Assembly: GCA_026988115.1 (NCBI GenBank)
Contig: JALSLV010000039.1
Coordinates: forward strand, 1-59,463
Source of the DNA: Lysobacterales bacterium
GTDB lineage: Bacteria; Pseudomonadota; Gammaproteobacteria; Xanthomonadales; Marinicellaceae
Reading direction: 5' to 3'
Length of the DNA: 59,463 bases
Position 1 is the stretch's first letter, and every line of letters starts with the position of its first letter. The translations under genes and the position numbers were made by a program. The notes beneath the pieces were generated by a model. It was given only the letters and a program-made list of their open reading frames with translations. It searched no databases and was not told where the DNA came from. This document shows positions 1 to 59,463 of this stretch, one piece after another.

Positions 1-142
1 TGGAAACAACATGTTTTGATTTCTATTTTTAGTTGCTTTGTATCGTCTTTTTGCCATTGTAATATTCGTACTTTAACTCTCTATATTATACCATAAGCTA
101 TCCTCAAATTGGATATGAATACTTTCATAGTCTTGTATGATT

Positions 143-185
143 AAAACCATCATAAATTCAAACAGAATTTATGATGGTTTTTTTT
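143..185 (+). terminator. Rho-independent terminator
   Basis: Perfect 17-bp stem: 143-159 (AAAACCATCATAAATTC) pairs with 165-181, with a 5-nt loop and a run of T to 185. It would terminate a gene lying before the window. It sits immediately left of the IS110 element. Confidence 0.85.
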
Positions 186-210
186 CAGGTTTGTTAAAAT
201 TCGATATAAT
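182..210 (+). promoter_or_regulatory. Candidate sigma70 promoter of the IS110 bridge RNA
   Basis: A perfect TATAAT lies at 205-210, with a weak -35 (TTTTCA) 17 nt upstream at 182-187. Transcription would begin near 217, just before the first hairpin of the candidate bridge RNA. In characterised IS110 elements the promoter is completed when the left and right ends join in the circular form, so the -35 seen here may not be the one used. Confidence 0.5.
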
Positions 211-216
211 AAACCT

Positions 217-410
217 GTTTTTATTCCATCCAGCAACGATGGTCTAAAAAACAGTGTGTCAGACCGATAACAGTCAGATTCTCTATAAAAAAAGATCGAT
301 GAAGAGCTAGGTCGGCACACTGACCTTTAATAAATCGAGTAGTTGAGTGGAACACATAAGTGATTCCGAGTACAAGATAGATTTCATAAAGGCATACTTC
401 AACTTAATCA
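217..410 (+). ncRNA. Candidate bridge RNA of the IS110 element
   Basis: Three consecutive structures precede the transposase. (1) 5' hairpin: CCATC (226-230) with GATGG (238-242). (2) Long stem 252-265 with 310-322: CAGTGTG pairs with CACACTG, then two more pairs, then GACC with GGTC, one bulged A at 261, enclosing a 44-nt loop (266-309). (3) Second stem: AGTTGA (341-346) with TCAACT (399-404), extended by GT/AC across a bulge, enclosing about 50 nt. A 5' stem-loop followed by two large internal loops is the published plan of IS110 bridge RNAs (target- and donor-binding loops). The folding was done by eye. Which loop holds which guide is not resolved. Confidence 0.6.
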
Positions 411-427
411 ATCAAAGCAGGTAAATT

Positions 428-1405
428 ATGACACATTTGGATAAAAATATAAACAAAGAATTTGTAGGGGTCGATATTGCAAAAGATAAATACGATGTTT
501 GTTATAACGATGGCAGCAGAAAAATATTTTCTAACAATGCAACTGGGTACAAAAAGTTCATCAAATCACTGAGAAAATCAGATAATTTTCTAGTCACCAT
601 GGAGCCGACAGGAGGCTATGAACAAAGTCTAATTTTTGCACTTCAAGATGCGGGGCATGACGTTATTCTGGCCAGTGGTTTCAGGGTAAAAAATTACGCA
701 AATGCCATGGGTTATATTGCCAAAAATGACAAGATTGATGCACAGGTGATTCAAGAGTTTTCAAAAGAAATGTATGGCAAAGGAAAACTCGAAATATTAA
801 TGATCAAATCGGCTAATTTTAGAAAAATAGAACAGTGGTTAAACCGCAGAGCACAGGTTATCAAGCTACTTACTGCTGAAAAACAAAAGTATGAAAAATG
901 TATCGAAAAAGTGATAAAAATACACATGAAAAAATCTATTGCTTTTCATGAAAAAGAGTTGAAATTAATTGATGGAAAGATTGAGAAATTGAGTCAAAAA
1001 GAAGAGTTGGTTAAACGGGCTAAGAAGTATCAAAAAATCAAAGGTATTGGAAAGGTTGGTGCCAATGCTCTTGTCATATATTTACCTGAATTAGACCATT
1101 ATTCAAACAAAGTTATATCAGCATTAGTTGGTACAGCTCCTTATTGTAGGGAGAGTGGAAAGTACAAAGGTAAAAGTAAAACCAAAGGCGGAAGAAACAA
1201 GCTTAGAAGCATTCTTTATATGGGAGTATTAGCTGCTACTTCTCATAATTCGATAATCAAAAAATTCTATGATAGATTAATACGACAAGGCAAGCATCAC
1301 AATGTTGCAATGATTGCTTGTATGCGTAAATTATTGTGCATATTGAATGCAATGGAAAGAAATAATACCGAATGGGATGACAATTATGGAGTAGCAAATA
1401 ATTAA
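428..1405 (+). CDS. IS110-family transposase (bridge-RNA-guided recombinase family)
   Basis: 325 residues, full length for the family. The N-terminal RuvC-like DEDD domain opens with FVGVDIAKDKYD (Asp16), followed by MEPTGGYEQS (Glu59) and AKNDKIDAQ (Asp101, Asp104). A Lys-rich coiled region spans about 140-200. The C-terminal Transposase_20 domain contains KIKGIGKVGANAL and the catalytic-serine segment CRESGKYKG (Ser243) followed by GGRNKLR. All four acidic residues and the serine are present, so the gene looks intact. Members recombine the element into a short target chosen by a bridge RNA encoded in the non-coding end. That end is visible directly upstream. The ribosome site is weak (AGG about 7 nt before ATG). 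Confidence 0.95.
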   Translation: MTHLDKNINKEFVGVDIAKDKYDVCYNDGSRKIFSNNATGYKKFIKSLRKSDNFLVTMEPTGGYEQSLIFALQDAGHDVILASGFRVKNYANAMGYIAKNDKIDAQVIQEFSKEMYGKGKLEILMIKSANFRKIEQWLNRRAQVIKLLTAEKQKYEKCIEKVIKIHMKKSIAFHEKELKLIDGKIEKLSQKEELVKRAKKYQKIKGIGKVGANALVIYLPELDHYSNKVISALVGTAPYCRESGKYKGKSKTKGGRNKLRSILYMGVLAATSHNSIIKKFYDRLIRQGKHHNVAMIACMRKLLCILNAMERNNTEWDDNYGVANN

Positions 1406-1435
1406 GTTTACTTAATTATATCAATACCCGTTGCC

Positions 1436-1514
1436 GTTGTTTTTCTGCCCTTCGCCATCAGCATCGGTCTCGCAAAAACCGACTGATGCTGATGGCGAAG
1501 GGTTGAAAAACAAC
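1436..1514. repeat. Very long imperfect palindrome flanking the IS110 right end
   Basis: The outer arms 1436-1445 and 1505-1514 (GTTGTTTTTC and its complement) are perfect. After a 2-bp weak step, the inner arms 1448-1465 and 1485-1502 are a perfect 18-bp match (CCCTTCGCCATCAGCATC). The loop itself can pair CGGT with ACCG. No T-run follows, so it is not a simple terminator. Several IS110 elements target palindromic repeats, so this may be the disrupted target or a separate repeat. The rest of the 1406-1835 gap holds one REP-like copy and no gene. Confidence 0.85.
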
Positions 1515-1620
1515 ATATTCTGCTCTGAACCTGAGGTTGAGTGGATTGAGTTACTATTGTTCAAATAATTTGATAAAAAGCTTGAATAGAGACATAGTTG
1601 CTCTTTAGTCAACTGTTTTA

Positions 1621-1672
1621 TTTAAAACCTAGGGTTTTCTTGGTTGGCTAAAGCCAACTACCCATTTGAGTT
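1621..1672 (-). repeat. REP-like palindrome, family A (copy 1)
   Basis: The core GTTGGCTAAAGCCAAC (1643-1658) is a perfect palindrome. On the minus strand the surrounding about 50 bp (ACTCAAA-GGGTAGTTGGC core, then a T-rich CCTAGGTTTTA tail) match copies at 25631-25691 and 27467-27526. It lies in the gap before hisC. Confidence 0.75.
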
Positions 1673-1835
1673 CTTTTTGGTTAAAATATTTATTTTGAAA
1701 GAGGTTATTATTTAATAATTTCAAAAGACCTCCTTATGTATTGTTGTTTATCTTTTTTAGTCATTGGATGGTCTCTTATTGCTTTATGGGCAAAAAAAAG
1801 TCAAAATATCAGCCATTAGATAACTGTAAAATAGC

Positions 1836-2951
1836 ATGATTGATTACAAAGATTTAGCCGCCAAAGGCGTGCAAAAACTAAGTCCTTATATTCCGGGCAA
1901 ACCTATTTCTGAATTGGAACGTGAGATGGGGATTTCAAATATTATTAAATTGGCATCCAATGAAAACCCATTGGGTTCTAGCCCTTTGGCAATAGAAGCT
2001 GTTCACGAGGTTTTGGGTGAGATTGAATTGTATCCCGATGGCAATGGCTTTGCGCTAAAAAAAGCCTTGGCAGCTAAGCATAATGTCGATATGGATTGCA
2101 TTACTTTGGGTAATGGTTCTAATGATGTTTTGGTTTTATTGGCTGAAGCTTTCTTATCACCTGAGTTAAATGGTGTCTATTCACAGTATTCTTTTGCAGT
2201 TTATCCGATTGCCATTCAAGCGGTTGGAGCAGGGCATAAACAGATTCCTGCTTTGAGTTGGGAGAGCGATTCTCCACTTGGGCATGATTTGGATGCGATG
2301 TTGGCAGCGATTGATGATAAAACGCGTATTGTCTTTATTGCTAACCCAAACAACCCAACAGGTAACCACTTATCTGAAAAAGAATTAAAAGGCTTTATTG
2401 CACAGGTTCCTGAAGAGGTGATTGTGGTGGTTGATGAAGCGTATTTGGAATATTCCAACGCCGATGAACAAGTTGATGCCAGTCAATGGTTAAATGAATT
2501 TTCAAACCTTGTGGTTACACGGACCTTTTCAAAGGCTTATGGGTTAGCTGGTTTACGAGTAGGATATGCATTAAGCAACCCTGGTATTGCTAATGTTATC
2601 AATCGAATAAGACAACCTTTTAATGTAAACTCTCTTGCCTTGGTTGCGGCTGAGCATGCCATTGGTGATAAAGATTTTTTAGCAAAATCCTTACAAGAAA
2701 ATGCCCAAGGATTAAAAATACTCGCACAAACGTGTAATAACTTGAACTTGCGTTTTGTGCCATCCAAAGGTAATTTTCTACTCATTGACTTTCAGCAAGA
2801 TGCGGCACCCATTTATACTGAATTACTTAAACGAGGCATTATAACCAGACCAGTTGCCAATTATGGGTTACCTAATGCCTTGCGAATAACAATTGGCACA
2901 CAAGAACAAATGAAAAGATTGGATAATGCCATGGAGCAGGTTTGTGGCTAA
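1836..2951 (+). CDS. hisC: Histidinol-phosphate aminotransferase
   Basis: 371 residues, the usual length. This PLP enzyme (aminotransferase class I/II) converts imidazole-acetol phosphate and glutamate to histidinol phosphate. Many members also transaminate aromatic 2-oxo acids. Visible motifs are SNENPLG near 41-47, NPNNPTG at 170-176, VVDEAYLEY with Asp200, the Schiff-base lysine Lys233 in TRTFSKAYGLAG, and Arg241 in LRVGYA. It overlaps the start of aroA, so the two are translationally coupled. In many gammaproteobacteria hisC sits in serC-pheA-hisC-tyrA-aroA, and here tyrA is missing between them. The pairing suggests a role in aromatic amino-acid supply as well as histidine. No good Shine-Dalgarno precedes the ATG. 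Confidence 0.95.
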   Translation: MIDYKDLAAKGVQKLSPYIPGKPISELEREMGISNIIKLASNENPLGSSPLAIEAVHEVLGEIELYPDGNGFALKKALAAKHNVDMDCITLGNGSNDVLVLLAEAFLSPELNGVYSQYSFAVYPIAIQAVGAGHKQIPALSWESDSPLGHDLDAMLAAIDDKTRIVFIANPNNPTGNHLSEKELKGFIAQVPEEVIVVVDEAYLEYSNADEQVDASQWLNEFSNLVVTRTFSKAYGLAGLRVGYALSNPGIANVINRIRQPFNVNSLALVAAEHAIGDKDFLAKSLQENAQGLKILAQTCNNLNLRFVPSKGNFLLIDFQQDAAPIYTELLKRGIITRPVANYGLPNALRITIGTQEQMKRLDNAMEQVCG

Positions 2952-4260
2952 AATTAAAAATACGCTTACTTCAACTCGGGTTGAACATTTAACTATCACT
3001 CAATCCGTCCGAGTACCAGGAGATAAATCCATTTCGCACCGCTCAATGATTTTGGGTGGTATTGCTGATGGGTTGACGCAGGTTACGGGTTTTTTGCAAT
3101 CTGCTGATTGTTTGGCTACGATGAAAGCCATGCAGTCCATGGGTGTTAAGATTGAAAAACATAATGGTAAATACCTTGTGCATGGAGTAGGAAAGTACGG
3201 TTTGAAAGCTCCTGCCGATGGTATAATTGATTGCGGTAATTCAGGCACAGGCATGCGTTTGCTTTCTGGAGTATTGGCGGCTCAAAACTTTGATTCTACC
3301 ATTGCCGGTGATGCATCGCTTAATTCCCGCCCCATGACTAGGATAACCAAGCCTTTAGTGATGATGGGTGCAAATGTACAGGCAACTCAAGCAGGCACTG
3401 CACCGATGAAATTTAGTGCAGTTAAGCATTTGAAAGCAATAAATTACCAATCACCGGTTGCAAGTGCACAAGTAAAATCCTGTATTTTGTTAGCGGGATT
3501 GTACGCACAAGGAGAGGTAAGCCTAAATGAGCCTAAATTGTCCAGAGACCACACCGAGAATATGCTACGTGGTTTTGGTTGTGAACTGCATTCAGAAGAC
3601 TTAACCGTTACCATGCAAGGCGGACAAAGTTTAACCACAACTGATGTTACTGTGCCGGCTGATATTTCTTCGGCGGCTTTTTTTATGGTTTTGGCGTGTT
3701 TACTGCCAAATTCGCAAATAACCTTTAAAGACTTATGCGTTAATCCATCCCGAACAGGTGTTATAAGTATTCTAAAATTAATGGGTGCCGATATACAGTT
3801 CACCAATCAAAGCACCAATGCTGGAGAAAAAATCGCCGATGTTGTGGTTAAATCATCGCAATTAACAGGCATCGATATTCCACACGAATACATAGCTTCG
3901 GCTATTGATGAATTTCCCATTCTTTTTATTGCAGCGGCACTTGCTCAAGGAGAAACACGCTTAACAGGTGCTATGGAACTGCGCAAAAAAGAAAGCGATA
4001 GAATCACCGCAATGGCGCAAGGCATGACAAGATTAGGTATTAAATGCCACGAATTAGAAGATGGCATTGTCATTCAAGGCGGCTCAACTTTAACGGGTGG
4101 AATTGTTGATAGTGATGATGATCACCGCATTGCCATGAGTTTTCTTATTGCCGGACAATTTGCCAATGGTGTGATTGAAGTCAAAAAATGTGAAAATATT
4201 ATGACCTCTTTTCCTAATTTTATAACAATTTGTCAGGATTTAGGTTTAGCTATACAATAA
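2944..4260 (+). CDS. aroA: 3-phosphoshikimate 1-carboxyvinyltransferase (EPSP synthase)
   Basis: Shikimate-pathway enzyme joining shikimate-3-phosphate and PEP. Motifs in order: GDKSISHRSMILGG, GNSGTGMRLLSG, NSRPMTRITKPL, SAQVKSCILLAGL, SRDHTENMLRGFG, DEFPILFIAAA, MELRKKESDRI and DDHRIAMSF. All core active-site segments are present. I prefer the GTG at 2944, with GGAG at 2933-2936 correctly spaced upstream and an 8-nt overlap with hisC. An ATG at 2926 is in frame but has only GGA 3 nt upstream and would add six residues. The GNSGT-x-MR form of the glycine loop resembles class II enzymes more than the enteric GNAGTAMR. Herbicide response cannot be judged from this. Confidence 0.95.
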   Translation: MAKIKNTLTSTRVEHLTITQSVRVPGDKSISHRSMILGGIADGLTQVTGFLQSADCLATMKAMQSMGVKIEKHNGKYLVHGVGKYGLKAPADGIIDCGNSGTGMRLLSGVLAAQNFDSTIAGDASLNSRPMTRITKPLVMMGANVQATQAGTAPMKFSAVKHLKAINYQSPVASAQVKSCILLAGLYAQGEVSLNEPKLSRDHTENMLRGFGCELHSEDLTVTMQGGQSLTTTDVTVPADISSAAFFMVLACLLPNSQITFKDLCVNPSRTGVISILKLMGADIQFTNQSTNAGEKIADVVVKSSQLTGIDIPHEYIASAIDEFPILFIAAALAQGETRLTGAMELRKKESDRITAMAQGMTRLGIKCHELEDGIVIQGGSTLTGGIVDSDDDHRIAMSFLIAGQFANGVIEVKKCENIMTSFPNFITICQDLGLAIQ

Positions 4261-4271
4261 ATTCAAATTGT

Positions 4272-5207
4272 TCACAAATTCAACGACATGCCTTCATAAG
4301 CAAAATTATAGCCTTTGTCTTTCACTTGTTTTTGCGCATCACTGTCTTTTTGCAATAAGGGGTTACTGTGGTTAAAGTGAATAAATATTATTTTCTTTTT
4401 GTCATTTGCGGGCATTTTATCGAATAATTTTATGCTTTCTTCTACAAAAGGGTGGGGTATTTCACTCATGTCACGGTTTGGGATTTCTGCATTGTTGTAA
4501 AAGGTTGCATCAAGTAGAGCGTAATCTACTTTCTTAATTTCTTCAACAATGCTTAAATCCCATTTACCCCATTTGTTTATATCTGGAATAAAAAGAGCGG
4601 TTTTATTTGGACCTTTTATTTTAAATCCAACGGTTTCTGAAAACTCATCGCGGTGAGGTACAATCAGTGGAGTGATAGAAAGATTATCGCTTAGTTTAAC
4701 CGCTTGTTGGCTTTGTAAAGGTTGTAGAATAATATTTTTTAGCGTAACTAACTGACTCCAAGGACCATTATTAATCAGGAATTCGGTCATTTTAGGCATG
4801 GCATAGACGTTTATGTTTTTTGTGCCTGCTGCTTCTCGACCAAAGTGCATTAAGCCCGTGTAATGACCGATGTGTGCATGGGTTAGAAATATTCCCCCAA
4901 ATTTATAGTCGTTGTTAATGAACTGGTGTAAATTGTACATTTGTTGGCGAATATCTGGAGTGGCTTCTATTAAATATTTCTTTTTGGTTTGATTATCAAC
5001 AATACCTAAAGAAACTGCCATTTTTTTAAGCTGAACATTTTCCCACGCAGGCATGCAATGCGGTTTATAACAATTAAGCTGTGGGTAACCCGCATCTTGA
5101 GCAATGCCTAAGACAAGTAGTTTAGTCTCTGCATTTTCTTGAGCATGACTCGAAAAACAGACAAATAATAAAATTACCCCAGTTTTGATGGTATTAAAAT
5201 TTAGCAA
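4272..5207 (-). CDS. PqqB-like MBL-fold metallo-hydrolase, exported
   Basis: 311 residues with an N-terminal signal peptide (hydrophobic VILLFVCFSSHA). The opening GIAQDAGYPQLNC-x4-C resembles PqqB. The metal motif is LTHAHIGHYTGL (His110, His112, His115), in which the usual Asp of HxHxDH is Gly114. Later metal-ligand positions look retained: DATFYNN and the IFIHFNHSNP histidines. No other pqq genes are near, so it is unlikely to make PQQ. More likely it is a periplasmic hydrolase of unknown substrate. It starts with TTG, 2 nt after the DPP III-like gene, in a three-gene minus operon. Family assignment is fairly sure, function is not. Confidence 0.75.
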   Translation of the reverse strand: MLNFNTIKTGVILLFVCFSSHAQENAETKLLVLGIAQDAGYPQLNCYKPHCMPAWENVQLKKMAVSLGIVDNQTKKKYLIEATPDIRQQMYNLHQFINNDYKFGGIFLTHAHIGHYTGLMHFGREAAGTKNINVYAMPKMTEFLINNGPWSQLVTLKNIILQPLQSQQAVKLSDNLSITPLIVPHRDEFSETVGFKIKGPNKTALFIPDINKWGKWDLSIVEEIKKVDYALLDATFYNNAEIPNRDMSEIPHPFVEESIKLFDKMPANDKKKIIFIHFNHSNPLLQKDSDAQKQVKDKGYNFAYEGMSLNL

Positions 5208-5209
5208 AG

Positions 5210-6925
5210 TTAATCCAATTCCAATTGTTCCACGCCTTGCTTAAAGACAATATCAACCGGGATGTTGTTGAGTCTATCAAGTGCAGATTTTAATGCAGGG
5301 GATATATTGCCTTTTTCTTGCACCCATTTTTCAACGCCGTCGTAGTCGCCATTGCCTTGTAAAGTCAAAATCTTTTGCGATAAAGTTTCGATGGCTTTTG
5401 ACATTTTTTCAGGATTAACCGAATAAAAACCAGTCTTATCATCGTAAGAAAAGGCTCCATTTTCAGCAAAATAGTTAAAGCGTAACATATTGGCAACACC
5501 GTGAGCAGATGATGAGCCAAAGCGAACAGAGCGGAAGATACCTGCCATAAATGTCACGTAGTTATCCATGATTTGACCTTCGGTAAGCTCACCCATCTTA
5601 AAGAGTTTTTCAACCATATAAAGACCTAAGATATCGGCTTTGCCTTCTTCTTGAGCTGAGGCAAATTGTTTTAATGCGGTACGCACGCTGCCTTTGCCGT
5701 TGATGGTTTCTTTTATACCTAATCCGTGGGCGACTTCATGGAACATGGTATTGCCGAAGAAGGCAGGGAAGGTGATGTATTTTCTTTGTTCGGGTGCAAC
5801 CAATTCATTAGCAATAGGGGTTAAAATTTTCTCAAATTTCGCTTTCATGGCATTTTTTAATTGCAAACGGCGTGAGCCTTTAGCCAATTGTACAGATTCA
5901 TCATTCGGCAAGTTAATCGCAATGGTTTTGCTGCCTGCATTGGAGTGACCAGCATAATACAATACATCATAAGCATTCAAATCAGAATCAGTACCAGGTT
6001 TTTCGGTTTTGTATTTGGCGTCAATCGGTAATTCACGCTGCAATTGAGGTAAAAGAGCTGCAAATTTGGCTAGTTTTTTGCTCCAGGATTTATCTTTGAT
6101 TAACACATAAGCTTCATAAGCGGCTTTATAGCCAAAAAGTCTGTCTTCATAGGTTTCAATAGGACCAACAACAAAATCAATGGCATTGGATTTCATGTCC
6201 ATCCAAGCCATGTCACTGGGTTTGAAATTATCTGAAATGAGAGCTTCAGAACGCATGTTTAGGTACTTCTTAAATCCTGGATCATCCGCAAGTCTTGCAG
6301 CCAGTCTAAGCTTGTTGGAGGCTTTTTTGAGTAATTTGGGGTAGGTTTTGTGGAAATATTGTGACACTAGCTTCCCATTTTCATCTCGTTTTAAGATGGT
6401 GTATAAATTGGTTTTATTAGCATCTTTTGATTCCACAAACTCTTCTTTTGTCATGTTGTGTGGATAAAAGTTGGCACCTAAACTTTTTTTTGGGTAGTTT
6501 GGTATGAGAACTTTATCACCATTTAATCTGTCCCATGGGCCATAGTTAATATCGGCTAAACGGCGGGCGTTGTCATCGTTTATTTCCATCAAAAAGGTTT
6601 CTTTATCACCATAGGCTTGTAACCAAAAAAGTTCATCCATGATTTTGGCAATATCAATAAGAATCGGCAACATTTTCTTTTGATTGGCACTTAAATGGGA
6701 TAAATCAGTGGTGAGGGTAAATTCTGCATAAATATCTTCAACCCGTGGTAAGGTGTTCCAGTCAGGTCGTGGTGTATAGACTTCGGGTGTTTTTTTAATA
6801 ACGACAGATTCTGCTGTTGGTTTTTTCTCAACGGGTGCTTGGGTTGATTTATTCTCTGTTTTATCCTGACAAGAAAGGAGGGTAAATGATGTTGCTATGG
6901 CAAGTATAAGTAATTTTTTGTTCAT
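5210..6925 (-). CDS. DPP III-like (M49 family) zinc peptidase lipoprotein
   Basis: 571 residues. A lipoprotein signal (hydrophobic run then LLSC at about 16-19) places it in the cell envelope. Zinc motifs are HEVAHGLG (His396, Glu397, His400) and EEGKAD (Glu426/427, Asp431), together with the AGHSNAGSKTIAINLPND segment typical of dipeptidyl-peptidase III-related proteins. Canonical DPP III has HELLGH. Here the motif is the shorter HExxH, as in the bacterial DPP III-like branch. It is probably an exopeptidase on small peptides. The gene lies 9 nt downstream of the TPR gene and 2 nt before the MBL gene, so the three are co-transcribed. The specific substrate is unknown. Confidence 0.8.
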   Translation of the reverse strand: MNKKLLILAIATSFTLLSCQDKTENKSTQAPVEKKPTAESVVIKKTPEVYTPRPDWNTLPRVEDIYAEFTLTTDLSHLSANQKKMLPILIDIAKIMDELFWLQAYGDKETFLMEINDDNARRLADINYGPWDRLNGDKVLIPNYPKKSLGANFYPHNMTKEEFVESKDANKTNLYTILKRDENGKLVSQYFHKTYPKLLKKASNKLRLAARLADDPGFKKYLNMRSEALISDNFKPSDMAWMDMKSNAIDFVVGPIETYEDRLFGYKAAYEAYVLIKDKSWSKKLAKFAALLPQLQRELPIDAKYKTEKPGTDSDLNAYDVLYYAGHSNAGSKTIAINLPNDESVQLAKGSRRLQLKNAMKAKFEKILTPIANELVAPEQRKYITFPAFFGNTMFHEVAHGLGIKETINGKGSVRTALKQFASAQEEGKADILGLYMVEKLFKMGELTEGQIMDNYVTFMAGIFRSVRFGSSSAHGVANMLRFNYFAENGAFSYDDKTGFYSVNPEKMSKAIETLSQKILTLQGNGDYDGVEKWVQEKGNISPALKSALDRLNNIPVDIVFKQGVEQLELD

Positions 6926-6934
6926 GCTATTCTC

Positions 6935-7669
6935 TTATTTGTTAAGGTTCGATTGAGCAATTTTAATCCAGCCTTTTTGGGCTTTTTGGTAAAACTTAGG
7001 AGCTAATCGCGCGCGGTTAATGGATTCTTCAAAAACTTTTTGAGCTTTTTGCATTTGTCCTTGTTGTTGCAATAATAAGCCGTAACGAACACGGCCTTCC
7101 TCTCCTGGATAATTTTGTGCAACCACTTCATATTCTTCTAGGGCTTTGTCAATTTCGCCAAGTTTTTCTAAACTACGAGCGTACAACAAGTGTCCGTCAG
7201 TGGAATGGTAGTTTGGATTTTCTTTTATGATTTCATCCAGTATTTGGATGGTTTTGTTGTAGTGTTCATTAGCAAAGTAAGCCTTGGCAAGTTTTACCAT
7301 AATGTCGGGATCGCCTTCGCCAACACCGGTTAAGCAAGCTTGGTATAATTCAATGGCATCATCAATTAAATTGGCTTCCAAACATTCATCAGCTAGCTTG
7401 AGTTTATTATCTAGCGTGTTCGCTAATTCAAACTGTTGCTTTCTTTTACGTAATTCTCTTTGAGGGTCAATCGCCTTAAGCAAAGAACTTTTAGCGTTAT
7501 TGACCTGTCTGGATTGCCCGAGTTCTGGCAAAACCTGAGTAAAAAAGTAGATAGCCATACCAATTCCTGGTAAGAACATAATAATGTAAATCCAATAAAT
7601 CTCTCGCCTAGTTTTAACAACATGAATGGCAAATCCAATTTGAATGGCGATTAATAAAAAATAGGGCAT
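6935..7669 (-). CDS. Membrane-anchored TPR protein
   Basis: 244 residues. Two hydrophobic helices at about 3-20 and 25-47, separated by a basic turn (KTRREIYW), resemble the N-terminal hairpin seen in phospholipase-D/cardiolipin-synthase anchors. The remainder carries TPR-like helices: AIELYQACL, KLAKAYFANEHYNKTIQILDEI, LLYARSLEKLGEIDKALEEYEVV, RYGLLLQQQGQMQKAQKVF. It is first in a minus-strand operon with the DPP III-like and MBL genes. Probably a scaffold or quality-control factor at the inner membrane. The function is not recognisable from sequence. Confidence 0.75.
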   Translation of the reverse strand: MPYFLLIAIQIGFAIHVVKTRREIYWIYIIMFLPGIGMAIYFFTQVLPELGQSRQVNNAKSSLLKAIDPQRELRKRKQQFELANTLDNKLKLADECLEANLIDDAIELYQACLTGVGEGDPDIMVKLAKAYFANEHYNKTIQILDEIIKENPNYHSTDGHLLYARSLEKLGEIDKALEEYEVVAQNYPGEEGRVRYGLLLQQQGQMQKAQKVFEESINRARLAPKFYQKAQKGWIKIAQSNLNK

Positions 7670-7757
7670 TTTTTTCCTCTAAAAAGTAAATCTGTGTGAA
7701 TTGAGAATTTTATCATATTTTGAGCATTAGAGTAGGGGTTTGTTTTAGCAGGTATTT

Positions 7758-8168
7758 CTACTCTTGTTCCACCCAGCCAGACTCGCCATCAGTCCATGTT
7801 TCGTTTTTCCATATAGGTACACGAGATTTAACTTCATCCAAGATGTAACGGCAGGCTTTAAAGGCGGCATCGCGGTGAGCAGCGGATACGCCAACCCAAA
7901 CTGCCATATCACCGATTTCGAGTAAACCAACTCGGTGGGTGCAAAAGGCTTTTTTAATGGCGAACTTTTCCATGGCTTGGCTAATAATTTTATTACCTTC
8001 TTTTATCGCAAGTTTTGGGTAGGCTTCGTAGGCGAGTTTTTGCACGGCTTTGCCTTGGTTGTGGTCGCGTACCCAACCTTCAAAACAGACAAATCCTCCA
8101 CATGCTGAATCCCGAGTCTTTTTACGCAGTTCGGTTTCATTGATTTTATCTTCGCTTATGTCAAACAT
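7758..8168 (-). CDS. moaE: Molybdopterin synthase catalytic subunit
   Basis: 136 residues. MoaE transfers sulfur from the MoaD thiocarboxylate onto cyclic pyranopterin monophosphate to form molybdopterin. Recognisable segments are GGFVCFEGWVRDHNQG, LAYEAYPKLA, HRVGLLEIGD, VSAAHRDAAF and SRVPIWKNETW. Lys114 and Lys121 correspond to the catalytic lysines of the family. It is the last gene of kdkA-moaA-moaC-moaD-moaE, 2 nt after moaD. Confidence 0.95.
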   Translation of the reverse strand: MFDISEDKINETELRKKTRDSACGGFVCFEGWVRDHNQGKAVQKLAYEAYPKLAIKEGNKIISQAMEKFAIKKAFCTHRVGLLEIGDMAVWVGVSAAHRDAAFKACRYILDEVKSRVPIWKNETWTDGESGWVEQE

Positions 8169-8170
8169 AA

Positions 8171-8425
8171 TTAGCCTCCTGATGCGGGTGGTAAAAAAGC
8201 AATGGTGTCATTATCGTTAATAGAAGAATCCCATGAAACAAACTCATCATTAATGGCTGCTTTTATGCTGGCTTTATGTGGTTCTTCATCGCAGTGTTTC
8301 AGTAGTTCAATATACAGCTCTTCAATGGTATTAACCTGTGTTGTCTGCTTTAATTCTGAGGTTTTCCACGTTTCTTTGAGTTTGCCGAAGAATAAAATTG
8401 TTATGTTTTTTGATGTATTTTTCAT
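8171..8425 (-). CDS. moaD: Molybdopterin synthase sulfur-carrier subunit
   Basis: 84-residue ubiquitin-like protein ending in FLPPASGG. The terminal Gly-Gly is adenylated and then thiocarboxylated to donate sulfur to molybdopterin. The length and the (I/F)xPPxxGG end are typical. It overlaps the end of moaC by 4 nt and precedes moaE by 2 nt, so the synthase subunits should be made together. Confidence 0.93.
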   Translation of the reverse strand: MKNTSKNITILFFGKLKETWKTSELKQTTQVNTIEELYIELLKHCDEEPHKASIKAAINDEFVSWDSSINDNDTIAFLPPASGG

Positions 8426-8895
8426 AAGTTTATGTCTGATTTTCCACCCGTTTTCTTAATTAATTTGGTTGCTGTTATTTCTATGTCATGGGATAAGGCT
8501 TTGCACATGTCGTAAATGGTTAAGGCAGCAATCGAGGCACCAGTTAGGGCTTCCATTTCCACACCTGTTTTATGGTGTAAACTAACGGTGCAGGTGATTG
8601 CGGCATTGCCTTGTGTGTTTGTTTGTATGTCTATTTTGCAGTTTTCAATCGCAATGGGGTGACAAAAAGGAATCAGTTCATGGGTTTTTTTGGCTGCCAT
8701 AACGCCAGCAATTATTGCCGTGTGGTAAACAGGGCCTTTTTTGGTTACTAACTCATTGCCTTGAAAAAAACCTTTGACTTCTTCAGGGAAGATAACAGTA
8801 GTTGTTGCACTTGCTGTCCTTTTGGTGATTTTTTTACCACTAACATCAACCATAGTTGGGTTATTTTGTTTGTCTATATGGGTTAAATCATTCAT
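8422..8895 (-). CDS. moaC: Cyclic pyranopterin monophosphate synthase
   Basis: 157 residues. MoaC completes conversion of the MoaA product into cPMP, the first stable intermediate of molybdenum cofactor synthesis. Typical segments are MVDVSGKKITKRTASA, AKKTHELIPFCHPI, VSLHHKTGVEMEALTGASIAAL (written here only as landmarks) and TIYDMCKA. The conserved HP and Lys-rich C-terminus (KLIKKTGGKSD) are present. It starts 2 nt after moaA. Confidence 0.95.
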   Translation of the reverse strand: MNDLTHIDKQNNPTMVDVSGKKITKRTASATTTVIFPEEVKGFFQGNELVTKKGPVYHTAIIAGVMAAKKTHELIPFCHPIAIENCKIDIQTNTQGNAAITCTVSLHHKTGVEMEALTGASIAALTIYDMCKALSHDIEITATKLIKKTGGKSDINL

Positions 8896-8897
8896 GT

Positions 8898-9905
8898 TTA
8901 TCCTCCAATCACGTACATTTCAATGCGTTCTTTATTGTCTTTGCTTTGGTTTCTGATTTCAGAGTACCTGTCATCACGGTTTTGCCAGATGGATGCAATC
9001 ATTTGTGCAAGTTCTTCATCCATGTTGCTGCGAATAAGAGGCATTAAATCGTGTTCTTGGTGGGCAAATAAGCAGGTGTATAGTTTGCCATCTGCTGAGA
9101 GTCGAGCACGCGAACAGGTACGGCAAAAAGGCTTGGATATTGAGGTGATAAAGCCGATTTCTCCTTGGTGGTTATCGTATTTGTATCGACTGGCAACTTC
9201 ACCAATATAATTTGGTTCGACAGGCGATATTTTCCATTTGTTTTCAATGATTTGAACAATATCATTAAAGTCAATGACATCTTCTTTTGTCCAACCATTT
9301 TTGGTGCCAACATCCATAAATTCGATAAACCGAACCACAACATTGGTGTCTTGATAACGTTCAAGCAAGGGTATGATTTGGTCATCATTAACTCCTTTTT
9401 GCACCACACAATTAAGTTTAACACTCTTTAATGAAGATTTGCTGGCAGCATCAATGGCATCCAATACTACTGATAATGTGCCGCGTTCGCCACTCATTTT
9501 GTAATACAAGTCTTCATCAATGGTATCGAGCGAAATATTGATTCTATCCAATCCTGCTTCGATTAATATGGGCAACTGTCTTTGCAATAATTGACCATTA
9601 GTTGTTAGGGCAATATCATTGATTCCATCAATTCGTTTGAGAAATTTTATCAACCGATCTAAATCTCGACGCAGTAAGGGTTCACCTCCTGTGAGGCGGA
9701 TTTTATTAACACCAAATCCTGCAAATACCTTAACGACTTTTTCAATTTCAGAAAATCCTAAGCGTTGTTCTTTTTTGAGGAACTGGTAATCGTCATCAAA
9801 TTTGTCCGCAGGCATGCAATAAGGACAGCGGTAATTGCAGGTGTCCATCACTGAAATACGCAAATCTTTGATTGGGCGATTGAGTTTGTCGGTAATATTT
9901 TTCAT
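8898..9905 (-). CDS. moaA: GTP 3',8-cyclase
   Basis: 335 residues. Radical-SAM enzyme that rearranges GTP in the first step of molybdenum cofactor synthesis. The N-terminal 4Fe-4S motif is Cys23-x3-Cys27-x2-Cys30 (CNYRCPYC). The C-terminal cluster ligands are Cys261, Cys264 and Cys278 (FCRTCSRARL, LYTCLFA). It ends in GG, as required for activity in the family. LTGGEPLLR marks the SAM-binding region. Its ATG overlaps the kdkA stop codon by one base, so the moa genes are read through from the LPS kinase gene. No molybdenum riboswitch is seen because there is no leader. Confidence 0.95.
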   Translation of the reverse strand: MKNITDKLNRPIKDLRISVMDTCNYRCPYCMPADKFDDDYQFLKKEQRLGFSEIEKVVKVFAGFGVNKIRLTGGEPLLRRDLDRLIKFLKRIDGINDIALTTNGQLLQRQLPILIEAGLDRINISLDTIDEDLYYKMSGERGTLSVVLDAIDAASKSSLKSVKLNCVVQKGVNDDQIIPLLERYQDTNVVVRFIEFMDVGTKNGWTKEDVIDFNDIVQIIENKWKISPVEPNYIGEVASRYKYDNHQGEIGFITSISKPFCRTCSRARLSADGKLYTCLFAHQEHDLMPLIRSNMDEELAQMIASIWQNRDDRYSEIRNQSKDNKERIEMYVIGG

Positions 9906-10666
9906 TAAACCTTATTTAATTCTTGTTGGTAAGCATCGAGTAAGTGTTGCCAATTGCTGTTATTTATTGTTACGTAGGCTTGCTTGGTTAATTTATCAAT
10001 CGAACGCTTTAATCTTTTTATGTTTTTTTGTTGCCAACTGGGTTTTGGTGTTTGTTGACCTGAATTATCAAAATCAATTAAATACACTTTATTTTCATCA
10101 ATTAAAATATTATTGGCGTTTAAATCAGCGTGGTTAATGCCTTGTCTGTGAAATAGGGCAATGGTTTGACCAATTTTTTGCCAAGTGCTTTTATCTGATT
10201 TTTTATTAAGGAATTCGGCAAAAGTTGACTGATGTGGAATATATTTTATTAAAATATTGGCTTGATAAAAAAATCCAACTTTACAAGTTTGCGCAGCAAT
10301 TGGTTCTGGTACGGGTAAACCCGTTTTGTGCATTTTTTCAAGCAAATAAAATTCGCTAAAACTGCGGGATTTATTTAAACCTGTCCATAAATATTTGTCT
10401 TTAATAAACTTTGCAGGAATGCCACCGCGATAGTAATGGCGAAGCATCATTTTTTCATTGTCTGATTTAATCATCCATGCCGAACCTCTGCCACTACTGG
10501 CACCCAATAAACGCCCTTGATTGAGCCAATAAGTGTCGCTAAACCATTCGCAGTCTATTTTGCTTTTATAGGCTTGATTCGCAAGAATCCAGCAATTATT
10601 GTGTTCTGAAACACTGGCTTGTGGCATTGTCTGTATGGATGAAAATAAAGTGAGGTATCTTAGCAT
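9905..10666 (-). CDS. kdkA: 3-deoxy-D-manno-octulosonic acid (Kdo) kinase
   Basis: 253 residues. Protein-kinase-like sugar kinase that phosphorylates Kdo in lipopolysaccharide inner core. Diagnostic segments are LRHYYRGGIPAKFIKDKYLWTG (residues 75-96), HADLNANNILID with catalytic Asp181, and LIDFDNS with metal-binding Asp198/Asp200. Length matches KdkA of Haemophilus-type organisms. It is the first gene of the minus-strand operon with moaACDE and is divergent from the heptosyltransferase gene, so two LPS core genes flank one promoter region (10667-10734). Confidence 0.88.
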   Translation of the reverse strand: MLRYLTLFSSIQTMPQASVSEHNNCWILANQAYKSKIDCEWFSDTYWLNQGRLLGASSGRGSAWMIKSDNEKMMLRHYYRGGIPAKFIKDKYLWTGLNKSRSFSEFYLLEKMHKTGLPVPEPIAAQTCKVGFFYQANILIKYIPHQSTFAEFLNKKSDKSTWQKIGQTIALFHRQGINHADLNANNILIDENKVYLIDFDNSGQQTPKPSWQQKNIKRLKRSIDKLTKQAYVTINNSNWQHLLDAYQQELNKV

Positions 10667-10734
10667 GTTTTTCTGAATTCAAAAATCATTCGGTGGTAAT
10701 ATGTCATCGTTTTAATTTAAAAGTGATAACGAAA

Positions 10735-10863
10735 ATGGGAAATTCGAGTGTAATAATTGCAGTGGTTGTTGGTGTGATTGTTCTTAAGTTGGTTGCAGTG
10801 CATCTGTATTTAAAGAAAAAAATAGATCAATCAGAAACAAAAATAAATAAAGATGACAAATAA
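10735..10863 (+). CDS. Small single-span membrane protein overlapping the heptosyltransferase gene
   Basis: A 42-residue frame opens with MGNSSV, has one hydrophobic helix (about 6-25: IIAVVVGVIVLKLVAVHLYL) and ends in a charged KKKIDQSETKINKDDK tail, giving an N-out/C-in small protein. A GTG 12 nt upstream (10723) is an alternative start. Its stop at 10861-10863 overlaps the ATG of the heptosyltransferase gene (10853) by 11 nt, as expected for translational coupling. No homologue is recognised. Support comes from composition, the coherent helix-plus-charged-tail design and the overlap. Confidence 0.55.
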   Translation: MGNSSVIIAVVVGVIVLKLVAVHLYLKKKIDQSETKINKDDK

Positions 10864-11893
10864 AATAAACTCAATTTGTATTGTACGGCTTTCAGCTATT
10901 GGTGATGCCACGCATGTTTTGCCTGTTATTGCTACGGTGCAAAAAAAATATCCCAATGCAAAAATAACGTGGGTAATTGGTGTTTTGGAGCATAAATTAA
11001 TGCAAGGATTAAAAGGTGTTGATTTTGTTGTTTTCGATAAGAAAAAAGGCTTCAAAGGTTATTTAGCCTTAAGAAAACAGCTCAAACCCATCACTTTTGA
11101 TGCCTTGTTGCACATGCAGTATTCATTTCGTGGTAATTTTGCTGCATGGATGATTAAAGCTAAACAACGCATTGGCTTTGATAAAAAACGCTCGCGTGAA
11201 TTGCATGGATTGCGCTTAAACAAAAGGATACAAGCGGTTGAAAAACAACATGTTTTGGATGGTTTTATGGAATTTGCGACGGCTCTTGGTATTAAAGAAA
11301 AAGTCTACCAATGGAATATCGCCATATCCGATAAAGACAAAGCATTTGCTGCAGGTGTTATTGATAAGGAGAAACTTAATGTGATAATCAGCCCATGTTC
11401 GAGTAATAAATTACGCAATTGGTCAAATGAAAATTACGCCAGCATCTGTGATTATGTTAGTGAAAAATACCACGCTCATGTGGTTTTATGCGGCAGTCCT
11501 GATTCATATGAAAAGCAAACAGCCAATGAAATTGAATCACTAGCAAAATACCCAATCACCAATATTGCAGGCAAAGACACGCTCAAACAATTATATGCCA
11601 CCATGCAAGCCGCTGACTTGGTTATTTCACCTGATTCGGGCCCTATGCATATTGCCAATGCAGCTCAAACCCCTGTTATTGGGTTACATGCTGCAACCAC
11701 AGCTAAACGCAGTGGAGCCTACAGTTTTCAACATTTAGCGGTGGATTGTTTTGAACAAGCGGCAAAAGAAATACACAAAAAGCCAGCAGATGCTATTCGT
11801 TGGGGTGGGCAAATTGTTGCTCAAGGTGTCATGGATTTAATTACTGTTGATGCAGTTAAAGAAAAAATTGATGAAGTGTTAAGGAAGCTCTGA
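10853..11893 (+). CDS. Lipopolysaccharide heptosyltransferase, GT9 family
   Basis: 346 residues. The GT9 N-terminus ICIVRLSAIGDATHVLPV and the C-terminal nucleotide-sugar site (VISPDSGPMHIANAAQTPVIGLH, then TTAKRSGAY) are clear. SPCSSNKLRNWSNENYASI is the family donor-binding loop. WaaC-type enzymes add the first ADP-heptose to Kdo, which fits the adjacent kdkA (phospho-Kdo acceptors carry a heptose). I cannot tell heptosyltransferase I from II with certainty, but the kdkA context favours WaaC. The last codons and the TGA lie within the left arm of the MITE-like element (11879-11900). Confidence 0.85.
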   Translation: MTNKINSICIVRLSAIGDATHVLPVIATVQKKYPNAKITWVIGVLEHKLMQGLKGVDFVVFDKKKGFKGYLALRKQLKPITFDALLHMQYSFRGNFAAWMIKAKQRIGFDKKRSRELHGLRLNKRIQAVEKQHVLDGFMEFATALGIKEKVYQWNIAISDKDKAFAAGVIDKEKLNVIISPCSSNKLRNWSNENYASICDYVSEKYHAHVVLCGSPDSYEKQTANEIESLAKYPITNIAGKDTLKQLYATMQAADLVISPDSGPMHIANAAQTPVIGLHAATTAKRSGAYSFQHLAVDCFEQAAKEIHKKPADAIRWGGQIVAQGVMDLITVDAVKEKIDEVLRKL

Positions 11894-12147
11894 TAAATAG
11901 AAAAATCTCAGGCTTACATAGATGAACAAGGTCGATTTGAAAAAACGCAGGATTGGTCATTCCATTTCAAGTTTATTCAAAGAAGATATTGTACATCTAT
12001 GTAAGCCCCGCAGGGCAAGGCATCAAGCATTCATCTGCTTCGCTGAAATATTTAAATAGGGAATGACCCTGATTTTTCACATTTCAACTCGCAGCTAAAT
12101 ACTTGATGACTTGCTGAGGAATTATCTATTAATCAGAGCCTCCTTAA
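11879..12147. mobile_element. 269-bp MITE-like element with 22-bp terminal inverted repeats
   Basis: The termini 11879-11900 and 12126-12147 are inverted repeats matching at 20 of 22 positions, beginning TTAAGG(A/G)(A/G)GCTCTGAT. TTAA at both outer edges could hold a TA or TTAA target duplication. Nested internal inverted repeats: GGCTTACATAGATG (11911-11924) with 11994-12007, GGTCATTCC (11955-11963) with 12060-12068, and CATCAAG (12021-12027) with 12102-12108. No reading frame fits inside. Both convergent flanking genes end within the terminal repeats. Confidence 0.7.
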
Positions 12148-12584
12148 GTTCCAAGTAGCTTGTTTAACTGATTGGCAAAATTCTCACGGTCTTTTTGATT
12201 TAAAGCCGCAGGACCTCCTGTATCAACACCGCTGTTACGCAAGGTCTCCATAAAGTTACGCATTTGCAACCGTGCTTTGATGTTATCAGTTGTATACAAT
12301 TCACCCCGTGGGTTTAAAGCCGTAGCTCCTTTGTCAATCACATCAGATGCCAATGGAATGTCAGAAGTAATAACAATGTCTCCAGCATTAACGCGTTTTA
12401 CAATTTCATCATCTGCCACATCAAAACCTTGATGCACCTGAATCGCAGTGATTAATTTTGAAGCAGGTGTCGGCATGTATTGATTAGCCACCAATAAAAC
12501 TTCTGTTTTGGTGCGGTCACTTGCCCGAAAGATAATGCTTTTAATAACATTCGGACAAGCATCGGCATCGACGTATATTTTCAT
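12144..12584 (-). CDS. YaiI/YqxD family protein (DUF188, PIN-like)
   Basis: 146 residues. Begins [12 protein letters not shown], the family signature, and continues with [11 protein letters not shown]-like and [15 protein letters not shown] acidic segments consistent with a PIN-like nuclease fold. [14 protein letters not shown] and the FANQLNKLL tail are also typical. Biochemical function is unproven in the family. It follows xthA by 2 nt, suggesting a shared nucleic-acid role. Its stop codon lies in the terminal repeat of the MITE-like element. Confidence 0.88.
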
Positions 12585-12586
12585 GT

Positions 12587-13351
12587 TTATTTATAAATCA
12601 ACGTCAAAGGTGCATGATCGGAAAACTTTTCTTCTTTGTAAATTTCTGCCGAAAGAACTTTTTTGGCAAGAGAAGGGGAGGTGATGTGGTAATCAATACG
12701 CCAACCAACATTGTTTGCGTAGGCTTGTCCGCGGTTTGACCACCACGTGTAGTTGTGTGGTTCTTGGTTAACAACACGAAAAGCATCGACTAATCCACAT
12801 TTGTCGAACAACTTAGTCAACCATGCACGTTCTTGCGGTAAACAGCCTGAATTTTTCTGGTTGGCTTTCCAGTTTTTAATGTCAATTTCCTTGTGCACGA
12901 TATTCCAGTCACCGCAAATAACAAAATCCTTTCCTGTTGCTTTTAATCGTTTAAACTCTTGTTCTAAACGCTCCATGCATTGGTATTTAAAGTTTTGGCG
13001 TTCTTCTTTAGCAGAACCTGAGGGTAAATACAGCGAAACCACAATAATATCGCCCAAATCCACCTCAAGCCAACGCCCTTCGTTATCAAAAGCTTCCTCG
13101 CCAATTCCATATTTAACCGATTTTGGTTTAATTTTTGTGTAAATCGCAGTGCCCGAATAGCCTTTTTTAACCGCATCGTGAAAATAAACATGATAACCTT
13201 CGGGGTGAAAAGTATCAGCGCTTAATTGGTGTTCTTGTGCCTTGGTTTCTTGAATACAAACCACATCAAGTGATTCACGATTAAGCCAGTCAAAAAAGCC
13301 TTTTTTAGCGGCAGCACGAATGCCGTTAGTGTTTACAGAGGTTATTTTCAT
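12587..13351 (-). CDS. xthA: Exodeoxyribonuclease III (AP endonuclease)
   Basis: 254 residues. Exonuclease/endonuclease/phosphatase fold enzyme of base-excision repair. Landmarks: [19 protein letters not shown] with metal-binding Glu35, [26 protein letters not shown] (Asp and Asn of the active site), GWRIDYHI and the closing [11 protein letters not shown] with the catalytic His. Length and all motifs are intact. It heads a two-gene minus operon with the YaiI-family gene. Confidence 0.93.
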
Positions 13352-13516
13352 AGTTTTTACTTTGTTGTTAGTTATAAGGAATACGTAAACTCTCTGAGGT
13401 CTCGTAGAGGAATCGCTCAGTTACATTGAGGTCTCTTGTATTTATTTTTATTAGTCTTATTATACGTATGTTTATGAGGTTATGATAAAATTCAACTAAC
13501 TTTTTAGAGAAAAAAT

Positions 13517-14170
13517 ATGGATCAACAATTAATAACAAATATCCTTATGTGGATTGTGCCTTTATCTTTGGCAATTATCTTACATGAGGTTGCACATGGG
13601 TGGATGGCGAATAAACTTGGCGACCCTACGGCGAAAAATCTTGGGCGTTTGACTTTAAATCCAATCAGTCATATCGATCCTATCGGTACTTTAGTAGTAC
13701 CTGGTATGTTGCTATTATCAGGTTCACCATTTTTGTTTGGTTGGGCTAAACCTGTGCCTGTGATGTTTAATCGCTTACGTAATCCGCGTACCGACATGAT
13801 TTGGGTTGCATTGGCAGGACCTGGTGCCAATTTATTGATGGTTATTTTCTGGGCAATAATGGCAAAGGTGTTTATTGCCACAATTGCTTTAGATTCCACT
13901 AGTTTTCAATTTTTGATAGGAGTGGCTCAAAAAGGCGTAATTATTAACTTGGTATTAATGATTTTTAATTTATTACCAATGTTACCACTGGATGGTGGGC
14001 GCGTATTGCATGGTTTGCTGCCACGAGAATTAGGTGATAAATTTGCTATTACCGAACGTTACGGTATGTTTATTGTGGTTGCTTTGCTTGCGACAGGTTT
14101 GATTTCTAAAATCATCTCACCACCTATTATGTATTTTTACAATTTGGTTTTTAAATTTATCTTAGGTTAA
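13517..14170 (+). CDS. Site-2 protease family (M50) membrane metalloprotease
   Basis: 217 residues with about five to six hydrophobic segments. Zinc motif HEVAHG (His23, Glu24, His27) in the first helix, and the third ligand Asp159 in [25 protein letters not shown] and GWAKPVPV are hallmarks of the small bacterial M50 group. No PDZ domain is present, unlike RseP. The substrate is unknown. It precedes pyrE by 2 nt, a probable operon. Confidence 0.88.
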
Positions 14171-14172
14171 TT

Positions 14173-14802
14173 ATGAATACAGCACAAAAATTTATTCAAT
14201 TGGCATTAAAAAAGCAGGTTTTAAAATTTGGCGAGTTTACCTTAAAATCTGGACGAATTTCACCTTATTTTTTTAATGCAGGCTTGTTTGAAGATGGTCA
14301 ATCCTTAACCTTGCTTGGTGAATACTATGCCCAAACATTACACGACAGTGGGCTAGATTTTGATAGGCTTTATGGACCTGCCTACAAAGGTATCCCGATT
14401 GCTACGGCTGTTTCGGTGGCTTTTTATAGGTTATATGATCGTAATATCCCTGTGGCATTTAACCGTAAAGAAGCCAAAGACCACGGTGAAGGTGGAGTTT
14501 TAATTGGTTCTCCCTTACAAGGCAAGGTATTAATCATTGATGATGTAGTTTCAGCGGGTACTTCGGTGCGTGAATCAATTGAGATTATTCAAGCAAACAA
14601 AGCAGAAGTTGCAGGAATTTGCGTGGCATTGGATAGACATGAAAAAGGTCAAGGCGAATTATCTGCGGTTGGTGAATTGCAAAAACAATACGGTTTACAA
14701 ACCGTCGCTATTGCGGGTTTGGATGATTTGATAGCTTATTTAGCGGATGATGAGGAAAAACTCGCATTGGTTAAGACTTATAAAGAACGTTATGGAAGTT
14801 AA
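14173..14802 (+). CDS. pyrE: Orotate phosphoribosyltransferase
   Basis: 209 residues. Converts orotate and PRPP to OMP in pyrimidine synthesis. The PRPP motif is [13 protein letters not shown] (Asp123-Asp124). [24 protein letters not shown] and [13 protein letters not shown] are typical of the enteric type. The downstream acetyltransferase start overlaps its 3' end. Confidence 0.95.
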
Positions 14803-15283
14803 GATTATTAGGTCTGTTTGCGAGGCAGATTTAAACCGGTGTTTTGAAATCGAAACGGTTGCTTACCAAGGCGATGAAGCAGCGAGTAAGGAAAAAATCT
14901 TAAAACGTATTCAAACTTACCCACAAGGCTTTATTCTATTGGAAGTTGATGGTGTGATTGCTGGATTTATTAATTCAGGTGCTTGCCATGAGGTGGTATT
15001 ATCCGATGAAGACTTTAAAGAGCTTATTGGTCATGATGAATCGGGTGAAAATATTGTTATTATGTCGGTGGTTGTCCATCCAGATTTTCAAGGTAAGGGT
15101 TATGCCACTTTGTTGATGAAAGTTTTTATTAAACGCATGAAACAAATGAATAAAAAATCCATTCACTTGATTTGCCAAACCCATTTAGTGGATATGTATG
15201 CATCGCACGGTTTTGCCTATATCGGTGAATCTGACTCAGACCATGGCGGTATGGCGTGGCAGGAGATGGTTTTGGACTTATAA
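14792..15283 (+). CDS. GNAT-family N-acetyltransferase
   Basis: 163 residues from the chosen ATG. A longer in-frame start exists upstream but would add 15 residues lying wholly inside pyrE, and the fold begins at [17 protein letters not shown]. The acetyl-CoA loop is [16 protein letters not shown]. The C-terminal [29 protein letters not shown] resembles arylalkylamine-type GNATs. Substrate unknown. It overlaps pyrE by 11 nt. Confidence 0.85.
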
Positions 15284-15479
15284 GAGAAAAATATAATTGG
15301 TTATTTTCGCGGTGACAAAAAAGCCGTAAGGCAACAGATGTTTGAAGTAATAGAAAAGTTGATTTGAAAGCTTTTTTTGCAACTTTTATACCCGCTCCAA
15401 GAGTTGTGCAAAGGTCTCTTAAATTAAGAATCACAAAATAATCGGTGTAATCTGTTCCATCTATGGATAAAATAAACCT

Positions 15480-16853
15480 ATGGCAAAAATAAAATTACAA
15501 TACACGTGCACGCACTGTGCAGCGGTTCATAACAAGTGGGCAGGGCAGTGTGGTGACTGTGGGCAATGGAATTGTTTGGAAGAATCTGTGGTACAAGCGG
15601 CAACACCTGCACAGAAATCTTCACGCTTTTCGACCTATGCTGGTGATGTTGGTGGTCAAAAGATTCAAAAGCTGGGCAATGTTAAATTTCAAAGAAACAT
15701 CCGCACATCCACAAAAATCAAAGAGCTTGATAGAGTTTTAGGCGGTGGATTAGTGACGGGTTCGGTGGTGTTAATTGGCGGTGATCCTGGTATTGGAAAA
15801 TCAACATTAATGCTGCAAGTGACCGCAACTATGCCTGAGAATATTAAAACACTGTATGTCACGGGTGAAGAGTCGTTATCGCAAATATCCATGCGGGCAC
15901 AACGATTGGAACTGGCAGCAGATGACTTGGAATGCATGGCAGAAACCTCGGTTGAAGCCATTATTGCATCGGCCTTAGTGCATAAACCCAATTTAATGGT
16001 GATTGATTCAATTCAAACGCTTTATACCGAAAATTTGACCTCTATTCCAGGTTCTATTTCTCAAGTCAAAGAATGTGCGGCGCAATTGGTGCGTTTTGCC
16101 AAGCAGAACAATACCTCGATAATTTTTGTCGGTCACGTGACCAAAGAAGGTGGAATTGCAGGCCCTCGTGTGTTGGAACACATGGTGGATACGGTTTTGT
16201 ATTTTGAAAGCGATGGCAATAGCCGTTATCGGGTACTGCGAGCCTTGAAAAATCGTTTTGGTGCCGTCAACGAAATCGGTGTGTTTGCCATGACTGAAAA
16301 AGGCGTACAAGAAGTGGAGAATCCTTCTGCAATCTTTTTATCTGAACACAGCGAACCTCAACCTGGCAGTGTGGTGATGGTCACACGTGAAGGCACACGG
16401 CCTCTATTGGTGGAAGTACAAGCTTTAGCCGACCAAAGTCCATTAGGTAATCCAAGGCGACTCACGGTAGGTTTGGACCACAATCGTTTAGCAATGTTGT
16501 TGGCTGTGTTGCACAATGGCTGTCAGCTAGCCATTCATGACCACGATATTTTTATGAATGTGGTTGGTGGCATGAAAGTTACCGAAACAGCGGCTGATTT
16601 GGCTATTATCATGGCTGTTGTCTCCAGCTTTAGAAACCGTTATTTACCCAAAGGCACAATTGTTTTTGGTGAAGTGGGGTTGACGGGTGAAATACGTCCT
16701 GTTTTTAATGGCGAAGACCGATTAAAAGAAGCGGCTAATCATGGTTTTACACACGCAATTGTTCCAAAAGGCAATATTGGTGCGTGGACTAAAGGACTGA
16801 ATATAAAAGTCACAGGTGTGGATAATATTAACCAAATTTTAGATTATATTTAA
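15480..16853 (+). CDS. radA: DNA repair protein RadA (Sms)
   Basis: 457 residues. Ring ATPase that promotes branch migration in recombination. N-terminal C4 zinc finger (Cys10, Cys13, Cys24, Cys27), Walker A GDPGIGKST at 101-109, the RadA-specific LKNRFG motif near 257, and a C-terminal Lon-protease-like domain (GGMKVTETAADLA, FGEVGLTGEIRPV). All regions are complete. The upstream gap (15284-15479) contains an orphan reading-frame fragment but no clear promoter. Confidence 0.95.
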   Translation: MAKIKLQYTCTHCAAVHNKWAGQCGDCGQWNCLEESVVQAATPAQKSSRFSTYAGDVGGQKIQKLGNVKFQRNIRTSTKIKELDRVLGGGLVTGSVVLIGGDPGIGKSTLMLQVTATMPENIKTLYVTGEESLSQISMRAQRLELAADDLECMAETSVEAIIASALVHKPNLMVIDSIQTLYTENLTSIPGSISQVKECAAQLVRFAKQNNTSIIFVGHVTKEGGIAGPRVLEHMVDTVLYFESDGNSRYRVLRALKNRFGAVNEIGVFAMTEKGVQEVENPSAIFLSEHSEPQPGSVVMVTREGTRPLLVEVQALADQSPLGNPRRLTVGLDHNRLAMLLAVLHNGCQLAIHDHDIFMNVVGGMKVTETAADLAIIMAVVSSFRNRYLPKGTIVFGEVGLTGEIRPVFNGEDRLKEAANHGFTHAIVPKGNIGAWTKGLNIKVTGVDNINQILDYI

Positions 16854-16855
16854 TC

Positions 16856-17389
16856 ATGCGTGAATTGTTATCAAATAAACAGATTGTTTTAAAGCGTTAT
16901 TCGTTACAAGATGCCTCTGATTTATTGTTAGCAATTAAACAATCCTACCGTGAGATATCGCCTTGGATGAGTTGGTTGACACCGAATTATGATTTAAAAG
17001 CGGCTAATGAATTTATCATAATCCAAACCAATAACTGGGATGATAACTTAGAATATACCTTTAGCATTAGAAACCACCAAGGCAACTTTTTAGGCACGAT
17101 TGGTATACATTTATACGATCAACTCAATGGTGTGGCAAATATCGGTTATTGGATGAATACGCCGCATTGCAATAACGGGTATTGCACTCAAGCCGTTAAA
17201 TTACTGGCGAAAAATGCTTTTAAAGAATTAAACTTAATCCGCATTGAAATTATTGTTGCCACTCAAAATGCAGCCAGCCAGAAAGTGGCAAACAAATCGG
17301 GTGCAAAATTTGAAGCAATTTTGAAAAACCGTATTAGACTCCGCGGTAAAGCCATAGAGGCTAATATGAATGCAATCTATTTCAAATGA
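16856..17389 (+). CDS. RimJ/RimL-type GNAT acetyltransferase
   Basis: 177 residues. Begins with IVLKRYSLQDASDLL and has IGYWMNTPHCNNGYCTQAV as the acetyl-CoA-binding strand-loop (with the less usual Cys in place of Gly-x-Gly) and NLIRIEIIVATQNAASQKVANKSG, typical of the ribosomal-protein acetyltransferase branch. It starts 2 nt after radA, and its TGA overlaps the ATG of the following kinase gene, so radA, this gene and the kinase may share a transcript. Substrate unknown. Confidence 0.85.
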   Translation: MRELLSNKQIVLKRYSLQDASDLLLAIKQSYREISPWMSWLTPNYDLKAANEFIIIQTNNWDDNLEYTFSIRNHQGNFLGTIGIHLYDQLNGVANIGYWMNTPHCNNGYCTQAVKLLAKNAFKELNLIRIEIIVATQNAASQKVANKSGAKFEAILKNRIRLRGKAIEANMNAIYFK

Positions 17390-20031
17390 ATACTAATTGG
17401 GAAATTATAACAGCAATCTATGACGAGGCCATTGACCTTGAGGAATCTTCGAGGCATGAATTTGTTAGCAAAAAATGCAAAGAGGATTTAAAAATTTTCA
17501 CGCAAGTCATGAAAATGCTTGAGGCAAGTCACAGTCAAGATTTTATGGGAGAATTTCCTGGAAAAATAAACCCTGATTATATAGAGTTTTCTAAACCTGA
17601 ACAACTCGGGCATTTTAAAATATTAAAAAAAATAGCCACAGGCGGAATGGGGCGCGTTTACCTTGGGCAGTCAACTACCTCTGATGTGCAAATAAAAGTT
17701 GCGCTTAAAACCATACGAATTGAATTGATAAACGATGAGTTGAAACGCAAATTTCAAAACGAAAAAAAAATCCTGTCCCAACTTAGGCATAAAAATATTG
17801 CTAGCCTAATTGATGCAGGTATTACCGATGATAATATTCCCTACCTTGCTACGGAGTGGGTAGACGGTGTTACAATTAACCATCATTGCCAAGACAACAA
17901 TCTTAGTCTAAAAAAACGCCTCAATTTATTCATACAAGTTTGTCAAGCCGTTGCTTTTGCTCACAATAAATTAATAATTCACAGGGATATAAAGCCCGAT
18001 AATATTTTAGTCAATCAACAAGGGCAAGTGAAGTTGCTTGATTTTGGTATTGCGAAGATTGTTGATGAAAACCAAAACATTCAAACAGCAACCCAAATTT
18101 TCACCCCTGATTATGCTGCACCAGAGCAACTGTCAGGTGAAATGTGTACAGCAGCAACCGACATTTATTCCCTTGGAATAATTTTGTTTGAATTGTTGAC
18201 TAATTCTAGGCGATTTAATTTGTCAAATTTACCTATCACAGAAAAGTTAAATACTATTACTATTCCCAAACAGGCAAATTTATCTAATCTTCAATCTAAC
18301 AAACCATTACCTTATTCATTATCAAAAGTTAAAGGTGTTTTAATAACTATTATCAATAAAGCCATGCATGTTGAGCCTTTGCGTCGATATAATTCAGTAA
18401 TTTCATTGATTTTAGATGTTGAAAATTATATTGAAAAACGTCCGATTATGGCAATGAGGGATAGTTATTGGTATAAATTTAAAATGCTTATATTGAGAAA
18501 CAAGCTTTCAAGTGCTTTAGTGTTATTTGCTTTATTCACTGTGTCTGTTTCAGCATTTGTAACAATTAAACAACTAAATGAAAAGATTTTAGAGGTTCAA
18601 AAGTCGCAACAAGTTACTGACTTTTTAATCAATTCTATTCAAGCAAGCGATCCTGATTTAACTCAAGGAAAACAAACTTCATTGGTTGAGTTTTTACAAA
18701 ATGCAAAAATACAAATACAACAAAAATCTTTTTCTGATGCTAAGTTATCCAGTCTTTTAAAACAAACTATTGGCATTGCATTAAGTAAAGTTGGTCAATA
18801 TAAAGATGCGGAAAGCACCTTAATTGAATCTATACAAGGCAATCCCAAAAACTATAAAGCTCGAATTGGTTTAGTGCAATTATTCCTCGAACAAAAATCT
18901 TTTCATTTGGTAGAGGAACATATTACATATTTACTAGAGAATAAAAAGGAATTATCTATTGCCGAAAATAGCCAAACACAAATTTTGGAAGCCGAGTTAT
19001 TGTTTTCACAAGGGCAATTTAATCGTGCTGTGCAACTATTAAAAACATTAATTAAACCAGTTGCGACATCAACATACCCTCAGTTGGCTATTGATGCCAA
19101 ACTGACACTTGCATCCATATTAGATGAAACTGGTCATGTTGATGAATCTATAAAAATTTTAAAAAGTGCACTTGAATTTAGTAAAAAGCACTTTGGAAAC
19201 ACATCGACACAAACCACTAATATCATGAATGAATTAGCGCGTGTTTTATCAAATACTAGTCCTGTGCCATGGACTGAGATATTTAGTTTATATCAAGAAA
19301 GTTTAAAACTCCAAATAAAGCTGTATGGTAAATATCATCCAGTCATTGCTAAAACACTACTGAATCAAGGTTTTGCTTATAAATTTCATGGAAAGATTGA
19401 CAAGGCTTTTCTTAATGCGATTAAAGCTCGTGAAATCTCCATAAGAAACTTTGGAGAATCACATATATTAACAGCACATTGCGACTTATTGTTATCTCAA
19501 ATCAATTACCAAAAAGAGGAGTTGGCTCAGGCAATAAATTTGTTGGAAAAGTCCATAACGGTTTATTCAAAATATTACGGAGATAACCATTTTTCAACCA
19601 ATGAGTTAAAGACAACTTTAGCCGTTTATTTTCTTAAATCTAAAAAAGGAGAAAAAGCCTTAAACTTATTATTGCCACTTTATGAGTCGCAAATAAATCA
19701 ACTAGGACCATTTAATAAAGCGACTTTCTATGTAAAGTTAAATATTATAAAAGCCTATATTTTATTGAATCAAAATAACAAAGCAATTTTAAATGCAGAA
19801 AAAGCTTTACAAAAAGCTCAAGAAATAATTGGAAAACAAAATATTATCACCGTCGGTATTCAAATGGCATTGGTGCAAAGTTATATTCACGCGAAGAAGT
19901 ATAATAAAGCTCTACCATTAAGTAAGGAGCTTCTATCTTTTGATTTGATAAAAAATACACCAGTTTACCATGAGGCAGGGCTAAAGTTATTTAATGAAGC
20001 ACAACAAAATATTAATGATTCTATAAAATAA
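17386..20031 (+). CDS. Membrane Ser/Thr protein kinase with C-terminal TPRs
   Basis: 881 residues. N-terminal helical region (1-65), Hanks-type kinase domain about 70-350 with IATGGMGRVYLG glycine loop, catalytic HRDIKPDN (His199-Asp201), DFG at Asp219 and the APEQLSG segment. One transmembrane helix at about 375-395 (LSSALVLFALFTVSVSAF) follows. The rest, presumably periplasmic, is TPR-like (AESTLIESIQGNPKNYKARIGL, KTLLNQGFAYKFHGKIDKAF and others). All catalytic residues are present. This architecture is known to pair with ECF sigma factors of the following gene's type. It probably senses an envelope signal through the TPR part and acts on the sigma factor. That link is inference. Confidence 0.9.
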   Translation: MNTNWEIITAIYDEAIDLEESSRHEFVSKKCKEDLKIFTQVMKMLEASHSQDFMGEFPGKINPDYIEFSKPEQLGHFKILKKIATGGMGRVYLGQSTTSDVQIKVALKTIRIELINDELKRKFQNEKKILSQLRHKNIASLIDAGITDDNIPYLATEWVDGVTINHHCQDNNLSLKKRLNLFIQVCQAVAFAHNKLIIHRDIKPDNILVNQQGQVKLLDFGIAKIVDENQNIQTATQIFTPDYAAPEQLSGEMCTAATDIYSLGIILFELLTNSRRFNLSNLPITEKLNTITIPKQANLSNLQSNKPLPYSLSKVKGVLITIINKAMHVEPLRRYNSVISLILDVENYIEKRPIMAMRDSYWYKFKMLILRNKLSSALVLFALFTVSVSAFVTIKQLNEKILEVQKSQQVTDFLINSIQASDPDLTQGKQTSLVEFLQNAKIQIQQKSFSDAKLSSLLKQTIGIALSKVGQYKDAESTLIESIQGNPKNYKARIGLVQLFLEQKSFHLVEEHITYLLENKKELSIAENSQTQILEAELLFSQGQFNRAVQLLKTLIKPVATSTYPQLAIDAKLTLASILDETGHVDESIKILKSALEFSKKHFGNTSTQTTNIMNELARVLSNTSPVPWTEIFSLYQESLKLQIKLYGKYHPVIAKTLLNQGFAYKFHGKIDKAFLNAIKAREISIRNFGESHILTAHCDLLLSQINYQKEELAQAINLLEKSITVYSKYYGDNHFSTNELKTTLAVYFLKSKKGEKALNLLLPLYESQINQLGPFNKATFYVKLNIIKAYILLNQNNKAILNAEKALQKAQEIIGKQNIITVGIQMALVQSYIHAKKYNKALPLSKELLSFDLIKNTPVYHEAGLKLFNEAQQNINDSIK

Positions 20032-20122
20032 ATATGACAGAGTTCTCAGTTTTAAATCTGCATAGTTCACTTATGGTTTTAAGTAGGGTAGTATAATAAA
20101 GTTTTTCTTTTGAGATATTATA

Positions 20123-20683
20123 TTGCAAGCAATACAATTAACAAAAATATTGAATAAATCAATGATGGATGGAAATACATGGGATGAAATATTGCCTATT
20201 GTATACAATCAATTGAAGATTCTTGCACGTGGGGTTAAACACCAACACAAAAAAAACCTCACGCTCAATACCACTTCTCTTGTGCATGAAGCTTACCTTA
20301 AGTTAGAGAAAGGCAGTAAATTTAATATTAATGGGACGCGTCATTTTTATCAATTAGCAGCCCAAGCTATGCGTCAAATACTGGTTGATAATGCTCGCGC
20401 TAAATTGGCAAAAAAACGTTCAAAAAATGACTCGGATCAAACCGAAGAAGAGTATTTTTTGGAAATAAATAATCAAGTTACTTCAGCTGAAGAAGTTGTG
20501 GAAATAGATAAAGCCCTGGAAGACTTAGAAAAACTTGACACTCAATTAGCACAAATCGTAACTTACCATTTTTACGGTGGATACACCTTTGTGCAAATTG
20601 CAGAAATGCTTGATATATCAGAGCGAACGACCCTGCGCTATTGGGAAAAAGCCAGAGCGTATATCTATTCACAGTTGCATTGA
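20123..20683 (+). CDS. ECF-type RNA polymerase sigma factor
   Basis: 186 residues. Region 2: WDEILPIVYNQLKILARG with LTLNTTSLVHEAYLKL and HFYQLAAQAMRQILVDNARAKLAKKR, characteristic of the ECF group often found with Ser/Thr kinases. Region 4: HFYGGYTFVQIAEMLDISERTTLRYWEKARAYI, the helix-turn-helix for -35 recognition. I use the TTG at 20123, because the first ATG (20162) would cut off the start of the first conserved helix. No anti-sigma gene follows, which fits regulation by the upstream kinase. Targets may be among the minus-strand secretome genes next door (inference). Confidence 0.88.
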   Translation: MQAIQLTKILNKSMMDGNTWDEILPIVYNQLKILARGVKHQHKKNLTLNTTSLVHEAYLKLEKGSKFNINGTRHFYQLAAQAMRQILVDNARAKLAKKRSKNDSDQTEEEYFLEINNQVTSAEEVVEIDKALEDLEKLDTQLAQIVTYHFYGGYTFVQIAEMLDISERTTLRYWEKARAYIYSQLH

Positions 20684-20688
20684 TTGTT

Positions 20689-23139
20689 TTACTCAAACCC
20701 GTCAGCGAAAACAAATTCAATATTAAAAGTATAAACAGAACCAGCATCAGTACCATTATCATTGTCTTGATAAGCACCAATTAAGGCATTGTCGCCCGAT
20801 AAACTCACCGAAAAGCCATAATAATCCGATTTAGCCCCATCATTGGCGAGGTGTTTTTTTGTTTCATCCCATGTGCTTCCATCGTAATCAAACTGGTAAG
20901 CGGCACCTGCATTTGTATCAGTATCATCATCCAAATGATTACCAATTAACATCCTATTGGCATCTAAACTCACAGAAACTCCAAAGTTGTCTTGGCTGCT
21001 GCCGTCACTGGCGAAAATTCTGGTGCTGTTCCATGTATTAGTGTTGACATCGTAGTCAAAAACATAGGCAGCTCCGGTTGATAAATTATTGAATCCTCGC
21101 TCACCACTGGCACCCACAACGGCTCGATTGTTCTTCAAATCAACCGCTGTACCGAAATGACCATTGGCTATTGGGTTGCTTATTTGCAGTTTTGTTTCCA
21201 GCCATAAATCATTTATGGCATCGTAGTCATAAATATAAGCCGCTCCAGCCGAACTTATGTTATTGATTCCATCGTCTTCATTGCGTGCACCGACTATGGC
21301 TCTACTGCCAAATAAGCTCACTGAATAACCAAAATCATCAAAAATTTCCCCATCACTTGGGATGAGTTTGCCGACAAATTGCCAAGAGCCAGTTGTTTTT
21401 TCATAAATATACGTTGTGCCTGATTTGATGCCATTTTCTGTATCAGAAGATGCGCCAACTAAAGCCCTGTCATCTGAAAGACTCACCGATGAGGCAAATT
21501 CGTCATTTACATTGATGACACTTTCAAACAAAGCGACTTCATTCCAGCTACTGCCATCGTAATTGAAGAAATACACCTTACCTGGACTCAGTGTATTTAA
21601 TTCATTGGCTGCAATAATAGCATTGTCACCCTCTAAATCCACACTGGAACCGAAGTTTGTACTTAAATCGGATGCCAATAATTTTATCGGAGCCAACCAT
21701 TGACCATTGACGTAATCAAAAATATAAGCCGCACCTGTATTCAATCCATTCTCTCCATCTAAAGGTGCGCCAATTAAGGCACGGTTGCCATCTAAACTGA
21801 AGGAATACCCAAAATTATCACCCACAGCCCCTTGTGTGACCACTTTTTGCGTTTGTTGCCATGTGCCGTTTAATTCAAAACTATAAACTGCTCCTGATTG
21901 GCTGCCATTATCACTATCATTGAAGTTTCCGACTATTAATTTATCGCCTGATAAAGCGATTGAGGATGCAAAAAAACTACTGCCAGTTATATCATCTGCC
22001 GCTATTTCTTGGGTAAACTCCCACATATTAATGCCTGTGTTGTAGTCAAAAATATAGACTGACCCAGTATCATTCCCACTGATTTCTCCGTTTAATGCAC
22101 CCACAAGCAAACGGTTGTTTTCAATGCTAACCGTACCACCAAACCGATTGCCATTTGCTGCATCTGGAGCTAATAATTTTGTTTCAATCCACAAAGTCCC
22201 ATTAAATTCATAAACATAAGCAGAACCTGCTGCATTAAACCCCTCATCGGTTTGATCTGCACCAATGAGAACATTGCCAGCAGAAATACTAACATCACTT
22301 CCAAAATCATCATTGTCAATGCCATCAGATGCAAGAAATTGATGAGTCTGTGACCAAGTAGAACCCGATAATTCAAACAAATAAGCAGCCCCTGTATTAA
22401 TGCCATTGTTGTTGTCATCAAAGTTTCTAGCAGCGACCAATGCCTGATTGCCATCCAGACTTACCGCATTGCCCAGAGCATCTCCAGATGAGCCAGCCGT
22501 TGCTGTGAGTATGGCGGACTCTTGCCAATTAGTGCCGTTAAAATCAAAAATATAGGCTGCGCCCGAGCCACTGCCATTGCTGATACTGTCGTAATCTGTG
22601 GTACCAATTAATACTCTATCACCTGATAAACTCACCGATGAGCCAAATTTATCACCACTTCCTGCATCACTGGCAATTAATTTTTGGGTTAAACTCCAAA
22701 CGCCATTGTTTAACTCATAAACATAAACAGCTCCGGCTTGAAACAAGCCATTCACCCGATTAAATTTGTCCGCTATTACCGCTCTATTGCCTTGCAAACT
22801 AACGGCACTTCCAAACCGATTATCTGCATTAATTCCATCAGGAAAAATAAGCTGAGTTTCAATCCAAGTGCTACCATCGTAATCAAAAATATAAGCCACG
22901 CCATGCTCTAATGCTCTGGGCGAACCAATCAATGCCCGATTGCCATCGATTGATACACTTTCCCCAAATCGAGCTCCATTACCACCCACACCAGTTGGTG
23001 TTGGCAATAGTTTTGATTGAATAATGACCTCTTGTAATTGTGCCAGTTTGCTGTCTTGTTCATTTTCTTGTACCTTGGCTTGAGCATTCACTAAAAATAT
23101 CAATGTCACAATAGTTAGTATTGTCTTATAAAATTTCAT
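20689..23139 (-). CDS. Secreted FG-GAP beta-propeller protein with DGFE tail
   Basis: 816 residues from the chosen ATG, preceded by GGAGAA at 23145-23150. An upstream in-frame start would add ten residues. Signal peptide MKFYKTILTIVTLIFLVNAQA. Fourteen repeats of about 55 residues follow, each with a core like SLDGNRALIGAP and a second strand AAYIFDYDGSTW, i.e. integrin-alpha-like FG-GAP blades, enough for two seven-blade propellers. The chain ends FVFADGFE, a tail shared with four other exported proteins here. No membrane anchor follows the tail. It is last in a tight five-gene minus operon and converges with the ECF sigma gene 5 nt away. Probably a surface or secreted protein. The ligand is unknown. 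Confidence 0.85.
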   Translation of the reverse strand: MKFYKTILTIVTLIFLVNAQAKVQENEQDSKLAQLQEVIIQSKLLPTPTGVGGNGARFGESVSIDGNRALIGSPRALEHGVAYIFDYDGSTWIETQLIFPDGINADNRFGSAVSLQGNRAVIADKFNRVNGLFQAGAVYVYELNNGVWSLTQKLIASDAGSGDKFGSSVSLSGDRVLIGTTDYDSISNGSGSGAAYIFDFNGTNWQESAILTATAGSSGDALGNAVSLDGNQALVAARNFDDNNNGINTGAAYLFELSGSTWSQTHQFLASDGIDNDDFGSDVSISAGNVLIGADQTDEGFNAAGSAYVYEFNGTLWIETKLLAPDAANGNRFGGTVSIENNRLLVGALNGEISGNDTGSVYIFDYNTGINMWEFTQEIAADDITGSSFFASSIALSGDKLIVGNFNDSDNGSQSGAVYSFELNGTWQQTQKVVTQGAVGDNFGYSFSLDGNRALIGAPLDGENGLNTGAAYIFDYVNGQWLAPIKLLASDLSTNFGSSVDLEGDNAIIAANELNTLSPGKVYFFNYDGSSWNEVALFESVINVNDEFASSVSLSDDRALVGASSDTENGIKSGTTYIYEKTTGSWQFVGKLIPSDGEIFDDFGYSVSLFGSRAIVGARNEDDGINNISSAGAAYIYDYDAINDLWLETKLQISNPIANGHFGTAVDLKNNRAVVGASGERGFNNLSTGAAYVFDYDVNTNTWNSTRIFASDGSSQDNFGVSVSLDANRMLIGNHLDDDTDTNAGAAYQFDYDGSTWDETKKHLANDGAKSDYYGFSVSLSGDNALIGAYQDNDNGTDAGSVYTFNIEFVFADGFE

Positions 23140-23140
23140 A

Positions 23141-23827
23141 TTAATTCTCCTGTAAAATAAGTTGTGCAATTTGTTTTAATGTTTCTTGTGTATTTATGAG
23201 AATATCTTTTGTTGAAGAGCTTATTTTTAGAATAAAATCTTCAGATTTTACAGACAGTATATAAGTAATGATAGTGCCTTGTTTCTTAATTAAATCTCCT
23301 GCCATACTTTGATCAAAATCATCGTTATTGGTCACAATCTTTGTTAAAGTGGCACTATCACCCAAATTATCAATTAGTTGATAATCATTTGAATTTCTTA
23401 TGGAGTCATTGTTATTTTTTTCCATCAGTTTTATCATGCTTTTGTCATAATGTGATGTATAAGATTGCATTGATTTATTGGCTTGGTTGATTTTTGACAC
23501 CAATTGTTTTTCAGATAATTTTATAGGAGGAAAAACATCCTGTGATTTTAGTTTAGTCAAGATAAATGTAATTGTATGAGTTTCGTCATTTTTATCATTC
23601 CACGACAATTCACACCAAGCGCCCATATAACCATTAAAAAATGAATCCGAAAATTGCGCTTCTTTAGTTATATCTTGCTCAATTGAAAGAACTGATTTAA
23701 CGGTATCAACATTAAGATAATCACATGCTTTTTCTTTGTTATAGAAGTCTGTAAACATACCTTGGGATGAAACCCCGCAAGAACTGAGTGTAAATAACCC
23801 TATTAGAGCCAATTTTGATTTAATCAT
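23141..23827 (-). CDS. Lipoprotein, paralogue of the upstream gene
   Basis: 228 residues with a lipobox (LFTLSSC, Cys at about 17). Shares with its upstream neighbour an early Cys in EKACDYL/EKVCQIV, a later Cys in a C-E-x-S-W strand, VFPPxKLSE, a Lys-rich central helix and a closing AQLIL. The two conserved Cys could form a disulfide. No named family is recognised. Overall pattern is loosely like DUF3558-type lipoproteins. It lies 1 nt before the FG-GAP gene and 1 nt after its paralogue. Confidence 0.7.
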   Translation of the reverse strand: MIKSKLALIGLFTLSSCGVSSQGMFTDFYNKEKACDYLNVDTVKSVLSIEQDITKEAQFSDSFFNGYMGAWCELSWNDKNDETHTITFILTKLKSQDVFPPIKLSEKQLVSKINQANKSMQSYTSHYDKSMIKLMEKNNNDSIRNSNDYQLIDNLGDSATLTKIVTNNDDFDQSMAGDLIKKQGTIITYILSVKSEDFILKISSSTKDILINTQETLKQIAQLILQEN

Positions 23828-23828
23828 T

Positions 23829-24509
23829 TTATTCTCCTTTTTTTCCTTTCAATATAAGTTGTGCTAATTGTTTTGCCGCTTCACTGTGTGGTGGATTTTT
23901 ACTTCTTAGGTTGAATGAATTTTGCATAGAAAGGGTGAGTTTTGTGTTCTCAACAACCGTAGTCAAGATAGATTCACTTTTACTTTTAATCAAAATCGCG
24001 GCATTACCCATGCCATTAAGCACTTCAAAATTATTGGCAGTTTTTTCTTCTGCGATAATGGTTTTTTTTGCGTAATCATAAGCCATCTTGTTTTTGCCAT
24101 TATTCCTTTTGTCCATATCCTTAACCATTTCTTCTATTTTATTATTGAGCTCAGCCTCAGAGAGTTTTTTTGGTGGGAACACTTCTCGATTTGAATCGTA
24201 AATGGATAAACTAACAGTAAATTCACCGTATTGCGTGCCTTCCCACGAATATTCGCAATTGTAAGAACCGCCATAATTTTCAACTCTCGTTTCCACTGCT
24301 TGTTTGATTTGCATAATTTTTTGAACAGCACTAATGCTCACAATCTGGCACACTTTTTCTCTGTCCATAAATGCCGTTAATGGCGAGCTAGGTGATGGAA
24401 TTTGCGATTGATTTTGCGATTTTTGATGCGCCTCACCCTTGTCATTGCATGCTAATAATGTAAATAATGCCAATAAAGAAATCAGTAATAATGGTGTTGT
24501 TTTTTTCAT
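23829..24509 (-). CDS. Lipoprotein, tandem paralogue
   Basis: 226 residues with a lipobox (LFTLLAC, Cys at about 21), then a Gln/Ser/Pro-rich linker. The conserved region repeats the plan of the following gene: EKVCQIV, CEYSWEG, VFPPKKLSEAELNNKI and KQLAQLILKG. The pair arose by tandem duplication. Its ATG overlaps the stop of the membrane-protein gene by 4 nt. Function unknown, though the operon suggests work in the same envelope process as the FG-GAP protein. Confidence 0.7.
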   Translation of the reverse strand: MKKTTPLLLISLLALFTLLACNDKGEAHQKSQNQSQIPSPSSPLTAFMDREKVCQIVSISAVQKIMQIKQAVETRVENYGGSYNCEYSWEGTQYGEFTVSLSIYDSNREVFPPKKLSEAELNNKIEEMVKDMDKRNNGKNKMAYDYAKKTIIAEEKTANNFEVLNGMGNAAILIKSKSESILTTVVENTKLTLSMQNSFNLRSKNPPHSEAAKQLAQLILKGKKGE

Positions 24510-25255
24510 TTTTTATAATCCTCTAAAGTTTTTTCAGTAGTCGTTTGATTATTTTCATCAGTAAAAATAGCACTGAAGACAAAATAGCTGGCACAAAATA
24601 TAACGGGCAGGGAGATAAACAACCCTAAGCCCACCGGAATGATGGAAATAAACAGGAGTATCATCACCATAATGTAATAAACAAGCAAAGCGGGTATGTT
24701 GTGCAAAACTGCCACAATGCTCAACTTTAAGGCGGGTAGGGTTTTGGCATGGCGCAAAACCACCAAAGGCACACAAAAAGACAGAGCAATGCCCCACATT
24801 GTATGGATTAACCAACTCAAAGCGCCACCCAATGAAAAGCTGCTATCAAGGCTTCTTTGGGTGCGGCTATCAATATGTTGCATTTGTTGAGTAAAAAAAG
24901 AGAAGTGATGAAAAGCATAATCTAATAGCACAACCACCGTACCCATTACACCCAATAGTAAAAGTTGTTTGTTGTAATCAGAGTTAAGGGCAGAAAACAA
25001 ACCCAAAAACGAAATATTATTGCCTTGATTGGACTGATGCAAGTTCAAATATACACCCCCTGCAAAATATGGTGCAACTATCATGGCAATAAATTTCCCA
25101 ATAAAAAAATTATTCAATAAACCCAAGCAAACAATAATCGTTAGCAACGTTGCTATCCATGTTAAAGGATTGTATTTAAAAACTACCCAGCCAGATTTAA
25201 GCCAGTTAATGCCAATTTTAAAATCGGTGATTATTTGGTAATTAATTGCCCTCAT
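24506..25255 (-). CDS. BPSS1780-type integral membrane protein
   Basis: 249 residues with about five transmembrane helices. The N-terminus IGINWLKSGWVVFKYNPLTW carries the GW-x-x-F-x-x-x-P signature of BPSS1780 family proteins, followed by GGVYLNLHQSNQG and FLGLFSALNSD. C-terminal cytosolic tail TTTEKTLEDYKK. A close paralogue, disrupted, lies at 26482-27113. It immediately follows the small GG-repeat gene (start and stop codons adjacent) and overlaps the lipoprotein gene. Function unknown. Confidence 0.75.
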   Translation of the reverse strand: MRAINYQIITDFKIGINWLKSGWVVFKYNPLTWIATLLTIIVCLGLLNNFFIGKFIAMIVAPYFAGGVYLNLHQSNQGNNISFLGLFSALNSDYNKQLLLLGVMGTVVVLLDYAFHHFSFFTQQMQHIDSRTQRSLDSSFSLGGALSWLIHTMWGIALSFCVPLVVLRHAKTLPALKLSIVAVLHNIPALLVYYIMVMILLFISIIPVGLGLFISLPVIFCASYFVFSAIFTDENNQTTTEKTLEDYKK

Positions 25256-25549
25256 TTAATTTTCAAAGCCATTTTTAAAAATAATATCAGTATTGATGCT
25301 ATTTTTACCAGCCCAAAACCCACCACTAAGGGTGAAATCACCGCCTGTTGAGGCTTGATTGGCATCGTGTTGCCCGATAGTGCCATTGAGGTTAAAATCA
25401 CCACCATTAGCAACACCGCCCCCAGCGGCAATGGCGGATTTTTCCACGGCAAAGTTGCCACCTGTTTGGGCAAATCCAATAAAGCTTATACTCATCGCTA
25501 TTGATATCACTATTTTTTTCATTTTTATTTTCATTTTCATTTTTTTCAC
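25256..25549 (-). CDS. Small secreted GG-repeat protein with NGFEN tail (copy 1)
   Basis: 97 residues. I start at GTG 25549 with GGGA upstream. Internal ATGs at codons 4, 6 and 10 are alternatives, and the signal peptide is KKIVISIAMSISFIGFAQ. The mature part is a short Gly-rich repeat: GGNFAVEKSAIAAGGG, NGGDFNLNGTIGQHDA, TGGDFTLSGGFW. It ends IIFKNGFEN. It resembles the paralogues at 27132-27413 and 33122-33397. Of these positions, 25338-25462 are identical to copy 2. It heads the five-gene operon ending with the FG-GAP gene. Role unknown. Confidence 0.75.
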   Translation of the reverse strand: MKKMKMKIKMKKIVISIAMSISFIGFAQTGGNFAVEKSAIAAGGGVANGGDFNLNGTIGQHDANQASTGGDFTLSGGFWAGKNSINTDIIFKNGFEN

Positions 25550-25559
25550 TATTCCCGTA

Positions 25560-25745
25560 AGGTGGGCTTGCCCACCACAATAAAGTCCACTGGCTATTAA
25601 AACCTTATTTTACACATACCCCATTGAAATAACTCAAACGGGTAGTTGGCTTTAGCCAACCATTAAAAGCCGCAGGTTTTAAAAAGTTTTAAATACCGTT
25701 GACTAAAGAATCATTAATTTCTCATTAAACTATTTAAAGGGTACT
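25560..25745. repeat. Intergenic repeats: GTGGGC palindrome, REP-like family A (copy 2) and a duplicated block
   Basis: GGTGGGCTTGCCCACC near 25561-25576 is a short palindrome. 25631-25691 is REP-like family A with core GTTGGCTTTAGCCAAC. The block from about 25683 to 25738 (CCGTTGACTAAAGAATC through AAAGGGTACT) recurs with few changes at about 27748-27803. Copy 2 of the small GG gene is flanked by the same repeats, so the repeats bracket the duplicated cassette. Confidence 0.75.
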
Positions 25746-25765
25746 GACCCCTTAAAGTTTTAGAT

Positions 25766-26416
25766 TCATTTGTTTAATGTAGCCAATACCTGTGCATCCG
25801 CTCTAGTGGTTAAATTTAGCATTAATTTACAGGCTTTATTTTGATGTGTTAGGTCGCTTTGCTGTAATACATCATTTTGGTGTAATGGATCATTTTTGTA
25901 AGCGGTAACAATTCCTTTGTATTCTTTCACAAGGAGATTATGATCATTCAAAGGCAATATCATTGCTGTTGATCGAATAATTTTGTCTGTTCTTTGGCTT
26001 AATTCCATGTACTGAGACCTTGTGTTACATTTGATTTTGGCTACATCAACAATTTTACTAACATCTACATTCTTTAATTTACTGTCTATTTCCTCGTAAA
26101 GTTTATCTAGCAGCTTGCACGTTTCAGCGGCATTTACTCGGTTACGGTTAAAGTCTCCGTTAATGCTTTGATATTTTTTTTTATAGCTGTTATATAGCTC
26201 ATTACCAAACACATTTTTTACGGTGCGTATTAAAGCTGGGCCATACATTGTTTTCACCATGTAATCTGTTGATGAGCTACATGTTTTTTCTTTTGCAATT
26301 GGCTTTTTAATCGCAGTTTTTGACCTATCGTTTTTATCATTGTATGCGTTGTCAGGTTCATTACATGCACTTAATATTGCAGTCAAACCTATTAATAACA
26401 GTATTTTATTAAACAT
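25766..26416 (-). CDS. Lipoprotein of unknown function
   Basis: 216 residues with a lipobox (LTAILSAC, Cys at about 18) followed by an Asn/Asp/Lys-rich linker. The mature region is mostly helical with paired Cys (CSSSTDYMVKTMYG, ETCKLLDKLYEE, IKCNTRSQYME, NKACKLML). Not recognisably related to the lipoproteins at 23141-24509. It occupies the equivalent cassette position after the second membrane-protein copy. GGAGAA lies just upstream of the ATG. Function unknown. Confidence 0.7.
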   Translation of the reverse strand: MFNKILLLIGLTAILSACNEPDNAYNDKNDRSKTAIKKPIAKEKTCSSSTDYMVKTMYGPALIRTVKNVFGNELYNSYKKKYQSINGDFNRNRVNAAETCKLLDKLYEEIDSKLKNVDVSKIVDVAKIKCNTRSQYMELSQRTDKIIRSTAMILPLNDHNLLVKEYKGIVTAYKNDPLHQNDVLQQSDLTHQNKACKLMLNLTTRADAQVLATLNK

Positions 26417-26481
26417 TATATTTCTCCTTTAAATATGTTCCACAATCCTCTGAAGGTATTGCGTATTCGATGAATTTATCT

Positions 26482-27113
26482 TCATGACTTTTTATAATCT
26501 TCTAAGGTCTTATCTAAAGAGGTTTTATCTAAAGAAGTTTCATCCTGCACTTTTGTGTTAAAAAGCGAATTATAGACCGCATAATTGGCGCAAAATATAA
26601 CAGGTATAGTTTTCGCAAACACACAAGTAGTACACTTAACGACAAAGCGATTGCCCAAATATAGCTTACCAAGGCACTTAAGATTGAGCCCAGTGAACCG
26701 CGTTCTCGATAGCTTATTGAGTGCTCTTTGCCTGAGAAGACCGTTAGATTGCTGCCTGGCATATTTTTAAAAACAAGGATAAGAACAATAATCGCAATAC
26801 CCATCAAACCAATGATAAATAACTGCTTTCTAGGATGGTCAGTATTTAAAGCAGAAAACAAACCCATAAAACCAATGTCTTGACCTTGATGAGATTTATG
26901 TAAAGTTAGGTAAATACCACCGAATAATAGTGGCGTAATCACAACACCGATAAAACCACCAATGGTAAAGCTATTAAGCAAGCCAACGATAACAACAGTG
27001 GCGATTATGATAAATAACCATGTAAAAGGGTTGTTTTTAAAAATAACCCATCCCTGTTTAAGCCAATGAATGCCTATGGTATTATTGTTTATATAGTTGT
27101 ATTGTATTTTCAT
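26482..27113 (-). pseudogene. BPSS1780-type membrane protein, second copy, with internal deletion and frameshift
   Basis: The N-terminal part reads IGIHWLKQGWVIFKNNPFTW and FMGLFSALNTDH like the copy at 24506-25255, through the helix IWAIALSLSVLLVCLRK. After that the open frame runs on as an unrelated 28-residue tail and stops at 26529. In another frame the sequence resumes as TIPVIFCANYAVYNSLF and ends KTLEDYKKS with a stop at 26482-26484, matching the paralogue's LPVIFCASYFVFSAIF and TLEDYKK. About 50 codons covering one to two helices are missing. A short duplication (SLDKTSLDKT) is present in the tail. A truncated protein may still be made. Confidence 0.75.
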
Positions 27114-27131
27114 TTATATTTTCTTATTAAC

Positions 27132-27413
27132 TCAATTTTCAAAGCCATTGGCAAAGATAGCTTCGGTTTGATTAATGGGTGGTTTTACCATCCAAAAGCC
27201 ACCACTTAACGCAAAGTCACCGCCTGTTGAGGCTTGATTGGCATCGTGTTGCCCGATAGTGCCATTGAGGTTAAAATCACCACCATTAGCAACACCGCCC
27301 CCAGCGGCAATGGCGGATTTTTCCACGGCAAAGTTGCCACCAGTTTGGGCAAATCCAATAAAACTTAACCCTATTAATACTGTGATAACTATTTTTTTCA
27401 TTTTTACCTTCAT
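27132..27413 (-). CDS. Small secreted GG-repeat protein with NGFEN tail (copy 2)
   Basis: 93 residues. Signal peptide KKIVITVLIGLSFIGFAQ. ATG at 27413 or the in-frame ATG four codons later. The mature part is nearly identical to copy 1 (125 bp identical at 27217-27341) and diverges only after SGGFW, where it reads MVKPPINQTEAIFANGFEN. Sequence identity in the body and divergence at both ends suggest recent duplication or gene conversion. It is followed by the broken membrane-protein gene. Role unknown. Confidence 0.75.
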   Translation of the reverse strand: MKVKMKKIVITVLIGLSFIGFAQTGGNFAVEKSAIAAGGGVANGGDFNLNGTIGQHDANQASTGGDFALSGGFWMVKPPINQTEAIFANGFEN

Positions 27414-27466
27414 ATTCTTCTCTATAAATTACAACTCATTGGCATTTATTAAAAAACCACCAAACA

Positions 27467-27526
27467 AACTCAAACGGGTAGTTGGCTTTAGCCAACCATT
27501 TAAACCGCAGGTTTTAAAAAGTTTTA
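27467..27526 (+). repeat. REP-like palindrome, family A (copy 3)
   Basis: ACTCAAACGGGTAGTTGGC, the palindromic core TTTAGCCAAC, then CCGCAGGTTTTAAAAAGTTTTA, closely matching 25631-25691 on the same strand and the minus-strand copy at 1621-1672. The 27414-27966 gap contains only repeats and no supported gene. Confidence 0.8.
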
Positions 27527-27592
27527 CATGGCTGTGCACGATTTTCCTGTTTCACACTTTCAATGTAACGAACAAATAATTTATACTCATTA

Positions 27593-27645
27593 GGGTTGTT
27601 GGCTTTAGCCAACCTTTTAAGAGCGTTGACTAAAGTCAACAACCC
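27593..27645. repeat. Composite REP pair (head-to-head)
   Basis: GGGTTGTTGGCTTTAGCCAAC (27593-27613) faces GTTGACTAAAGTCAACAACCC (27625-27645). Each half is itself palindromic (GTTGGC..GCCAAC and GTTGAC..GTCAAC), and the outer GGGTTGTTG pairs with CAACAACCC. This is the layout of a bacterial interspersed mosaic element. About 100 bp further, 27748-27803 repeats the block also found at 25683-25738. Confidence 0.7.
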
Positions 27646-27834
27646 AAAATAACAGTTATTTATTTAATATTTTATAACCTGTTGTATTATATATAGAAAA
27701 TAAACTTACAGTGTATGAAACAGGAGTTAAGCGCACAGCCATGAAGTTTTAAATACCGTTGACTAAAGAATCATTATTTTCTCATTAAACTATTTAAAGG
27801 GTACTAACACCATAAACTATGACCCCATAAACTC

Positions 27835-27936
27835 TGTAGGGTGCGACCCTTGTGGTCGCCCGAAAAATTGAACTATTACAACCAATGTTCATTGTTCAAT
27901 CAAAAAATGGGTACCCACAAGGGGCACACCCTACGG
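27835..27936. repeat. Imperfect inverted repeat with GTAGGGTG arms
   Basis: Arms 27835-27862 (TGTAGGGTGCGACCCTTGTGG onward) and 27909-27936 (ending CAAGGGGCACACCCTACGG) form a long imperfect hairpin around a 46-nt loop. GTAGGGTG-x-G-x-CC repeats of this kind are widespread in bacteria. It lies just downstream of the 678-residue protein gene. Confidence 0.65.
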
Positions 27937-27966
27937 AGTGATTGGTGAATTCACTACCCCTTAAAG

Positions 27967-30003
27967 TTAATTGCTGCAATTTGCATCACCACAACTGTAA
28001 ACTTTTAAATCACCATTGCTTAAATCCTGATAACTAATAATCGGATTGCCATCCGTGCCTATGGCGATACTGGTATAAGCACCCACAACACCTGCGGAGT
28101 CTAAGGCAATAGGTGTGTTAATAGTCGAACAACTTGGATTGCTACATTTCACCACTTTTAAATAGTCATTGTTGCTATCATAATAACTAATAATCGGATT
28201 GCCATCCGTGCCTATGGCGATACTGGTAAATCGACCCACAGTACCTGCGGAGTCTAAGGTAAGAGGCGAGTTAAAAGTCGAACAAATTGGATTGCTGCAT
28301 TTCACCACTTTTAAATTCCCATTGCCAAAAACAGTGTCATCAGAATAACTAATAATCGGATTGTCATCCGTGCCTATGGCGATACTGGTATATCGACCCA
28401 CATCACCTGCGGAGTCTATGGTTTGTGGAGAAGTAAACAAGGAGCAACTAGATGTGATGCATCTCACCACTTTTAAATCGCCATTGCTGCCATCATAATA
28501 ACTAATAATCGGATTGTCATCCGTGCCTATGGCGATACTGGTAAAGGTACCCACATCACCTGTGGAGTCTAAGGTAGTAGGTGTATTGGCTGTAGAGCAA
28601 CCTGGATTGCTACATTTCACCACTTTTAGGTTACCATTGTTGAATGGATTTTCAGAATAACTAATAATCGGATTGCCATCTGTGCCTATGGCGATACTGG
28701 TAAAAGAACCCACATCACCTGCGGAGTCTAAGGTAATAGGCGTATTGGCTGTAGAGCAACCTGGATTGCTGCATTTCACCACTTTTAAATCGCCATTGCT
28801 GTCATTATAATAACTAATAATCGGATTGCCATCCGTACCTATGGCGATACTGGTATAAAACCCCACACTACCTGCGGAGTCTAAGGCAATAGGTGTGTTA
28901 AAAGTTGAGCAACTTGGATTGCTACATTTCACTACTTTTAAAACAGCATTGCTAAAATCAGAATAACTAATAATCGGATTGCCATCAGCACCTATGGCGA
29001 TACTGGTATTAGCACCCACATTACCTGTGGAATCCAATATAATTCGTACCCCTATAGGCATCCGCGCACAAACCACATTGCCCGTTTGTGAAACGCTGGT
29101 GAGGTATTCAGGAAAAATACAACTGCCGTTGATGCGCTGTTGGATTTGGTTGGTATCCACATCAGCTGCCACAATCGATCCATCCAGCACTTTTGTTGAA
29201 TTAACTGAGTTATCACTGGGGGTAGGGAAAACACAAGTTGCGATACCGCTGGCATTGATACTCTTAACCACCCGACCGCCACTGCACACCGTGCTGACTC
29301 TTTGTTGGATTTGGGTGTTGTCAATATCCACCGCAGCAATGGTGCCATCAACAATCTCCGCACTGGTGACCGATGTTATCCCTGCGGTTTCTGCCACACA
29401 AACTGCCGTACCGTCTTGATTAACCGCTTGCATAAATTGTCCTGCTGGGCAAGTGGTTGTGACACGGCGTTGCACTTGTGCGGAGTTTACATCGGCAGCA
29501 ACAATGGTGCCATCAACAATTTTGGCAGAGCTTACGCTGCTATTGGCTAAATCGGCTGTGGCAATTGTGGCATTGATTATTTCGTTAGTGGATACGCTGT
29601 TTATCCCTATGTTTTGAGCAAAACTTGCGTGGCTTGCATAAGGCGTGGCAGTGACTTGTTGGCGTGGCAATAAGGTTTGATAACCACCAGTTGAATTGCC
29701 ATCTCTTACACTGATTTCTAGCCACACTTTGTCACCAAAAAATGCCCCACCATCAAAATCAATTTGGGTGGTAAAGATGCCATCTGTCACTTGCACATCA
29801 TCTGCAATAAAAAAACCAAAACTGAATCCAGTATTTTCTAACGATGCATCAAATGCCTCAAAGCGAAAGTCAAACAGACCGTTATAAGCAATGCCTGCAC
29901 TGTTTTTTAATTCGCCTTGGTAGGTGAATGATGTATCAAGGGGAATAGCATTGGCCATAAACCCATAAAGAATCAACAGTAAAATTATTTTATTTCTTTT
30001 CAT
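27967..30003 (-). CDS. Secreted protein: YQGEL domain, helical linker repeats and seven 51-residue repeats
   Basis: 678 residues with signal peptide NKIILLLILYGFMANA. Residues about 20-125 form the TFTYQGELKNSAG ... LPRQQVTATPYASHA domain also present in the protein at 32058-33107. Residues about 130-320 contain SAKIVDGTIVAADV-type repeats with C-x-G-Q/GR segments, as in intramolecular-chaperone or tail-fibre stems. The C-terminal part has seven tandem repeats (DSAGDVG-TSIAIGTDGNPIISYYD and GDLKVVKCSNPxCST), each with two Cys. No DGFE tail; it ends GDANCSN. Probably a cell-surface or secreted protein. Ligand unknown. Confidence 0.75.
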   Translation of the reverse strand: MKRNKIILLLILYGFMANAIPLDTSFTYQGELKNSAGIAYNGLFDFRFEAFDASLENTGFSFGFFIADDVQVTDGIFTTQIDFDGGAFFGDKVWLEISVRDGNSTGGYQTLLPRQQVTATPYASHASFAQNIGINSVSTNEIINATIATADLANSSVSSAKIVDGTIVAADVNSAQVQRRVTTTCPAGQFMQAVNQDGTAVCVAETAGITSVTSAEIVDGTIAAVDIDNTQIQQRVSTVCSGGRVVKSINASGIATCVFPTPSDNSVNSTKVLDGSIVAADVDTNQIQQRINGSCIFPEYLTSVSQTGNVVCARMPIGVRIILDSTGNVGANTSIAIGADGNPIISYSDFSNAVLKVVKCSNPSCSTFNTPIALDSAGSVGFYTSIAIGTDGNPIISYYNDSNGDLKVVKCSNPGCSTANTPITLDSAGDVGSFTSIAIGTDGNPIISYSENPFNNGNLKVVKCSNPGCSTANTPTTLDSTGDVGTFTSIAIGTDDNPIISYYDGSNGDLKVVRCITSSCSLFTSPQTIDSAGDVGRYTSIAIGTDDNPIISYSDDTVFGNGNLKVVKCSNPICSTFNSPLTLDSAGTVGRFTSIAIGTDGNPIISYYDSNNDYLKVVKCSNPSCSTINTPIALDSAGVVGAYTSIAIGTDGNPIISYQDLSNGDLKVYSCGDANCSN
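28033..29000 (-). repeat. Seven tandem 153-162 bp coding repeats
   Basis: The string ACTAATAATCGGATTG (plus strand) recurs at 28033, 28186, 28348, 28501, 28660, 28813 and 28966, i.e. every 153 bp with in-frame insertions of 6 or 9 bp in two intervals. The repeats encode the 51-residue units of the surrounding gene and remain very alike at DNA level, so copy number could vary by slippage or recombination. Confidence 0.85.
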
Positions 30004-30031
30004 TAAAAGTTACTCCATAAGTTTTGTTGCA

Positions 30032-31840
30032 TTAATTTTCAAACCCATCACTAAACATCGCATCAGGTCTTTGGGCTTCATCCGCACCAACGTCATAAGG
30101 GCCAAAGAAATCATTGATTTCAGGAAAATCTACGCCACGGTCTTCAAAATCCATGTCTTTGAAGAAACTATGGTCATTGGCTGCAAAATCTCTTGCTGGT
30201 GAGTTCAATGGATCAATGTGATAGTTGTTGGCTACGCGATTGACAAAAAGAGGATCATTTGTAGCTAAATCATTTCGATCTGGCACAGTTGGCAGTTCCA
30301 GACTGGCTTTTTCGTGAAGAAGACATTTTCGAAAATCCACCAAGGATTGTGAGCCAACAAAAGGCTCGATAAGTGTTCCTGTTGATGCATCACTGACAAT
30401 TGAATTATGTATTTCAGAAACAGCACCTGCAGTATCGACAATACCGAAAACAGCAACATCGGCTAAATTATCGGCAATGGTTGAATGGTAAACATCAACT
30501 TGGGCATTTCCTGCAACTCTAAAGACATTTCTGTCATCGTGTGGGAAAGTGCCAACGCGAATTCCTCCATTATCGCGAATAACACAACCAATAAAGGTGG
30601 TTAAGCTGTTACTGCCAACCGTATATAAGACCGTACCAAAATCAGCTCGATTTAATGCAATTTCTGATTGGTTGATATTGGCGATTGCACCTGTATTGTA
30701 GAGAAGTCCACCTAAACCAGAATTCTCCCCTGATTTGTTACCAATAAAAAAATTACAATGGTCCTCATTCCAACAAGATTTCTGTGAACGAGTCACATTT
30801 AGTTCTGCATTGTTTGCAATAGCCATTCCACCCCCATTGGAAGCAGAAGTATTTTGCGCTAATAGCACCATATTCATATTTATTTGAGTGTTAAATCCCG
30901 TTAAAAATATTCCACCACCATTGCCTTGTGCTGTATTGCCAGCAATTGTTACAGGTTTGGTGTTATCTCCTGTACAAATTAATCCACAACCACTTTCATT
31001 ACCGATTAAGTCAATTGTCGCTTCATCTTCTGCATAGATTCCACCGCCTTGCATGGTAGCTAAATTTCTATTTATTCCAAAATCTAAGCTTATGTCATTA
31101 TCACCACTGGCGAAGTGGAAATCACAAGTATTGAGAAAAACACCACCACCAGAACCATTGGTGGCACCATTTCCACTAATTCCAGTGTTTGTACTAAATA
31201 CAAGCTGGGGAGCAATTCCTGTTCCTGTATAATTACAATATAGACCACCACCACTTTCAGTGGCTTGATTGAGTTTAATTACTGTATCGGTGACAAAAAG
31301 ATTCATTCTATCTGCTCCAATCATCGCAATGCCTCCTCCAAATCGACCAACGTTATTGTGTATTAAATTATCATTTAGGATGATTTCAACATCAGCACCA
31401 AAAGCTAATATGCCACCACCTCCGAGTCCATTTGAGGTGCCTCCAGTTATTTCAAGACTATCGAGTTCTACACTATTAATAAAGGTGTTTCCAAATATTC
31501 TAATGGTTGATAGCGTATTAGCAGAACCATCGATAATAGACTTTTCATTTGGGGTTTGAATACCAGCTGCAGCATTTGCACAGCTTGTAAAACCTCCAAT
31601 AATGGTTATACTTTTGTCATTGATAATAATGTTTTCATTGTAGGTTTCAGTATTAACAACATGAATATCTGAAAAATTAGAGTCTATTGCATCCTGAATT
31701 TTTGTTGTACCAGTTGTAATGTCACAGCTACTGCCTGCTGAACCAACTGTTATCACCGTTGCTCCTTTACTCTCTTCAATGCTCGCTTGGGAGTTTATTG
31801 ACATCACTAGAATTATTGCGCTTAAGAATTGTACTCTCAT
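30032..31840 (-). CDS. Secreted right-handed beta-helix protein with DGFEN tail
   Basis: 602 residues. Signal peptide to about residue 19 (QFLSAIILVMSINSQA). CDITTGTTKIQDAIDS begins a polymorphic-outer-membrane/pectate-lyase-like beta-helix: NIIINDKSITIIGGF, then rungs rich in GGGI, GNGGGIFL, NGGGMAIAN and SGGGLYCN. The C-terminal part is the usual closing segment NYHIDPLNSPARDF and VGADE, then AMFSDGFEN. The closing pattern is known from choice-of-anchor beta-helix proteins of marine Gammaproteobacteria and Bacteroidetes. A 49-bp element upstream (31871-31919) is shared with the gene at 33122-33397. Ligand or enzymatic activity unknown. Confidence 0.8.
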   Translation of the reverse strand: MRVQFLSAIILVMSINSQASIEESKGATVITVGSAGSSCDITTGTTKIQDAIDSNFSDIHVVNTETYNENIIINDKSITIIGGFTSCANAAAGIQTPNEKSIIDGSANTLSTIRIFGNTFINSVELDSLEITGGTSNGLGGGGILAFGADVEIILNDNLIHNNVGRFGGGIAMIGADRMNLFVTDTVIKLNQATESGGGLYCNYTGTGIAPQLVFSTNTGISGNGATNGSGGGVFLNTCDFHFASGDNDISLDFGINRNLATMQGGGIYAEDEATIDLIGNESGCGLICTGDNTKPVTIAGNTAQGNGGGIFLTGFNTQINMNMVLLAQNTSASNGGGMAIANNAELNVTRSQKSCWNEDHCNFFIGNKSGENSGLGGLLYNTGAIANINQSEIALNRADFGTVLYTVGSNSLTTFIGCVIRDNGGIRVGTFPHDDRNVFRVAGNAQVDVYHSTIADNLADVAVFGIVDTAGAVSEIHNSIVSDASTGTLIEPFVGSQSLVDFRKCLLHEKASLELPTVPDRNDLATNDPLFVNRVANNYHIDPLNSPARDFAANDHSFFKDMDFEDRGVDFPEINDFFGPYDVGADEAQRPDAMFSDGFEN

Positions 31841-31870
31841 AAAATGTTCCTATTTTCATTGATTAACTCT

Positions 31871-31919
31871 AAGTACGTAAACCAACTCGATTCACTGCCA
31901 ATTATTTAAAATTAATTTT
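31871..31919 (-). promoter_or_regulatory. 49-bp upstream element, copy A
   Basis: Lies 31 bp before the ATG of the beta-helix gene and matches 33433-33481 at 45 of 49 positions. On the minus strand it contains AATTGGCAGTGAATCGAGTTG, then CGTACTT. TTGGCA could serve as a -35, but no good -10 lies 17 nt downstream. It may be a promoter for an alternative (ECF) sigma factor or an operator. Function inferred from placement only. Confidence 0.5.
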
Positions 31920-31953
31920 CAAAAATATTAAGTCATGCATTTACTCTTAAACT

Positions 31954-31995
31954 AAATAGTTGTTGGGCTACGCAAGCTTAGCCCAACAACTATTT
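31954..31995. terminator. Strong hairpin between the YQGEL gene and the beta-helix gene
   Basis: Perfect 17-bp arms: AAATAGTTGTTGGGCTA (31954-31970) and its complement (31979-31995), 8-nt loop. It sits downstream of the minus-strand gene ending at 32058. T-tracts are short, so it may be a REP-like element acting as terminator rather than a classical terminator. Confidence 0.6.
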
Positions 31996-32057
31996 TTGAT
32001 AGCAAGACTATGTTAAAGCCTCGCTTCCTTTTTCTATTCCACAAAAGCAGATTTAAA

Positions 32058-33107
32058 CTAATAGATCAAAACCATAAAAGAGCCTAATACTCTATCCCCG
32101 CTATTAGGTCTAAAATAGTTACATAAAAGTTGATTGTTAGCATCACCAATCCTGCATTGTACCGCTCTTGCATTAGTTGAATTACCAGAGGTGGCAAACC
32201 TAGGAGAGGCTTGGAAAAATCTGTCGTTAATATCTGTTGGAAAATTTATAATACAGCCACCTGGTGAGTTTGACACAGTAATATTTCCAGTATTAACGCC
32301 GTTAAATGATTTAGTTATTACTGCAGTTGGAGAGTTGCAAAATACATCAACCATATATTTCATCACTCCACTTTGGTCGATAGATTGTTTTAAACCGCCA
32401 TTTACCACTGTATTGTTTCCTGCCTTAGAAAGCCTCACATCACCTCCGTAGAAGTTAAGGAACATGGTTCCAGGGTCATTACTCCCATTGATGCGTCTTT
32501 GAATGTCATCGCCATCAATAGTCATATGTGAGCCTGCTGTATTGCCAACGCTCAGCCCGCCATTGCTACTGGTGCTTACCTGTGCTGTTCCTGTTAGTTC
32601 AGCTGATCCGTTGTAAGAAACAGTTGAACCATTTTCTGTCCAAGGAGTTGCTCCAAATTCCGCTTGCACGGCATAGGGAACGGCATGAATTTTTTGCCTA
32701 GGACTCAAAGTGGTTTCACTGCCAGGGTTTCCTGTTTCTCTAACAGTTACCGATAACCATAAAGCATCACCTGTATAAGCGGCATTTCCAAAATCAATGT
32801 CTTCTATTGAAAAAATTCCATTAGCAACGGGTCTGTTGCCTTTTATGACATTGCTGCCTATTTGAGTGCCTCCAATCAGGGCATCGTATAGTCCAAACGC
32901 AAAGTCAAAATTGCCACTAACAGCAGTTCCAGCATCCAGCAGTTCGCCTTGGTAATTAAAACCACTGCCAATTGCTGCAAATTGTATGGGTTCATTAGAT
33001 AAGTTTTGAGCTTCTGTATAACCTTCGAATTGACTCGTTACTGTATCGTCCGATGCAGCACAGGAAAGTGATGCCAGTAATAATATGGATAAGTAATTGT
33101 TTTTCAT
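32058..33107 (-). CDS. Exported protein with YQGEL N-terminal domain
   Basis: 349 residues. Signal peptide with possible lipobox (LLLASLSCAAS, Cys at about 16). Residues about 48-150 match the N-terminal domain of the 678-residue protein: FNYQGELLDAG, FDFAFGLYDA, ALWLSVTVRE, LSPRQKIHAVPYAVQA. The rest is beta-rich with SNGGLSVGN and DDIQRRINGS, like the stem of tail-fibre/adhesin proteins, and ends without a DGFE tail. It lies 14 nt after the third small GG-repeat gene and has GGAG upstream of its ATG. Function unknown. Confidence 0.7.
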   Translation of the reverse strand: MKNNYLSILLLASLSCAASDDTVTSQFEGYTEAQNLSNEPIQFAAIGSGFNYQGELLDAGTAVSGNFDFAFGLYDALIGGTQIGSNVIKGNRPVANGIFSIEDIDFGNAAYTGDALWLSVTVRETGNPGSETTLSPRQKIHAVPYAVQAEFGATPWTENGSTVSYNGSAELTGTAQVSTSSNGGLSVGNTAGSHMTIDGDDIQRRINGSNDPGTMFLNFYGGDVRLSKAGNNTVVNGGLKQSIDQSGVMKYMVDVFCNSPTAVITKSFNGVNTGNITVSNSPGGCIINFPTDINDRFFQASPRFATSGNSTNARAVQCRIGDANNQLLCNYFRPNSGDRVLGSFMVLIY

Positions 33108-33121
33108 GATATTCTCCTGGA

Positions 33122-33397
33122 TTATTCAAATCCGTTTGTAAAAATTATTTCAGTTAATGGTGCATTATTTGTTTTATGCCAAAAACCTCCGTTGAGGCTG
33201 TAGTTTCCGCCTGTTTGTGAACTACTTGCATCGACTTGTCCAATACTGGAGTTCATTTCATAATTTCCGCCAGTCATTTTTCCACCACCGCTGTTGATTG
33301 TGTATTTCTTTATTTCGTATTGCGCAAAAGATTGGCTTGCTATCAAAGCAAGAATTGTTGCGATTATCTTTTTCTTTTTTCTCAGTGCATTAAACAT
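33122..33397 (-). CDS. Small secreted GG-repeat protein with NGFE tail (copy 3)
   Basis: 91 residues, basic start (NALRKKKK) and signal peptide ending SQSFAQ. The mature part follows the same plan as the copies at 25256 and 27132 but is divergent: NSGGGKMTGGNYEMNSSIGQVDA, TGGNYSLNGGFWHK, then TEIIFTNGFE. AGGAGG is just upstream of the ATG. It heads the run of minus genes toward 27967. Role unknown. Confidence 0.72.
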   Translation of the reverse strand: MFNALRKKKKIIATILALIASQSFAQYEIKKYTINSGGGKMTGGNYEMNSSIGQVDASSSQTGGNYSLNGGFWHKTNNAPLTEIIFTNGFE

Positions 33398-33432
33398 TTA
33401 AGTTATCCTCCTTTTTTGTGTGAAGTACCAGT

Positions 33433-33481
33433 AAGTACGCAAAGCAACTCGATTCACTGCCAATTATTTAATATTGATTTT
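33433..33481 (-). promoter_or_regulatory. 49-bp upstream element, copy B
   Basis: Lies 36 bp before the ATG of the third GG-repeat gene. Differs from copy A (31871-31919) at four positions. The invariant centre on the minus strand is TTGGCAGTGAATCGAGTTG. Conservation upstream of two unrelated coding sequences suggests shared control. Confidence 0.5.
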
Positions 33482-33752
33482 AGGCTCTATGTGAAATGTA
33501 GTGAGTAAAGTATAATTATCCCATGAATAGTGAAAAATTAATTAATAGGTATAGCACTTGTGTTAAAACCAACCATCTAATTCAGTTCCAGCCATGTGAA
33601 CCAAAAATAGAATCAAGTTGTTTGGCTAACACAGTTGAGAGTGTAGTATAAAGTGTGTAACTTCAACTACTGGTTCACCCTAAGTGGAAAATATACTCGG
33701 ACAAGTTCCTAGAACACCTGCCGTATTTATAATGCCCATCAGGTAGCCATTA

Positions 33753-33805
33753 GGGGCAGGGACTTTAGTCCCGTTGTTTAAAAGACGGACTAAAGTCCGA
33801 ACCCC
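33753..33805. repeat. REP pair with GGACTTTAGTCC cores
   Basis: GGGACTTTAGTCCCG (33759-33773) and CGGACTAAAGTCCG (33786-33799) are each palindromic and are bracketed by GGGG and CCCC. The surrounding gap 33398-34224 (827 bp) holds this pair, the 49-bp element at its left end and an orphan coding-like fragment near 34039-34197. The long minus frame at 33680-34102 runs through the repeat and is not supported. Confidence 0.7.
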
Positions 33806-34224
33806 GCCAGCTTGAGTGGTAATTTTAGTCCTGTTTTCACCTACAATATTATAAAAATTTAAAAAACAATTTAAAGGGTCTTCCTTTTTATTATTCAATA
33901 ACCCAAACCCCGATAGTGAAAACACGCTTATATCACAACCCCTAAGCATGCCTAGCAACCTAAGAAAATATCTGATTACCAATGAGGTGGCTACAAATTT
34001 TATTAATTCGCTATACGTACTAATTGATTGCACTCTAATTCGCGTTTCAATATCGGGATTTGGGTAATAAGAACAATCCACGTTCATTGCGTGCACACAC
34101 AAAAAAGCTGAATTTGGAAATTTTAAGCGAGTTTGAATTTAATAAGAACCATTATTATGCATTGGTTTATGAGACGGCAGTGAAATTAGAGAGCTAAGAG
34201 TTAACTCTCTAATTAAAGTTTCAT

Positions 34225-35220
34225 TTAGACGATTTGTGGTTCGACTTTAAGTTTGATTTTAAACTTTTGATTGACTGAGCGAATGGCTTCTTTGCTAAGG
34301 CTAATGATTTCTTTTCCTGTTGAATCACCATAATTGACAAGCACTAAAGCGTGTTTGTCTGAAAATCCACATTCGTGCATTCTGTGTCCTTTAAAACCAC
34401 AGGTTTCAAGTAACCATGCAGCACTTATTCTAAAGTGATTGTTCTCAAGAGGGTATGAAACGAGGTCAGGGTATTTTCTTGCCAGTTTTTTGTGGTGTTT
34501 TTCATCGATGATGGGATTGTTATAAAAACTACCAACATTGGGAACTTCTTTATAATCTGGCAATTTTCTTTGCCTAATGGTTGTCACGACTTCTGCAATG
34601 TCTTGAAAACTGGGTTCTAAGATATTTCTGGCTTGCAGTTCGTCTTTAACACCGTCATAGGCAAGATTTATGTCTGCTTTTGGTGTGAGTTCAAAAGCTA
34701 AACGGGTAATTATCCAAGGATTTTCTGTTTCTTTAAAAACACTGGTTCTATACATGAATCGGCATTCATCATTACTTAATCGTTGAAATTTTCCTGTTCT
34801 GTAGTTGAATATTTCAACCCAAACAACTGTTTCTTTAATTTCAGTGCCGTATGCACCGATATTTTGCACGGGAGCTGCACCGACTGTACCAGGAATAGCG
34901 GCTAAATTTTCGATGCCACCTAAGCCTTTTTTTACTGCCCACATGACGAAATCCGCCCAAATTGAACCGCCCCACACAACTGTTAAGCCATCAACCACAC
35001 GGGCATGAAAACGATCAGTTAAGTGAATAACTGGTTTTTCAATGTTTTTTGTGAGCACAAGATTACTTCCAGAACCAAGAATAAAAAAGCCTTGCTTACC
35101 ACAATAGGGAACTATTTTTTCCACATCATGTAAATTTTCGACTAAGATAAACTGATCGCAGTGGCAATCAATAGCCAGTGTGTTGTGTTGTTTTAAGTTA
35201 AAGTTTTCTGTTACTTTCAT
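34225..35220 (-). CDS. murB: UDP-N-acetylenolpyruvoylglucosamine reductase
   Basis: 331 residues, enteric-type MurB. FAD enzyme that reduces enolpyruvyl-UDP-GlcNAc to UDP-MurNAc in peptidoglycan synthesis. Landmarks: KQHNTLAIDC, ILGSGSNLVL, LAAIPGTVGAAPVQNIGAYG, CRFMYRTSVFK, the proton-donor Ser in NVGSFYNNP and the closing Glu in VEPQIV. It starts 3 nt after pyrD. Confidence 0.95.
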   Translation of the reverse strand: MKVTENFNLKQHNTLAIDCHCDQFILVENLHDVEKIVPYCGKQGFFILGSGSNLVLTKNIEKPVIHLTDRFHARVVDGLTVVWGGSIWADFVMWAVKKGLGGIENLAAIPGTVGAAPVQNIGAYGTEIKETVVWVEIFNYRTGKFQRLSNDECRFMYRTSVFKETENPWIITRLAFELTPKADINLAYDGVKDELQARNILEPSFQDIAEVVTTIRQRKLPDYKEVPNVGSFYNNPIIDEKHHKKLARKYPDLVSYPLENNHFRISAAWLLETCGFKGHRMHECGFSDKHALVLVNYGDSTGKEIISLSKEAIRSVNQKFKIKLKVEPQIV

Positions 35221-35223
35221 GTA

Positions 35224-36243
35224 TTATTTTCTTCTTGTTTGAACAATTAATTTGTTGTTAATGGCTTTAATCAATTGCGTACCTTGATAAATGAATCCTG
35301 TATAAACCTGCACAAGATTTGCTCCAGCACGTATTTTACTCATTGCATCCTCATCTGTCAAAATTCCACCCACGCCAATAATGGGGAAATCATCACCAAC
35401 AGCTTCGCGAACACTCCTAATAATTTCATTAGACCTTGATAATAAAGGCTTTCCGCTGAGTCCACCTGTTTGGTTTCGGTGATTTTCTTTTTTTAAATTA
35501 TTTTTCTTAATAGTCGTGTTTGTACAAATTATGCCGTCAATTCCACTGTTTTGGATATTTAATGCCATTTCTTTAGTGGTGACGATGTCTTGATCGGGTG
35601 CGATTTTAACGACAATAGGCGTATATTTATTGGTTTTTTTATGCAAATCAATTTGTGCCTTTTTTAACGACTCGAGTAATTGTATGAGGTTTTTACTTTC
35701 TTGTAATTGACGCAAATCAATTGTATTGGGAGAAGAGATGTTGACAGTAACGTAATCGGCTAAATGAGCCACTTTCTTAAAACAGAAAATATAGTCTTCT
35801 ACCGCATTTTCATTCGCAGTGGTTTTGTTTTTACCAATATTGATACCTAAGATGCCATTTGGTTTGAATTTTTCAATTTGCGAAACCAGATAATCCACTC
35901 CTTTGTTATTAAAGCCCATGCGATTAATGATGGCTTGGTTCTTTGGTAGGCGAAAGAGTCGAGGTTTTGGGTTTCCTTTTTGCGCTTTGGGAGTGACCGT
36001 TCCGACTTCAATAAACCCAAATCCCAACTGGGATAAGCCCCTAAGGGCATCGGCATTTTTGTCAAAGCCTGCAGCGAGACCAACTGGGTTTGCAAATTCA
36101 ACACCAAAGAGTTTGATTGGGTTTATTATTTGTTTTGTTGAAACTAGGATGGATGTGCGACTTGCAAGCATTTTAATACTTAAATCATGTGCCATTTCGG
36201 CAGGGAGATTTTGCAGAAGTTTTCTGCCAATTAATTCTAACAT
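35224..36243 (-). CDS. pyrD: Dihydroorotate dehydrogenase (quinone), class 2
   Basis: 339 residues. Membrane-associated FMN enzyme oxidising dihydroorotate with quinone. N-terminal membrane-binding helix, then VGLAAGFDKNADAL, VGTVTPKAQKGNPKPRLFRL, INRMGFNN, VNISSPNT with the class-2 catalytic Ser, and FPIIGVGGI. Complete. The intergenic region toward the divergent glutathione reductase gene (36244-36373) should hold both promoters. Confidence 0.95.
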   Translation of the reverse strand: MLELIGRKLLQNLPAEMAHDLSIKMLASRTSILVSTKQIINPIKLFGVEFANPVGLAAGFDKNADALRGLSQLGFGFIEVGTVTPKAQKGNPKPRLFRLPKNQAIINRMGFNNKGVDYLVSQIEKFKPNGILGINIGKNKTTANENAVEDYIFCFKKVAHLADYVTVNISSPNTIDLRQLQESKNLIQLLESLKKAQIDLHKKTNKYTPIVVKIAPDQDIVTTKEMALNIQNSGIDGIICTNTTIKKNNLKKENHRNQTGGLSGKPLLSRSNEIIRSVREAVGDDFPIIGVGGILTDEDAMSKIRAGANLVQVYTGFIYQGTQLIKAINNKLIVQTRRK

Positions 36244-36314
36244 TATGGTGTTGCTTTGGTGTTTTTTAAAATTCGCTTGATTATAGCAGAATTAATTTGC
36301 TCTTTGAGATATGC

Positions 36315-36345
36315 TTTATCGTTAATGCATGAATTATGGTAGAAT
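36315..36345 (+). promoter_or_regulatory. Candidate promoter of the glutathione reductase gene
   Basis: TGG followed by TAGAAT at 36340-36345 gives an extended -10, with a loose -35 (TTTATC or TTATCG) 18-19 nt upstream. The start codon is 29 nt downstream of the -10. Confidence 0.45.
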
Positions 36346-36373
36346 TCATTTTTTAATTAATATTGAGTTATGT

Positions 36374-37714
36374 ATGGACTATGATTTTGACCTCATCGTT
36401 ATTGGTGCGGGCTCAGGAGGAGTGCGTTCTGCACGCATTGCCGCAAGCTATGGTAAAAAAGTAGCAATATTTGAAGCAGCAGAAGTGGGTGGTACCTGTG
36501 TTATTCGGGGTTGTGTTCCCAAAAAATTGTTGGTTTATGCATCGTCTTTTGTGAAAACATTTAAAGCTGCCTCAGCCTTTGGCTGGGATGTTGGTCACCC
36601 CCAATTCAATTGGCAACGTTTAATTGCTAATAAAGACGAGGAAATTAATCGTTTAAATAAGATTTACCTCAGTCTATTAAATAATTCTGGAGTGGAATTG
36701 ATTCCCTATCGCGCTCGTTTTGTTAATAAAAATACGGTGATTGCAAATGCTAAGGAATACACTGCCGCGAAAGTATTAATTGCAACAGGCAGCACACCAT
36801 TTTACCCAGATATAAAAGGCATAGAGTATGCAGTAAGCTCTAATGAAGCTCTTTCTTTGCAACAGTTACCCAAGCAAATGACCATCATGGGCGCTGGTTA
36901 TATTGCTGTAGAATTTGCCTCAATTTTCAATGCGTTAGGGGTGAAAGTTAATTTGATTTATCGTGGAGATAAACTGCTGCGTGGTTTTGATGAAGATGTG
37001 CGTAATTTTGCTCAAGAAGCTTTTATTAAAAATGGCATAAATGTTATCTTAAATTCTAATGTTGTTGAAATTAAGAAAGACAATAAACAATTTGAAGTGT
37101 TGATGGATTCGGATATTTGTTTAACAAATCAAGAAGTCATTCTTTGTGCAACAGGTCGCATTGCCAATACCGATAATCTTGGTTTGGAAAATTTGCACGT
37201 TAATCTGAAGTACAATGGTCAATTGCAAGTCGATAGCGAACAAAACTGCGGTCCTGATTCGGTATTTGCTGTAGGTGATGTCTGTAACAACGACAACCTG
37301 ACACCAGTGGCAATAAAAGAAGGTCATTTGCTAATGGATAGATGGTACGGTGATGGCAATACTTTTATTGAGTATGATTATTTGCCCAGTACGGTATTTT
37401 CACAGCCTGAAATTGGCTCATGTGGTTATACACAAGAGCAAGCGATGGAACATTTTGGCGAAGTTAAGGTATTTACTAGTACTTTTCGAGCAATGAAATA
37501 TGCCATGACAGATATTCAAGATCAAACATTTATGAAGTTGATTGTTGCCAAAGAGACTGATTTAGTTGTTGGGTGCCATATCGTTGGAGCAGATGCTGGC
37601 GAAATTGTGCAAGGTTTTGCTGTGGCAATTAAACAAGGTATAACAAAAGAAAAATTAAACCAATGCATCGGAATTCACCCAACTTCCGCTGAAGAATTAG
37701 TAACGATGAAATAA
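36374..37714 (+). CDS. gor: Glutathione-disulfide reductase
   Basis: 446 residues from the ATG at 36374. The frame is open further upstream, but the extra residues precede the FAD Rossmann motif LIVIGAGSGGVRSARIAA without conserved sequence. Redox disulfide Cys42/Cys47 in GGTCVIRGCVPKK, NADPH motif IMGAGYIAVEFASIF, ATGRIANTDNLGLE, FAVGDVC and the catalytic HPTSAEE near the C-terminus. The CVIRGC form matches glutathione reductases rather than lipoamide dehydrogenases. It is followed by envelope peptidase genes on the same strand. Confidence 0.93.
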   Translation: MDYDFDLIVIGAGSGGVRSARIAASYGKKVAIFEAAEVGGTCVIRGCVPKKLLVYASSFVKTFKAASAFGWDVGHPQFNWQRLIANKDEEINRLNKIYLSLLNNSGVELIPYRARFVNKNTVIANAKEYTAAKVLIATGSTPFYPDIKGIEYAVSSNEALSLQQLPKQMTIMGAGYIAVEFASIFNALGVKVNLIYRGDKLLRGFDEDVRNFAQEAFIKNGINVILNSNVVEIKKDNKQFEVLMDSDICLTNQEVILCATGRIANTDNLGLENLHVNLKYNGQLQVDSEQNCGPDSVFAVGDVCNNDNLTPVAIKEGHLLMDRWYGDGNTFIEYDYLPSTVFSQPEIGSCGYTQEQAMEHFGEVKVFTSTFRAMKYAMTDIQDQTFMKLIVAKETDLVVGCHIVGADAGEIVQGFAVAIKQGITKEKLNQCIGIHPTSAEELVTMK

Positions 37715-37728
37715 AAGAGACTTTACCT

Positions 37729-39879
37729 ATGAAAAAAATACTATTAATTATCCTTATGGTCTCTTTACAGGTTCAGGCTGTCGAGGGCATGTGGCAACCT
37801 CATCAACTATTGAGTTTAGCGAAAGATGTTAAAGCCAAAGGTCTGGAAATTCCAGTTGAGAATATTTCTGATTTAAATAAACACCCGATGACAGCAATGG
37901 TTTCATTGGGATTTTGTTCGGCTTCATTTGTCTCTGATACTGGTTTGATTATCACCAATCACCATTGTGCCTATGGTGCCGTTCAATATAACTCCACCCA
38001 AGAGAATAATTTAATTGACAATGGATTCTATGCCAAAAAATTATCGGATGAATTACCAGGTGGACCAGGCTTATATGTTTATGTTACTCAAGACATTAAA
38101 GACATTAGTCAACAAATGCTTGGGGCATTAGCAGGATTGCACTCTCAAGAACGTTTTGATGAAATGGATAAACAAGAAAAAGCATGGATTAGTTCTTGTG
38201 AAACTAAAGACGTTTTTCGTTGCAGTGTTAGGGCTTTTCATGGCGGATTAAAGTTTTATCTTATTAAGCAGTTGCAGATTAAAGATGTTCGATTAGTGTA
38301 TGCACCAAATGACTCTATTGGAAAATACGGAGGCGATATAGATAACTGGATTTGGCCACGTCATACGGGTGACTTTTCTTTTTTAAGGGCCTATGTATCC
38401 CCGACAGGTGAATCTGTGGAATTTTCTAAAGACAACAAGCCTTACCATTCAAAATCATTCTTGCAAATCAATCCTCAAGGTTTAGAGGAGGGTGATTTTG
38501 CCATGGTTTTGGGTTATCCAGGTCGCACATCTCGCCATAAATTAGCTCAAGAAGTTGAATCTTCGGTCTTATGGCGTTATCCAAAGGTGGTTAAGGATTA
38601 TAAAAAATACATTGAGTTGATAGAACAAGAATCATCAATTCGTCCTGAAGTTGGGGTTAAATATGCCAGCAGAATGGCGGGAATTAATAATTACCTCAAG
38701 AACTCCCAAGGCATGTTAGATGGGTTTAAAAACTTAAAACCAATGCAGCAAAAAAAACAAGCAGAACAGCAGTTCAAGCAATGGTTAAAGACCCAAAACA
38801 AAGAAAAGGCATCTCAAGCTTTATTGCAATTAACTGACTTGTTAGAAAGTAAAAAATCACACCGAGAAAGAGATTATTATATTGGACAATTTCGTCGAGG
38901 TACACTTGTTTCAACAGCACATCGTTTATACCGTTTAGCGGTAGAAAAAAAGAAACAAGATAAAGACAGAAATAGCAGCTATCAAAAACGCAATTGGCAA
39001 AGAATTGCCAATAGAGTGGCGCGGATTAATCGCAGTTTTGATGCAAAAATGGACAGAATTTTAATGGAATATATCTTTAATGAATACGCTAAATTAGAAA
39101 AAAGTGAACGTTTGGCAGAGTTTGATAAAATATTTGATATAAAAGGGGATACAAAGGATACAAAAAGAATCAGTAAAAAACTTAATCGATTGTATGCCCA
39201 TACCGACTTAATTGATAAAGAAAAAAGAATGCAATGGTTGGAAAAAGGCACAAAAGACTTTAAAGAATCGAATGACAGTTTTATTCAATTAGCTATTGCT
39301 ATGTATCCAATGAATATGAAGCAAGAAAAACAAGATGAAAGCTACTGGGCATCCCTGCAAGAAGCTCGCATGAACTACATGCAGGCATATCTTGCTTATG
39401 CAAAAGAACAAGGCTTGCCTATTTATGCTGATGCCAACAGCACTTTACGCATAACTTACGGAAATGTAATGGGTTATAGCCCTCAAGATGCTATTTTGAA
39501 ATTACCTTTTACTACCTTAAAAGGAATCATTCAAAAAGACACGGGGGTTAAACCCTTTGATGCACCTAAAAAAGAATTAGATGCCATTAAATCTCGCCGC
39601 TACGGTGATTATTTTAATGCCACCCTAAATTCAGTCCCAGTCAATTTCTTAACTGATCTTGATATAACAGGTGGAAATTCTGGTTCTCCTACTTTGGATG
39701 CTCAGGCACGTCTGGTGGGTTTGGCATTTGATGGAAATTATGAAAGTATCAATGCTGATTGGATTTTTAATAAAGAACTAACACGAACTATACATGTCGA
39801 TATTCGCTATATTTTATGGATAATGGATGTGATTGATAACACTCAAAGACTGTTGATTGAGATGGGAGTAAAAAAATGA
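37729..39879 (+). CDS. S46-family dipeptidyl-peptidase, exported
   Basis: 716 residues, family length. Signal peptide KKILLIILMVSLQVQA. Chymotrypsin-like double barrel split by a helical domain: catalytic His79 in ITNHHCAYG, Asp215 in NWIWPRHTGDF, Ser651 in ITGGNSGSPTL. S46 enzymes (DPP7, DPP11) release N-terminal dipeptides in the periplasm of peptide-using bacteria. The residues that decide DPP7 versus DPP11 specificity cannot be assigned here. It starts 14 nt after gor and overlaps the DUF1684 gene by 4 nt. Confidence 0.93.
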   Translation: MKKILLIILMVSLQVQAVEGMWQPHQLLSLAKDVKAKGLEIPVENISDLNKHPMTAMVSLGFCSASFVSDTGLIITNHHCAYGAVQYNSTQENNLIDNGFYAKKLSDELPGGPGLYVYVTQDIKDISQQMLGALAGLHSQERFDEMDKQEKAWISSCETKDVFRCSVRAFHGGLKFYLIKQLQIKDVRLVYAPNDSIGKYGGDIDNWIWPRHTGDFSFLRAYVSPTGESVEFSKDNKPYHSKSFLQINPQGLEEGDFAMVLGYPGRTSRHKLAQEVESSVLWRYPKVVKDYKKYIELIEQESSIRPEVGVKYASRMAGINNYLKNSQGMLDGFKNLKPMQQKKQAEQQFKQWLKTQNKEKASQALLQLTDLLESKKSHRERDYYIGQFRRGTLVSTAHRLYRLAVEKKKQDKDRNSSYQKRNWQRIANRVARINRSFDAKMDRILMEYIFNEYAKLEKSERLAEFDKIFDIKGDTKDTKRISKKLNRLYAHTDLIDKEKRMQWLEKGTKDFKESNDSFIQLAIAMYPMNMKQEKQDESYWASLQEARMNYMQAYLAYAKEQGLPIYADANSTLRITYGNVMGYSPQDAILKLPFTTLKGIIQKDTGVKPFDAPKKELDAIKSRRYGDYFNATLNSVPVNFLTDLDITGGNSGSPTLDAQARLVGLAFDGNYESINADWIFNKELTRTIHVDIRYILWIMDVIDNTQRLLIEMGVKK

Positions 39880-40739
39880 AGAAGATAAGTTTGATTTTAA
39901 TTGTGATTTGTATAAATGTTTCTGCGGGAACATGGCAAGAAGAACTAGAGTCATGGAAAACAGACCGAGTAGAACGCCTTAAAAAACCTCATGGTTGGTT
40001 GAGTCTGATTGGCATGGAATGGTTGCATGAGGGCAGTAACCGTATTGGCTCGGATGAAAGTAATGATATTGTTTTACCTAATGGTCCGGCTCATGTGGGT
40101 GAGTTTACATTAACCGCTGCAAAAATAACATTTACCCCAGAAAAAGGAGTGCAAATCAAAGCCAATGATGAACTCATCGATAAAACAATCAACGTTGCAA
40201 TGGATTCCTCTGGTAAACCGACTGTTTTTACTTTAGATACTTTTGAATTTTATGCCATTGAGCGCGGAAAACCCGCTCTTCGCATTAAAGATTCGCAGGC
40301 AAAGACACGTAAAAACTTTACTCATATTGATTACTTTCCAGCAAATGCAAAATTTAAAATAGATGCTGAATTTGTTGCTTACAATCCTCCCAAAGAAATT
40401 GAAATCATTAATGTTTTGGGTTTGCTTAATAAAGAGGAGTCTATTGGGTTTGTTAAGTTTTCAATTGACGGAAAAGAGTTTCAATTCGATGCCTTGGATG
40501 CTGGTGATGAAATGTTTATAATCTTTGCTGATAGAACCAGTGGGCGCACAACTTATGGACCTGGTCGGTTCTTAAGTGTTCCAAAACCAAAAGATAACCG
40601 CAACAAAGTGGTGGTTGACTTCAATAAAGCCTACAACCCTCCTTGTGCTTTTAATGACTACTCGACCTGTCCATTACCACCGCACCAAAATCGAATTCGT
40701 GTCTTTATTGAAGCGGGTGAAAAAACATACAAGCATTAA
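39876..40739 (+). CDS. DUF1684 domain protein, exported
   Basis: 287 residues. Short signal peptide (ISLILIVICINVSA). DUF1684 plan: WQEELESWKTDRVERLKKPHGWLSLIG, then a FHA-like beta region, GRTTYGPGRFL, VVVDFNKAYNPPCAF and CPLPPHQNRIRVFIEAGEK. Function is unknown in the family. A conserved NPPCAF-x-CPLPP-N-RL end suggests a catalytic or metal site. Start and stop overlap the S46 gene by 4 nt, so both exported proteins are probably co-translated. Confidence 0.88.
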   Translation: MKKISLILIVICINVSAGTWQEELESWKTDRVERLKKPHGWLSLIGMEWLHEGSNRIGSDESNDIVLPNGPAHVGEFTLTAAKITFTPEKGVQIKANDELIDKTINVAMDSSGKPTVFTLDTFEFYAIERGKPALRIKDSQAKTRKNFTHIDYFPANAKFKIDAEFVAYNPPKEIEIINVLGLLNKEESIGFVKFSIDGKEFQFDALDAGDEMFIIFADRTSGRTTYGPGRFLSVPKPKDNRNKVVVDFNKAYNPPCAFNDYSTCPLPPHQNRIRVFIEAGEKTYKH

Positions 40740-40814
40740 AAACCATGACTTATGGGCTATGTTAATTTAGCAGACACTAATATACAATCCCACTAAAATA
40801 TTACAGGTAAAATT

Positions 40815-42863
40815 ATGAAAAAAACTGCATTAATCATTGCACTGGCTCTAACCCTTGGTAGCTGTGCAACCGACTCTTATAAAAAAGAGACAAGCGCTTC
40901 TCAAATCCAAGGTGTTAAGCTCACGTCAGGTGTGGATTTACAGTATGTTGATGACACGATTCGTCCACAAGATGATTTTTATCGCTATGTTAATGGCAAG
41001 TGGTTAAAAAGTTATGTGATGCCAGCCGATAAGTCGCGCTATGGTTCATTTAATGCCTTGCGCGATAAGAGTGAAAAAGACGTTAAAAATATCATTGATC
41101 AATTAGCAGGTCAGACTTTTCCAAAAGACACGGATGAACAAAAAATAAGTGATTTGTATAAAAGTTATATGGATGAGGGACAAATAGAAGCAGCAGGAAT
41201 GGCTGTTATTGATTCCGATTTAGCTAAAATTGATGCAATAAAAAATTATGACGACTTACTGGCTTATATGTCCTATGCTGATAAATACACGGATTCACCA
41301 TTTAGTTTGTATGTGTATATTGATTTAAAAGATTCAAATAGTTACATCACCTACGTAGGACAAGCAGGGCTTGGCTTGCCAGATAGAGATTATTACTTTA
41401 ATGATGACGAAAAATTTAAAAATATTCGCTCGAAATATTTAAATTTAATTGAAAATCAATTTAAAAATGCAAATTTTAAAAATCCAACAAAATCTGCTCA
41501 AACCGTTATGCGTATTGAGACAGAAATAGCCAAAGGACATTGGACCAATGTAGAAACAAGAGACAATGAAAAGTCCTATAACCTTAAAACATTTGAAGAA
41601 TTTAAGGGCTTAATGCCCGATGTTAATCTTGATGCCTGGTTTGCAGGTACGGATTTGCCCAAAATTGATAAAATTGTTGTGAGTCAACCCGATTACATGC
41701 AGAAGCTGAATAAGTTGATTAAGAATACTTCGATTGATGATTGGAAAACTTACTACCAATGGAAACTGATAGATCGCGTAGCGGGTTTTTTGCCAAAGAA
41801 ATTTGATGAGGAAAATTTTAAATTCTATGGAACGGTTTTAAGAGGAACAACACAGCAAAAACCACGCTGGAAACGCGCCATATCAACCGTTAATGGTTCT
41901 GTTGGAGAATTGGTTGGAAAAGTCTACGTAAAATCATATTTTCCACCAAATGCTAAAAAACGCATGGATGATATGATAGAAAACCTAAGGGCTGCTTACG
42001 GCGATAGCATCAAAGAATTGGATTGGATGAGTGCCGAAACAAAACTTAAAGCACTTGATAAACTCAGTAAGTTTGATCCGAAAATAGGCTACCCCAATAA
42101 ATGGAAAGATTACAGCAATTTACACATTAGTAAAGACTCGCTATTAAATAATATGCGTGCCGTTGCTAATTGGCGATTGCAACGTAACCGCTCACGTCTA
42201 GGCAAACCAATAGATCGCACAGAGTGGGGCATGAATCCTCAAACGGTAAATGCTTATTATAATCCTACCAAAAATGAAATTGTTTTTCCTGCGGGTATTT
42301 TACAAGCACCGTTTTTTAATCTCAGTGCCGATGATGCGGTTAATTATGGTGGAATAGGTGCAGTGATTGGGCATGAAATGGGACATGGCTTTGACGATCA
42401 AGGTTCAAAATTTGATGGTGAAGGCAACTTAAATAGTTGGTGGACAGATGAAGATCGAGCAAAATTCAATAAAAAAACAGCCATGTTAATTGAGCAATAC
42501 AATGCTTATGAAGTATTGGATGGTAAGGCTCATGTTAATGGTGAATTAACTTTAGGGGAGAACATAGGCGATTTAAGTGGTTTGACTATTGCTTATAAAG
42601 CCTTTAAAAAAGCCCATCCAGGTAATTCTAAAATTGACGGTTTAACGGCTGATGAGCGTTTTTTCTATGGTTGGGCACAAATTTGGCGTGGAAAAATGCG
42701 TGATGAAGCCTTGCTGTCACAAGTGGCTACAAATCCCCACTCTCCTGGTGAGTTCAGAGGCAATGGACCATTAAGAAATTTCCCTCCATTTTTAAAATTA
42801 TTTAATGTTAAAGAAGGCGATAAAATGTTTTTACCTGCTGAAAAACGCGTGAAAATTTGGTAA
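40815..42863 (+). CDS. M13-family zinc metallopeptidase lipoprotein (PepO-like)
   Basis: 682 residues. Lipobox LTLGSC (Cys at about 17). N-terminal M13 domain (PQDDFYRYVNGKWL) and C-terminal catalytic domain: NAYYNPTKNEIVFPAGIL, HEMGHGFDDQG (His520, Glu521, His524), GENIGDLSGL (Glu582). Complete neprilysin-like oligopeptidase exported to the envelope. It follows DUF1684 and is closed by a clear terminator at 42885-42915. With the DPP III-like and S46 enzymes this gives three envelope peptidases in one window. Confidence 0.93.
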   Translation: MKKTALIIALALTLGSCATDSYKKETSASQIQGVKLTSGVDLQYVDDTIRPQDDFYRYVNGKWLKSYVMPADKSRYGSFNALRDKSEKDVKNIIDQLAGQTFPKDTDEQKISDLYKSYMDEGQIEAAGMAVIDSDLAKIDAIKNYDDLLAYMSYADKYTDSPFSLYVYIDLKDSNSYITYVGQAGLGLPDRDYYFNDDEKFKNIRSKYLNLIENQFKNANFKNPTKSAQTVMRIETEIAKGHWTNVETRDNEKSYNLKTFEEFKGLMPDVNLDAWFAGTDLPKIDKIVVSQPDYMQKLNKLIKNTSIDDWKTYYQWKLIDRVAGFLPKKFDEENFKFYGTVLRGTTQQKPRWKRAISTVNGSVGELVGKVYVKSYFPPNAKKRMDDMIENLRAAYGDSIKELDWMSAETKLKALDKLSKFDPKIGYPNKWKDYSNLHISKDSLLNNMRAVANWRLQRNRSRLGKPIDRTEWGMNPQTVNAYYNPTKNEIVFPAGILQAPFFNLSADDAVNYGGIGAVIGHEMGHGFDDQGSKFDGEGNLNSWWTDEDRAKFNKKTAMLIEQYNAYEVLDGKAHVNGELTLGENIGDLSGLTIAYKAFKKAHPGNSKIDGLTADERFFYGWAQIWRGKMRDEALLSQVATNPHSPGEFRGNGPLRNFPPFLKLFNVKEGDKMFLPAEKRVKIW

Positions 42864-42884
42864 AAATTTACTAATTTACACTTT

Positions 42885-42915
42885 AAAAAAGTCAGTTTTC
42901 ACACTGACTTTTTTT
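42885..42915 (+). terminator. Rho-independent terminator after the M13 gene
   Basis: Stem AAAAAAGTCAG (42885-42895) with CTGACTTTTTT (42904-42914), 8-nt loop, T-run. It ends the gor-to-M13 run. Confidence 0.9.
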
Positions 42916-42936
42916 GTGGGTGAAAAACGCTCATGG

Positions 42937-42977
42937 ATACGCTAGCGTATGGAAAAAATTTAAATACGCTAGCGTAT
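42937..42977. promoter_or_regulatory. Twin 14-bp palindromes upstream of fabA (candidate operator)
   Basis: ATACGCTAGCGTAT, a perfect palindrome, occurs at 42937-42950 and again at 42964-42977 (27 bp centre to centre). Unsaturated-fatty-acid genes in this class are controlled by TetR-type regulators (FabR, DesT) that bind palindromes with related AGCG half-sites. That resemblance, and position between the terminator and the fabA promoter, is the basis. The repeats lie about 100 bp upstream of the -35, so looping or an activator is also possible. Confidence 0.5.
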
Positions 42978-43075
42978 GTTCTTTTAAAATCAATAACTTA
43001 GTTCAATAAAGTGAGTTTGATAAATTGTATTAAAAATTTGCTTTGAAATTAATTATTTTTATTAATTCAGCGCAC

Positions 43076-43104
43076 TTGACATCATGCATATTACTGCTTA
43101 ATAT
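43076..43104 (+). promoter_or_regulatory. sigma70 promoter of fabA-fabB
   Basis: TTGACA (43076-43081), 17-bp spacer, TAATAT (43099-43104). The ATG of fabA is 31 nt downstream. This is the best housekeeping promoter visible in the window. Confidence 0.8.
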
Positions 43105-43135
43105 CGCGATTTTTAAGTTAAAGTAAAATCACCCT

Positions 43136-43651
43136 ATGTCACAACAAAATAGTTTCAGTAAAGAAGAAATAATTAAATGCTCTCAAGGCAAATTATTTGG
43201 TATGGATAATGCCAAGTTGCCAGCAGGTAACATGCTCATGATTGATCGAGTTATTAAGATAAACAATGATGGAGGAGATTACGGAAAGGGCGAAATTATT
43301 GCGGAGTTTGATATCCATCCTGATTTGTGGTTTTTTGCTTGTCATTTTGAAGGTGATCCCGTTATGCCTGGATGTTTGGGTTTGGATGCGCTTTGGCAGC
43401 TGATAGGATTTCACATGATATGGGCTGGTTTCAAAGGCAAAGGAAGAGCATTGGGAGTCGGTGATGTTAAGTTTCGTGGTCAAGTGTTGCCAACATCAAA
43501 AAAAGTTACTTATAATATTCATATCAAACGTATGATAGATTCAAAACTAAAATATGCAATAGCCGATGGTACGGTCAGTGTTGATGGTAAGACTATTTAT
43601 ACAGCGACTAAGCTGCGTGTGGGGCTATTTACTTCAACCGAGGACTTTTAA
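43136..43651 (+). CDS. fabA: 3-hydroxydecanoyl-ACP dehydratase/isomerase
   Basis: 171 residues. Introduces the cis double bond in anaerobic unsaturated fatty-acid synthesis. Active-site His70 ([14 protein letters not shown]) and Asp84 (LGLDALWQ) fall at the enteric numbering. [17 protein letters not shown] is the FabA dimer segment. It is joined directly to fabB with no gap, the classical gammaproteobacterial pair. Confidence 0.96.
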
Positions 43652-44869
43652 ATGAAAAGAGTCGTTATAACAGGTTATGGAATTGTTTCGTGCTTAGGTA
43701 ATAATAAACAAGAAGTCTTAAAATCATTGCAACAAGGCAAATCTGGTATCAGTTACCAAGAAGAATACAAACAACAAGGCCTACGCAGTCATGTGGCAGG
43801 TAGCATTGATATCAATTTAAAGGATCATATTGGACGTAAAGATTTACGTTTTATGAGTTCGAGTTCAGCCTATGCTTATATTGCTATGAAAGAAGCGATA
43901 CAACATTCAGGATTAAGTGATGAAGAAGTATCCAATGAGCGTACGGGACTGATTATCGGAGCAGGGGGTTCATCATCCAAATCTATTGTAGAAAGTGTCG
44001 ATAAGCTGCGAGCACGAGGTATACGTCGTGTTGGACCTTATGTAGTAACCAAATCAATGAGCAGTGGCATATCTGCGTGTTTGGCAACACCCTATAAAAT
44101 TAAAGGTTTGAACTATTCATTAAGTTCTGCCTGTGCAACCAGTACTCACTGTATTGGTTTGGCAATGGAACAAATTCAGTTTGGTAAGCAAGATGTGATA
44201 TTTGCAGGTGGCGGAGAAGAAGAACATTGGTCATTAAGCATGATGTTTGATGCTATGGGAGCCTTATCCACTTCCTATAATGACACTCCCGAAACAGCCT
44301 CACGTCCGTATGATCAAACGCGTGATGGATTTGTTATTGCAGGTGGAGCAGGGGTGATGGTGGTTGAGTCTCTGGAGCATGCACAAGCACGTGGTGCTAA
44401 TATAATATGTGAAATTGTTGGCTATGGAGCGACCTCTGATGGCTATAACATGGTTGCACCATCGGGTGAAGGAGCTGTGCGTTGCATGAATATGGCATTA
44501 AGCACTGTTGATGATAAAATTGATTACCTCAATGCACACGGTACCAGTACGCCTGTGGGTGATTTGGTCGAGTTAAAAGGCATTAAGGAAGTCTTTAATG
44601 AAGAAATGCCCAAAATCACCTCTACAAAATCACTCTCAGGTCATTCACTTGGTGCTGCTGGAGTTCATGAAGCTATTTACAGTACATTAATGATGGAAAA
44701 CAACTTCATTGCAGCATCAGCCAACTTAACAACGCTAGATGAAAATATTGATAAAGACACGCCAATTGTTGCCGAAAAAATTGAAAATATAGAATTAAAA
44801 ACAGTCATGTCTAACAGCTTTGGTTTTGGCGGAACAAATGCCACTTTGGTTTTTCAAAAGCTTGATTAA
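43652..44869 (+). CDS. fabB: 3-oxoacyl-ACP synthase I
   Basis: 405 residues. Elongates unsaturated acyl-ACPs. Triad Cys161 ([10 protein letters not shown]), His296 ([12 protein letters not shown]), His331 ([11 protein letters not shown]). [15 protein letters not shown] closes the fold. KAS I rather than KAS II is supported by the length and the adjacent fabA. Its 3' end overlaps the convergent DUF6122 gene by 4 nt. Confidence 0.96.
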
Positions 44870-45180
44870 GTAAACCAGATTCCATTGCTTAGTTGGCAAT
44901 CAATGGAATCTAAAATCATATGAATAATTAAACCAATGCCAATAAAACGTAACTTAGGTATAAAACAGGCCAGTGCATATACTATTATCGGGAATAATTT
45001 ATGCAAGGGATGAAAGCCAATACTGCAACGCAAAGGATCGTAAATGGGTGTGGCTAATAAATGATCAATATCCACAACCATTGTGAGCATCATCAAAAAA
45101 TAAGCCTTTTTCCAGTTCTTTTTGAAGAATACAATACTTATGATTAATGGAATCAAAAAATGTAAAAAGATATGCAACAT
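44866..45180 (-). CDS. DUF6122 family membrane protein
   Basis: 104 residues, about three hydrophobic helices. [42 protein letters not shown] and [13 protein letters not shown] give a set of His/Asp residues reminiscent of the LexA-regulated YdjM/metal-dependent hydrolase group. Activity unknown. It overlaps the end of fabB and lies 12 nt after the hybrid sensor gene ends. Confidence 0.8.
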
Positions 45181-45192
45181 ATGATGATTAAA

Positions 45193-48100
45193 TTATACTC
45201 TCTTGTTTAATGTTTGGTAAGCTTTTGGAGTTATACCGTATTTTTTCTTAAAACAACTACCAAAATAAGAAACCGAACTAAAACCGCACTCATCACTGAC
45301 TATTCCCACTTGGTAACCATCTTTGAGTTTCATGGCGGCTTTTTCAAGGCGATAATCTCGCAACATTTCCATTGGGTTTTGATCTATTAAGGCTTTAAGC
45401 TTGCGTTGTAGTTGCCTTTCACTTATTGCCATTTTTGAAGCTAAATCGGCTTTTTGGAAATATTCATTGCTGTAATATTTGCCAATAACATCTTTAAATT
45501 TATCAATAAATTTTTCATCTTGTTTTGATAAATTGAGAGAATCAAGAGCAGAATTGCTTCGAATGGCTTGATTGGTTTGTTTTTGTAACATTTTTCTAAT
45601 GATTAATATGTTATCAATTTGAGCATTAAGTTCTTCGGAATTGAAAGGTTTTGTCATATAAGTATCAATGTTTTCACGCCATCCTTTAATGCGGCTTTGA
45701 GTTGTATTTAAGGCTGTAAGTAAAATTATTGGAATATGCGATGTGCGTCCATCATGGCGTAAAATTCTTGTGACTTGATAACCATCCATTCCTGGCATCA
45801 TAACATCACAGATAATTATATCGGGTGATGTTTTTAGTGCAACACCAATACCTTTTTGACCTCTGTGTGCAAATAAGCAGTTGAATTTGTGTTTTAACAC
45901 GTTGTGAATGTGTTGTTGCATATCCAGGTTGTCTTCAATTATTAAAACAGTAATCTGATTCTTAAGTTTGCTAGTTTGTTTTATAAACTGTGTCGGATTC
46001 AGCTCATTTTCTGTGTTTTTTACTAATTGATCCACCATGATTTCTGACATTTCTTCCTGTGCCTGAATTTCAGTTATTGGAAAAGTTACTGAAAAAGTTG
46101 AGCCCTGTCCCCATTGGCTCTTTAATTCCACATGACCATCATTGGCCTCAGTAATCTCTTTAACTACGGATAGCCCTATGCCTGTACCTGCTATATTTTT
46201 ATGCGTATCAAGCCGTGCGAAACGTTTAAATATCTTAGCTCTGTCTTGTTCTTTAATTCCTGAACCTGAATCTGATACATTAATCGTTACTTGCCCATTA
46301 ACATGAGTTGAATACAAAATAATTTTGCCACCTTCATTGGTGTATTTTAGGGCGTTAGAAAGTAAATTGCTCACCACTACTTCAAGACATTCTGCAGTAG
46401 CGTATATATTGACATCTATCTTATTATCTAATTGAAAGTCTATATTTTTATTAAGTGCAAGTGGTCTAAAGGCTTCATAAAGCATTAATAAGGTCGGTTG
46501 AACAGCTTGAGATTTGCGAATTACTTCTTTGTCATTTTCGGCTTGAGATAGTTTTAATATTTGCGCAACCATCAAAAGCAACCGTTTGGCATTGCGTTCA
46601 ATCATACTTAATTCATTAGAATGTTTAATCAACTCCTTATGTTTTGTTAGTTGTTCAGCAGGGCCTAAAATCAATGCCAATGGTGTTTTAAACTCATGGG
46701 TAATATTAGCAAAGACTTCATTTTTATGCTCCAATAACGATTCAACCATTTTTTTTTGTTGATTCACTTCTTGAGTGCGTTCTTTTACTTTTTGTTCTAA
46801 ATATATTGCACGTTTTCGACTCGCAATGGTTTTAAAACGAATAAAGCCCCAAATGGATAGAAGAATAAAAAAAGTGTATAAAGCATAGGCCCAAGGAGAA
46901 AACCAAGGAGCAGGATTGACAATGATTTTTAATTCTTTAGGTTCTGTAGACCACACACCATCTTTGTTTGAACCTTTAACTTGAAAAGTATATTCACCTG
47001 CACTTAAGTTAGTATAGGTTGCTTGACGGTTTTTTGCATCAGTGTAGACCCAATCTTGTTGAAATCCCTTTAACCGGTAAGCGTATTGGTTTCGCATTGG
47101 ATCCGCATAATCCAGAGCTGCAAACTCAAAACCAATGATGTAGTCCTTGTGATCTAAATTAAGCTGATCGATATAGTTTATGGGCTTATCAAGTTTGAAT
47201 TTATTATTTTTTGTTGTATCTATAGGTTCATTAAAGTAATTAAAATCTGTGAGGATAATATTGGGCTTATTTAAATTAAATTTAATATCAGAGGGTTTAA
47301 ATTTCATTGCTCCTTGTTTTCCTCCTAAATATACCTCGTTATTATCAGCATCATACCAGTATGAATTGTTAATAAAACCACCTTTCATTACTCCGTCTTT
47401 TTCTGTGTATAATAGTTTTTCATGTGTCTTTGAGTTGTATTTGAAAAGTCCTTTATTAGTAGCCAGCCATAGCATATTATTTCCAGTATCTACAATGCTA
47501 TTAAGCTTGATATGAAGAGGGATATTTGATAAATATGGGTTGATTATTTTAACTTTTCCATTTATGTCGATTTTGTATATTAATTGGTCATTTGCTCCAA
47601 ACCATAAATTATTTTGGTTATCTAAAGTTAGTGCAGTAATAAAATTTATTTTTTGGTCATTGGAGTGTAAATCTATCAATTTTAATATATTGTTTTTTAA
47701 TTGAGCAATCCCTTTGTTGGTTGAAAAATAATAGTTGCCTTTGTTATCGTTGGCATAATTATAAATACTCAGGTTGTTATTTTTACTGTTTTTTATTTCT
47801 ACTGGGTTTAGTTTTTCATTTTTAGTGTTGTAGGTGAATAGTCCTTTTTTATAACTTCCTAAAAGCAACTGATTATTTTTGTATTCAGTAGAAAAATAGA
47901 AGCTAATATTTTTAAATTGTTCACCTTTTCTTGTTATTATGTTTGTTTTAGGGTCAATTACGTCTAATCCTCCCTCGGCATTTGTAATCCAAATATTTGA
48001 GTTTATTGATTGATGAATTGATAACAACTCATTTGAAGACAATGAATTGTTGTTGTTTTCTTCACTGTTAAATAACGTACATCTATTTTTTGTAATTTTA

Positions 48101-49206
48101 ACTAACCCATTTTGAGTTGCTAACCATACCGCTTTTGATTTTGATATTAATATGCTATTTATAGAATAGTATTTTTCACAAGATGTGTTTGCTTTAATAA
48201 ATGGAAATTGTTTAAAATTGAAATTATTTAAACTAATGCTCCCAACACCAGAATGAAAAGTTCCAACCCATAAAACATTAGATTGATCAACAAATAATGA
48301 AAATATTGAATTGTCAGTAAGTCCAAAATGAGAATTCGGGTTATGAGAATAGTGTTTTATTTTTTCAGTTGAGTAATCGTAACGAAATAAGCCATCGTAA
48401 ATAGTGCCTAACCACAGGTAATTATCGCTAGAAAAAATTGAATAAATACTATTTTTTAAGGAGGTTTTTTTCTTAAAACAATTGCATTCATTGTTATAAG
48501 AATAAAGTCCATCTTCTCTTCCTAGCCATATTGAGTTTGACCCATCTTTATAAAGTTGATAGTTCTTTGCAATTTTATTAGAGTTTACATTTATTTTTTC
48601 TACCTTATTTGATGAAAGATTAATTTTAAGAATGTTTTGTTCTGTGACAGCTAAGATTGAATGCGTATCAAAATCTATAAAGTGATAAGGTTTATCATTT
48701 GCCAAAGCGAATATATTTATGGGATGTTTATTTTTGATTTTATAGATGCCTTTATTTGATCCGACCCATAGAGTGTTGTTTTTAGCGTAAATAGCAGTAA
48801 TGGTATGGCTATTGTCTAATAAATTAAGTTTTTTGACAGTTCCTTTATTAAATTGATAAACACCATTGGTTTTTGAAGCAATATATACAGAACCATTTTG
48901 GTCAAGTGCTAAATCCCAAATATCTCCTAATGAATTATTATTGCTATCGTAAATATTATGTATTTTATAACCATCGTAATGAACAAGTCCTGATGCTGTT
49001 GCAAACCACATGCGTTTTTCTTTATCTTGGATGATTTTTCTAATAACAGTGCTGGGCAATCCATCTTTAAGTGAAATTGTTGAAAGATTAAATGGAAAAG
49101 CAATACTTTGAATACAGTAAAGGAAAATACTGAATAAAATTATTGCTTTGAAAAATGCCAGGATGCCATTCTTTTTAAAAGTATGTTGAGAAAAACTAAT
49201 GTTCAA
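45193..49206 (-). CDS. Hybrid two-component system protein (propeller sensor kinase, receiver, AraC-type regulator)
   Basis: 1337 residues in one chain. N-terminal membrane helix/signal, then two seven-blade two-component-regulator propellers (repeats such as MWFATASGLVHYDG, LWVGSNKGIYKI, LWVGTFHSGVG) to about 690, Y_Y_Y domain about 690-765, transmembrane helix about 770-790, HisKA with His837 (ITHEFKTPLALILG), HATPase, receiver with Asp1134 (IICDVMMPGMDGY) and a C-terminal AraC-type double helix-turn-helix (about 1235-1335, CGFSSVSYFGSCFKKKYGITPKAY). This is the HTCS plan best known from Bacteroidetes polysaccharide use. No polysaccharide-utilisation genes are adjacent. It may control the nearby secretome, which is inference. 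Confidence 0.93.
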   Translation of the reverse strand: MNISFSQHTFKKNGILAFFKAIILFSIFLYCIQSIAFPFNLSTISLKDGLPSTVIRKIIQDKEKRMWFATASGLVHYDGYKIHNIYDSNNNSLGDIWDLALDQNGSVYIASKTNGVYQFNKGTVKKLNLLDNSHTITAIYAKNNTLWVGSNKGIYKIKNKHPINIFALANDKPYHFIDFDTHSILAVTEQNILKINLSSNKVEKINVNSNKIAKNYQLYKDGSNSIWLGREDGLYSYNNECNCFKKKTSLKNSIYSIFSSDNYLWLGTIYDGLFRYDYSTEKIKHYSHNPNSHFGLTDNSIFSLFVDQSNVLWVGTFHSGVGSISLNNFNFKQFPFIKANTSCEKYYSINSILISKSKAVWLATQNGLVKITKNRCTLFNSEENNNNSLSSNELLSIHQSINSNIWITNAEGGLDVIDPKTNIITRKGEQFKNISFYFSTEYKNNQLLLGSYKKGLFTYNTKNEKLNPVEIKNSKNNNLSIYNYANDNKGNYYFSTNKGIAQLKNNILKLIDLHSNDQKINFITALTLDNQNNLWFGANDQLIYKIDINGKVKIINPYLSNIPLHIKLNSIVDTGNNMLWLATNKGLFKYNSKTHEKLLYTEKDGVMKGGFINNSYWYDADNNEVYLGGKQGAMKFKPSDIKFNLNKPNIILTDFNYFNEPIDTTKNNKFKLDKPINYIDQLNLDHKDYIIGFEFAALDYADPMRNQYAYRLKGFQQDWVYTDAKNRQATYTNLSAGEYTFQVKGSNKDGVWSTEPKELKIIVNPAPWFSPWAYALYTFFILLSIWGFIRFKTIASRKRAIYLEQKVKERTQEVNQQKKMVESLLEHKNEVFANITHEFKTPLALILGPAEQLTKHKELIKHSNELSMIERNAKRLLLMVAQILKLSQAENDKEVIRKSQAVQPTLLMLYEAFRPLALNKNIDFQLDNKIDVNIYATAECLEVVVSNLLSNALKYTNEGGKIILYSTHVNGQVTINVSDSGSGIKEQDRAKIFKRFARLDTHKNIAGTGIGLSVVKEITEANDGHVELKSQWGQGSTFSVTFPITEIQAQEEMSEIMVDQLVKNTENELNPTQFIKQTSKLKNQITVLIIEDNLDMQQHIHNVLKHKFNCLFAHRGQKGIGVALKTSPDIIICDVMMPGMDGYQVTRILRHDGRTSHIPIILLTALNTTQSRIKGWRENIDTYMTKPFNSEELNAQIDNILIIRKMLQKQTNQAIRSNSALDSLNLSKQDEKFIDKFKDVIGKYYSNEYFQKADLASKMAISERQLQRKLKALIDQNPMEMLRDYRLEKAAMKLKDGYQVGIVSDECGFSSVSYFGSCFKKKYGITPKAYQTLNKRV

Positions 49207-49246
49207 TTCTATAATTAGAAAATTTATTAATTAGGTATTTTAATAT

Positions 49247-49291
49247 AAAAAATGAAATACCTCAAAGAAATTAACTTCATTGAGGCATTTC
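49247..49291 (-). terminator. Rho-independent terminator (minus strand)
   Basis: Arms 49254-49265 and 49280-49291 (GAAATACCTCAA with TTGAGGCATTTC, one mismatch), followed on the minus strand by ATTTTTTA. It ends the small Cys-rich gene at 49341-49646 and isolates it from the hybrid sensor gene. Confidence 0.75.
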
Positions 49292-49340
49292 AATCGCATC
49301 AGTTTAATACTAAGTAGAAAGCAAGACGATAATTGTGTTT

Positions 49341-49646
49341 TTATAAATCTGGATCATTATATTGAACAGTTCTATCTAATGAACAATGACGTGGGTTGTT
49401 GTAAACATTATTCAGAATGCAAGGGGTTACAGAGTTGATATGGTTACTTCCTTTTTGAACGCCTGGGTGTGAAACTGCACAAGAGCCAACAGGGGTTTGA
49501 ATGGTTGATTCATAAGATGGGCAAGATTTATCCCCAAGAAGATGTGCATATTCTACTCCATTGTGGTAACAGCTTGTTTCATAAAATCCCCTTGCATTAG
49601 TTGTTTGAACAAGTGTGATAGTTATTAAAAGAATTAGTATTCTCAT
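49341..49646 (-). CDS. Small Cys-rich secreted protein
   Basis: 101 residues, signal peptide RILILLITITLVQTTNA. The mature part has five Cys (CYHNG, KSCPSY, GSCAVS, TPCILN, RHCSLD) and many Asn/His/Ser. No family recognised. Flanked by its own terminator and by 402 bp without genes, so likely a single-gene unit. Confidence 0.6.
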   Translation of the reverse strand: MRILILLITITLVQTTNARGFYETSCYHNGVEYAHLLGDKSCPSYESTIQTPVGSCAVSHPGVQKGSNHINSVTPCILNNVYNNPRHCSLDRTVQYNDPDL

Positions 49647-50048
49647 CTTTTTTTCCTCATAGGTTAAGTTGAATAAATATTATATTGTTTTATAAAGCTA
49701 AGATTCAAGGTGGCGTCCTGAATTTAATGTTTATTGTCTTTTTATTATTAGTTGTTAATGTATATTTGATAAATTAAGTCTTAATTTCAATCACTCTAAA
49801 ATGTATTTGCAGTTTATTATAGGGTTAAATCAATTGACTATTTTGACGAAGTGTTAGGTTTAAAGCGTAACTACATCAAATAAAATTGAAAAAGCATGAA
49901 CAACTATGCAATTTAATTTTAACTAGTAGTGACACAAAATAATACTTGCTGAGAAAACTTCTAAGTTAGTGCCTCCTTAATATTCGATTGATTTGACGTA
50001 TGTAAAAATTTAATTTACATTTATATCAATTTTAAAAAGAGAAAAATT
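49647..50048. other. Gene-poor intergenic region with one promoter
   Basis: No supported reading frame, repeat or RNA is visible. Near the right end, TTGACG (49993-49998), a 17-bp spacer and TACATT (50016-50021) form a plausible sigma70 promoter for the small gene at 50049. The promoter serving the minus gene was not identified. Confidence 0.5.
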
Positions 50049-50342
50049 ATGAAAAAATTATTTATTATGGCTTTGTTAGTAGGTTTCATTTCTTCTGTAA
50101 ATTCACAAACAATATCAAATCCTTTTGAGTTGCAGAAGGCAAAAATTAGTGCAAACACAATTGTAGCAGGAGCTGTTCAGAATTATCGTTTTGGAAATGC
50201 TTGTGTTCAAAGGTGTCAAGACAGCTATAATGTTTGTATGAGTAATGCGACAACACCTATACAAGAAGTGGGTTGTAGTGTGAGATCTGAAGTATGTTTT
50301 TATAACTGTGGATTTGATGGGTTACCTCCTTTTGCAAGATAA
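50049..50342 (+). CDS. Small secreted protein with mirrored cysteine spacing
   Basis: 97 residues. Signal peptide KKLFIMALLVGFISSVNS. The C-terminal half has six Cys spaced CX3C, X6, C, X12, C, X6, CX3C, a mirror-symmetric pattern expected for a disulfide-stapled helical hairpin (pairs 1-6, 2-5, 3-4). GAGAAAAATT precedes the ATG as a weak ribosome site. No family recognised. Confidence 0.65.
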   Translation: MKKLFIMALLVGFISSVNSQTISNPFELQKAKISANTIVAGAVQNYRFGNACVQRCQDSYNVCMSNATTPIQEVGCSVRSEVCFYNCGFDGLPPFAR

Positions 50343-50353
50343 ATTATAGTAAA

Positions 50354-50402
50354 TTCACATGCAATAATTATTCTTTATAGATAGTGTTATTGCATGTGAA
50401 TA
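50354..50402. terminator. Hairpin between convergent genes
   Basis: Perfect 15-bp arms ATTCACATGCAATAA (50354-50368) and 50388-50402, 19-nt loop, no T-run. Its position between the convergent small gene and rlmJ suggests a bidirectional terminator or mRNA-end stabiliser. Confidence 0.5.
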
Positions 50403-50427
50403 TAGATTAATATTTCAATGCCATATA

Positions 50428-51270
50428 TTATTCCTTAACAATCTGCTCAAGCTTGTAACTGGCATAATTATCTTGTTTTAATTTTTCTACTAACCACGGT
50501 AAGACTTGTTGCATTTGTTGGGCTAATTTCCATGGGGGATTGATGATTATCACGCCTGTTCCTGTCATTCCGTGTTCGTCAGAATCTTCTTTAATATTTA
50601 ATTCGACTCGCAAAATGTTCTTAATCCCTGAATTTTTAAACTGATTGCAAAACCGTTCGGTATTGTGGCGCGAAACAACAGGATACCAGATAGCATAAAT
50701 GCCAGTGGCAAAAAGCTTGTGTGCTTGCTTAATATTTTTAATCACATCATTGTATTCATTTTTTAACTCATATGGCGGGTCGATAAGAATCAACCCACGG
50801 CGTTGAATGGGAGGGAGTATGGCATTGAGGTGTTTATAGCCATCTTTTTGCACTACATTAATGCTGCGCAGGTGATTAAATTCCTGTTCTAAAATGGCAT
50901 GATCGGTTGGGTGTAGTTCACTGAGTTCTAAACGGTTGTGTTTTGACATGAGTTTATGAGCAACCAAGGGTGAGCCAGGATATATTTTTAATTGCCCATC
51001 AGCGTTCAAGTCTTTTATTATATCAAGGTAGGTCATTAACTCTTTTGGTGGGTTTTGAGCTTGCCAAATCTTTTCGATACCTTCTTTGTATTCGGCATTT
51101 TTGCTGGAATATTTGCTAAATAAACTGTATTTCCCAGCCCCTGCATGGGTGTCAATATACACAAAGGCTTTGGGTTTTTGCTTAAGTGCTTCAATAATAA
51201 GTGTCTGAGCGGTGTGTTTGAGAACATCGGCAAAATTGCCTGCATGAAAACTGTGGCGATAACTGAGCAT
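50428..51270 (-). CDS. rlmJ: 23S rRNA (adenine(2030)-N6)-methyltransferase
   Basis: 280 residues. Opens with LSYRHSFHAGNFADVLKH, the RlmJ signature. IDTHAGAGKY is the SAM-binding loop and LILIDPPYEL is the catalytic DPPY motif. GTGVIIINPPWKL is also conserved. Complete single-domain enzyme modifying A2030 of 23S rRNA. Confidence 0.95.
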   Translation of the reverse strand: MLSYRHSFHAGNFADVLKHTAQTLIIEALKQKPKAFVYIDTHAGAGKYSLFSKYSSKNAEYKEGIEKIWQAQNPPKELMTYLDIIKDLNADGQLKIYPGSPLVAHKLMSKHNRLELSELHPTDHAILEQEFNHLRSINVVQKDGYKHLNAILPPIQRRGLILIDPPYELKNEYNDVIKNIKQAHKLFATGIYAIWYPVVSRHNTERFCNQFKNSGIKNILRVELNIKEDSDEHGMTGTGVIIINPPWKLAQQMQQVLPWLVEKLKQDNYASYKLEQIVKE

Positions 51271-51444
51271 GGCTAGCCTGAATAATTAAAGGCTTATTTT
51301 ATAATGAAAGTGGCTTAGAGTAATAGGGACAATCACTCCAATGACTAAAAAGTACAAACATTTGCAACATATGTGTTAACAGTGATATTTATGTTTACTT
51401 TAAAATGGGTGTTAAATTAAAAAAAGTTCTTCTGGAGAATAACC

Positions 51445-54400
51445 TTGAAAAAATATTACCCACTATTAGTGTTTCTTATTCTGCTAAATCATATGGCGTA
51501 TGGTGCAAATAGAAATTACAATGTCTTTATCGATAAAGACAATAGAACTTCAACGGGTTGTACGGTATTACAGCCTGATTTTAGCACTCAATTCGATGGA
51601 ATAGATGGTTACATATCTATTGAAACCAGTGGAAGTGCCGTAGCAATCACAAATTCTTTATACCACAAATGCATTGGCGGCTCTTTTGATGCTGGCAGTG
51701 CCATTGTTAACTCGGCTCTTGGATTAAATACCAGCATTACTGGTGATGATATTTTTGAGATGCAAATTAGCACGGCTGACTTGGATATTCGTTCGTCAAC
51801 GGTTGTTAGGCTTTATTTTTCTACTGACTCAAATACCTCTTCGGATATTGTAGTCACTATAAACTCAGGTAATGCCATTCTTTTTGGGGTGGCATTTCCA
51901 ATTCCATTTTTATCTTTGACTTCGTTACTTTTGTTATCGTTGTTAACATTTTTCATTGCTAAAAGAGCTTTTAAAAAGAATAAAATTTTATTGTCTGCTG
52001 TTTTACTTGTTCCGACTCTGGTTTGGGCGGTTTTTGCCTTTGTTATTGATGGACAAGTCAATGATTGGTCAAGTTTTACTGCCATTGATGATCCAATTGG
52101 TGATAACTCAGCTGCTGGTAATTTTTCAGATATTACTCATGTTTATGCTAATCTCGAACAAGATTTGTTTACCACGCGAATGGATGTGGTTGATGTGGAA
52201 AATCAAGCACCAACAGCTAATGATGTAACAACTAATGTGTTTGAAGACAATGCGTTAGTTGTAACAATGAGTGGGGCAGATACTGATGGCGATGCATTAG
52301 TGTTTCTAATTGATACCCCTCCTGTAAATGGTTCACTTTCTGTTGTGAATTCCATAAATGCTACGTCAGCTTCTGTTGTTTATACACCAAATGTGGATTT
52401 TAATGGCACTGACAGTTTTACTTATTTTGCCAATGATGGTCAGGTTAATTCTATTGCTGCATCGATAACTATTGCGATTAATCCAGTTAATGATATGCCA
52501 AGCTTTAACACAGGTGGTACTGTTACTGTTATTGAAGAATCAGGAGCTTATTCTGCAGCATGGGCTAGCAATATCTCACCAGGACCAGCAGATGAGAGTG
52601 CTCAAACCACAAGCTTCACTATTGTTAGCGTAACTAACTCTAGCTTGTTCTCCTCACAGCCAACGCTTGATTCAACTGGTAATTTAATGTTTACCCCTGC
52701 TGTAGATGAGTTTGGAACAGCGGCTGTTACAGTTAGTATATCTGATAATGGTGGAACAGCAAATGGTGGTATTGATACTTCGGTTAATCAAACTTTTGAT
52801 ATTATTATTACCAACGTCAATGACGCTCCTTCTTTTACAGCCGGAGCAAACCAAAGTGTCGTTGAGGATGCAGGAGCGCAAACTGTCGTTGGATGGGCTT
52901 CTGCTCTTTCTGCAGGGCCTGCCAATGAGTCTGCACAAGTGTTGAGTTTTAATGTAACAAATGATAATAACAGTTTATTCAGTGTTCAACCTGCAATAAA
53001 TTCAGCAGGTAACTTAACTTATACATCTGCACTAAATGCAAATGGTTTTGCTACTATTATGGTTAACATTATGGACGATGGCGGAACTGCCAATGGTGGA
53101 ATTGACACCTCGGCTAATCAAACTTTTACAATTGCGGTGATGGCAGTTAATGATGCACCTAGCTTTACAGTAGGAGGTAATGTTACTGTTTTAGAAGATT
53201 TCATGGCTTATACTGCACCCTGGGCAAGTGCTTTATCAGCAGGTCCTGCAGATGAGTCGGGTCAATCACTGTCTTTTACTGCCACTAACAGTAATAACTC
53301 TTTATTCTCAGTGCAACCTAGTATAAGTAATACTGGGCAATTACAGTTCACACCTGCTGTTGAAATGAATGGGATTGCTACTGTTTCTGTCACACTTATG
53401 GATAATGGAGGTGTCGCAAATGGTGGAAATGATACATCTGTAACGCAGATGTTTACAATAAGTATTACTGCCGTCAATGATGCACCACAATTTACCAAAG
53501 GAGCAGATCAAAGTGTGATACAAAACTCTGGAGCTCAATTGGTTAGTGCTTGGGTTGTTGCCTCCTCAGTAGGACCTGCAAATGAAGCCGCACAAACCTT
53601 AAGTTATAACCTGAGCAATAACAATAACTCCTTATTCAGTGTTCAACCAAGTGTTAATGCCGCAGGGGATTTAAGCTATACTTCCGCAACCAATCAAAAC
53701 GGTGTAGCAACGGTTACTATTAATGTTATGGATGATGGTGGAACGGCTAATGGCGGCAATGATACATCGCCTGACCAAACCTTCACCATTACCATAACAA
53801 ACCCACCTCCAGCAAAGGCAAATCCTTCCTTTGAGGTAACAACAAATATTCAAATCAATGTACCCAGTGGCAGTGGTTTGCTCAATGGCGCTACGGGAGG
53901 AACGGGCACTTTAACAGTAGGCAATGCCATGAACCCCCCACCAACAACAACAGCAAATGGCGGAAACTTGTCAATTACCGCTGCTACAGGTTTATTTACC
54001 TACAATCCACCTGCTGGTCAAGACACAGGGACAGATTCATTTATTTATAAAATTTGTGACTCGGTTGGTGTATGTTCTGCTGATATCACCACAACCTTTA
54101 ATCTTACAGGTAATACCATTTGGTTTATCGATAAAGCCGCTGCTGCAGGAGGCAACGGTCGCTTGACAACTCCTTATAATAGTATCGCTGGTTTTAATGC
54201 AATTCAGGATCTTGGTGGAGCCAATAAAGCTGCGATTGCAATCGTTGCCTCGGCAGGAGATTATATTTATTTAAAAGCTGGTAATTATTCGGATGGAATA
54301 TTGTTGCTAGCTAATCAAATGGTATTGGGTGATGGTACGAGTGGAAGCTTTGATGCGATTACAGGCATCACTGCAAGTGCTCATAGTGTAGCTAGACCTA

Positions 54401-56412
54401 CTTTAGGAGGAAGCAAACCTGTCATTTCCTCAGCAGGAACTGGAATAATAGTTGCCAGTTCAAATATTATACGGGGTGTTGAGGTTGGTAACACAACAAA
54501 TTATGCCTTGCAAGGAACAGCAGTTACAGGCACTTTAACAGTGATTGATGTTGATGTGTCAGGTACTGGAGGGCTGATTAACTTAAATGGTGCTGGAACG
54601 GGAATCTTAAATGTAACTTTTGGAAAATTAGATTCAGCGGCGAGCACTTCAAACCCTGTTTTACAAGTTCAAGGGTTTGCAAGTGGTAATTTTACCGTAA
54701 ATACGGCTGGTACAACTATTGTGTCAACAACTCAAGCGACAAATTTTTTCAACAACCCAAGCGTTGGTTTTGCCTTTAATGGAACCGCTGGTTTGTCCAT
54801 CAATAGTGGTGCTAATGATGCATTGGTTGCTAATAACGGAGGTAATTTCAGTTCAAGTGGAAATGGCATTGTAGTAACGACAACAGCAACCGCTATAAAC
54901 TTAGCTAATGGAACGGCTATAGCGGCATCAAATTTATCCTTTAAAAGCATTTCATCAAACGGCAGTGCAAATGGTATTATTCTAGATTCCCTTGCTGGAA
55001 CAGGAATATTCACCATCACAGGTACTGGCAGTACCAATGGCAGTGGCGGAACAATTCAAAATAACAGCATCAATGGTGTTTTGGTAAAAAATAGCAACAA
55101 TATAAATCTTAATAATATCAATTTCACAAATAGCACAAATGAATCAGTGGGTTGTTTAGCAGATGTAACTGGAATTACAGGAACGTGTCATGCAGCTATC
55201 GAACTTGATACGGTAAGCAATGTTAGTTTAACCAATGTCACTGTTGATGGAAATGGTGATGCCTCTGATGAATTGGGGATATTAGCTCAAAACGTAACAA
55301 ATTTTGATATGAATAATGTCACCGTACAAAATGTAACTGATGCAGTTGATGAGCATGGGATATATCTGGTTAATTTATTAGGCAGTGCCGCTTCATCAAG
55401 CCATTGGCAGAATATTACGGTCAACAATATCACAGGTGATACGGCTATATTATTGGTTCAAACAGCTGGAATGGGAGAATTATTAATCGATGGCTCAACA
55501 ACACTTTCAAATGCCTTAGAAAGTGGTTTTGAAGCACGAACTACAGGAGCAACTGCTGGTTTAATCCTTACAATTGATGGTGCTACCATAGAAAACACCG
55601 ATACAGGAGCTTCCTTTTTTGCCGAAAGTGGCACAATTGATGCTACCATTCGAAATAGTACACTAACAGCAGGGGCAGGTATTGCTTCGATAAATCGAGT
55701 TGGTTCTGGGACAAATGGTGTTATGTTTGTTGGCATTACTGGTCAATCAACTAATGCAAACTCTTCGGTTGATCTAACAGTGAATAACAACACCAATACC
55801 CAAGAGGATGGTGGTGCAGGAGGAACTGGGCGCTCAGTCAATGCCTTAGGAGGGGCTTCTAATGTAAATGGATTATTTAACAACAATATAATTTCCTCCA
55901 ATGATGAGTTTGTCGATGGAATATTCACTAATTTTACTGGTCTGGGAACAGTTGCTGAAAATGTCATTACAATCACGAATAATAACTTTAATATGTCAGG
56001 TTCTGGAACTAATCAAACCATCGCTGGTATTGAGATTAATGCATCTGACAGCGTTGGTGGTTTAACAGCAACAGTGAAATCTAATACGATAATATACGCA
56101 GGGGCTAATGGCTTTTCAGCAGGAATGGTATTTGTTACAGGTGATACTTCAGGTGGCGACAACAATACCTTATGCACTGATGTCTTGGCAAATGATGTGG
56201 ATAATATTAATACTGGTTCATTTGGTCACTATGGTTTTGTGCAGTTTTCATCAGCGACTAAAAACATCCAAGGTTTGCCTGTAGGCGTAGTAACTGATGG
56301 TCAAGTTGATGCATTTATTATATCTAATGATATTGACATCAATGATATTACCACTGGTGCCGATGTTGATGCCAATGTCGGTACAATTAACGGTGTGGTC
56401 AGTTGTTTATAA
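51445..56412 (+). CDS. Giant surface protein: internal sorting-like helices, cadherin-like repeats, beta-helix
   Basis: 1655 residues. I use TTG at 51445 with GGAG (51434-51437) upstream, since the signal peptide KKYYPLLVFLILLNHMAYG starts directly there. Residues 1-150: beta-rich domain. About 152-201: two hydrophobic helices with a basic turn (IPFLSLTSLLLLSLLTFFIAKR, AKRAFKKNK), like an IPTL-CTERM anchor but internal, followed by DGQVNDWSSF, a known companion of such anchors. About 250-345: tandem-95/cadherin-like domain. About 348-785: four repeats of about 110 residues (NDAPSFTAG, SAGPANESAQ, NNSLFSVQP, DDGGTANGG). About 790-890: Ig-like. About 890-1655: right-handed beta-helix. Likely adhesin or surface scaffold. 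No DGFE tail. Confidence 0.82.
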   Translation: MKKYYPLLVFLILLNHMAYGANRNYNVFIDKDNRTSTGCTVLQPDFSTQFDGIDGYISIETSGSAVAITNSLYHKCIGGSFDAGSAIVNSALGLNTSITGDDIFEMQISTADLDIRSSTVVRLYFSTDSNTSSDIVVTINSGNAILFGVAFPIPFLSLTSLLLLSLLTFFIAKRAFKKNKILLSAVLLVPTLVWAVFAFVIDGQVNDWSSFTAIDDPIGDNSAAGNFSDITHVYANLEQDLFTTRMDVVDVENQAPTANDVTTNVFEDNALVVTMSGADTDGDALVFLIDTPPVNGSLSVVNSINATSASVVYTPNVDFNGTDSFTYFANDGQVNSIAASITIAINPVNDMPSFNTGGTVTVIEESGAYSAAWASNISPGPADESAQTTSFTIVSVTNSSLFSSQPTLDSTGNLMFTPAVDEFGTAAVTVSISDNGGTANGGIDTSVNQTFDIIITNVNDAPSFTAGANQSVVEDAGAQTVVGWASALSAGPANESAQVLSFNVTNDNNSLFSVQPAINSAGNLTYTSALNANGFATIMVNIMDDGGTANGGIDTSANQTFTIAVMAVNDAPSFTVGGNVTVLEDFMAYTAPWASALSAGPADESGQSLSFTATNSNNSLFSVQPSISNTGQLQFTPAVEMNGIATVSVTLMDNGGVANGGNDTSVTQMFTISITAVNDAPQFTKGADQSVIQNSGAQLVSAWVVASSVGPANEAAQTLSYNLSNNNNSLFSVQPSVNAAGDLSYTSATNQNGVATVTINVMDDGGTANGGNDTSPDQTFTITITNPPPAKANPSFEVTTNIQINVPSGSGLLNGATGGTGTLTVGNAMNPPPTTTANGGNLSITAATGLFTYNPPAGQDTGTDSFIYKICDSVGVCSADITTTFNLTGNTIWFIDKAAAAGGNGRLTTPYNSIAGFNAIQDLGGANKAAIAIVASAGDYIYLKAGNYSDGILLLANQMVLGDGTSGSFDAITGITASAHSVARPTLGGSKPVISSAGTGIIVASSNIIRGVEVGNTTNYALQGTAVTGTLTVIDVDVSGTGGLINLNGAGTGILNVTFGKLDSAASTSNPVLQVQGFASGNFTVNTAGTTIVSTTQATNFFNNPSVGFAFNGTAGLSINSGANDALVANNGGNFSSSGNGIVVTTTATAINLANGTAIAASNLSFKSISSNGSANGIILDSLAGTGIFTITGTGSTNGSGGTIQNNSINGVLVKNSNNINLNNINFTNSTNESVGCLADVTGITGTCHAAIELDTVSNVSLTNVTVDGNGDASDELGILAQNVTNFDMNNVTVQNVTDAVDEHGIYLVNLLGSAASSSHWQNITVNNITGDTAILLVQTAGMGELLIDGSTTLSNALESGFEARTTGATAGLILTIDGATIENTDTGASFFAESGTIDATIRNSTLTAGAGIASINRVGSGTNGVMFVGITGQSTNANSSVDLTVNNNTNTQEDGGAGGTGRSVNALGGASNVNGLFNNNIISSNDEFVDGIFTNFTGLGTVAENVITITNNNFNMSGSGTNQTIAGIEINASDSVGGLTATVKSNTIIYAGANGFSAGMVFVTGDTSGGDNNTLCTDVLANDVDNINTGSFGHYGFVQFSSATKNIQGLPVGVVTDGQVDAFIISNDIDINDITTGADVDANVGTINGVVSCL

Positions 56413-56515
56413 AAGCTTTAATTGAATAGCTTAAATTCAATACCCATTAGAAAAGAGGAAAATAAGATGCTTAGAAAGAATTACACAACTCCTATAACAA
56501 AAAAGGAGACATATT

Positions 56516-57031
56516 ATGTCTGAACCGTTTTTAGCCGAAATTAGAATGGTTGGGTTTAACTTTCCACCAAGGGGTTGGGCATTTTGCGATGGTCAAATAT
56601 TACCCATCAATCAAAACCAATCATTGTATTCATTATTGGGGTCAACTTATGGAGGTGATGGCAGAACTTCTTTTGCATTGCCAGATATTAGGGGGAGAGT
56701 GCCAATACACACAGGACAATCTGGTGGGGGAGTTAGCTATATTCAAGGACAGAAAGTAGGCGAAGAAACGGTTACATTAACTACCACAGAAATTGCCAGC
56801 CACAATCACAAGGTTAATAGCACAAGCTCAGTTGCTGACCAAGCTGCACCAAGTTCAATTGTATTGCCCGCTGCAAATACAGGCAAACCGTATCGCTCAA
56901 ATGGCAGTGGTCATATGGCAGTTACTTCGATTGCTAATGCTGGTGGTGGGCAAACTCATAACAATATCCAACCTTCATTAGCGTTAAATTTTTGTATCGC
57001 TTTGCAAGGTTTGTTTCCATCACGTAACTAA
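56516..57031 (+). CDS. Phage tail-collar (MdpB-type) protein 1
   Basis: 171 residues. Collar domain: MSEPFLAEIRMVGFNFPPRGWAFCDGQILPINQNQ, then LLGSTYGGDGRTSFALPDIRGR and the C-terminal HNNIQPSLALNFCIALQGLFPSRN (given as landmarks in parts). Members occur as tandem sets in many free-living bacteria outside prophages and are called microcystin-dependent protein (MdpB) family. No signal peptide. No other phage genes are nearby. AGGAGA precedes the ATG. First of three paralogues. Confidence 0.9.
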   Translation: MSEPFLAEIRMVGFNFPPRGWAFCDGQILPINQNQSLYSLLGSTYGGDGRTSFALPDIRGRVPIHTGQSGGGVSYIQGQKVGEETVTLTTTEIASHNHKVNSTSSVADQAAPSSIVLPAANTGKPYRSNGSGHMAVTSIANAGGGQTHNNIQPSLALNFCIALQGLFPSRN

Positions 57032-57044
57032 TAGGAGAAATATT

Positions 57045-57569
57045 ATGTCAGAACCATTTGTCGGAGAAATTCGTATGTTTGCAGGTAATTTTGCTCCCAG
57101 GAGTTGGGCGTTTTGTGATGGTCAGTTACTGGCTGTATCACAAAATGATGCATTATTTAGTTTATTGGGTACAATTTATGGAGGAGATGGACGCACCACT
57201 TTTGGCTTGCCTGATATGCGGGGTAGATTAGCAATGCATGCTGGAACAGGTCCAGGCTTAAGCCAAAGAAGGTTAGGGTCAAAATTGGGGACTGAAAACG
57301 AAACCCTAAATGTTAACCAATTGCCTAGTCATAGCCACAATATAGAAGCAAATAATGCCCAAGGCTCATCTTCTGTGCCAAGAGGAAGTTTTGCTAAAGA
57401 TGCCACTTCATCCAACTTATACTCGACTTCTTTAGCTGGTGCGACAACAAGCTTAAGTCCTAATATGGTTGAAAATACTGGCGGTTCACGCAATCATAAC
57501 AACCTCATGCCATTTTTATGTATTAATTTTATTATTGCATTATTTGGTATATACCCATCGCGTAATTAA
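57045..57569 (+). CDS. Phage tail-collar (MdpB-type) protein 2
   Basis: 174 residues, same plan: SEPFVGEIRMFAGNFAPRSW, FCDGQLLAVSQNDALFSLLG, YGGDGRTTFGLPDMRGR, then a variable region and HNNLMPFLCINFIIALFGIYPSRN split over the end. It lies 13 nt after the first paralogue with AGGAGAAA as ribosome site. The variable middle (QGSSSVPRGSFAKD) probably carries binding specificity, as in tail collars. Confidence 0.9.
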   Translation: MSEPFVGEIRMFAGNFAPRSWAFCDGQLLAVSQNDALFSLLGTIYGGDGRTTFGLPDMRGRLAMHAGTGPGLSQRRLGSKLGTENETLNVNQLPSHSHNIEANNAQGSSSVPRGSFAKDATSSNLYSTSLAGATTSLSPNMVENTGGSRNHNNLMPFLCINFIIALFGIYPSRN

Positions 57570-57586
57570 TCATAAGGAGAAAGATA

Positions 57587-58126
57587 ATGTCAGAACCTTT
57601 TATAGCAGAAATAAGAATTTTTGCCGGAAATTTCGCCCCACGCAGTTGGGCCTTTTGTAACGGTCAACTCTTACCAATAGCCCAAAATACCGCATTGTTT
57701 TCACTTATTGGTACAACTTATGGGGGAGATGGCAGAACAACAACTGCTTTGCCAAACCTTCAAGGTAAAGCCCCAATGCATCCAGGGCGAGGTCCTGGTT
57801 TAACTGCGCGTCGATTAGGACAGCGAGGTGGTACTGAAACGGTTGCCTTAACTGAGGCGCAAATACCATCCCACCGTCATTCAGTCGTTGCTGATGCTCA
57901 AGCAGGAGGGTTTGGAGGTGGAGGAGCAAACACAGCAGAACCAGTCGATAACAATTTAGCCAACACTTCAGCCAGCGGACAATTTTATGCAGATGGAGGC
58001 ACAAACTTAACTGCTATGAATCCATTAACTGATACAGGAGGCAATCAAGCCCATAACAATAGACAACCGTTAATTGTATTAAATTATATTATAGCCTTAC
58101 AAGGTTTATACCCATCAAGGAGTTAA
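57587..58126 (+). CDS. Phage tail-collar (MdpB-type) protein 3
   Basis: 179 residues: SEPFIAEIRIFAGNFAPRSW, FCNGQLLPIAQNTALFSLIG, YGGDGRTTTALPNLQGK, a Gly-rich loop (QAGGFGGGGANTAEP) and HNNRQPLIVLNYIIALQGLY. It lies 17 nt after paralogue 2 and 3 nt before the Tat-signal gene. It is closer to paralogue 2 than to paralogue 1 by eye (shared AGNFAPRSWAF). Confidence 0.9.
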   Translation: MSEPFIAEIRIFAGNFAPRSWAFCNGQLLPIAQNTALFSLIGTTYGGDGRTTTALPNLQGKAPMHPGRGPGLTARRLGQRGGTETVALTEAQIPSHRHSVVADAQAGGFGGGGANTAEPVDNNLANTSASGQFYADGGTNLTAMNPLTDTGGNQAHNNRQPLIVLNYIIALQGLYPSRS

Positions 58127-58129
58127 GAA

Positions 58130-58477
58130 ATGAAAAGAAGAAAATTTACACAAGCTATTATGGCTGTTGTCGGTTTCTCAAGCTTGCCAATGTGCATAAG
58201 TATTGCTGCAAAAACACCTTTACCTGATCTACAAGTATGCAAAAGTGTAACCACTAGTGATGGTTTGGTTTTATCAATAAATCAGCACGTTAATCCGACT
58301 AACAATAGGGATAATAAACAATTTATATTAACCTATGATGTTGAGAATAATAAAAGTCCATTAGTTGAAAAAATCTACCATGTAAAAGCTGCAGGAGGTA
58401 AATCGTACCAAGTGTACATGACTCCAGTTGCTGATAATCAATTGCAAGCTGTTTTTAACTGGAGATTAAATGCTTGA
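58130..58477 (+). CDS. Exported protein with twin-arginine signal, DUF6916-like end
   Basis: 115 residues. MKRRKFTQAIMAVVGFSSLP looks like a Tat signal (RRKFTQ, then a weakly hydrophobic stretch). The C-terminal strand pattern IYHVKAAGGKSYQVYMTPV then LQAVFNW resembles the end of DUF6916 proteins, which typically sit beside MdpB-type collar genes. It overlaps the GNAT gene by 8 nt. Function unknown. Confidence 0.65.
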   Translation: MKRRKFTQAIMAVVGFSSLPMCISIAAKTPLPDLQVCKSVTTSDGLVLSINQHVNPTNNRDNKQFILTYDVENNKSPLVEKIYHVKAAGGKSYQVYMTPVADNQLQAVFNWRLNA

Positions 58478-59009
58478 TAGCCAAACAGCCGTATTAGCTT
58501 ATAGCAATGGCAATGAAATATCAGGAATTTCATTTAAAGCTATGTCTCAATCAGACATGGCTTTTGTTTGCGAACTTTATCGCACAACACGTTGGGATGA
58601 AGTCATGCAAGCTCCATGGGACGAAAAGCAAAAGCGAATTTTTTTGCAACAACAGTTCGAAGCCCAACATAAGCACTACCAAAGTCATTATCCCCATTCA
58701 GAATTTTTAATAATACAGCAAGATAAACGAGCAATTGGACGTATTTATCTCGATAGAGATGATGCATCTATTTGTTTAATTGATATTGCCTTATTGCCCG
58801 AATATAGAAACCAAGGTTTAGGAACAAAACTATTAAAGGGATTATTAAGCGAAGCGCAACATACCCAAAAGAAAGTAGTCATTCATGTTGAAAAATTTAA
58901 CCCAGCTTATCAATGGTATTTAAATCATGGATTTGTGCAAGTAGAAGATAAAGGAGTGCATCAATACATGGAGTGGCATCCAAAGAATCATAGGCTGAAT
59001 AATTCATAG
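58470..59009 (+). CDS. GNAT-family N-acetyltransferase of the collar cluster
   Basis: 179 residues. Begins with a variable strand, then FKAMSQSDMAFVCELYRTTRWDE. The acetyl-CoA loop is ALLPEYRNQGLGTKLLKGLL, and FNPAYQWYLNHGFVQVEDKG closes the fold. GNATs with the RTTRWDE segment recur next to MdpB-type collar genes. Its overlap with the preceding gene suggests a single operon from 56516 onward. Acceptor unknown, possibly a cluster protein (inference). Confidence 0.85.
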   Translation: MLDSQTAVLAYSNGNEISGISFKAMSQSDMAFVCELYRTTRWDEVMQAPWDEKQKRIFLQQQFEAQHKHYQSHYPHSEFLIIQQDKRAIGRIYLDRDDASICLIDIALLPEYRNQGLGTKLLKGLLSEAQHTQKKVVIHVEKFNPAYQWYLNHGFVQVEDKGVHQYMEWHPKNHRLNNS

Positions 59010-59052
59010 ACTAAAGCTAAATCAATACCGATTAGCTCTTTTAAGAAATGGA

Positions 59053-59358
59053 CTAGGTAAAAACAGCCTCATAGCGAACGCCATTTTCATCCGCGCCAAT
59101 AGGCACAAGAAACAAATTAAACTCTCCAAGTTCTTTATTGTGTACAGGATAGGTGTTTTGCTCATAAACCGTATCCCCTGGTATTTCAAAAATCAGTGAA
59201 AATGGTTCTCTTTGCTCTGTTTTAAGCCCCTGAACATTAATGGATTTTATTTCAATTAATGCGCCAATAACCGAAGTTTGAGAGTTGAACTGGATAATGA
59301 ATTCTGTATGGTGGGTATTTTCGAATGTGCTTTTTATTAGTTGTATAGTTTCACAACG
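59053..59358 (-). pseudogene. DUF6916-family gene lacking a start codon
   Basis: On the minus strand an open frame of 102 codons ends at TAG (59053-59055) and runs back to an in-frame TAA at 59359-59361 without any ATG, GTG or TTG at its start. It reads ETIQLIKSTF near the N-terminus, then IGALIEIKSI, REPFSLIFEIPG, VYEQNTYPVHNKELGEFNLF, LVPIGADENGVRYEAVFT at the end, the DUF6916 pattern over nearly its full length. Either the start codon was lost, the start is non-canonical (e.g. ATA), or a frameshift cut it off. A palindromic repeat begins 16 bp upstream. Confidence 0.65.
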
Positions 59359-59373
59359 TTATTGTTAAATAAT

Positions 59374-59416
59374 TGCCACACTCATTGTGGAGCGTAGCGG
59401 AACAATGAGTGTGGCA
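59374..59416. repeat. Inverted repeat next to the DUF6916 frame
   Basis: Perfect 15-bp arms TGCCACACTCATTGT (59374-59388) and 59402-59416, loop GGAGCGTAGCGGA. REP-like by form. Its position exactly at the missing 5' end of the DUF6916 gene suggests an insertion may have removed the start. The last 50 bp of the window show no gene. Confidence 0.7.
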
Positions 59417-59463
59417 GGCTTTTAAAAACTCGCCTTGTTAGATAAAATTCAATCAACTAACAG

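Follow-up and report, generated by a model that had tools for sequence, protein, structure and literature searches.

The window, the whole stretch of 59,463 nucleotides that we analysed from a Lysobacterales bacterium (assembly GCA_026988115.1, contig JALSLV010000039.1), contains five genes, all on the minus strand, whose exported products end in the same short tail. One (20689..23139; ATG at 23139, product of 816 aa) encodes an FG-GAP_2 protein (Pfam PF14312, E=6e-158) with the tail EFVFADGFE (tag codons 20692-20709). The gene at 30032..31840 (602 aa; tail DAMFSDGFEN, tag codons 30038-30055) encodes a beta-helix-like protein with weak Chlam_PMP, para_beta_helix and POMP repeat matches, all below cut-off. 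The remaining three encode small exported proteins with a GG..GGFW pattern: 88 aa with the tail TDIIFKNGFEN (25256..25522; tag codons 25262-25279), 89 aa with the tail TEAIFANGFEN (27132..27401; tag codons 27138-27155), and 91 aa with the tail TEIIFTNGFE (33122..33397; tag codons 33125-33142). The protein at 27132 is a paralog of that at 25256. A stop codon, or an N and a stop codon, directly follows each of the five tails. They account for every terminal F..GFE in the window; the one further six-frame match lies in a 16-aa frame. Curated NCBIfam models of C-terminal sorting signals gave no match to the five proteins (E up to 10, with HMMER's filters applied). AlphaFold2 models had a pLDDT of 59 for the 33122 protein (27 sequences) and 38 for the beta-helix protein (single sequence), in both cases too low for the model to be of use.

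All five tails lie where an earlier note on this DNA had placed them, on proteins that it described as unrelated. That description was too generous. The 25256 and 27132 proteins are 38-46 % identical to the 33122 protein, and two of the three small proteins are near-identical duplicates. The five therefore represent three passenger types: FG-GAP_2, beta-helix-like and the GGFW family.

Several untagged genes accompany the tagged ones. The tagged 33122 gene is directly followed by one for an exported-looking protein of 349 aa (32058..33107, minus strand), and this pairing recurs in 4 of the fetched G000 loci. An exported-looking protein of 678 aa (27967..30003, minus strand) is encoded downstream of the tagged beta-helix gene. 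On the plus strand, a gene for a Ser/Thr kinase with TPR repeats (17386..20031) lies two genes away from the tagged FG-GAP gene, with an ECF sigma factor gene (20123..20683; PF07638, E=3.6e-32) between them. Ser/Thr kinases were the most frequent untagged neighbors of tagged genes in ten sparse relatives (8 of 40 loci, 5 of the 10 genomes), and we read this recurrence as regulation. Four more untagged neighbor groups in these 40 loci reach three genomes; by eye, they resemble housekeeping genes. Longest-ORF gene calling was poor in the G+C-rich relatives, and operon layouts there were taken from tblastn.

In the whole genome of the window, the strict motif (F-x-[DN]-G-F-E) is strongly enriched at gene ends. 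The DNA pattern TTYNNNRAYGGNTTYGAR matches 60 times and the reversed pattern 9 times; when followed by a stop codon, TTYNNNRAYGGNTTYGAR has 34 matches and the reversed pattern none. Plausible ORFs hold 55 of the 60 matches, and in 50 of these 55 the motif is within 6 residues of the C-terminus. The 50 terminal proteins fall into 27 sequence clusters, so the motif is not confined to homologous genes. Within the tag, G-F-E is near-invariant. By a crude and lenient rule, signal peptides were called in 49 of the 55 tagged ORFs and in 132 of 230 untagged neighbor ORFs, and two tagged proteins have a twin-arginine-like start by eye. None of the 55 ORFs encodes an evidently cytosolic protein, as judged by the same rule and by eye, which argues against a motif that is equally frequent in the cytosol. 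A tag of about eight residues is thus shared by dozens of exported proteins that are unrelated to one another, in this bacterium as well as in its relatives, and its role as an address on exported proteins is well supported.

The tag is not restricted to the C-terminus. The earlier note had it always at the very end, which is true within the window and fails in the genome, where 5 of the 55 ORF-borne matches are more than 6 residues from the C-terminus. One family carries the tag or a variant near the N-terminus or between domains in all 20 readable loci; the motif is strict in 7 of the 20, and in 18 the tag comes right after a visible signal peptide. These N-terminal copies are kept in homologs within the bacterium's own family of genomes and beyond. 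A further N-terminal tag, a weak match, was found at locus L248.

We scanned 397 genomes for the tag, including a panel of 68 (36 with the tag and 32 without). Among the sampled genomes it is confined to one order, within which its distribution is patchy. Three genomes (G000, G375 and G465) have 34-50 strict tags each, and in the ten sparse relatives 36 tagged proteins, collected by pattern, include varied passengers. G384, a genome of the bacterium's own family, lacks the tag, and none of GspD, GspE and GspG was matched there at the cut-offs applied. Outside the order, GGFW passengers carry other C-terminal modules in place of the tag. Many homologs from Phycisphaerae/Planctomycetota and Verrucomicrobia have a dockerin-like or FN3-like module (labelled by eye) after GGFW. 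These modules occupy the same place as the tag but are regions of about 55-80 residues rather than an eight-residue tail.

Where the tag occurs, there is also a type II secretion system (T2SS), and the distribution of one kind follows that of the tag. This second system, which we call S-type, consists of a gspC-D-E-F locus and a separate gspG-H-I-J-K locus. In G000, GspC, D, E and F were identified by Pfam and NCBIfam models (GspC above the Pfam and below the NCBIfam cut-off) and GspG by TIGR01710. H-K were assigned from their position, their pseudopilin-like N-termini and their resemblance to the loci of relatives, where the names H, I, J and K were in turn given for similarity to the G000 genes. 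With GspC, D, E, F and the pseudopilins G-K present, the system is a T2SS, although GspL and GspM were not recognised in its two loci. The S-type system was found in 30 of 31 genera with the tag and in 12 of 67 genera without it (Fisher 2e-14), a comparison among related genomes in which the split was first suggested by the 68-genome panel, itself part of the 397. In that panel the counts were 34 of 36 and 6 of 32. The association persists when stratified by family (CMH chi-square 24) and can be seen within single families, in 3 of 3 with the tag versus 2 of 30 without it (f2) and in 4 of 4 versus 2 of 20 (f3).

There are exceptions on both sides. The one exception among the tagged genera is G459, a 98 % complete assembly of 80 contigs, which carries 4 strict tags and no S-type GspD or GspE match; its canonical GspD and K-N genes are present. 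G480, G534, G412 and G540, whose assemblies are fragmented, also lack the S-type system. In the tag-less genomes with an S-type system, a loosened tag gave 3 matches against 9 for the control (18 genomes). With neither tag nor variant in such genomes, the machine must run tag-free somewhere. No tagged gene was seen near the system in the 20 loci scanned. This includes the S-type gspCDE loci other than that of G000, 12 in number and 9 of them from tagged genomes. In G000 an M14 peptidase gene whose product ends in the variant VLFKNSFE starts 3.8 kb beyond gspF, a proximity that the density of tags could account for by itself.

Two candidate machines were profiled against the tag, the S-type T2SS and exosortase. 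Exosortase (PF09721) is a weak correlate (20 of 36 tagged versus 8 of 32 tag-less panel genomes; p about 0.01). It is not encoded wherever the tag occurs, with no match in 16 of the 36 tagged genomes, G000, G375 and G465 among them. The S-type system does far better on the same panel, and exosortase is disfavoured as a partner. The canonical ('long') T2SS was rejected as a discriminating partner, having been verified in the tag-less genome G159. GspD exceeds the cut-off in 30 of the 32 tag-less panel genomes, the exceptions being G384 and G010, and four S-type-negative genomes have canonical-type GspG alone.

We postulate that this short tag serves as a linear address, approximately [D/E]-x-[I/L/V/M]-F-x-[N/D]-G-F-E-(N), that can be placed at the C-terminus or close to the N-terminus of the mature protein and exchanged between folds. 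Passengers would first be moved into the periplasm by Sec (two apparently by Tat), where the tag would be recognised. The most likely reader, we suspect, is the S-type T2SS, which would bring the tagged proteins, already folded, to the surface of the cell or into the medium. Its GspC has a PDZ-like domain match that could bind the tag; a PDZ match also occurs in the GspC of a tag-less genome. PDZ binding usually needs a free C-terminus, and a tag that works without one would be unusual, which counts against this detail. The earlier note proposed a recognition tag for an outer-membrane machine. A recognition-type tag on exported proteins is borne out, and the machine is plausible, with the second T2SS as a candidate from co-occurrence. 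On this correlation the S-type system is probably the reader. For the combined reading, a linear address most likely read by this system, we would give a chance slightly short of even. We are more tentative about a stronger version, in which F-x-[ND]-G-F-E is a transplantable secretion address, usable at either terminus, for a dedicated second T2SS and the first T2SS signal visible in sequence.

Alternatively, the tag could be a ligand for surface attachment, held by an outer-membrane receptor or enzyme after export by any route, with the second T2SS co-occurring as the exporter or both being ancestral traits lost together. This is the closest competitor, possible though somewhat doubtful. It would accommodate the tags of G459, the many tag-less genomes whose S-type system evidently does not need the tag to run, the other modules borne by GGFW proteins in other phyla, and the domains that some passengers share, in partial matches, with families that are surface-anchored elsewhere. 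No receptor family was found, however, exosortase fits weakly, and the S-type association within f2 and f3 speaks against it.

Two further readings fare worse. A signal for processing or quality control, recognised in the periplasm by a protease or a modifying enzyme that then trims, alters or spares its bearer, would suit a short, mostly terminal tag with a near-invariant G-F-E and a patchy spread like that of enzyme-substrate pairs. It is unlikely, given tags that lie between domains or close to the mature N-terminus, and the lack of a partner enzyme among the few families searched. That there is no machine at all, the tails being remnants of shared ancestry, of 3'-end shuffling or of a DNA element at gene ends, is very improbable. 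The homology of the three small window proteins, two of them near-identical, is what it would predict, but the diversity of passengers here and in the ten relatives and the conserved N-terminal copies are not. Moreover, most codon positions of the tag vary and the DNA after the stop codon is not shared. The synonymous variation indicates that selection acts on the peptide, and we rejected a DNA-level element as the cause.

How the T2SS recognises its substrates is described as an open question in the sections of PMC11981180 considered here, and a tag recognisable in the sequence itself would make a direct experiment possible. It would also predict much of the surface proteome in many members of the order, and it could serve as a small secretion handle. 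We found no published description of it in the literature searched, which lay largely outside subscription journals. Even if the T2SS is not its reader, an anchor-free sorting tag that works at either end differs from tripartite C-terminal signals.

Several known systems are similar in part. PEP-CTERM is a sorting tag with a patchy spread on many unrelated exported proteins, as is the tag described here. PEP-CTERM has a transmembrane helix and an exosortase; our tag has no helix, and exosortase is unmatched in the three tag-rich genomes. The C-terminal domains of T9SS substrates in Bacteroidota are Ig-like addresses for an outer-membrane translocon, whereas the Lysobacterales tag has about eight residues and is not Ig-like. 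GlyGly-CTERM with rhombosortase and MYXO-CTERM with myxosortase likewise pair a short end region on many unrelated exported hydrolases with one partner, many-to-one. Their motifs are followed by a transmembrane helix and a basic cluster; ours is not, and it also occurs N-terminally. In all 50 terminal cases 0-6 residues follow the E, leaving no helix or basic cluster, so the tripartite architecture of PEP-CTERM, GlyGly-CTERM, LPXTG and MYXO-CTERM is not present; the distinction from the first three drawn in the earlier note stands. Among the matches listed for the 50 proteins (25 of 29 families; E up to 1e-4) there was no NCBIfam C-terminal sorting model. At least 3 of the 50, among the matches listed, partly match NCBIfam models for M36 proteases that depend on rhombosortase or myxosortase; a related protein reached 31 bits against a cut-off of 1700 through a shared domain.

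Other parallels are with type II secretion. Species with GlyGly-CTERM in general also have a T2SS, and no evidence was found that rhombosortase marks a T2SS subclass (Haft and Varghese, PMC3237569, in the sections considered here); in contrast, the F-x-[DN]-G-F-E tag tracks one subclass. T2SS substrates are folded proteins exported by Sec or Tat, as the tagged proteins appear to be, and single tagged proteins match models of the ExeM/NucH nuclease and the pectate lyase PelZ (E up to 1e-4, among the matches listed). For VesB of Vibrio cholerae, PMC12369372 places PDZ-dependent secretion information in an Ig fold. For T2SS substrates in general, the same part of PMC11981180 states that no conserved signal has so far been identified, whereas the tag described here is a candidate for one.

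Each of the five F-x-(D/N)-G-F-E tails (the tag) reported in the earlier note is present at its place in the window, on the minus strand. The five carriers had been taken as unrelated, but three of them (25256, 27132 and 33122) belong to one family of small exported GG..GGFW proteins. The window thus holds three types of passenger: FG-GAP_2, beta-helix-like and GGFW. The tag is missing from two larger exported-looking neighbors (27967-30003 and 32058-33107). The near-identical genes at 25256 and 27132, together with neighbors at 24506 and 26529 that by eye appear to be paralogous membrane proteins, mark 24506-27401 as a tandem segmental duplication. At four loci in this genome, G000 (window 32058-33397; L011, L046 and L050), a tagged small GGFW gene is directly followed by the gene of an exported-looking protein (~340-410 aa) that lacks the tag and has a YQGEL-type region at its N-terminus; the two genes are a possible operon pair with one partner alone tagged. 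Kinase-TPR and ECF sigma genes (17386-20683) are close to a tagged gene in the window, and seven related winged-helix regulators (CadC-like, by eye) are near tagged genes at five G000 loci (L049, L102, L110, L111 and L112).

The 3.51-Mb G000 genome, of which the window is contig C39, contains 60 matches to the F-x-[DN]-G-F-E coding pattern, compared to 9 for the reversed pattern (the control). For each of the 60, we retrieved the flanking DNA and determined the reading frame; five were discarded as short spurious frames (31, 67, 23, 19 and 22 aa). In 50 of the 55 ORF-borne matches, the motif is within 6 residues of the C-terminus. The final E ends the protein in 34 of these 50 and is followed by N in 12, D in 3 and L in 1, and only two extend beyond that next residue. 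All 50 have I, L, V, M or F at position -1. At position -3, 40 of them have D or E, compared to only 15 of 36 tagged proteins of sparse relatives. The 50 proteins form 27 BLAST clusters. Because synonymous codons are used for the first F, D/N, G and E (the second F is TTT in 50/50), and because the regions after the stop codons have no common sequence, we conclude that selection acts on the peptide. A looser pattern, still with a stop, that accepts Y in place of the first F, S in place of G and any residue instead of D/N gave 61 matches in G000, a part of which were read individually, and 2 control matches.

Tagged proteins look exported. A lenient signal-peptide rule was passed by 49 of 55 tagged ORFs compared to 132 of 230 untagged neighbors; five of the six failures begin with a signal peptide by eye, and the other (C14:22336) has no clear start. 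Among the looser-pattern cases read, two tagged proteins of one locus (L333, contig C30) have, by eye, twin-arginine-like starts, which suggests that the tag works on proteins arriving folded in the periplasm. At E<=1e-4, the NCBIfam models matched among the 50 proteins include some named after dependence on rhombosortase, myxosortase or LPXTG, and also ExeM nuclease, PelZ and 'choice-of-anchor' domains. Such matches, which can be partial (a related M14 protein scored 31 bits against a rhombosortase-type cut-off of 1700), mean common domains and nothing more.

The C-terminal module of a passenger family is exchanged between lineages. Scanning genome contigs for the GGFW family gave 80 loci, 64 of them readable after GGFW (the 16 unread include some Lysobacterales). 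The tag ends six of the 64, all from Lysobacterales or (Gamma)proteobacterial MAGs. Homologs from Phycisphaerae/Planctomycetota mostly end in EF-hand-like, dockerin-type repeats, and those from Verrucomicrobia mostly in an FN3-like region with an NLFFRL-like sequence at the end (names by eye). Two others, from an Anaerolineae MAG (L175) and a Methylococcaceae MAG (L194), have a short LPLV.K-like tail, possibly a second short tag system.

The earlier note placed the tail always at the very end. This is true of the window but not of the genome: five of the 55 ORF-borne matches are non-terminal, three directly after a signal peptide, one inside a >2,400-aa protein and one followed by 86 residues. 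We sought homologs of one protein with the tag near its N-terminus (on contig C42) in 20 genomes and found matches in 14. Thirty loci were fetched, of which 5 were duplicates and 5 lacked the landmark used, leaving 20, self included. In all 20, the common domain is preceded by (F/Y)-x-x-(G/S)-(F/M/L)-E, 7 have the strict motif, and in 18 the tag or variant directly follows a visible signal peptide. One locus (L263) has no clear in-frame signal peptide, and in another (L242, from G529 of the G000 genus) the variant DDIFKNSFE separates an upstream domain from the C42-homologous domain, an arrangement that would fit the fusion of two genes through the tag. L248 (G480; a weak 66-residue match without the landmark) encodes a further exported protein, apparently different from the C42 family, with a signal peptide and then EIFINGFE. 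A free C-terminus is thus unnecessary for the tag, which counts against a processing signal that requires a C-terminal end.

In our samples, the tag is restricted to one order. In the class sample (369 genomes, stop required), G000 accounted for 34 matches, a second genome of the order for 4 and each remaining genome for 0-2; the totals outside the order (364 genomes) were 32 matches and 31 for the control. In the phylum sample (299 genomes), the 291 outside the order gave 18 compared to 31. Within the order (397 genomes), at least one match occurs in 112 genomes and at least two in 90, with up to 56 per genome (control 0-1). All 10 genomes of the G000 genus have the tag (11-50 each), and its occurrence in the order is patchy (3/33 genera of family f2 and 4/24 of f3).

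We chose type II secretion systems (T2SSs) as the first candidate reader because they move folded Sec/Tat-exported proteins. A GspD (TIGR02517) search of a 68-genome panel (36 with the tag, 32 without) pointed to two types. In G000, the canonical locus (L266) has the gene order E-F-G-H-I-J-K-L-M-N-D (no Pfam domain at E<=0.01 was found in the gene called N), and the second, S-type, locus (L265) has the order C-(hydrolase)-D-E-F. The S-type GspDs of twelve relatives are 40-47% identical to the G000 copy, compared to about 25-31% between S-type and canonical GspDs. Each of the 10 S-type genomes searched has a second, strong GspG (170-190 bits) that lies outside the canonical locus; in the four genomes searched that have a T2SS but no S-type, a single GspG exceeds the cut-off (93-127 bits). 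The second gspG of G000 is the first gene of a G-H-I-J-K run (L321). All five genes are present at 6 of 9 other S-type loci, and three are without one or two (tblastn); a second G408 locus (L331) has a GspG match only. Judged by sequence, the S-type owns separate pseudopilins. Upstream of gspG-K in G000 (contig C103; L321:2245-4750) is a CRISPR array with ~40 copies of 28-bp repeats at a 60-bp period.

The tag and the S-type co-occur. A profile of 13 S-type GspDs matched 157 of the 397 genomes at E<=1e-100; we counted 126, on a high score or on fragments with the density of the S-type (partial hits in G624, G665 and G752 among them), and left uncounted 31 full-length hits, mostly about 440-500 bits or weaker. 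By this count, 82 of the 90 genomes with at least two tags have the S-type, compared to 44 of the other 307. S-type GspE adds G475, G510 and G524 (85/90), in a re-examination that covered the 90 and, among the 307, a few controls only. The genomes left are G480, G534, G412 and G540 (180-530 contigs) and G459 (80 contigs, 98% complete), the last with 8 looser-pattern tags, some perhaps chance (control 1). On the panel, the S-type is in 34/36 genomes with the tag and 6/32 without. Exosortase, the sole other machine profiled, is weakly enriched too (20/36 and 8/32, p about 0.01) and is absent from 16 tagged panel genomes, including G000. Several observations speak against the S-type as reader. 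It also occurs without the tag (in 18 tag-less S-type genomes, the looser pattern gave 3 hits compared to 9 control hits), G459 has tags and no detectable S-type, and only one tag, a variant, is near an S-type locus. The link could also come from common ancestry and joint loss.

G384, of the G000 family (4.7 Mb, 2 contigs, 100% complete), has no tags and no match to GspD (E<=1e-3), GspG (E<=1e-3) or the S-type GspE profile (E<=1e-20; PilB-like ATPases of other genomes are picked up by this profile too). Type IV-filament machinery, and the tag along with it, was apparently lost in this genome. By genus, the S-type is in 30/31 with the tag and 12/67 without (Fisher 2e-14), although genera are not independent, nor is the test, since the panel that suggested the split belongs to the 397. 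The association stratified by family (CMH chi-square 24) draws on f2 (3/3 vs 2/30) and f3 (4/4 vs 2/20); f183 (1/2 vs 3/11) and f184 (all S-type) contribute nothing.

We postulate that the S-type T2SS, perhaps via GspC, recognizes the tag as an address in the periplasm, and that tagged proteins would end on the surface or in the medium. Retention at the surface by a putative receptor is a close rival to this secretion address. All nine S-type GspCs scanned have a PDZ match (over the Pfam cut-off in three); one of the nine is from a tag-less genome (L280). According to PMC12369372, a single known substrate of V. cholerae, VesB, fully needs the PDZ domain of EpsC, and this case is therefore a precedent for a PDZ domain selecting a subset of substrates.
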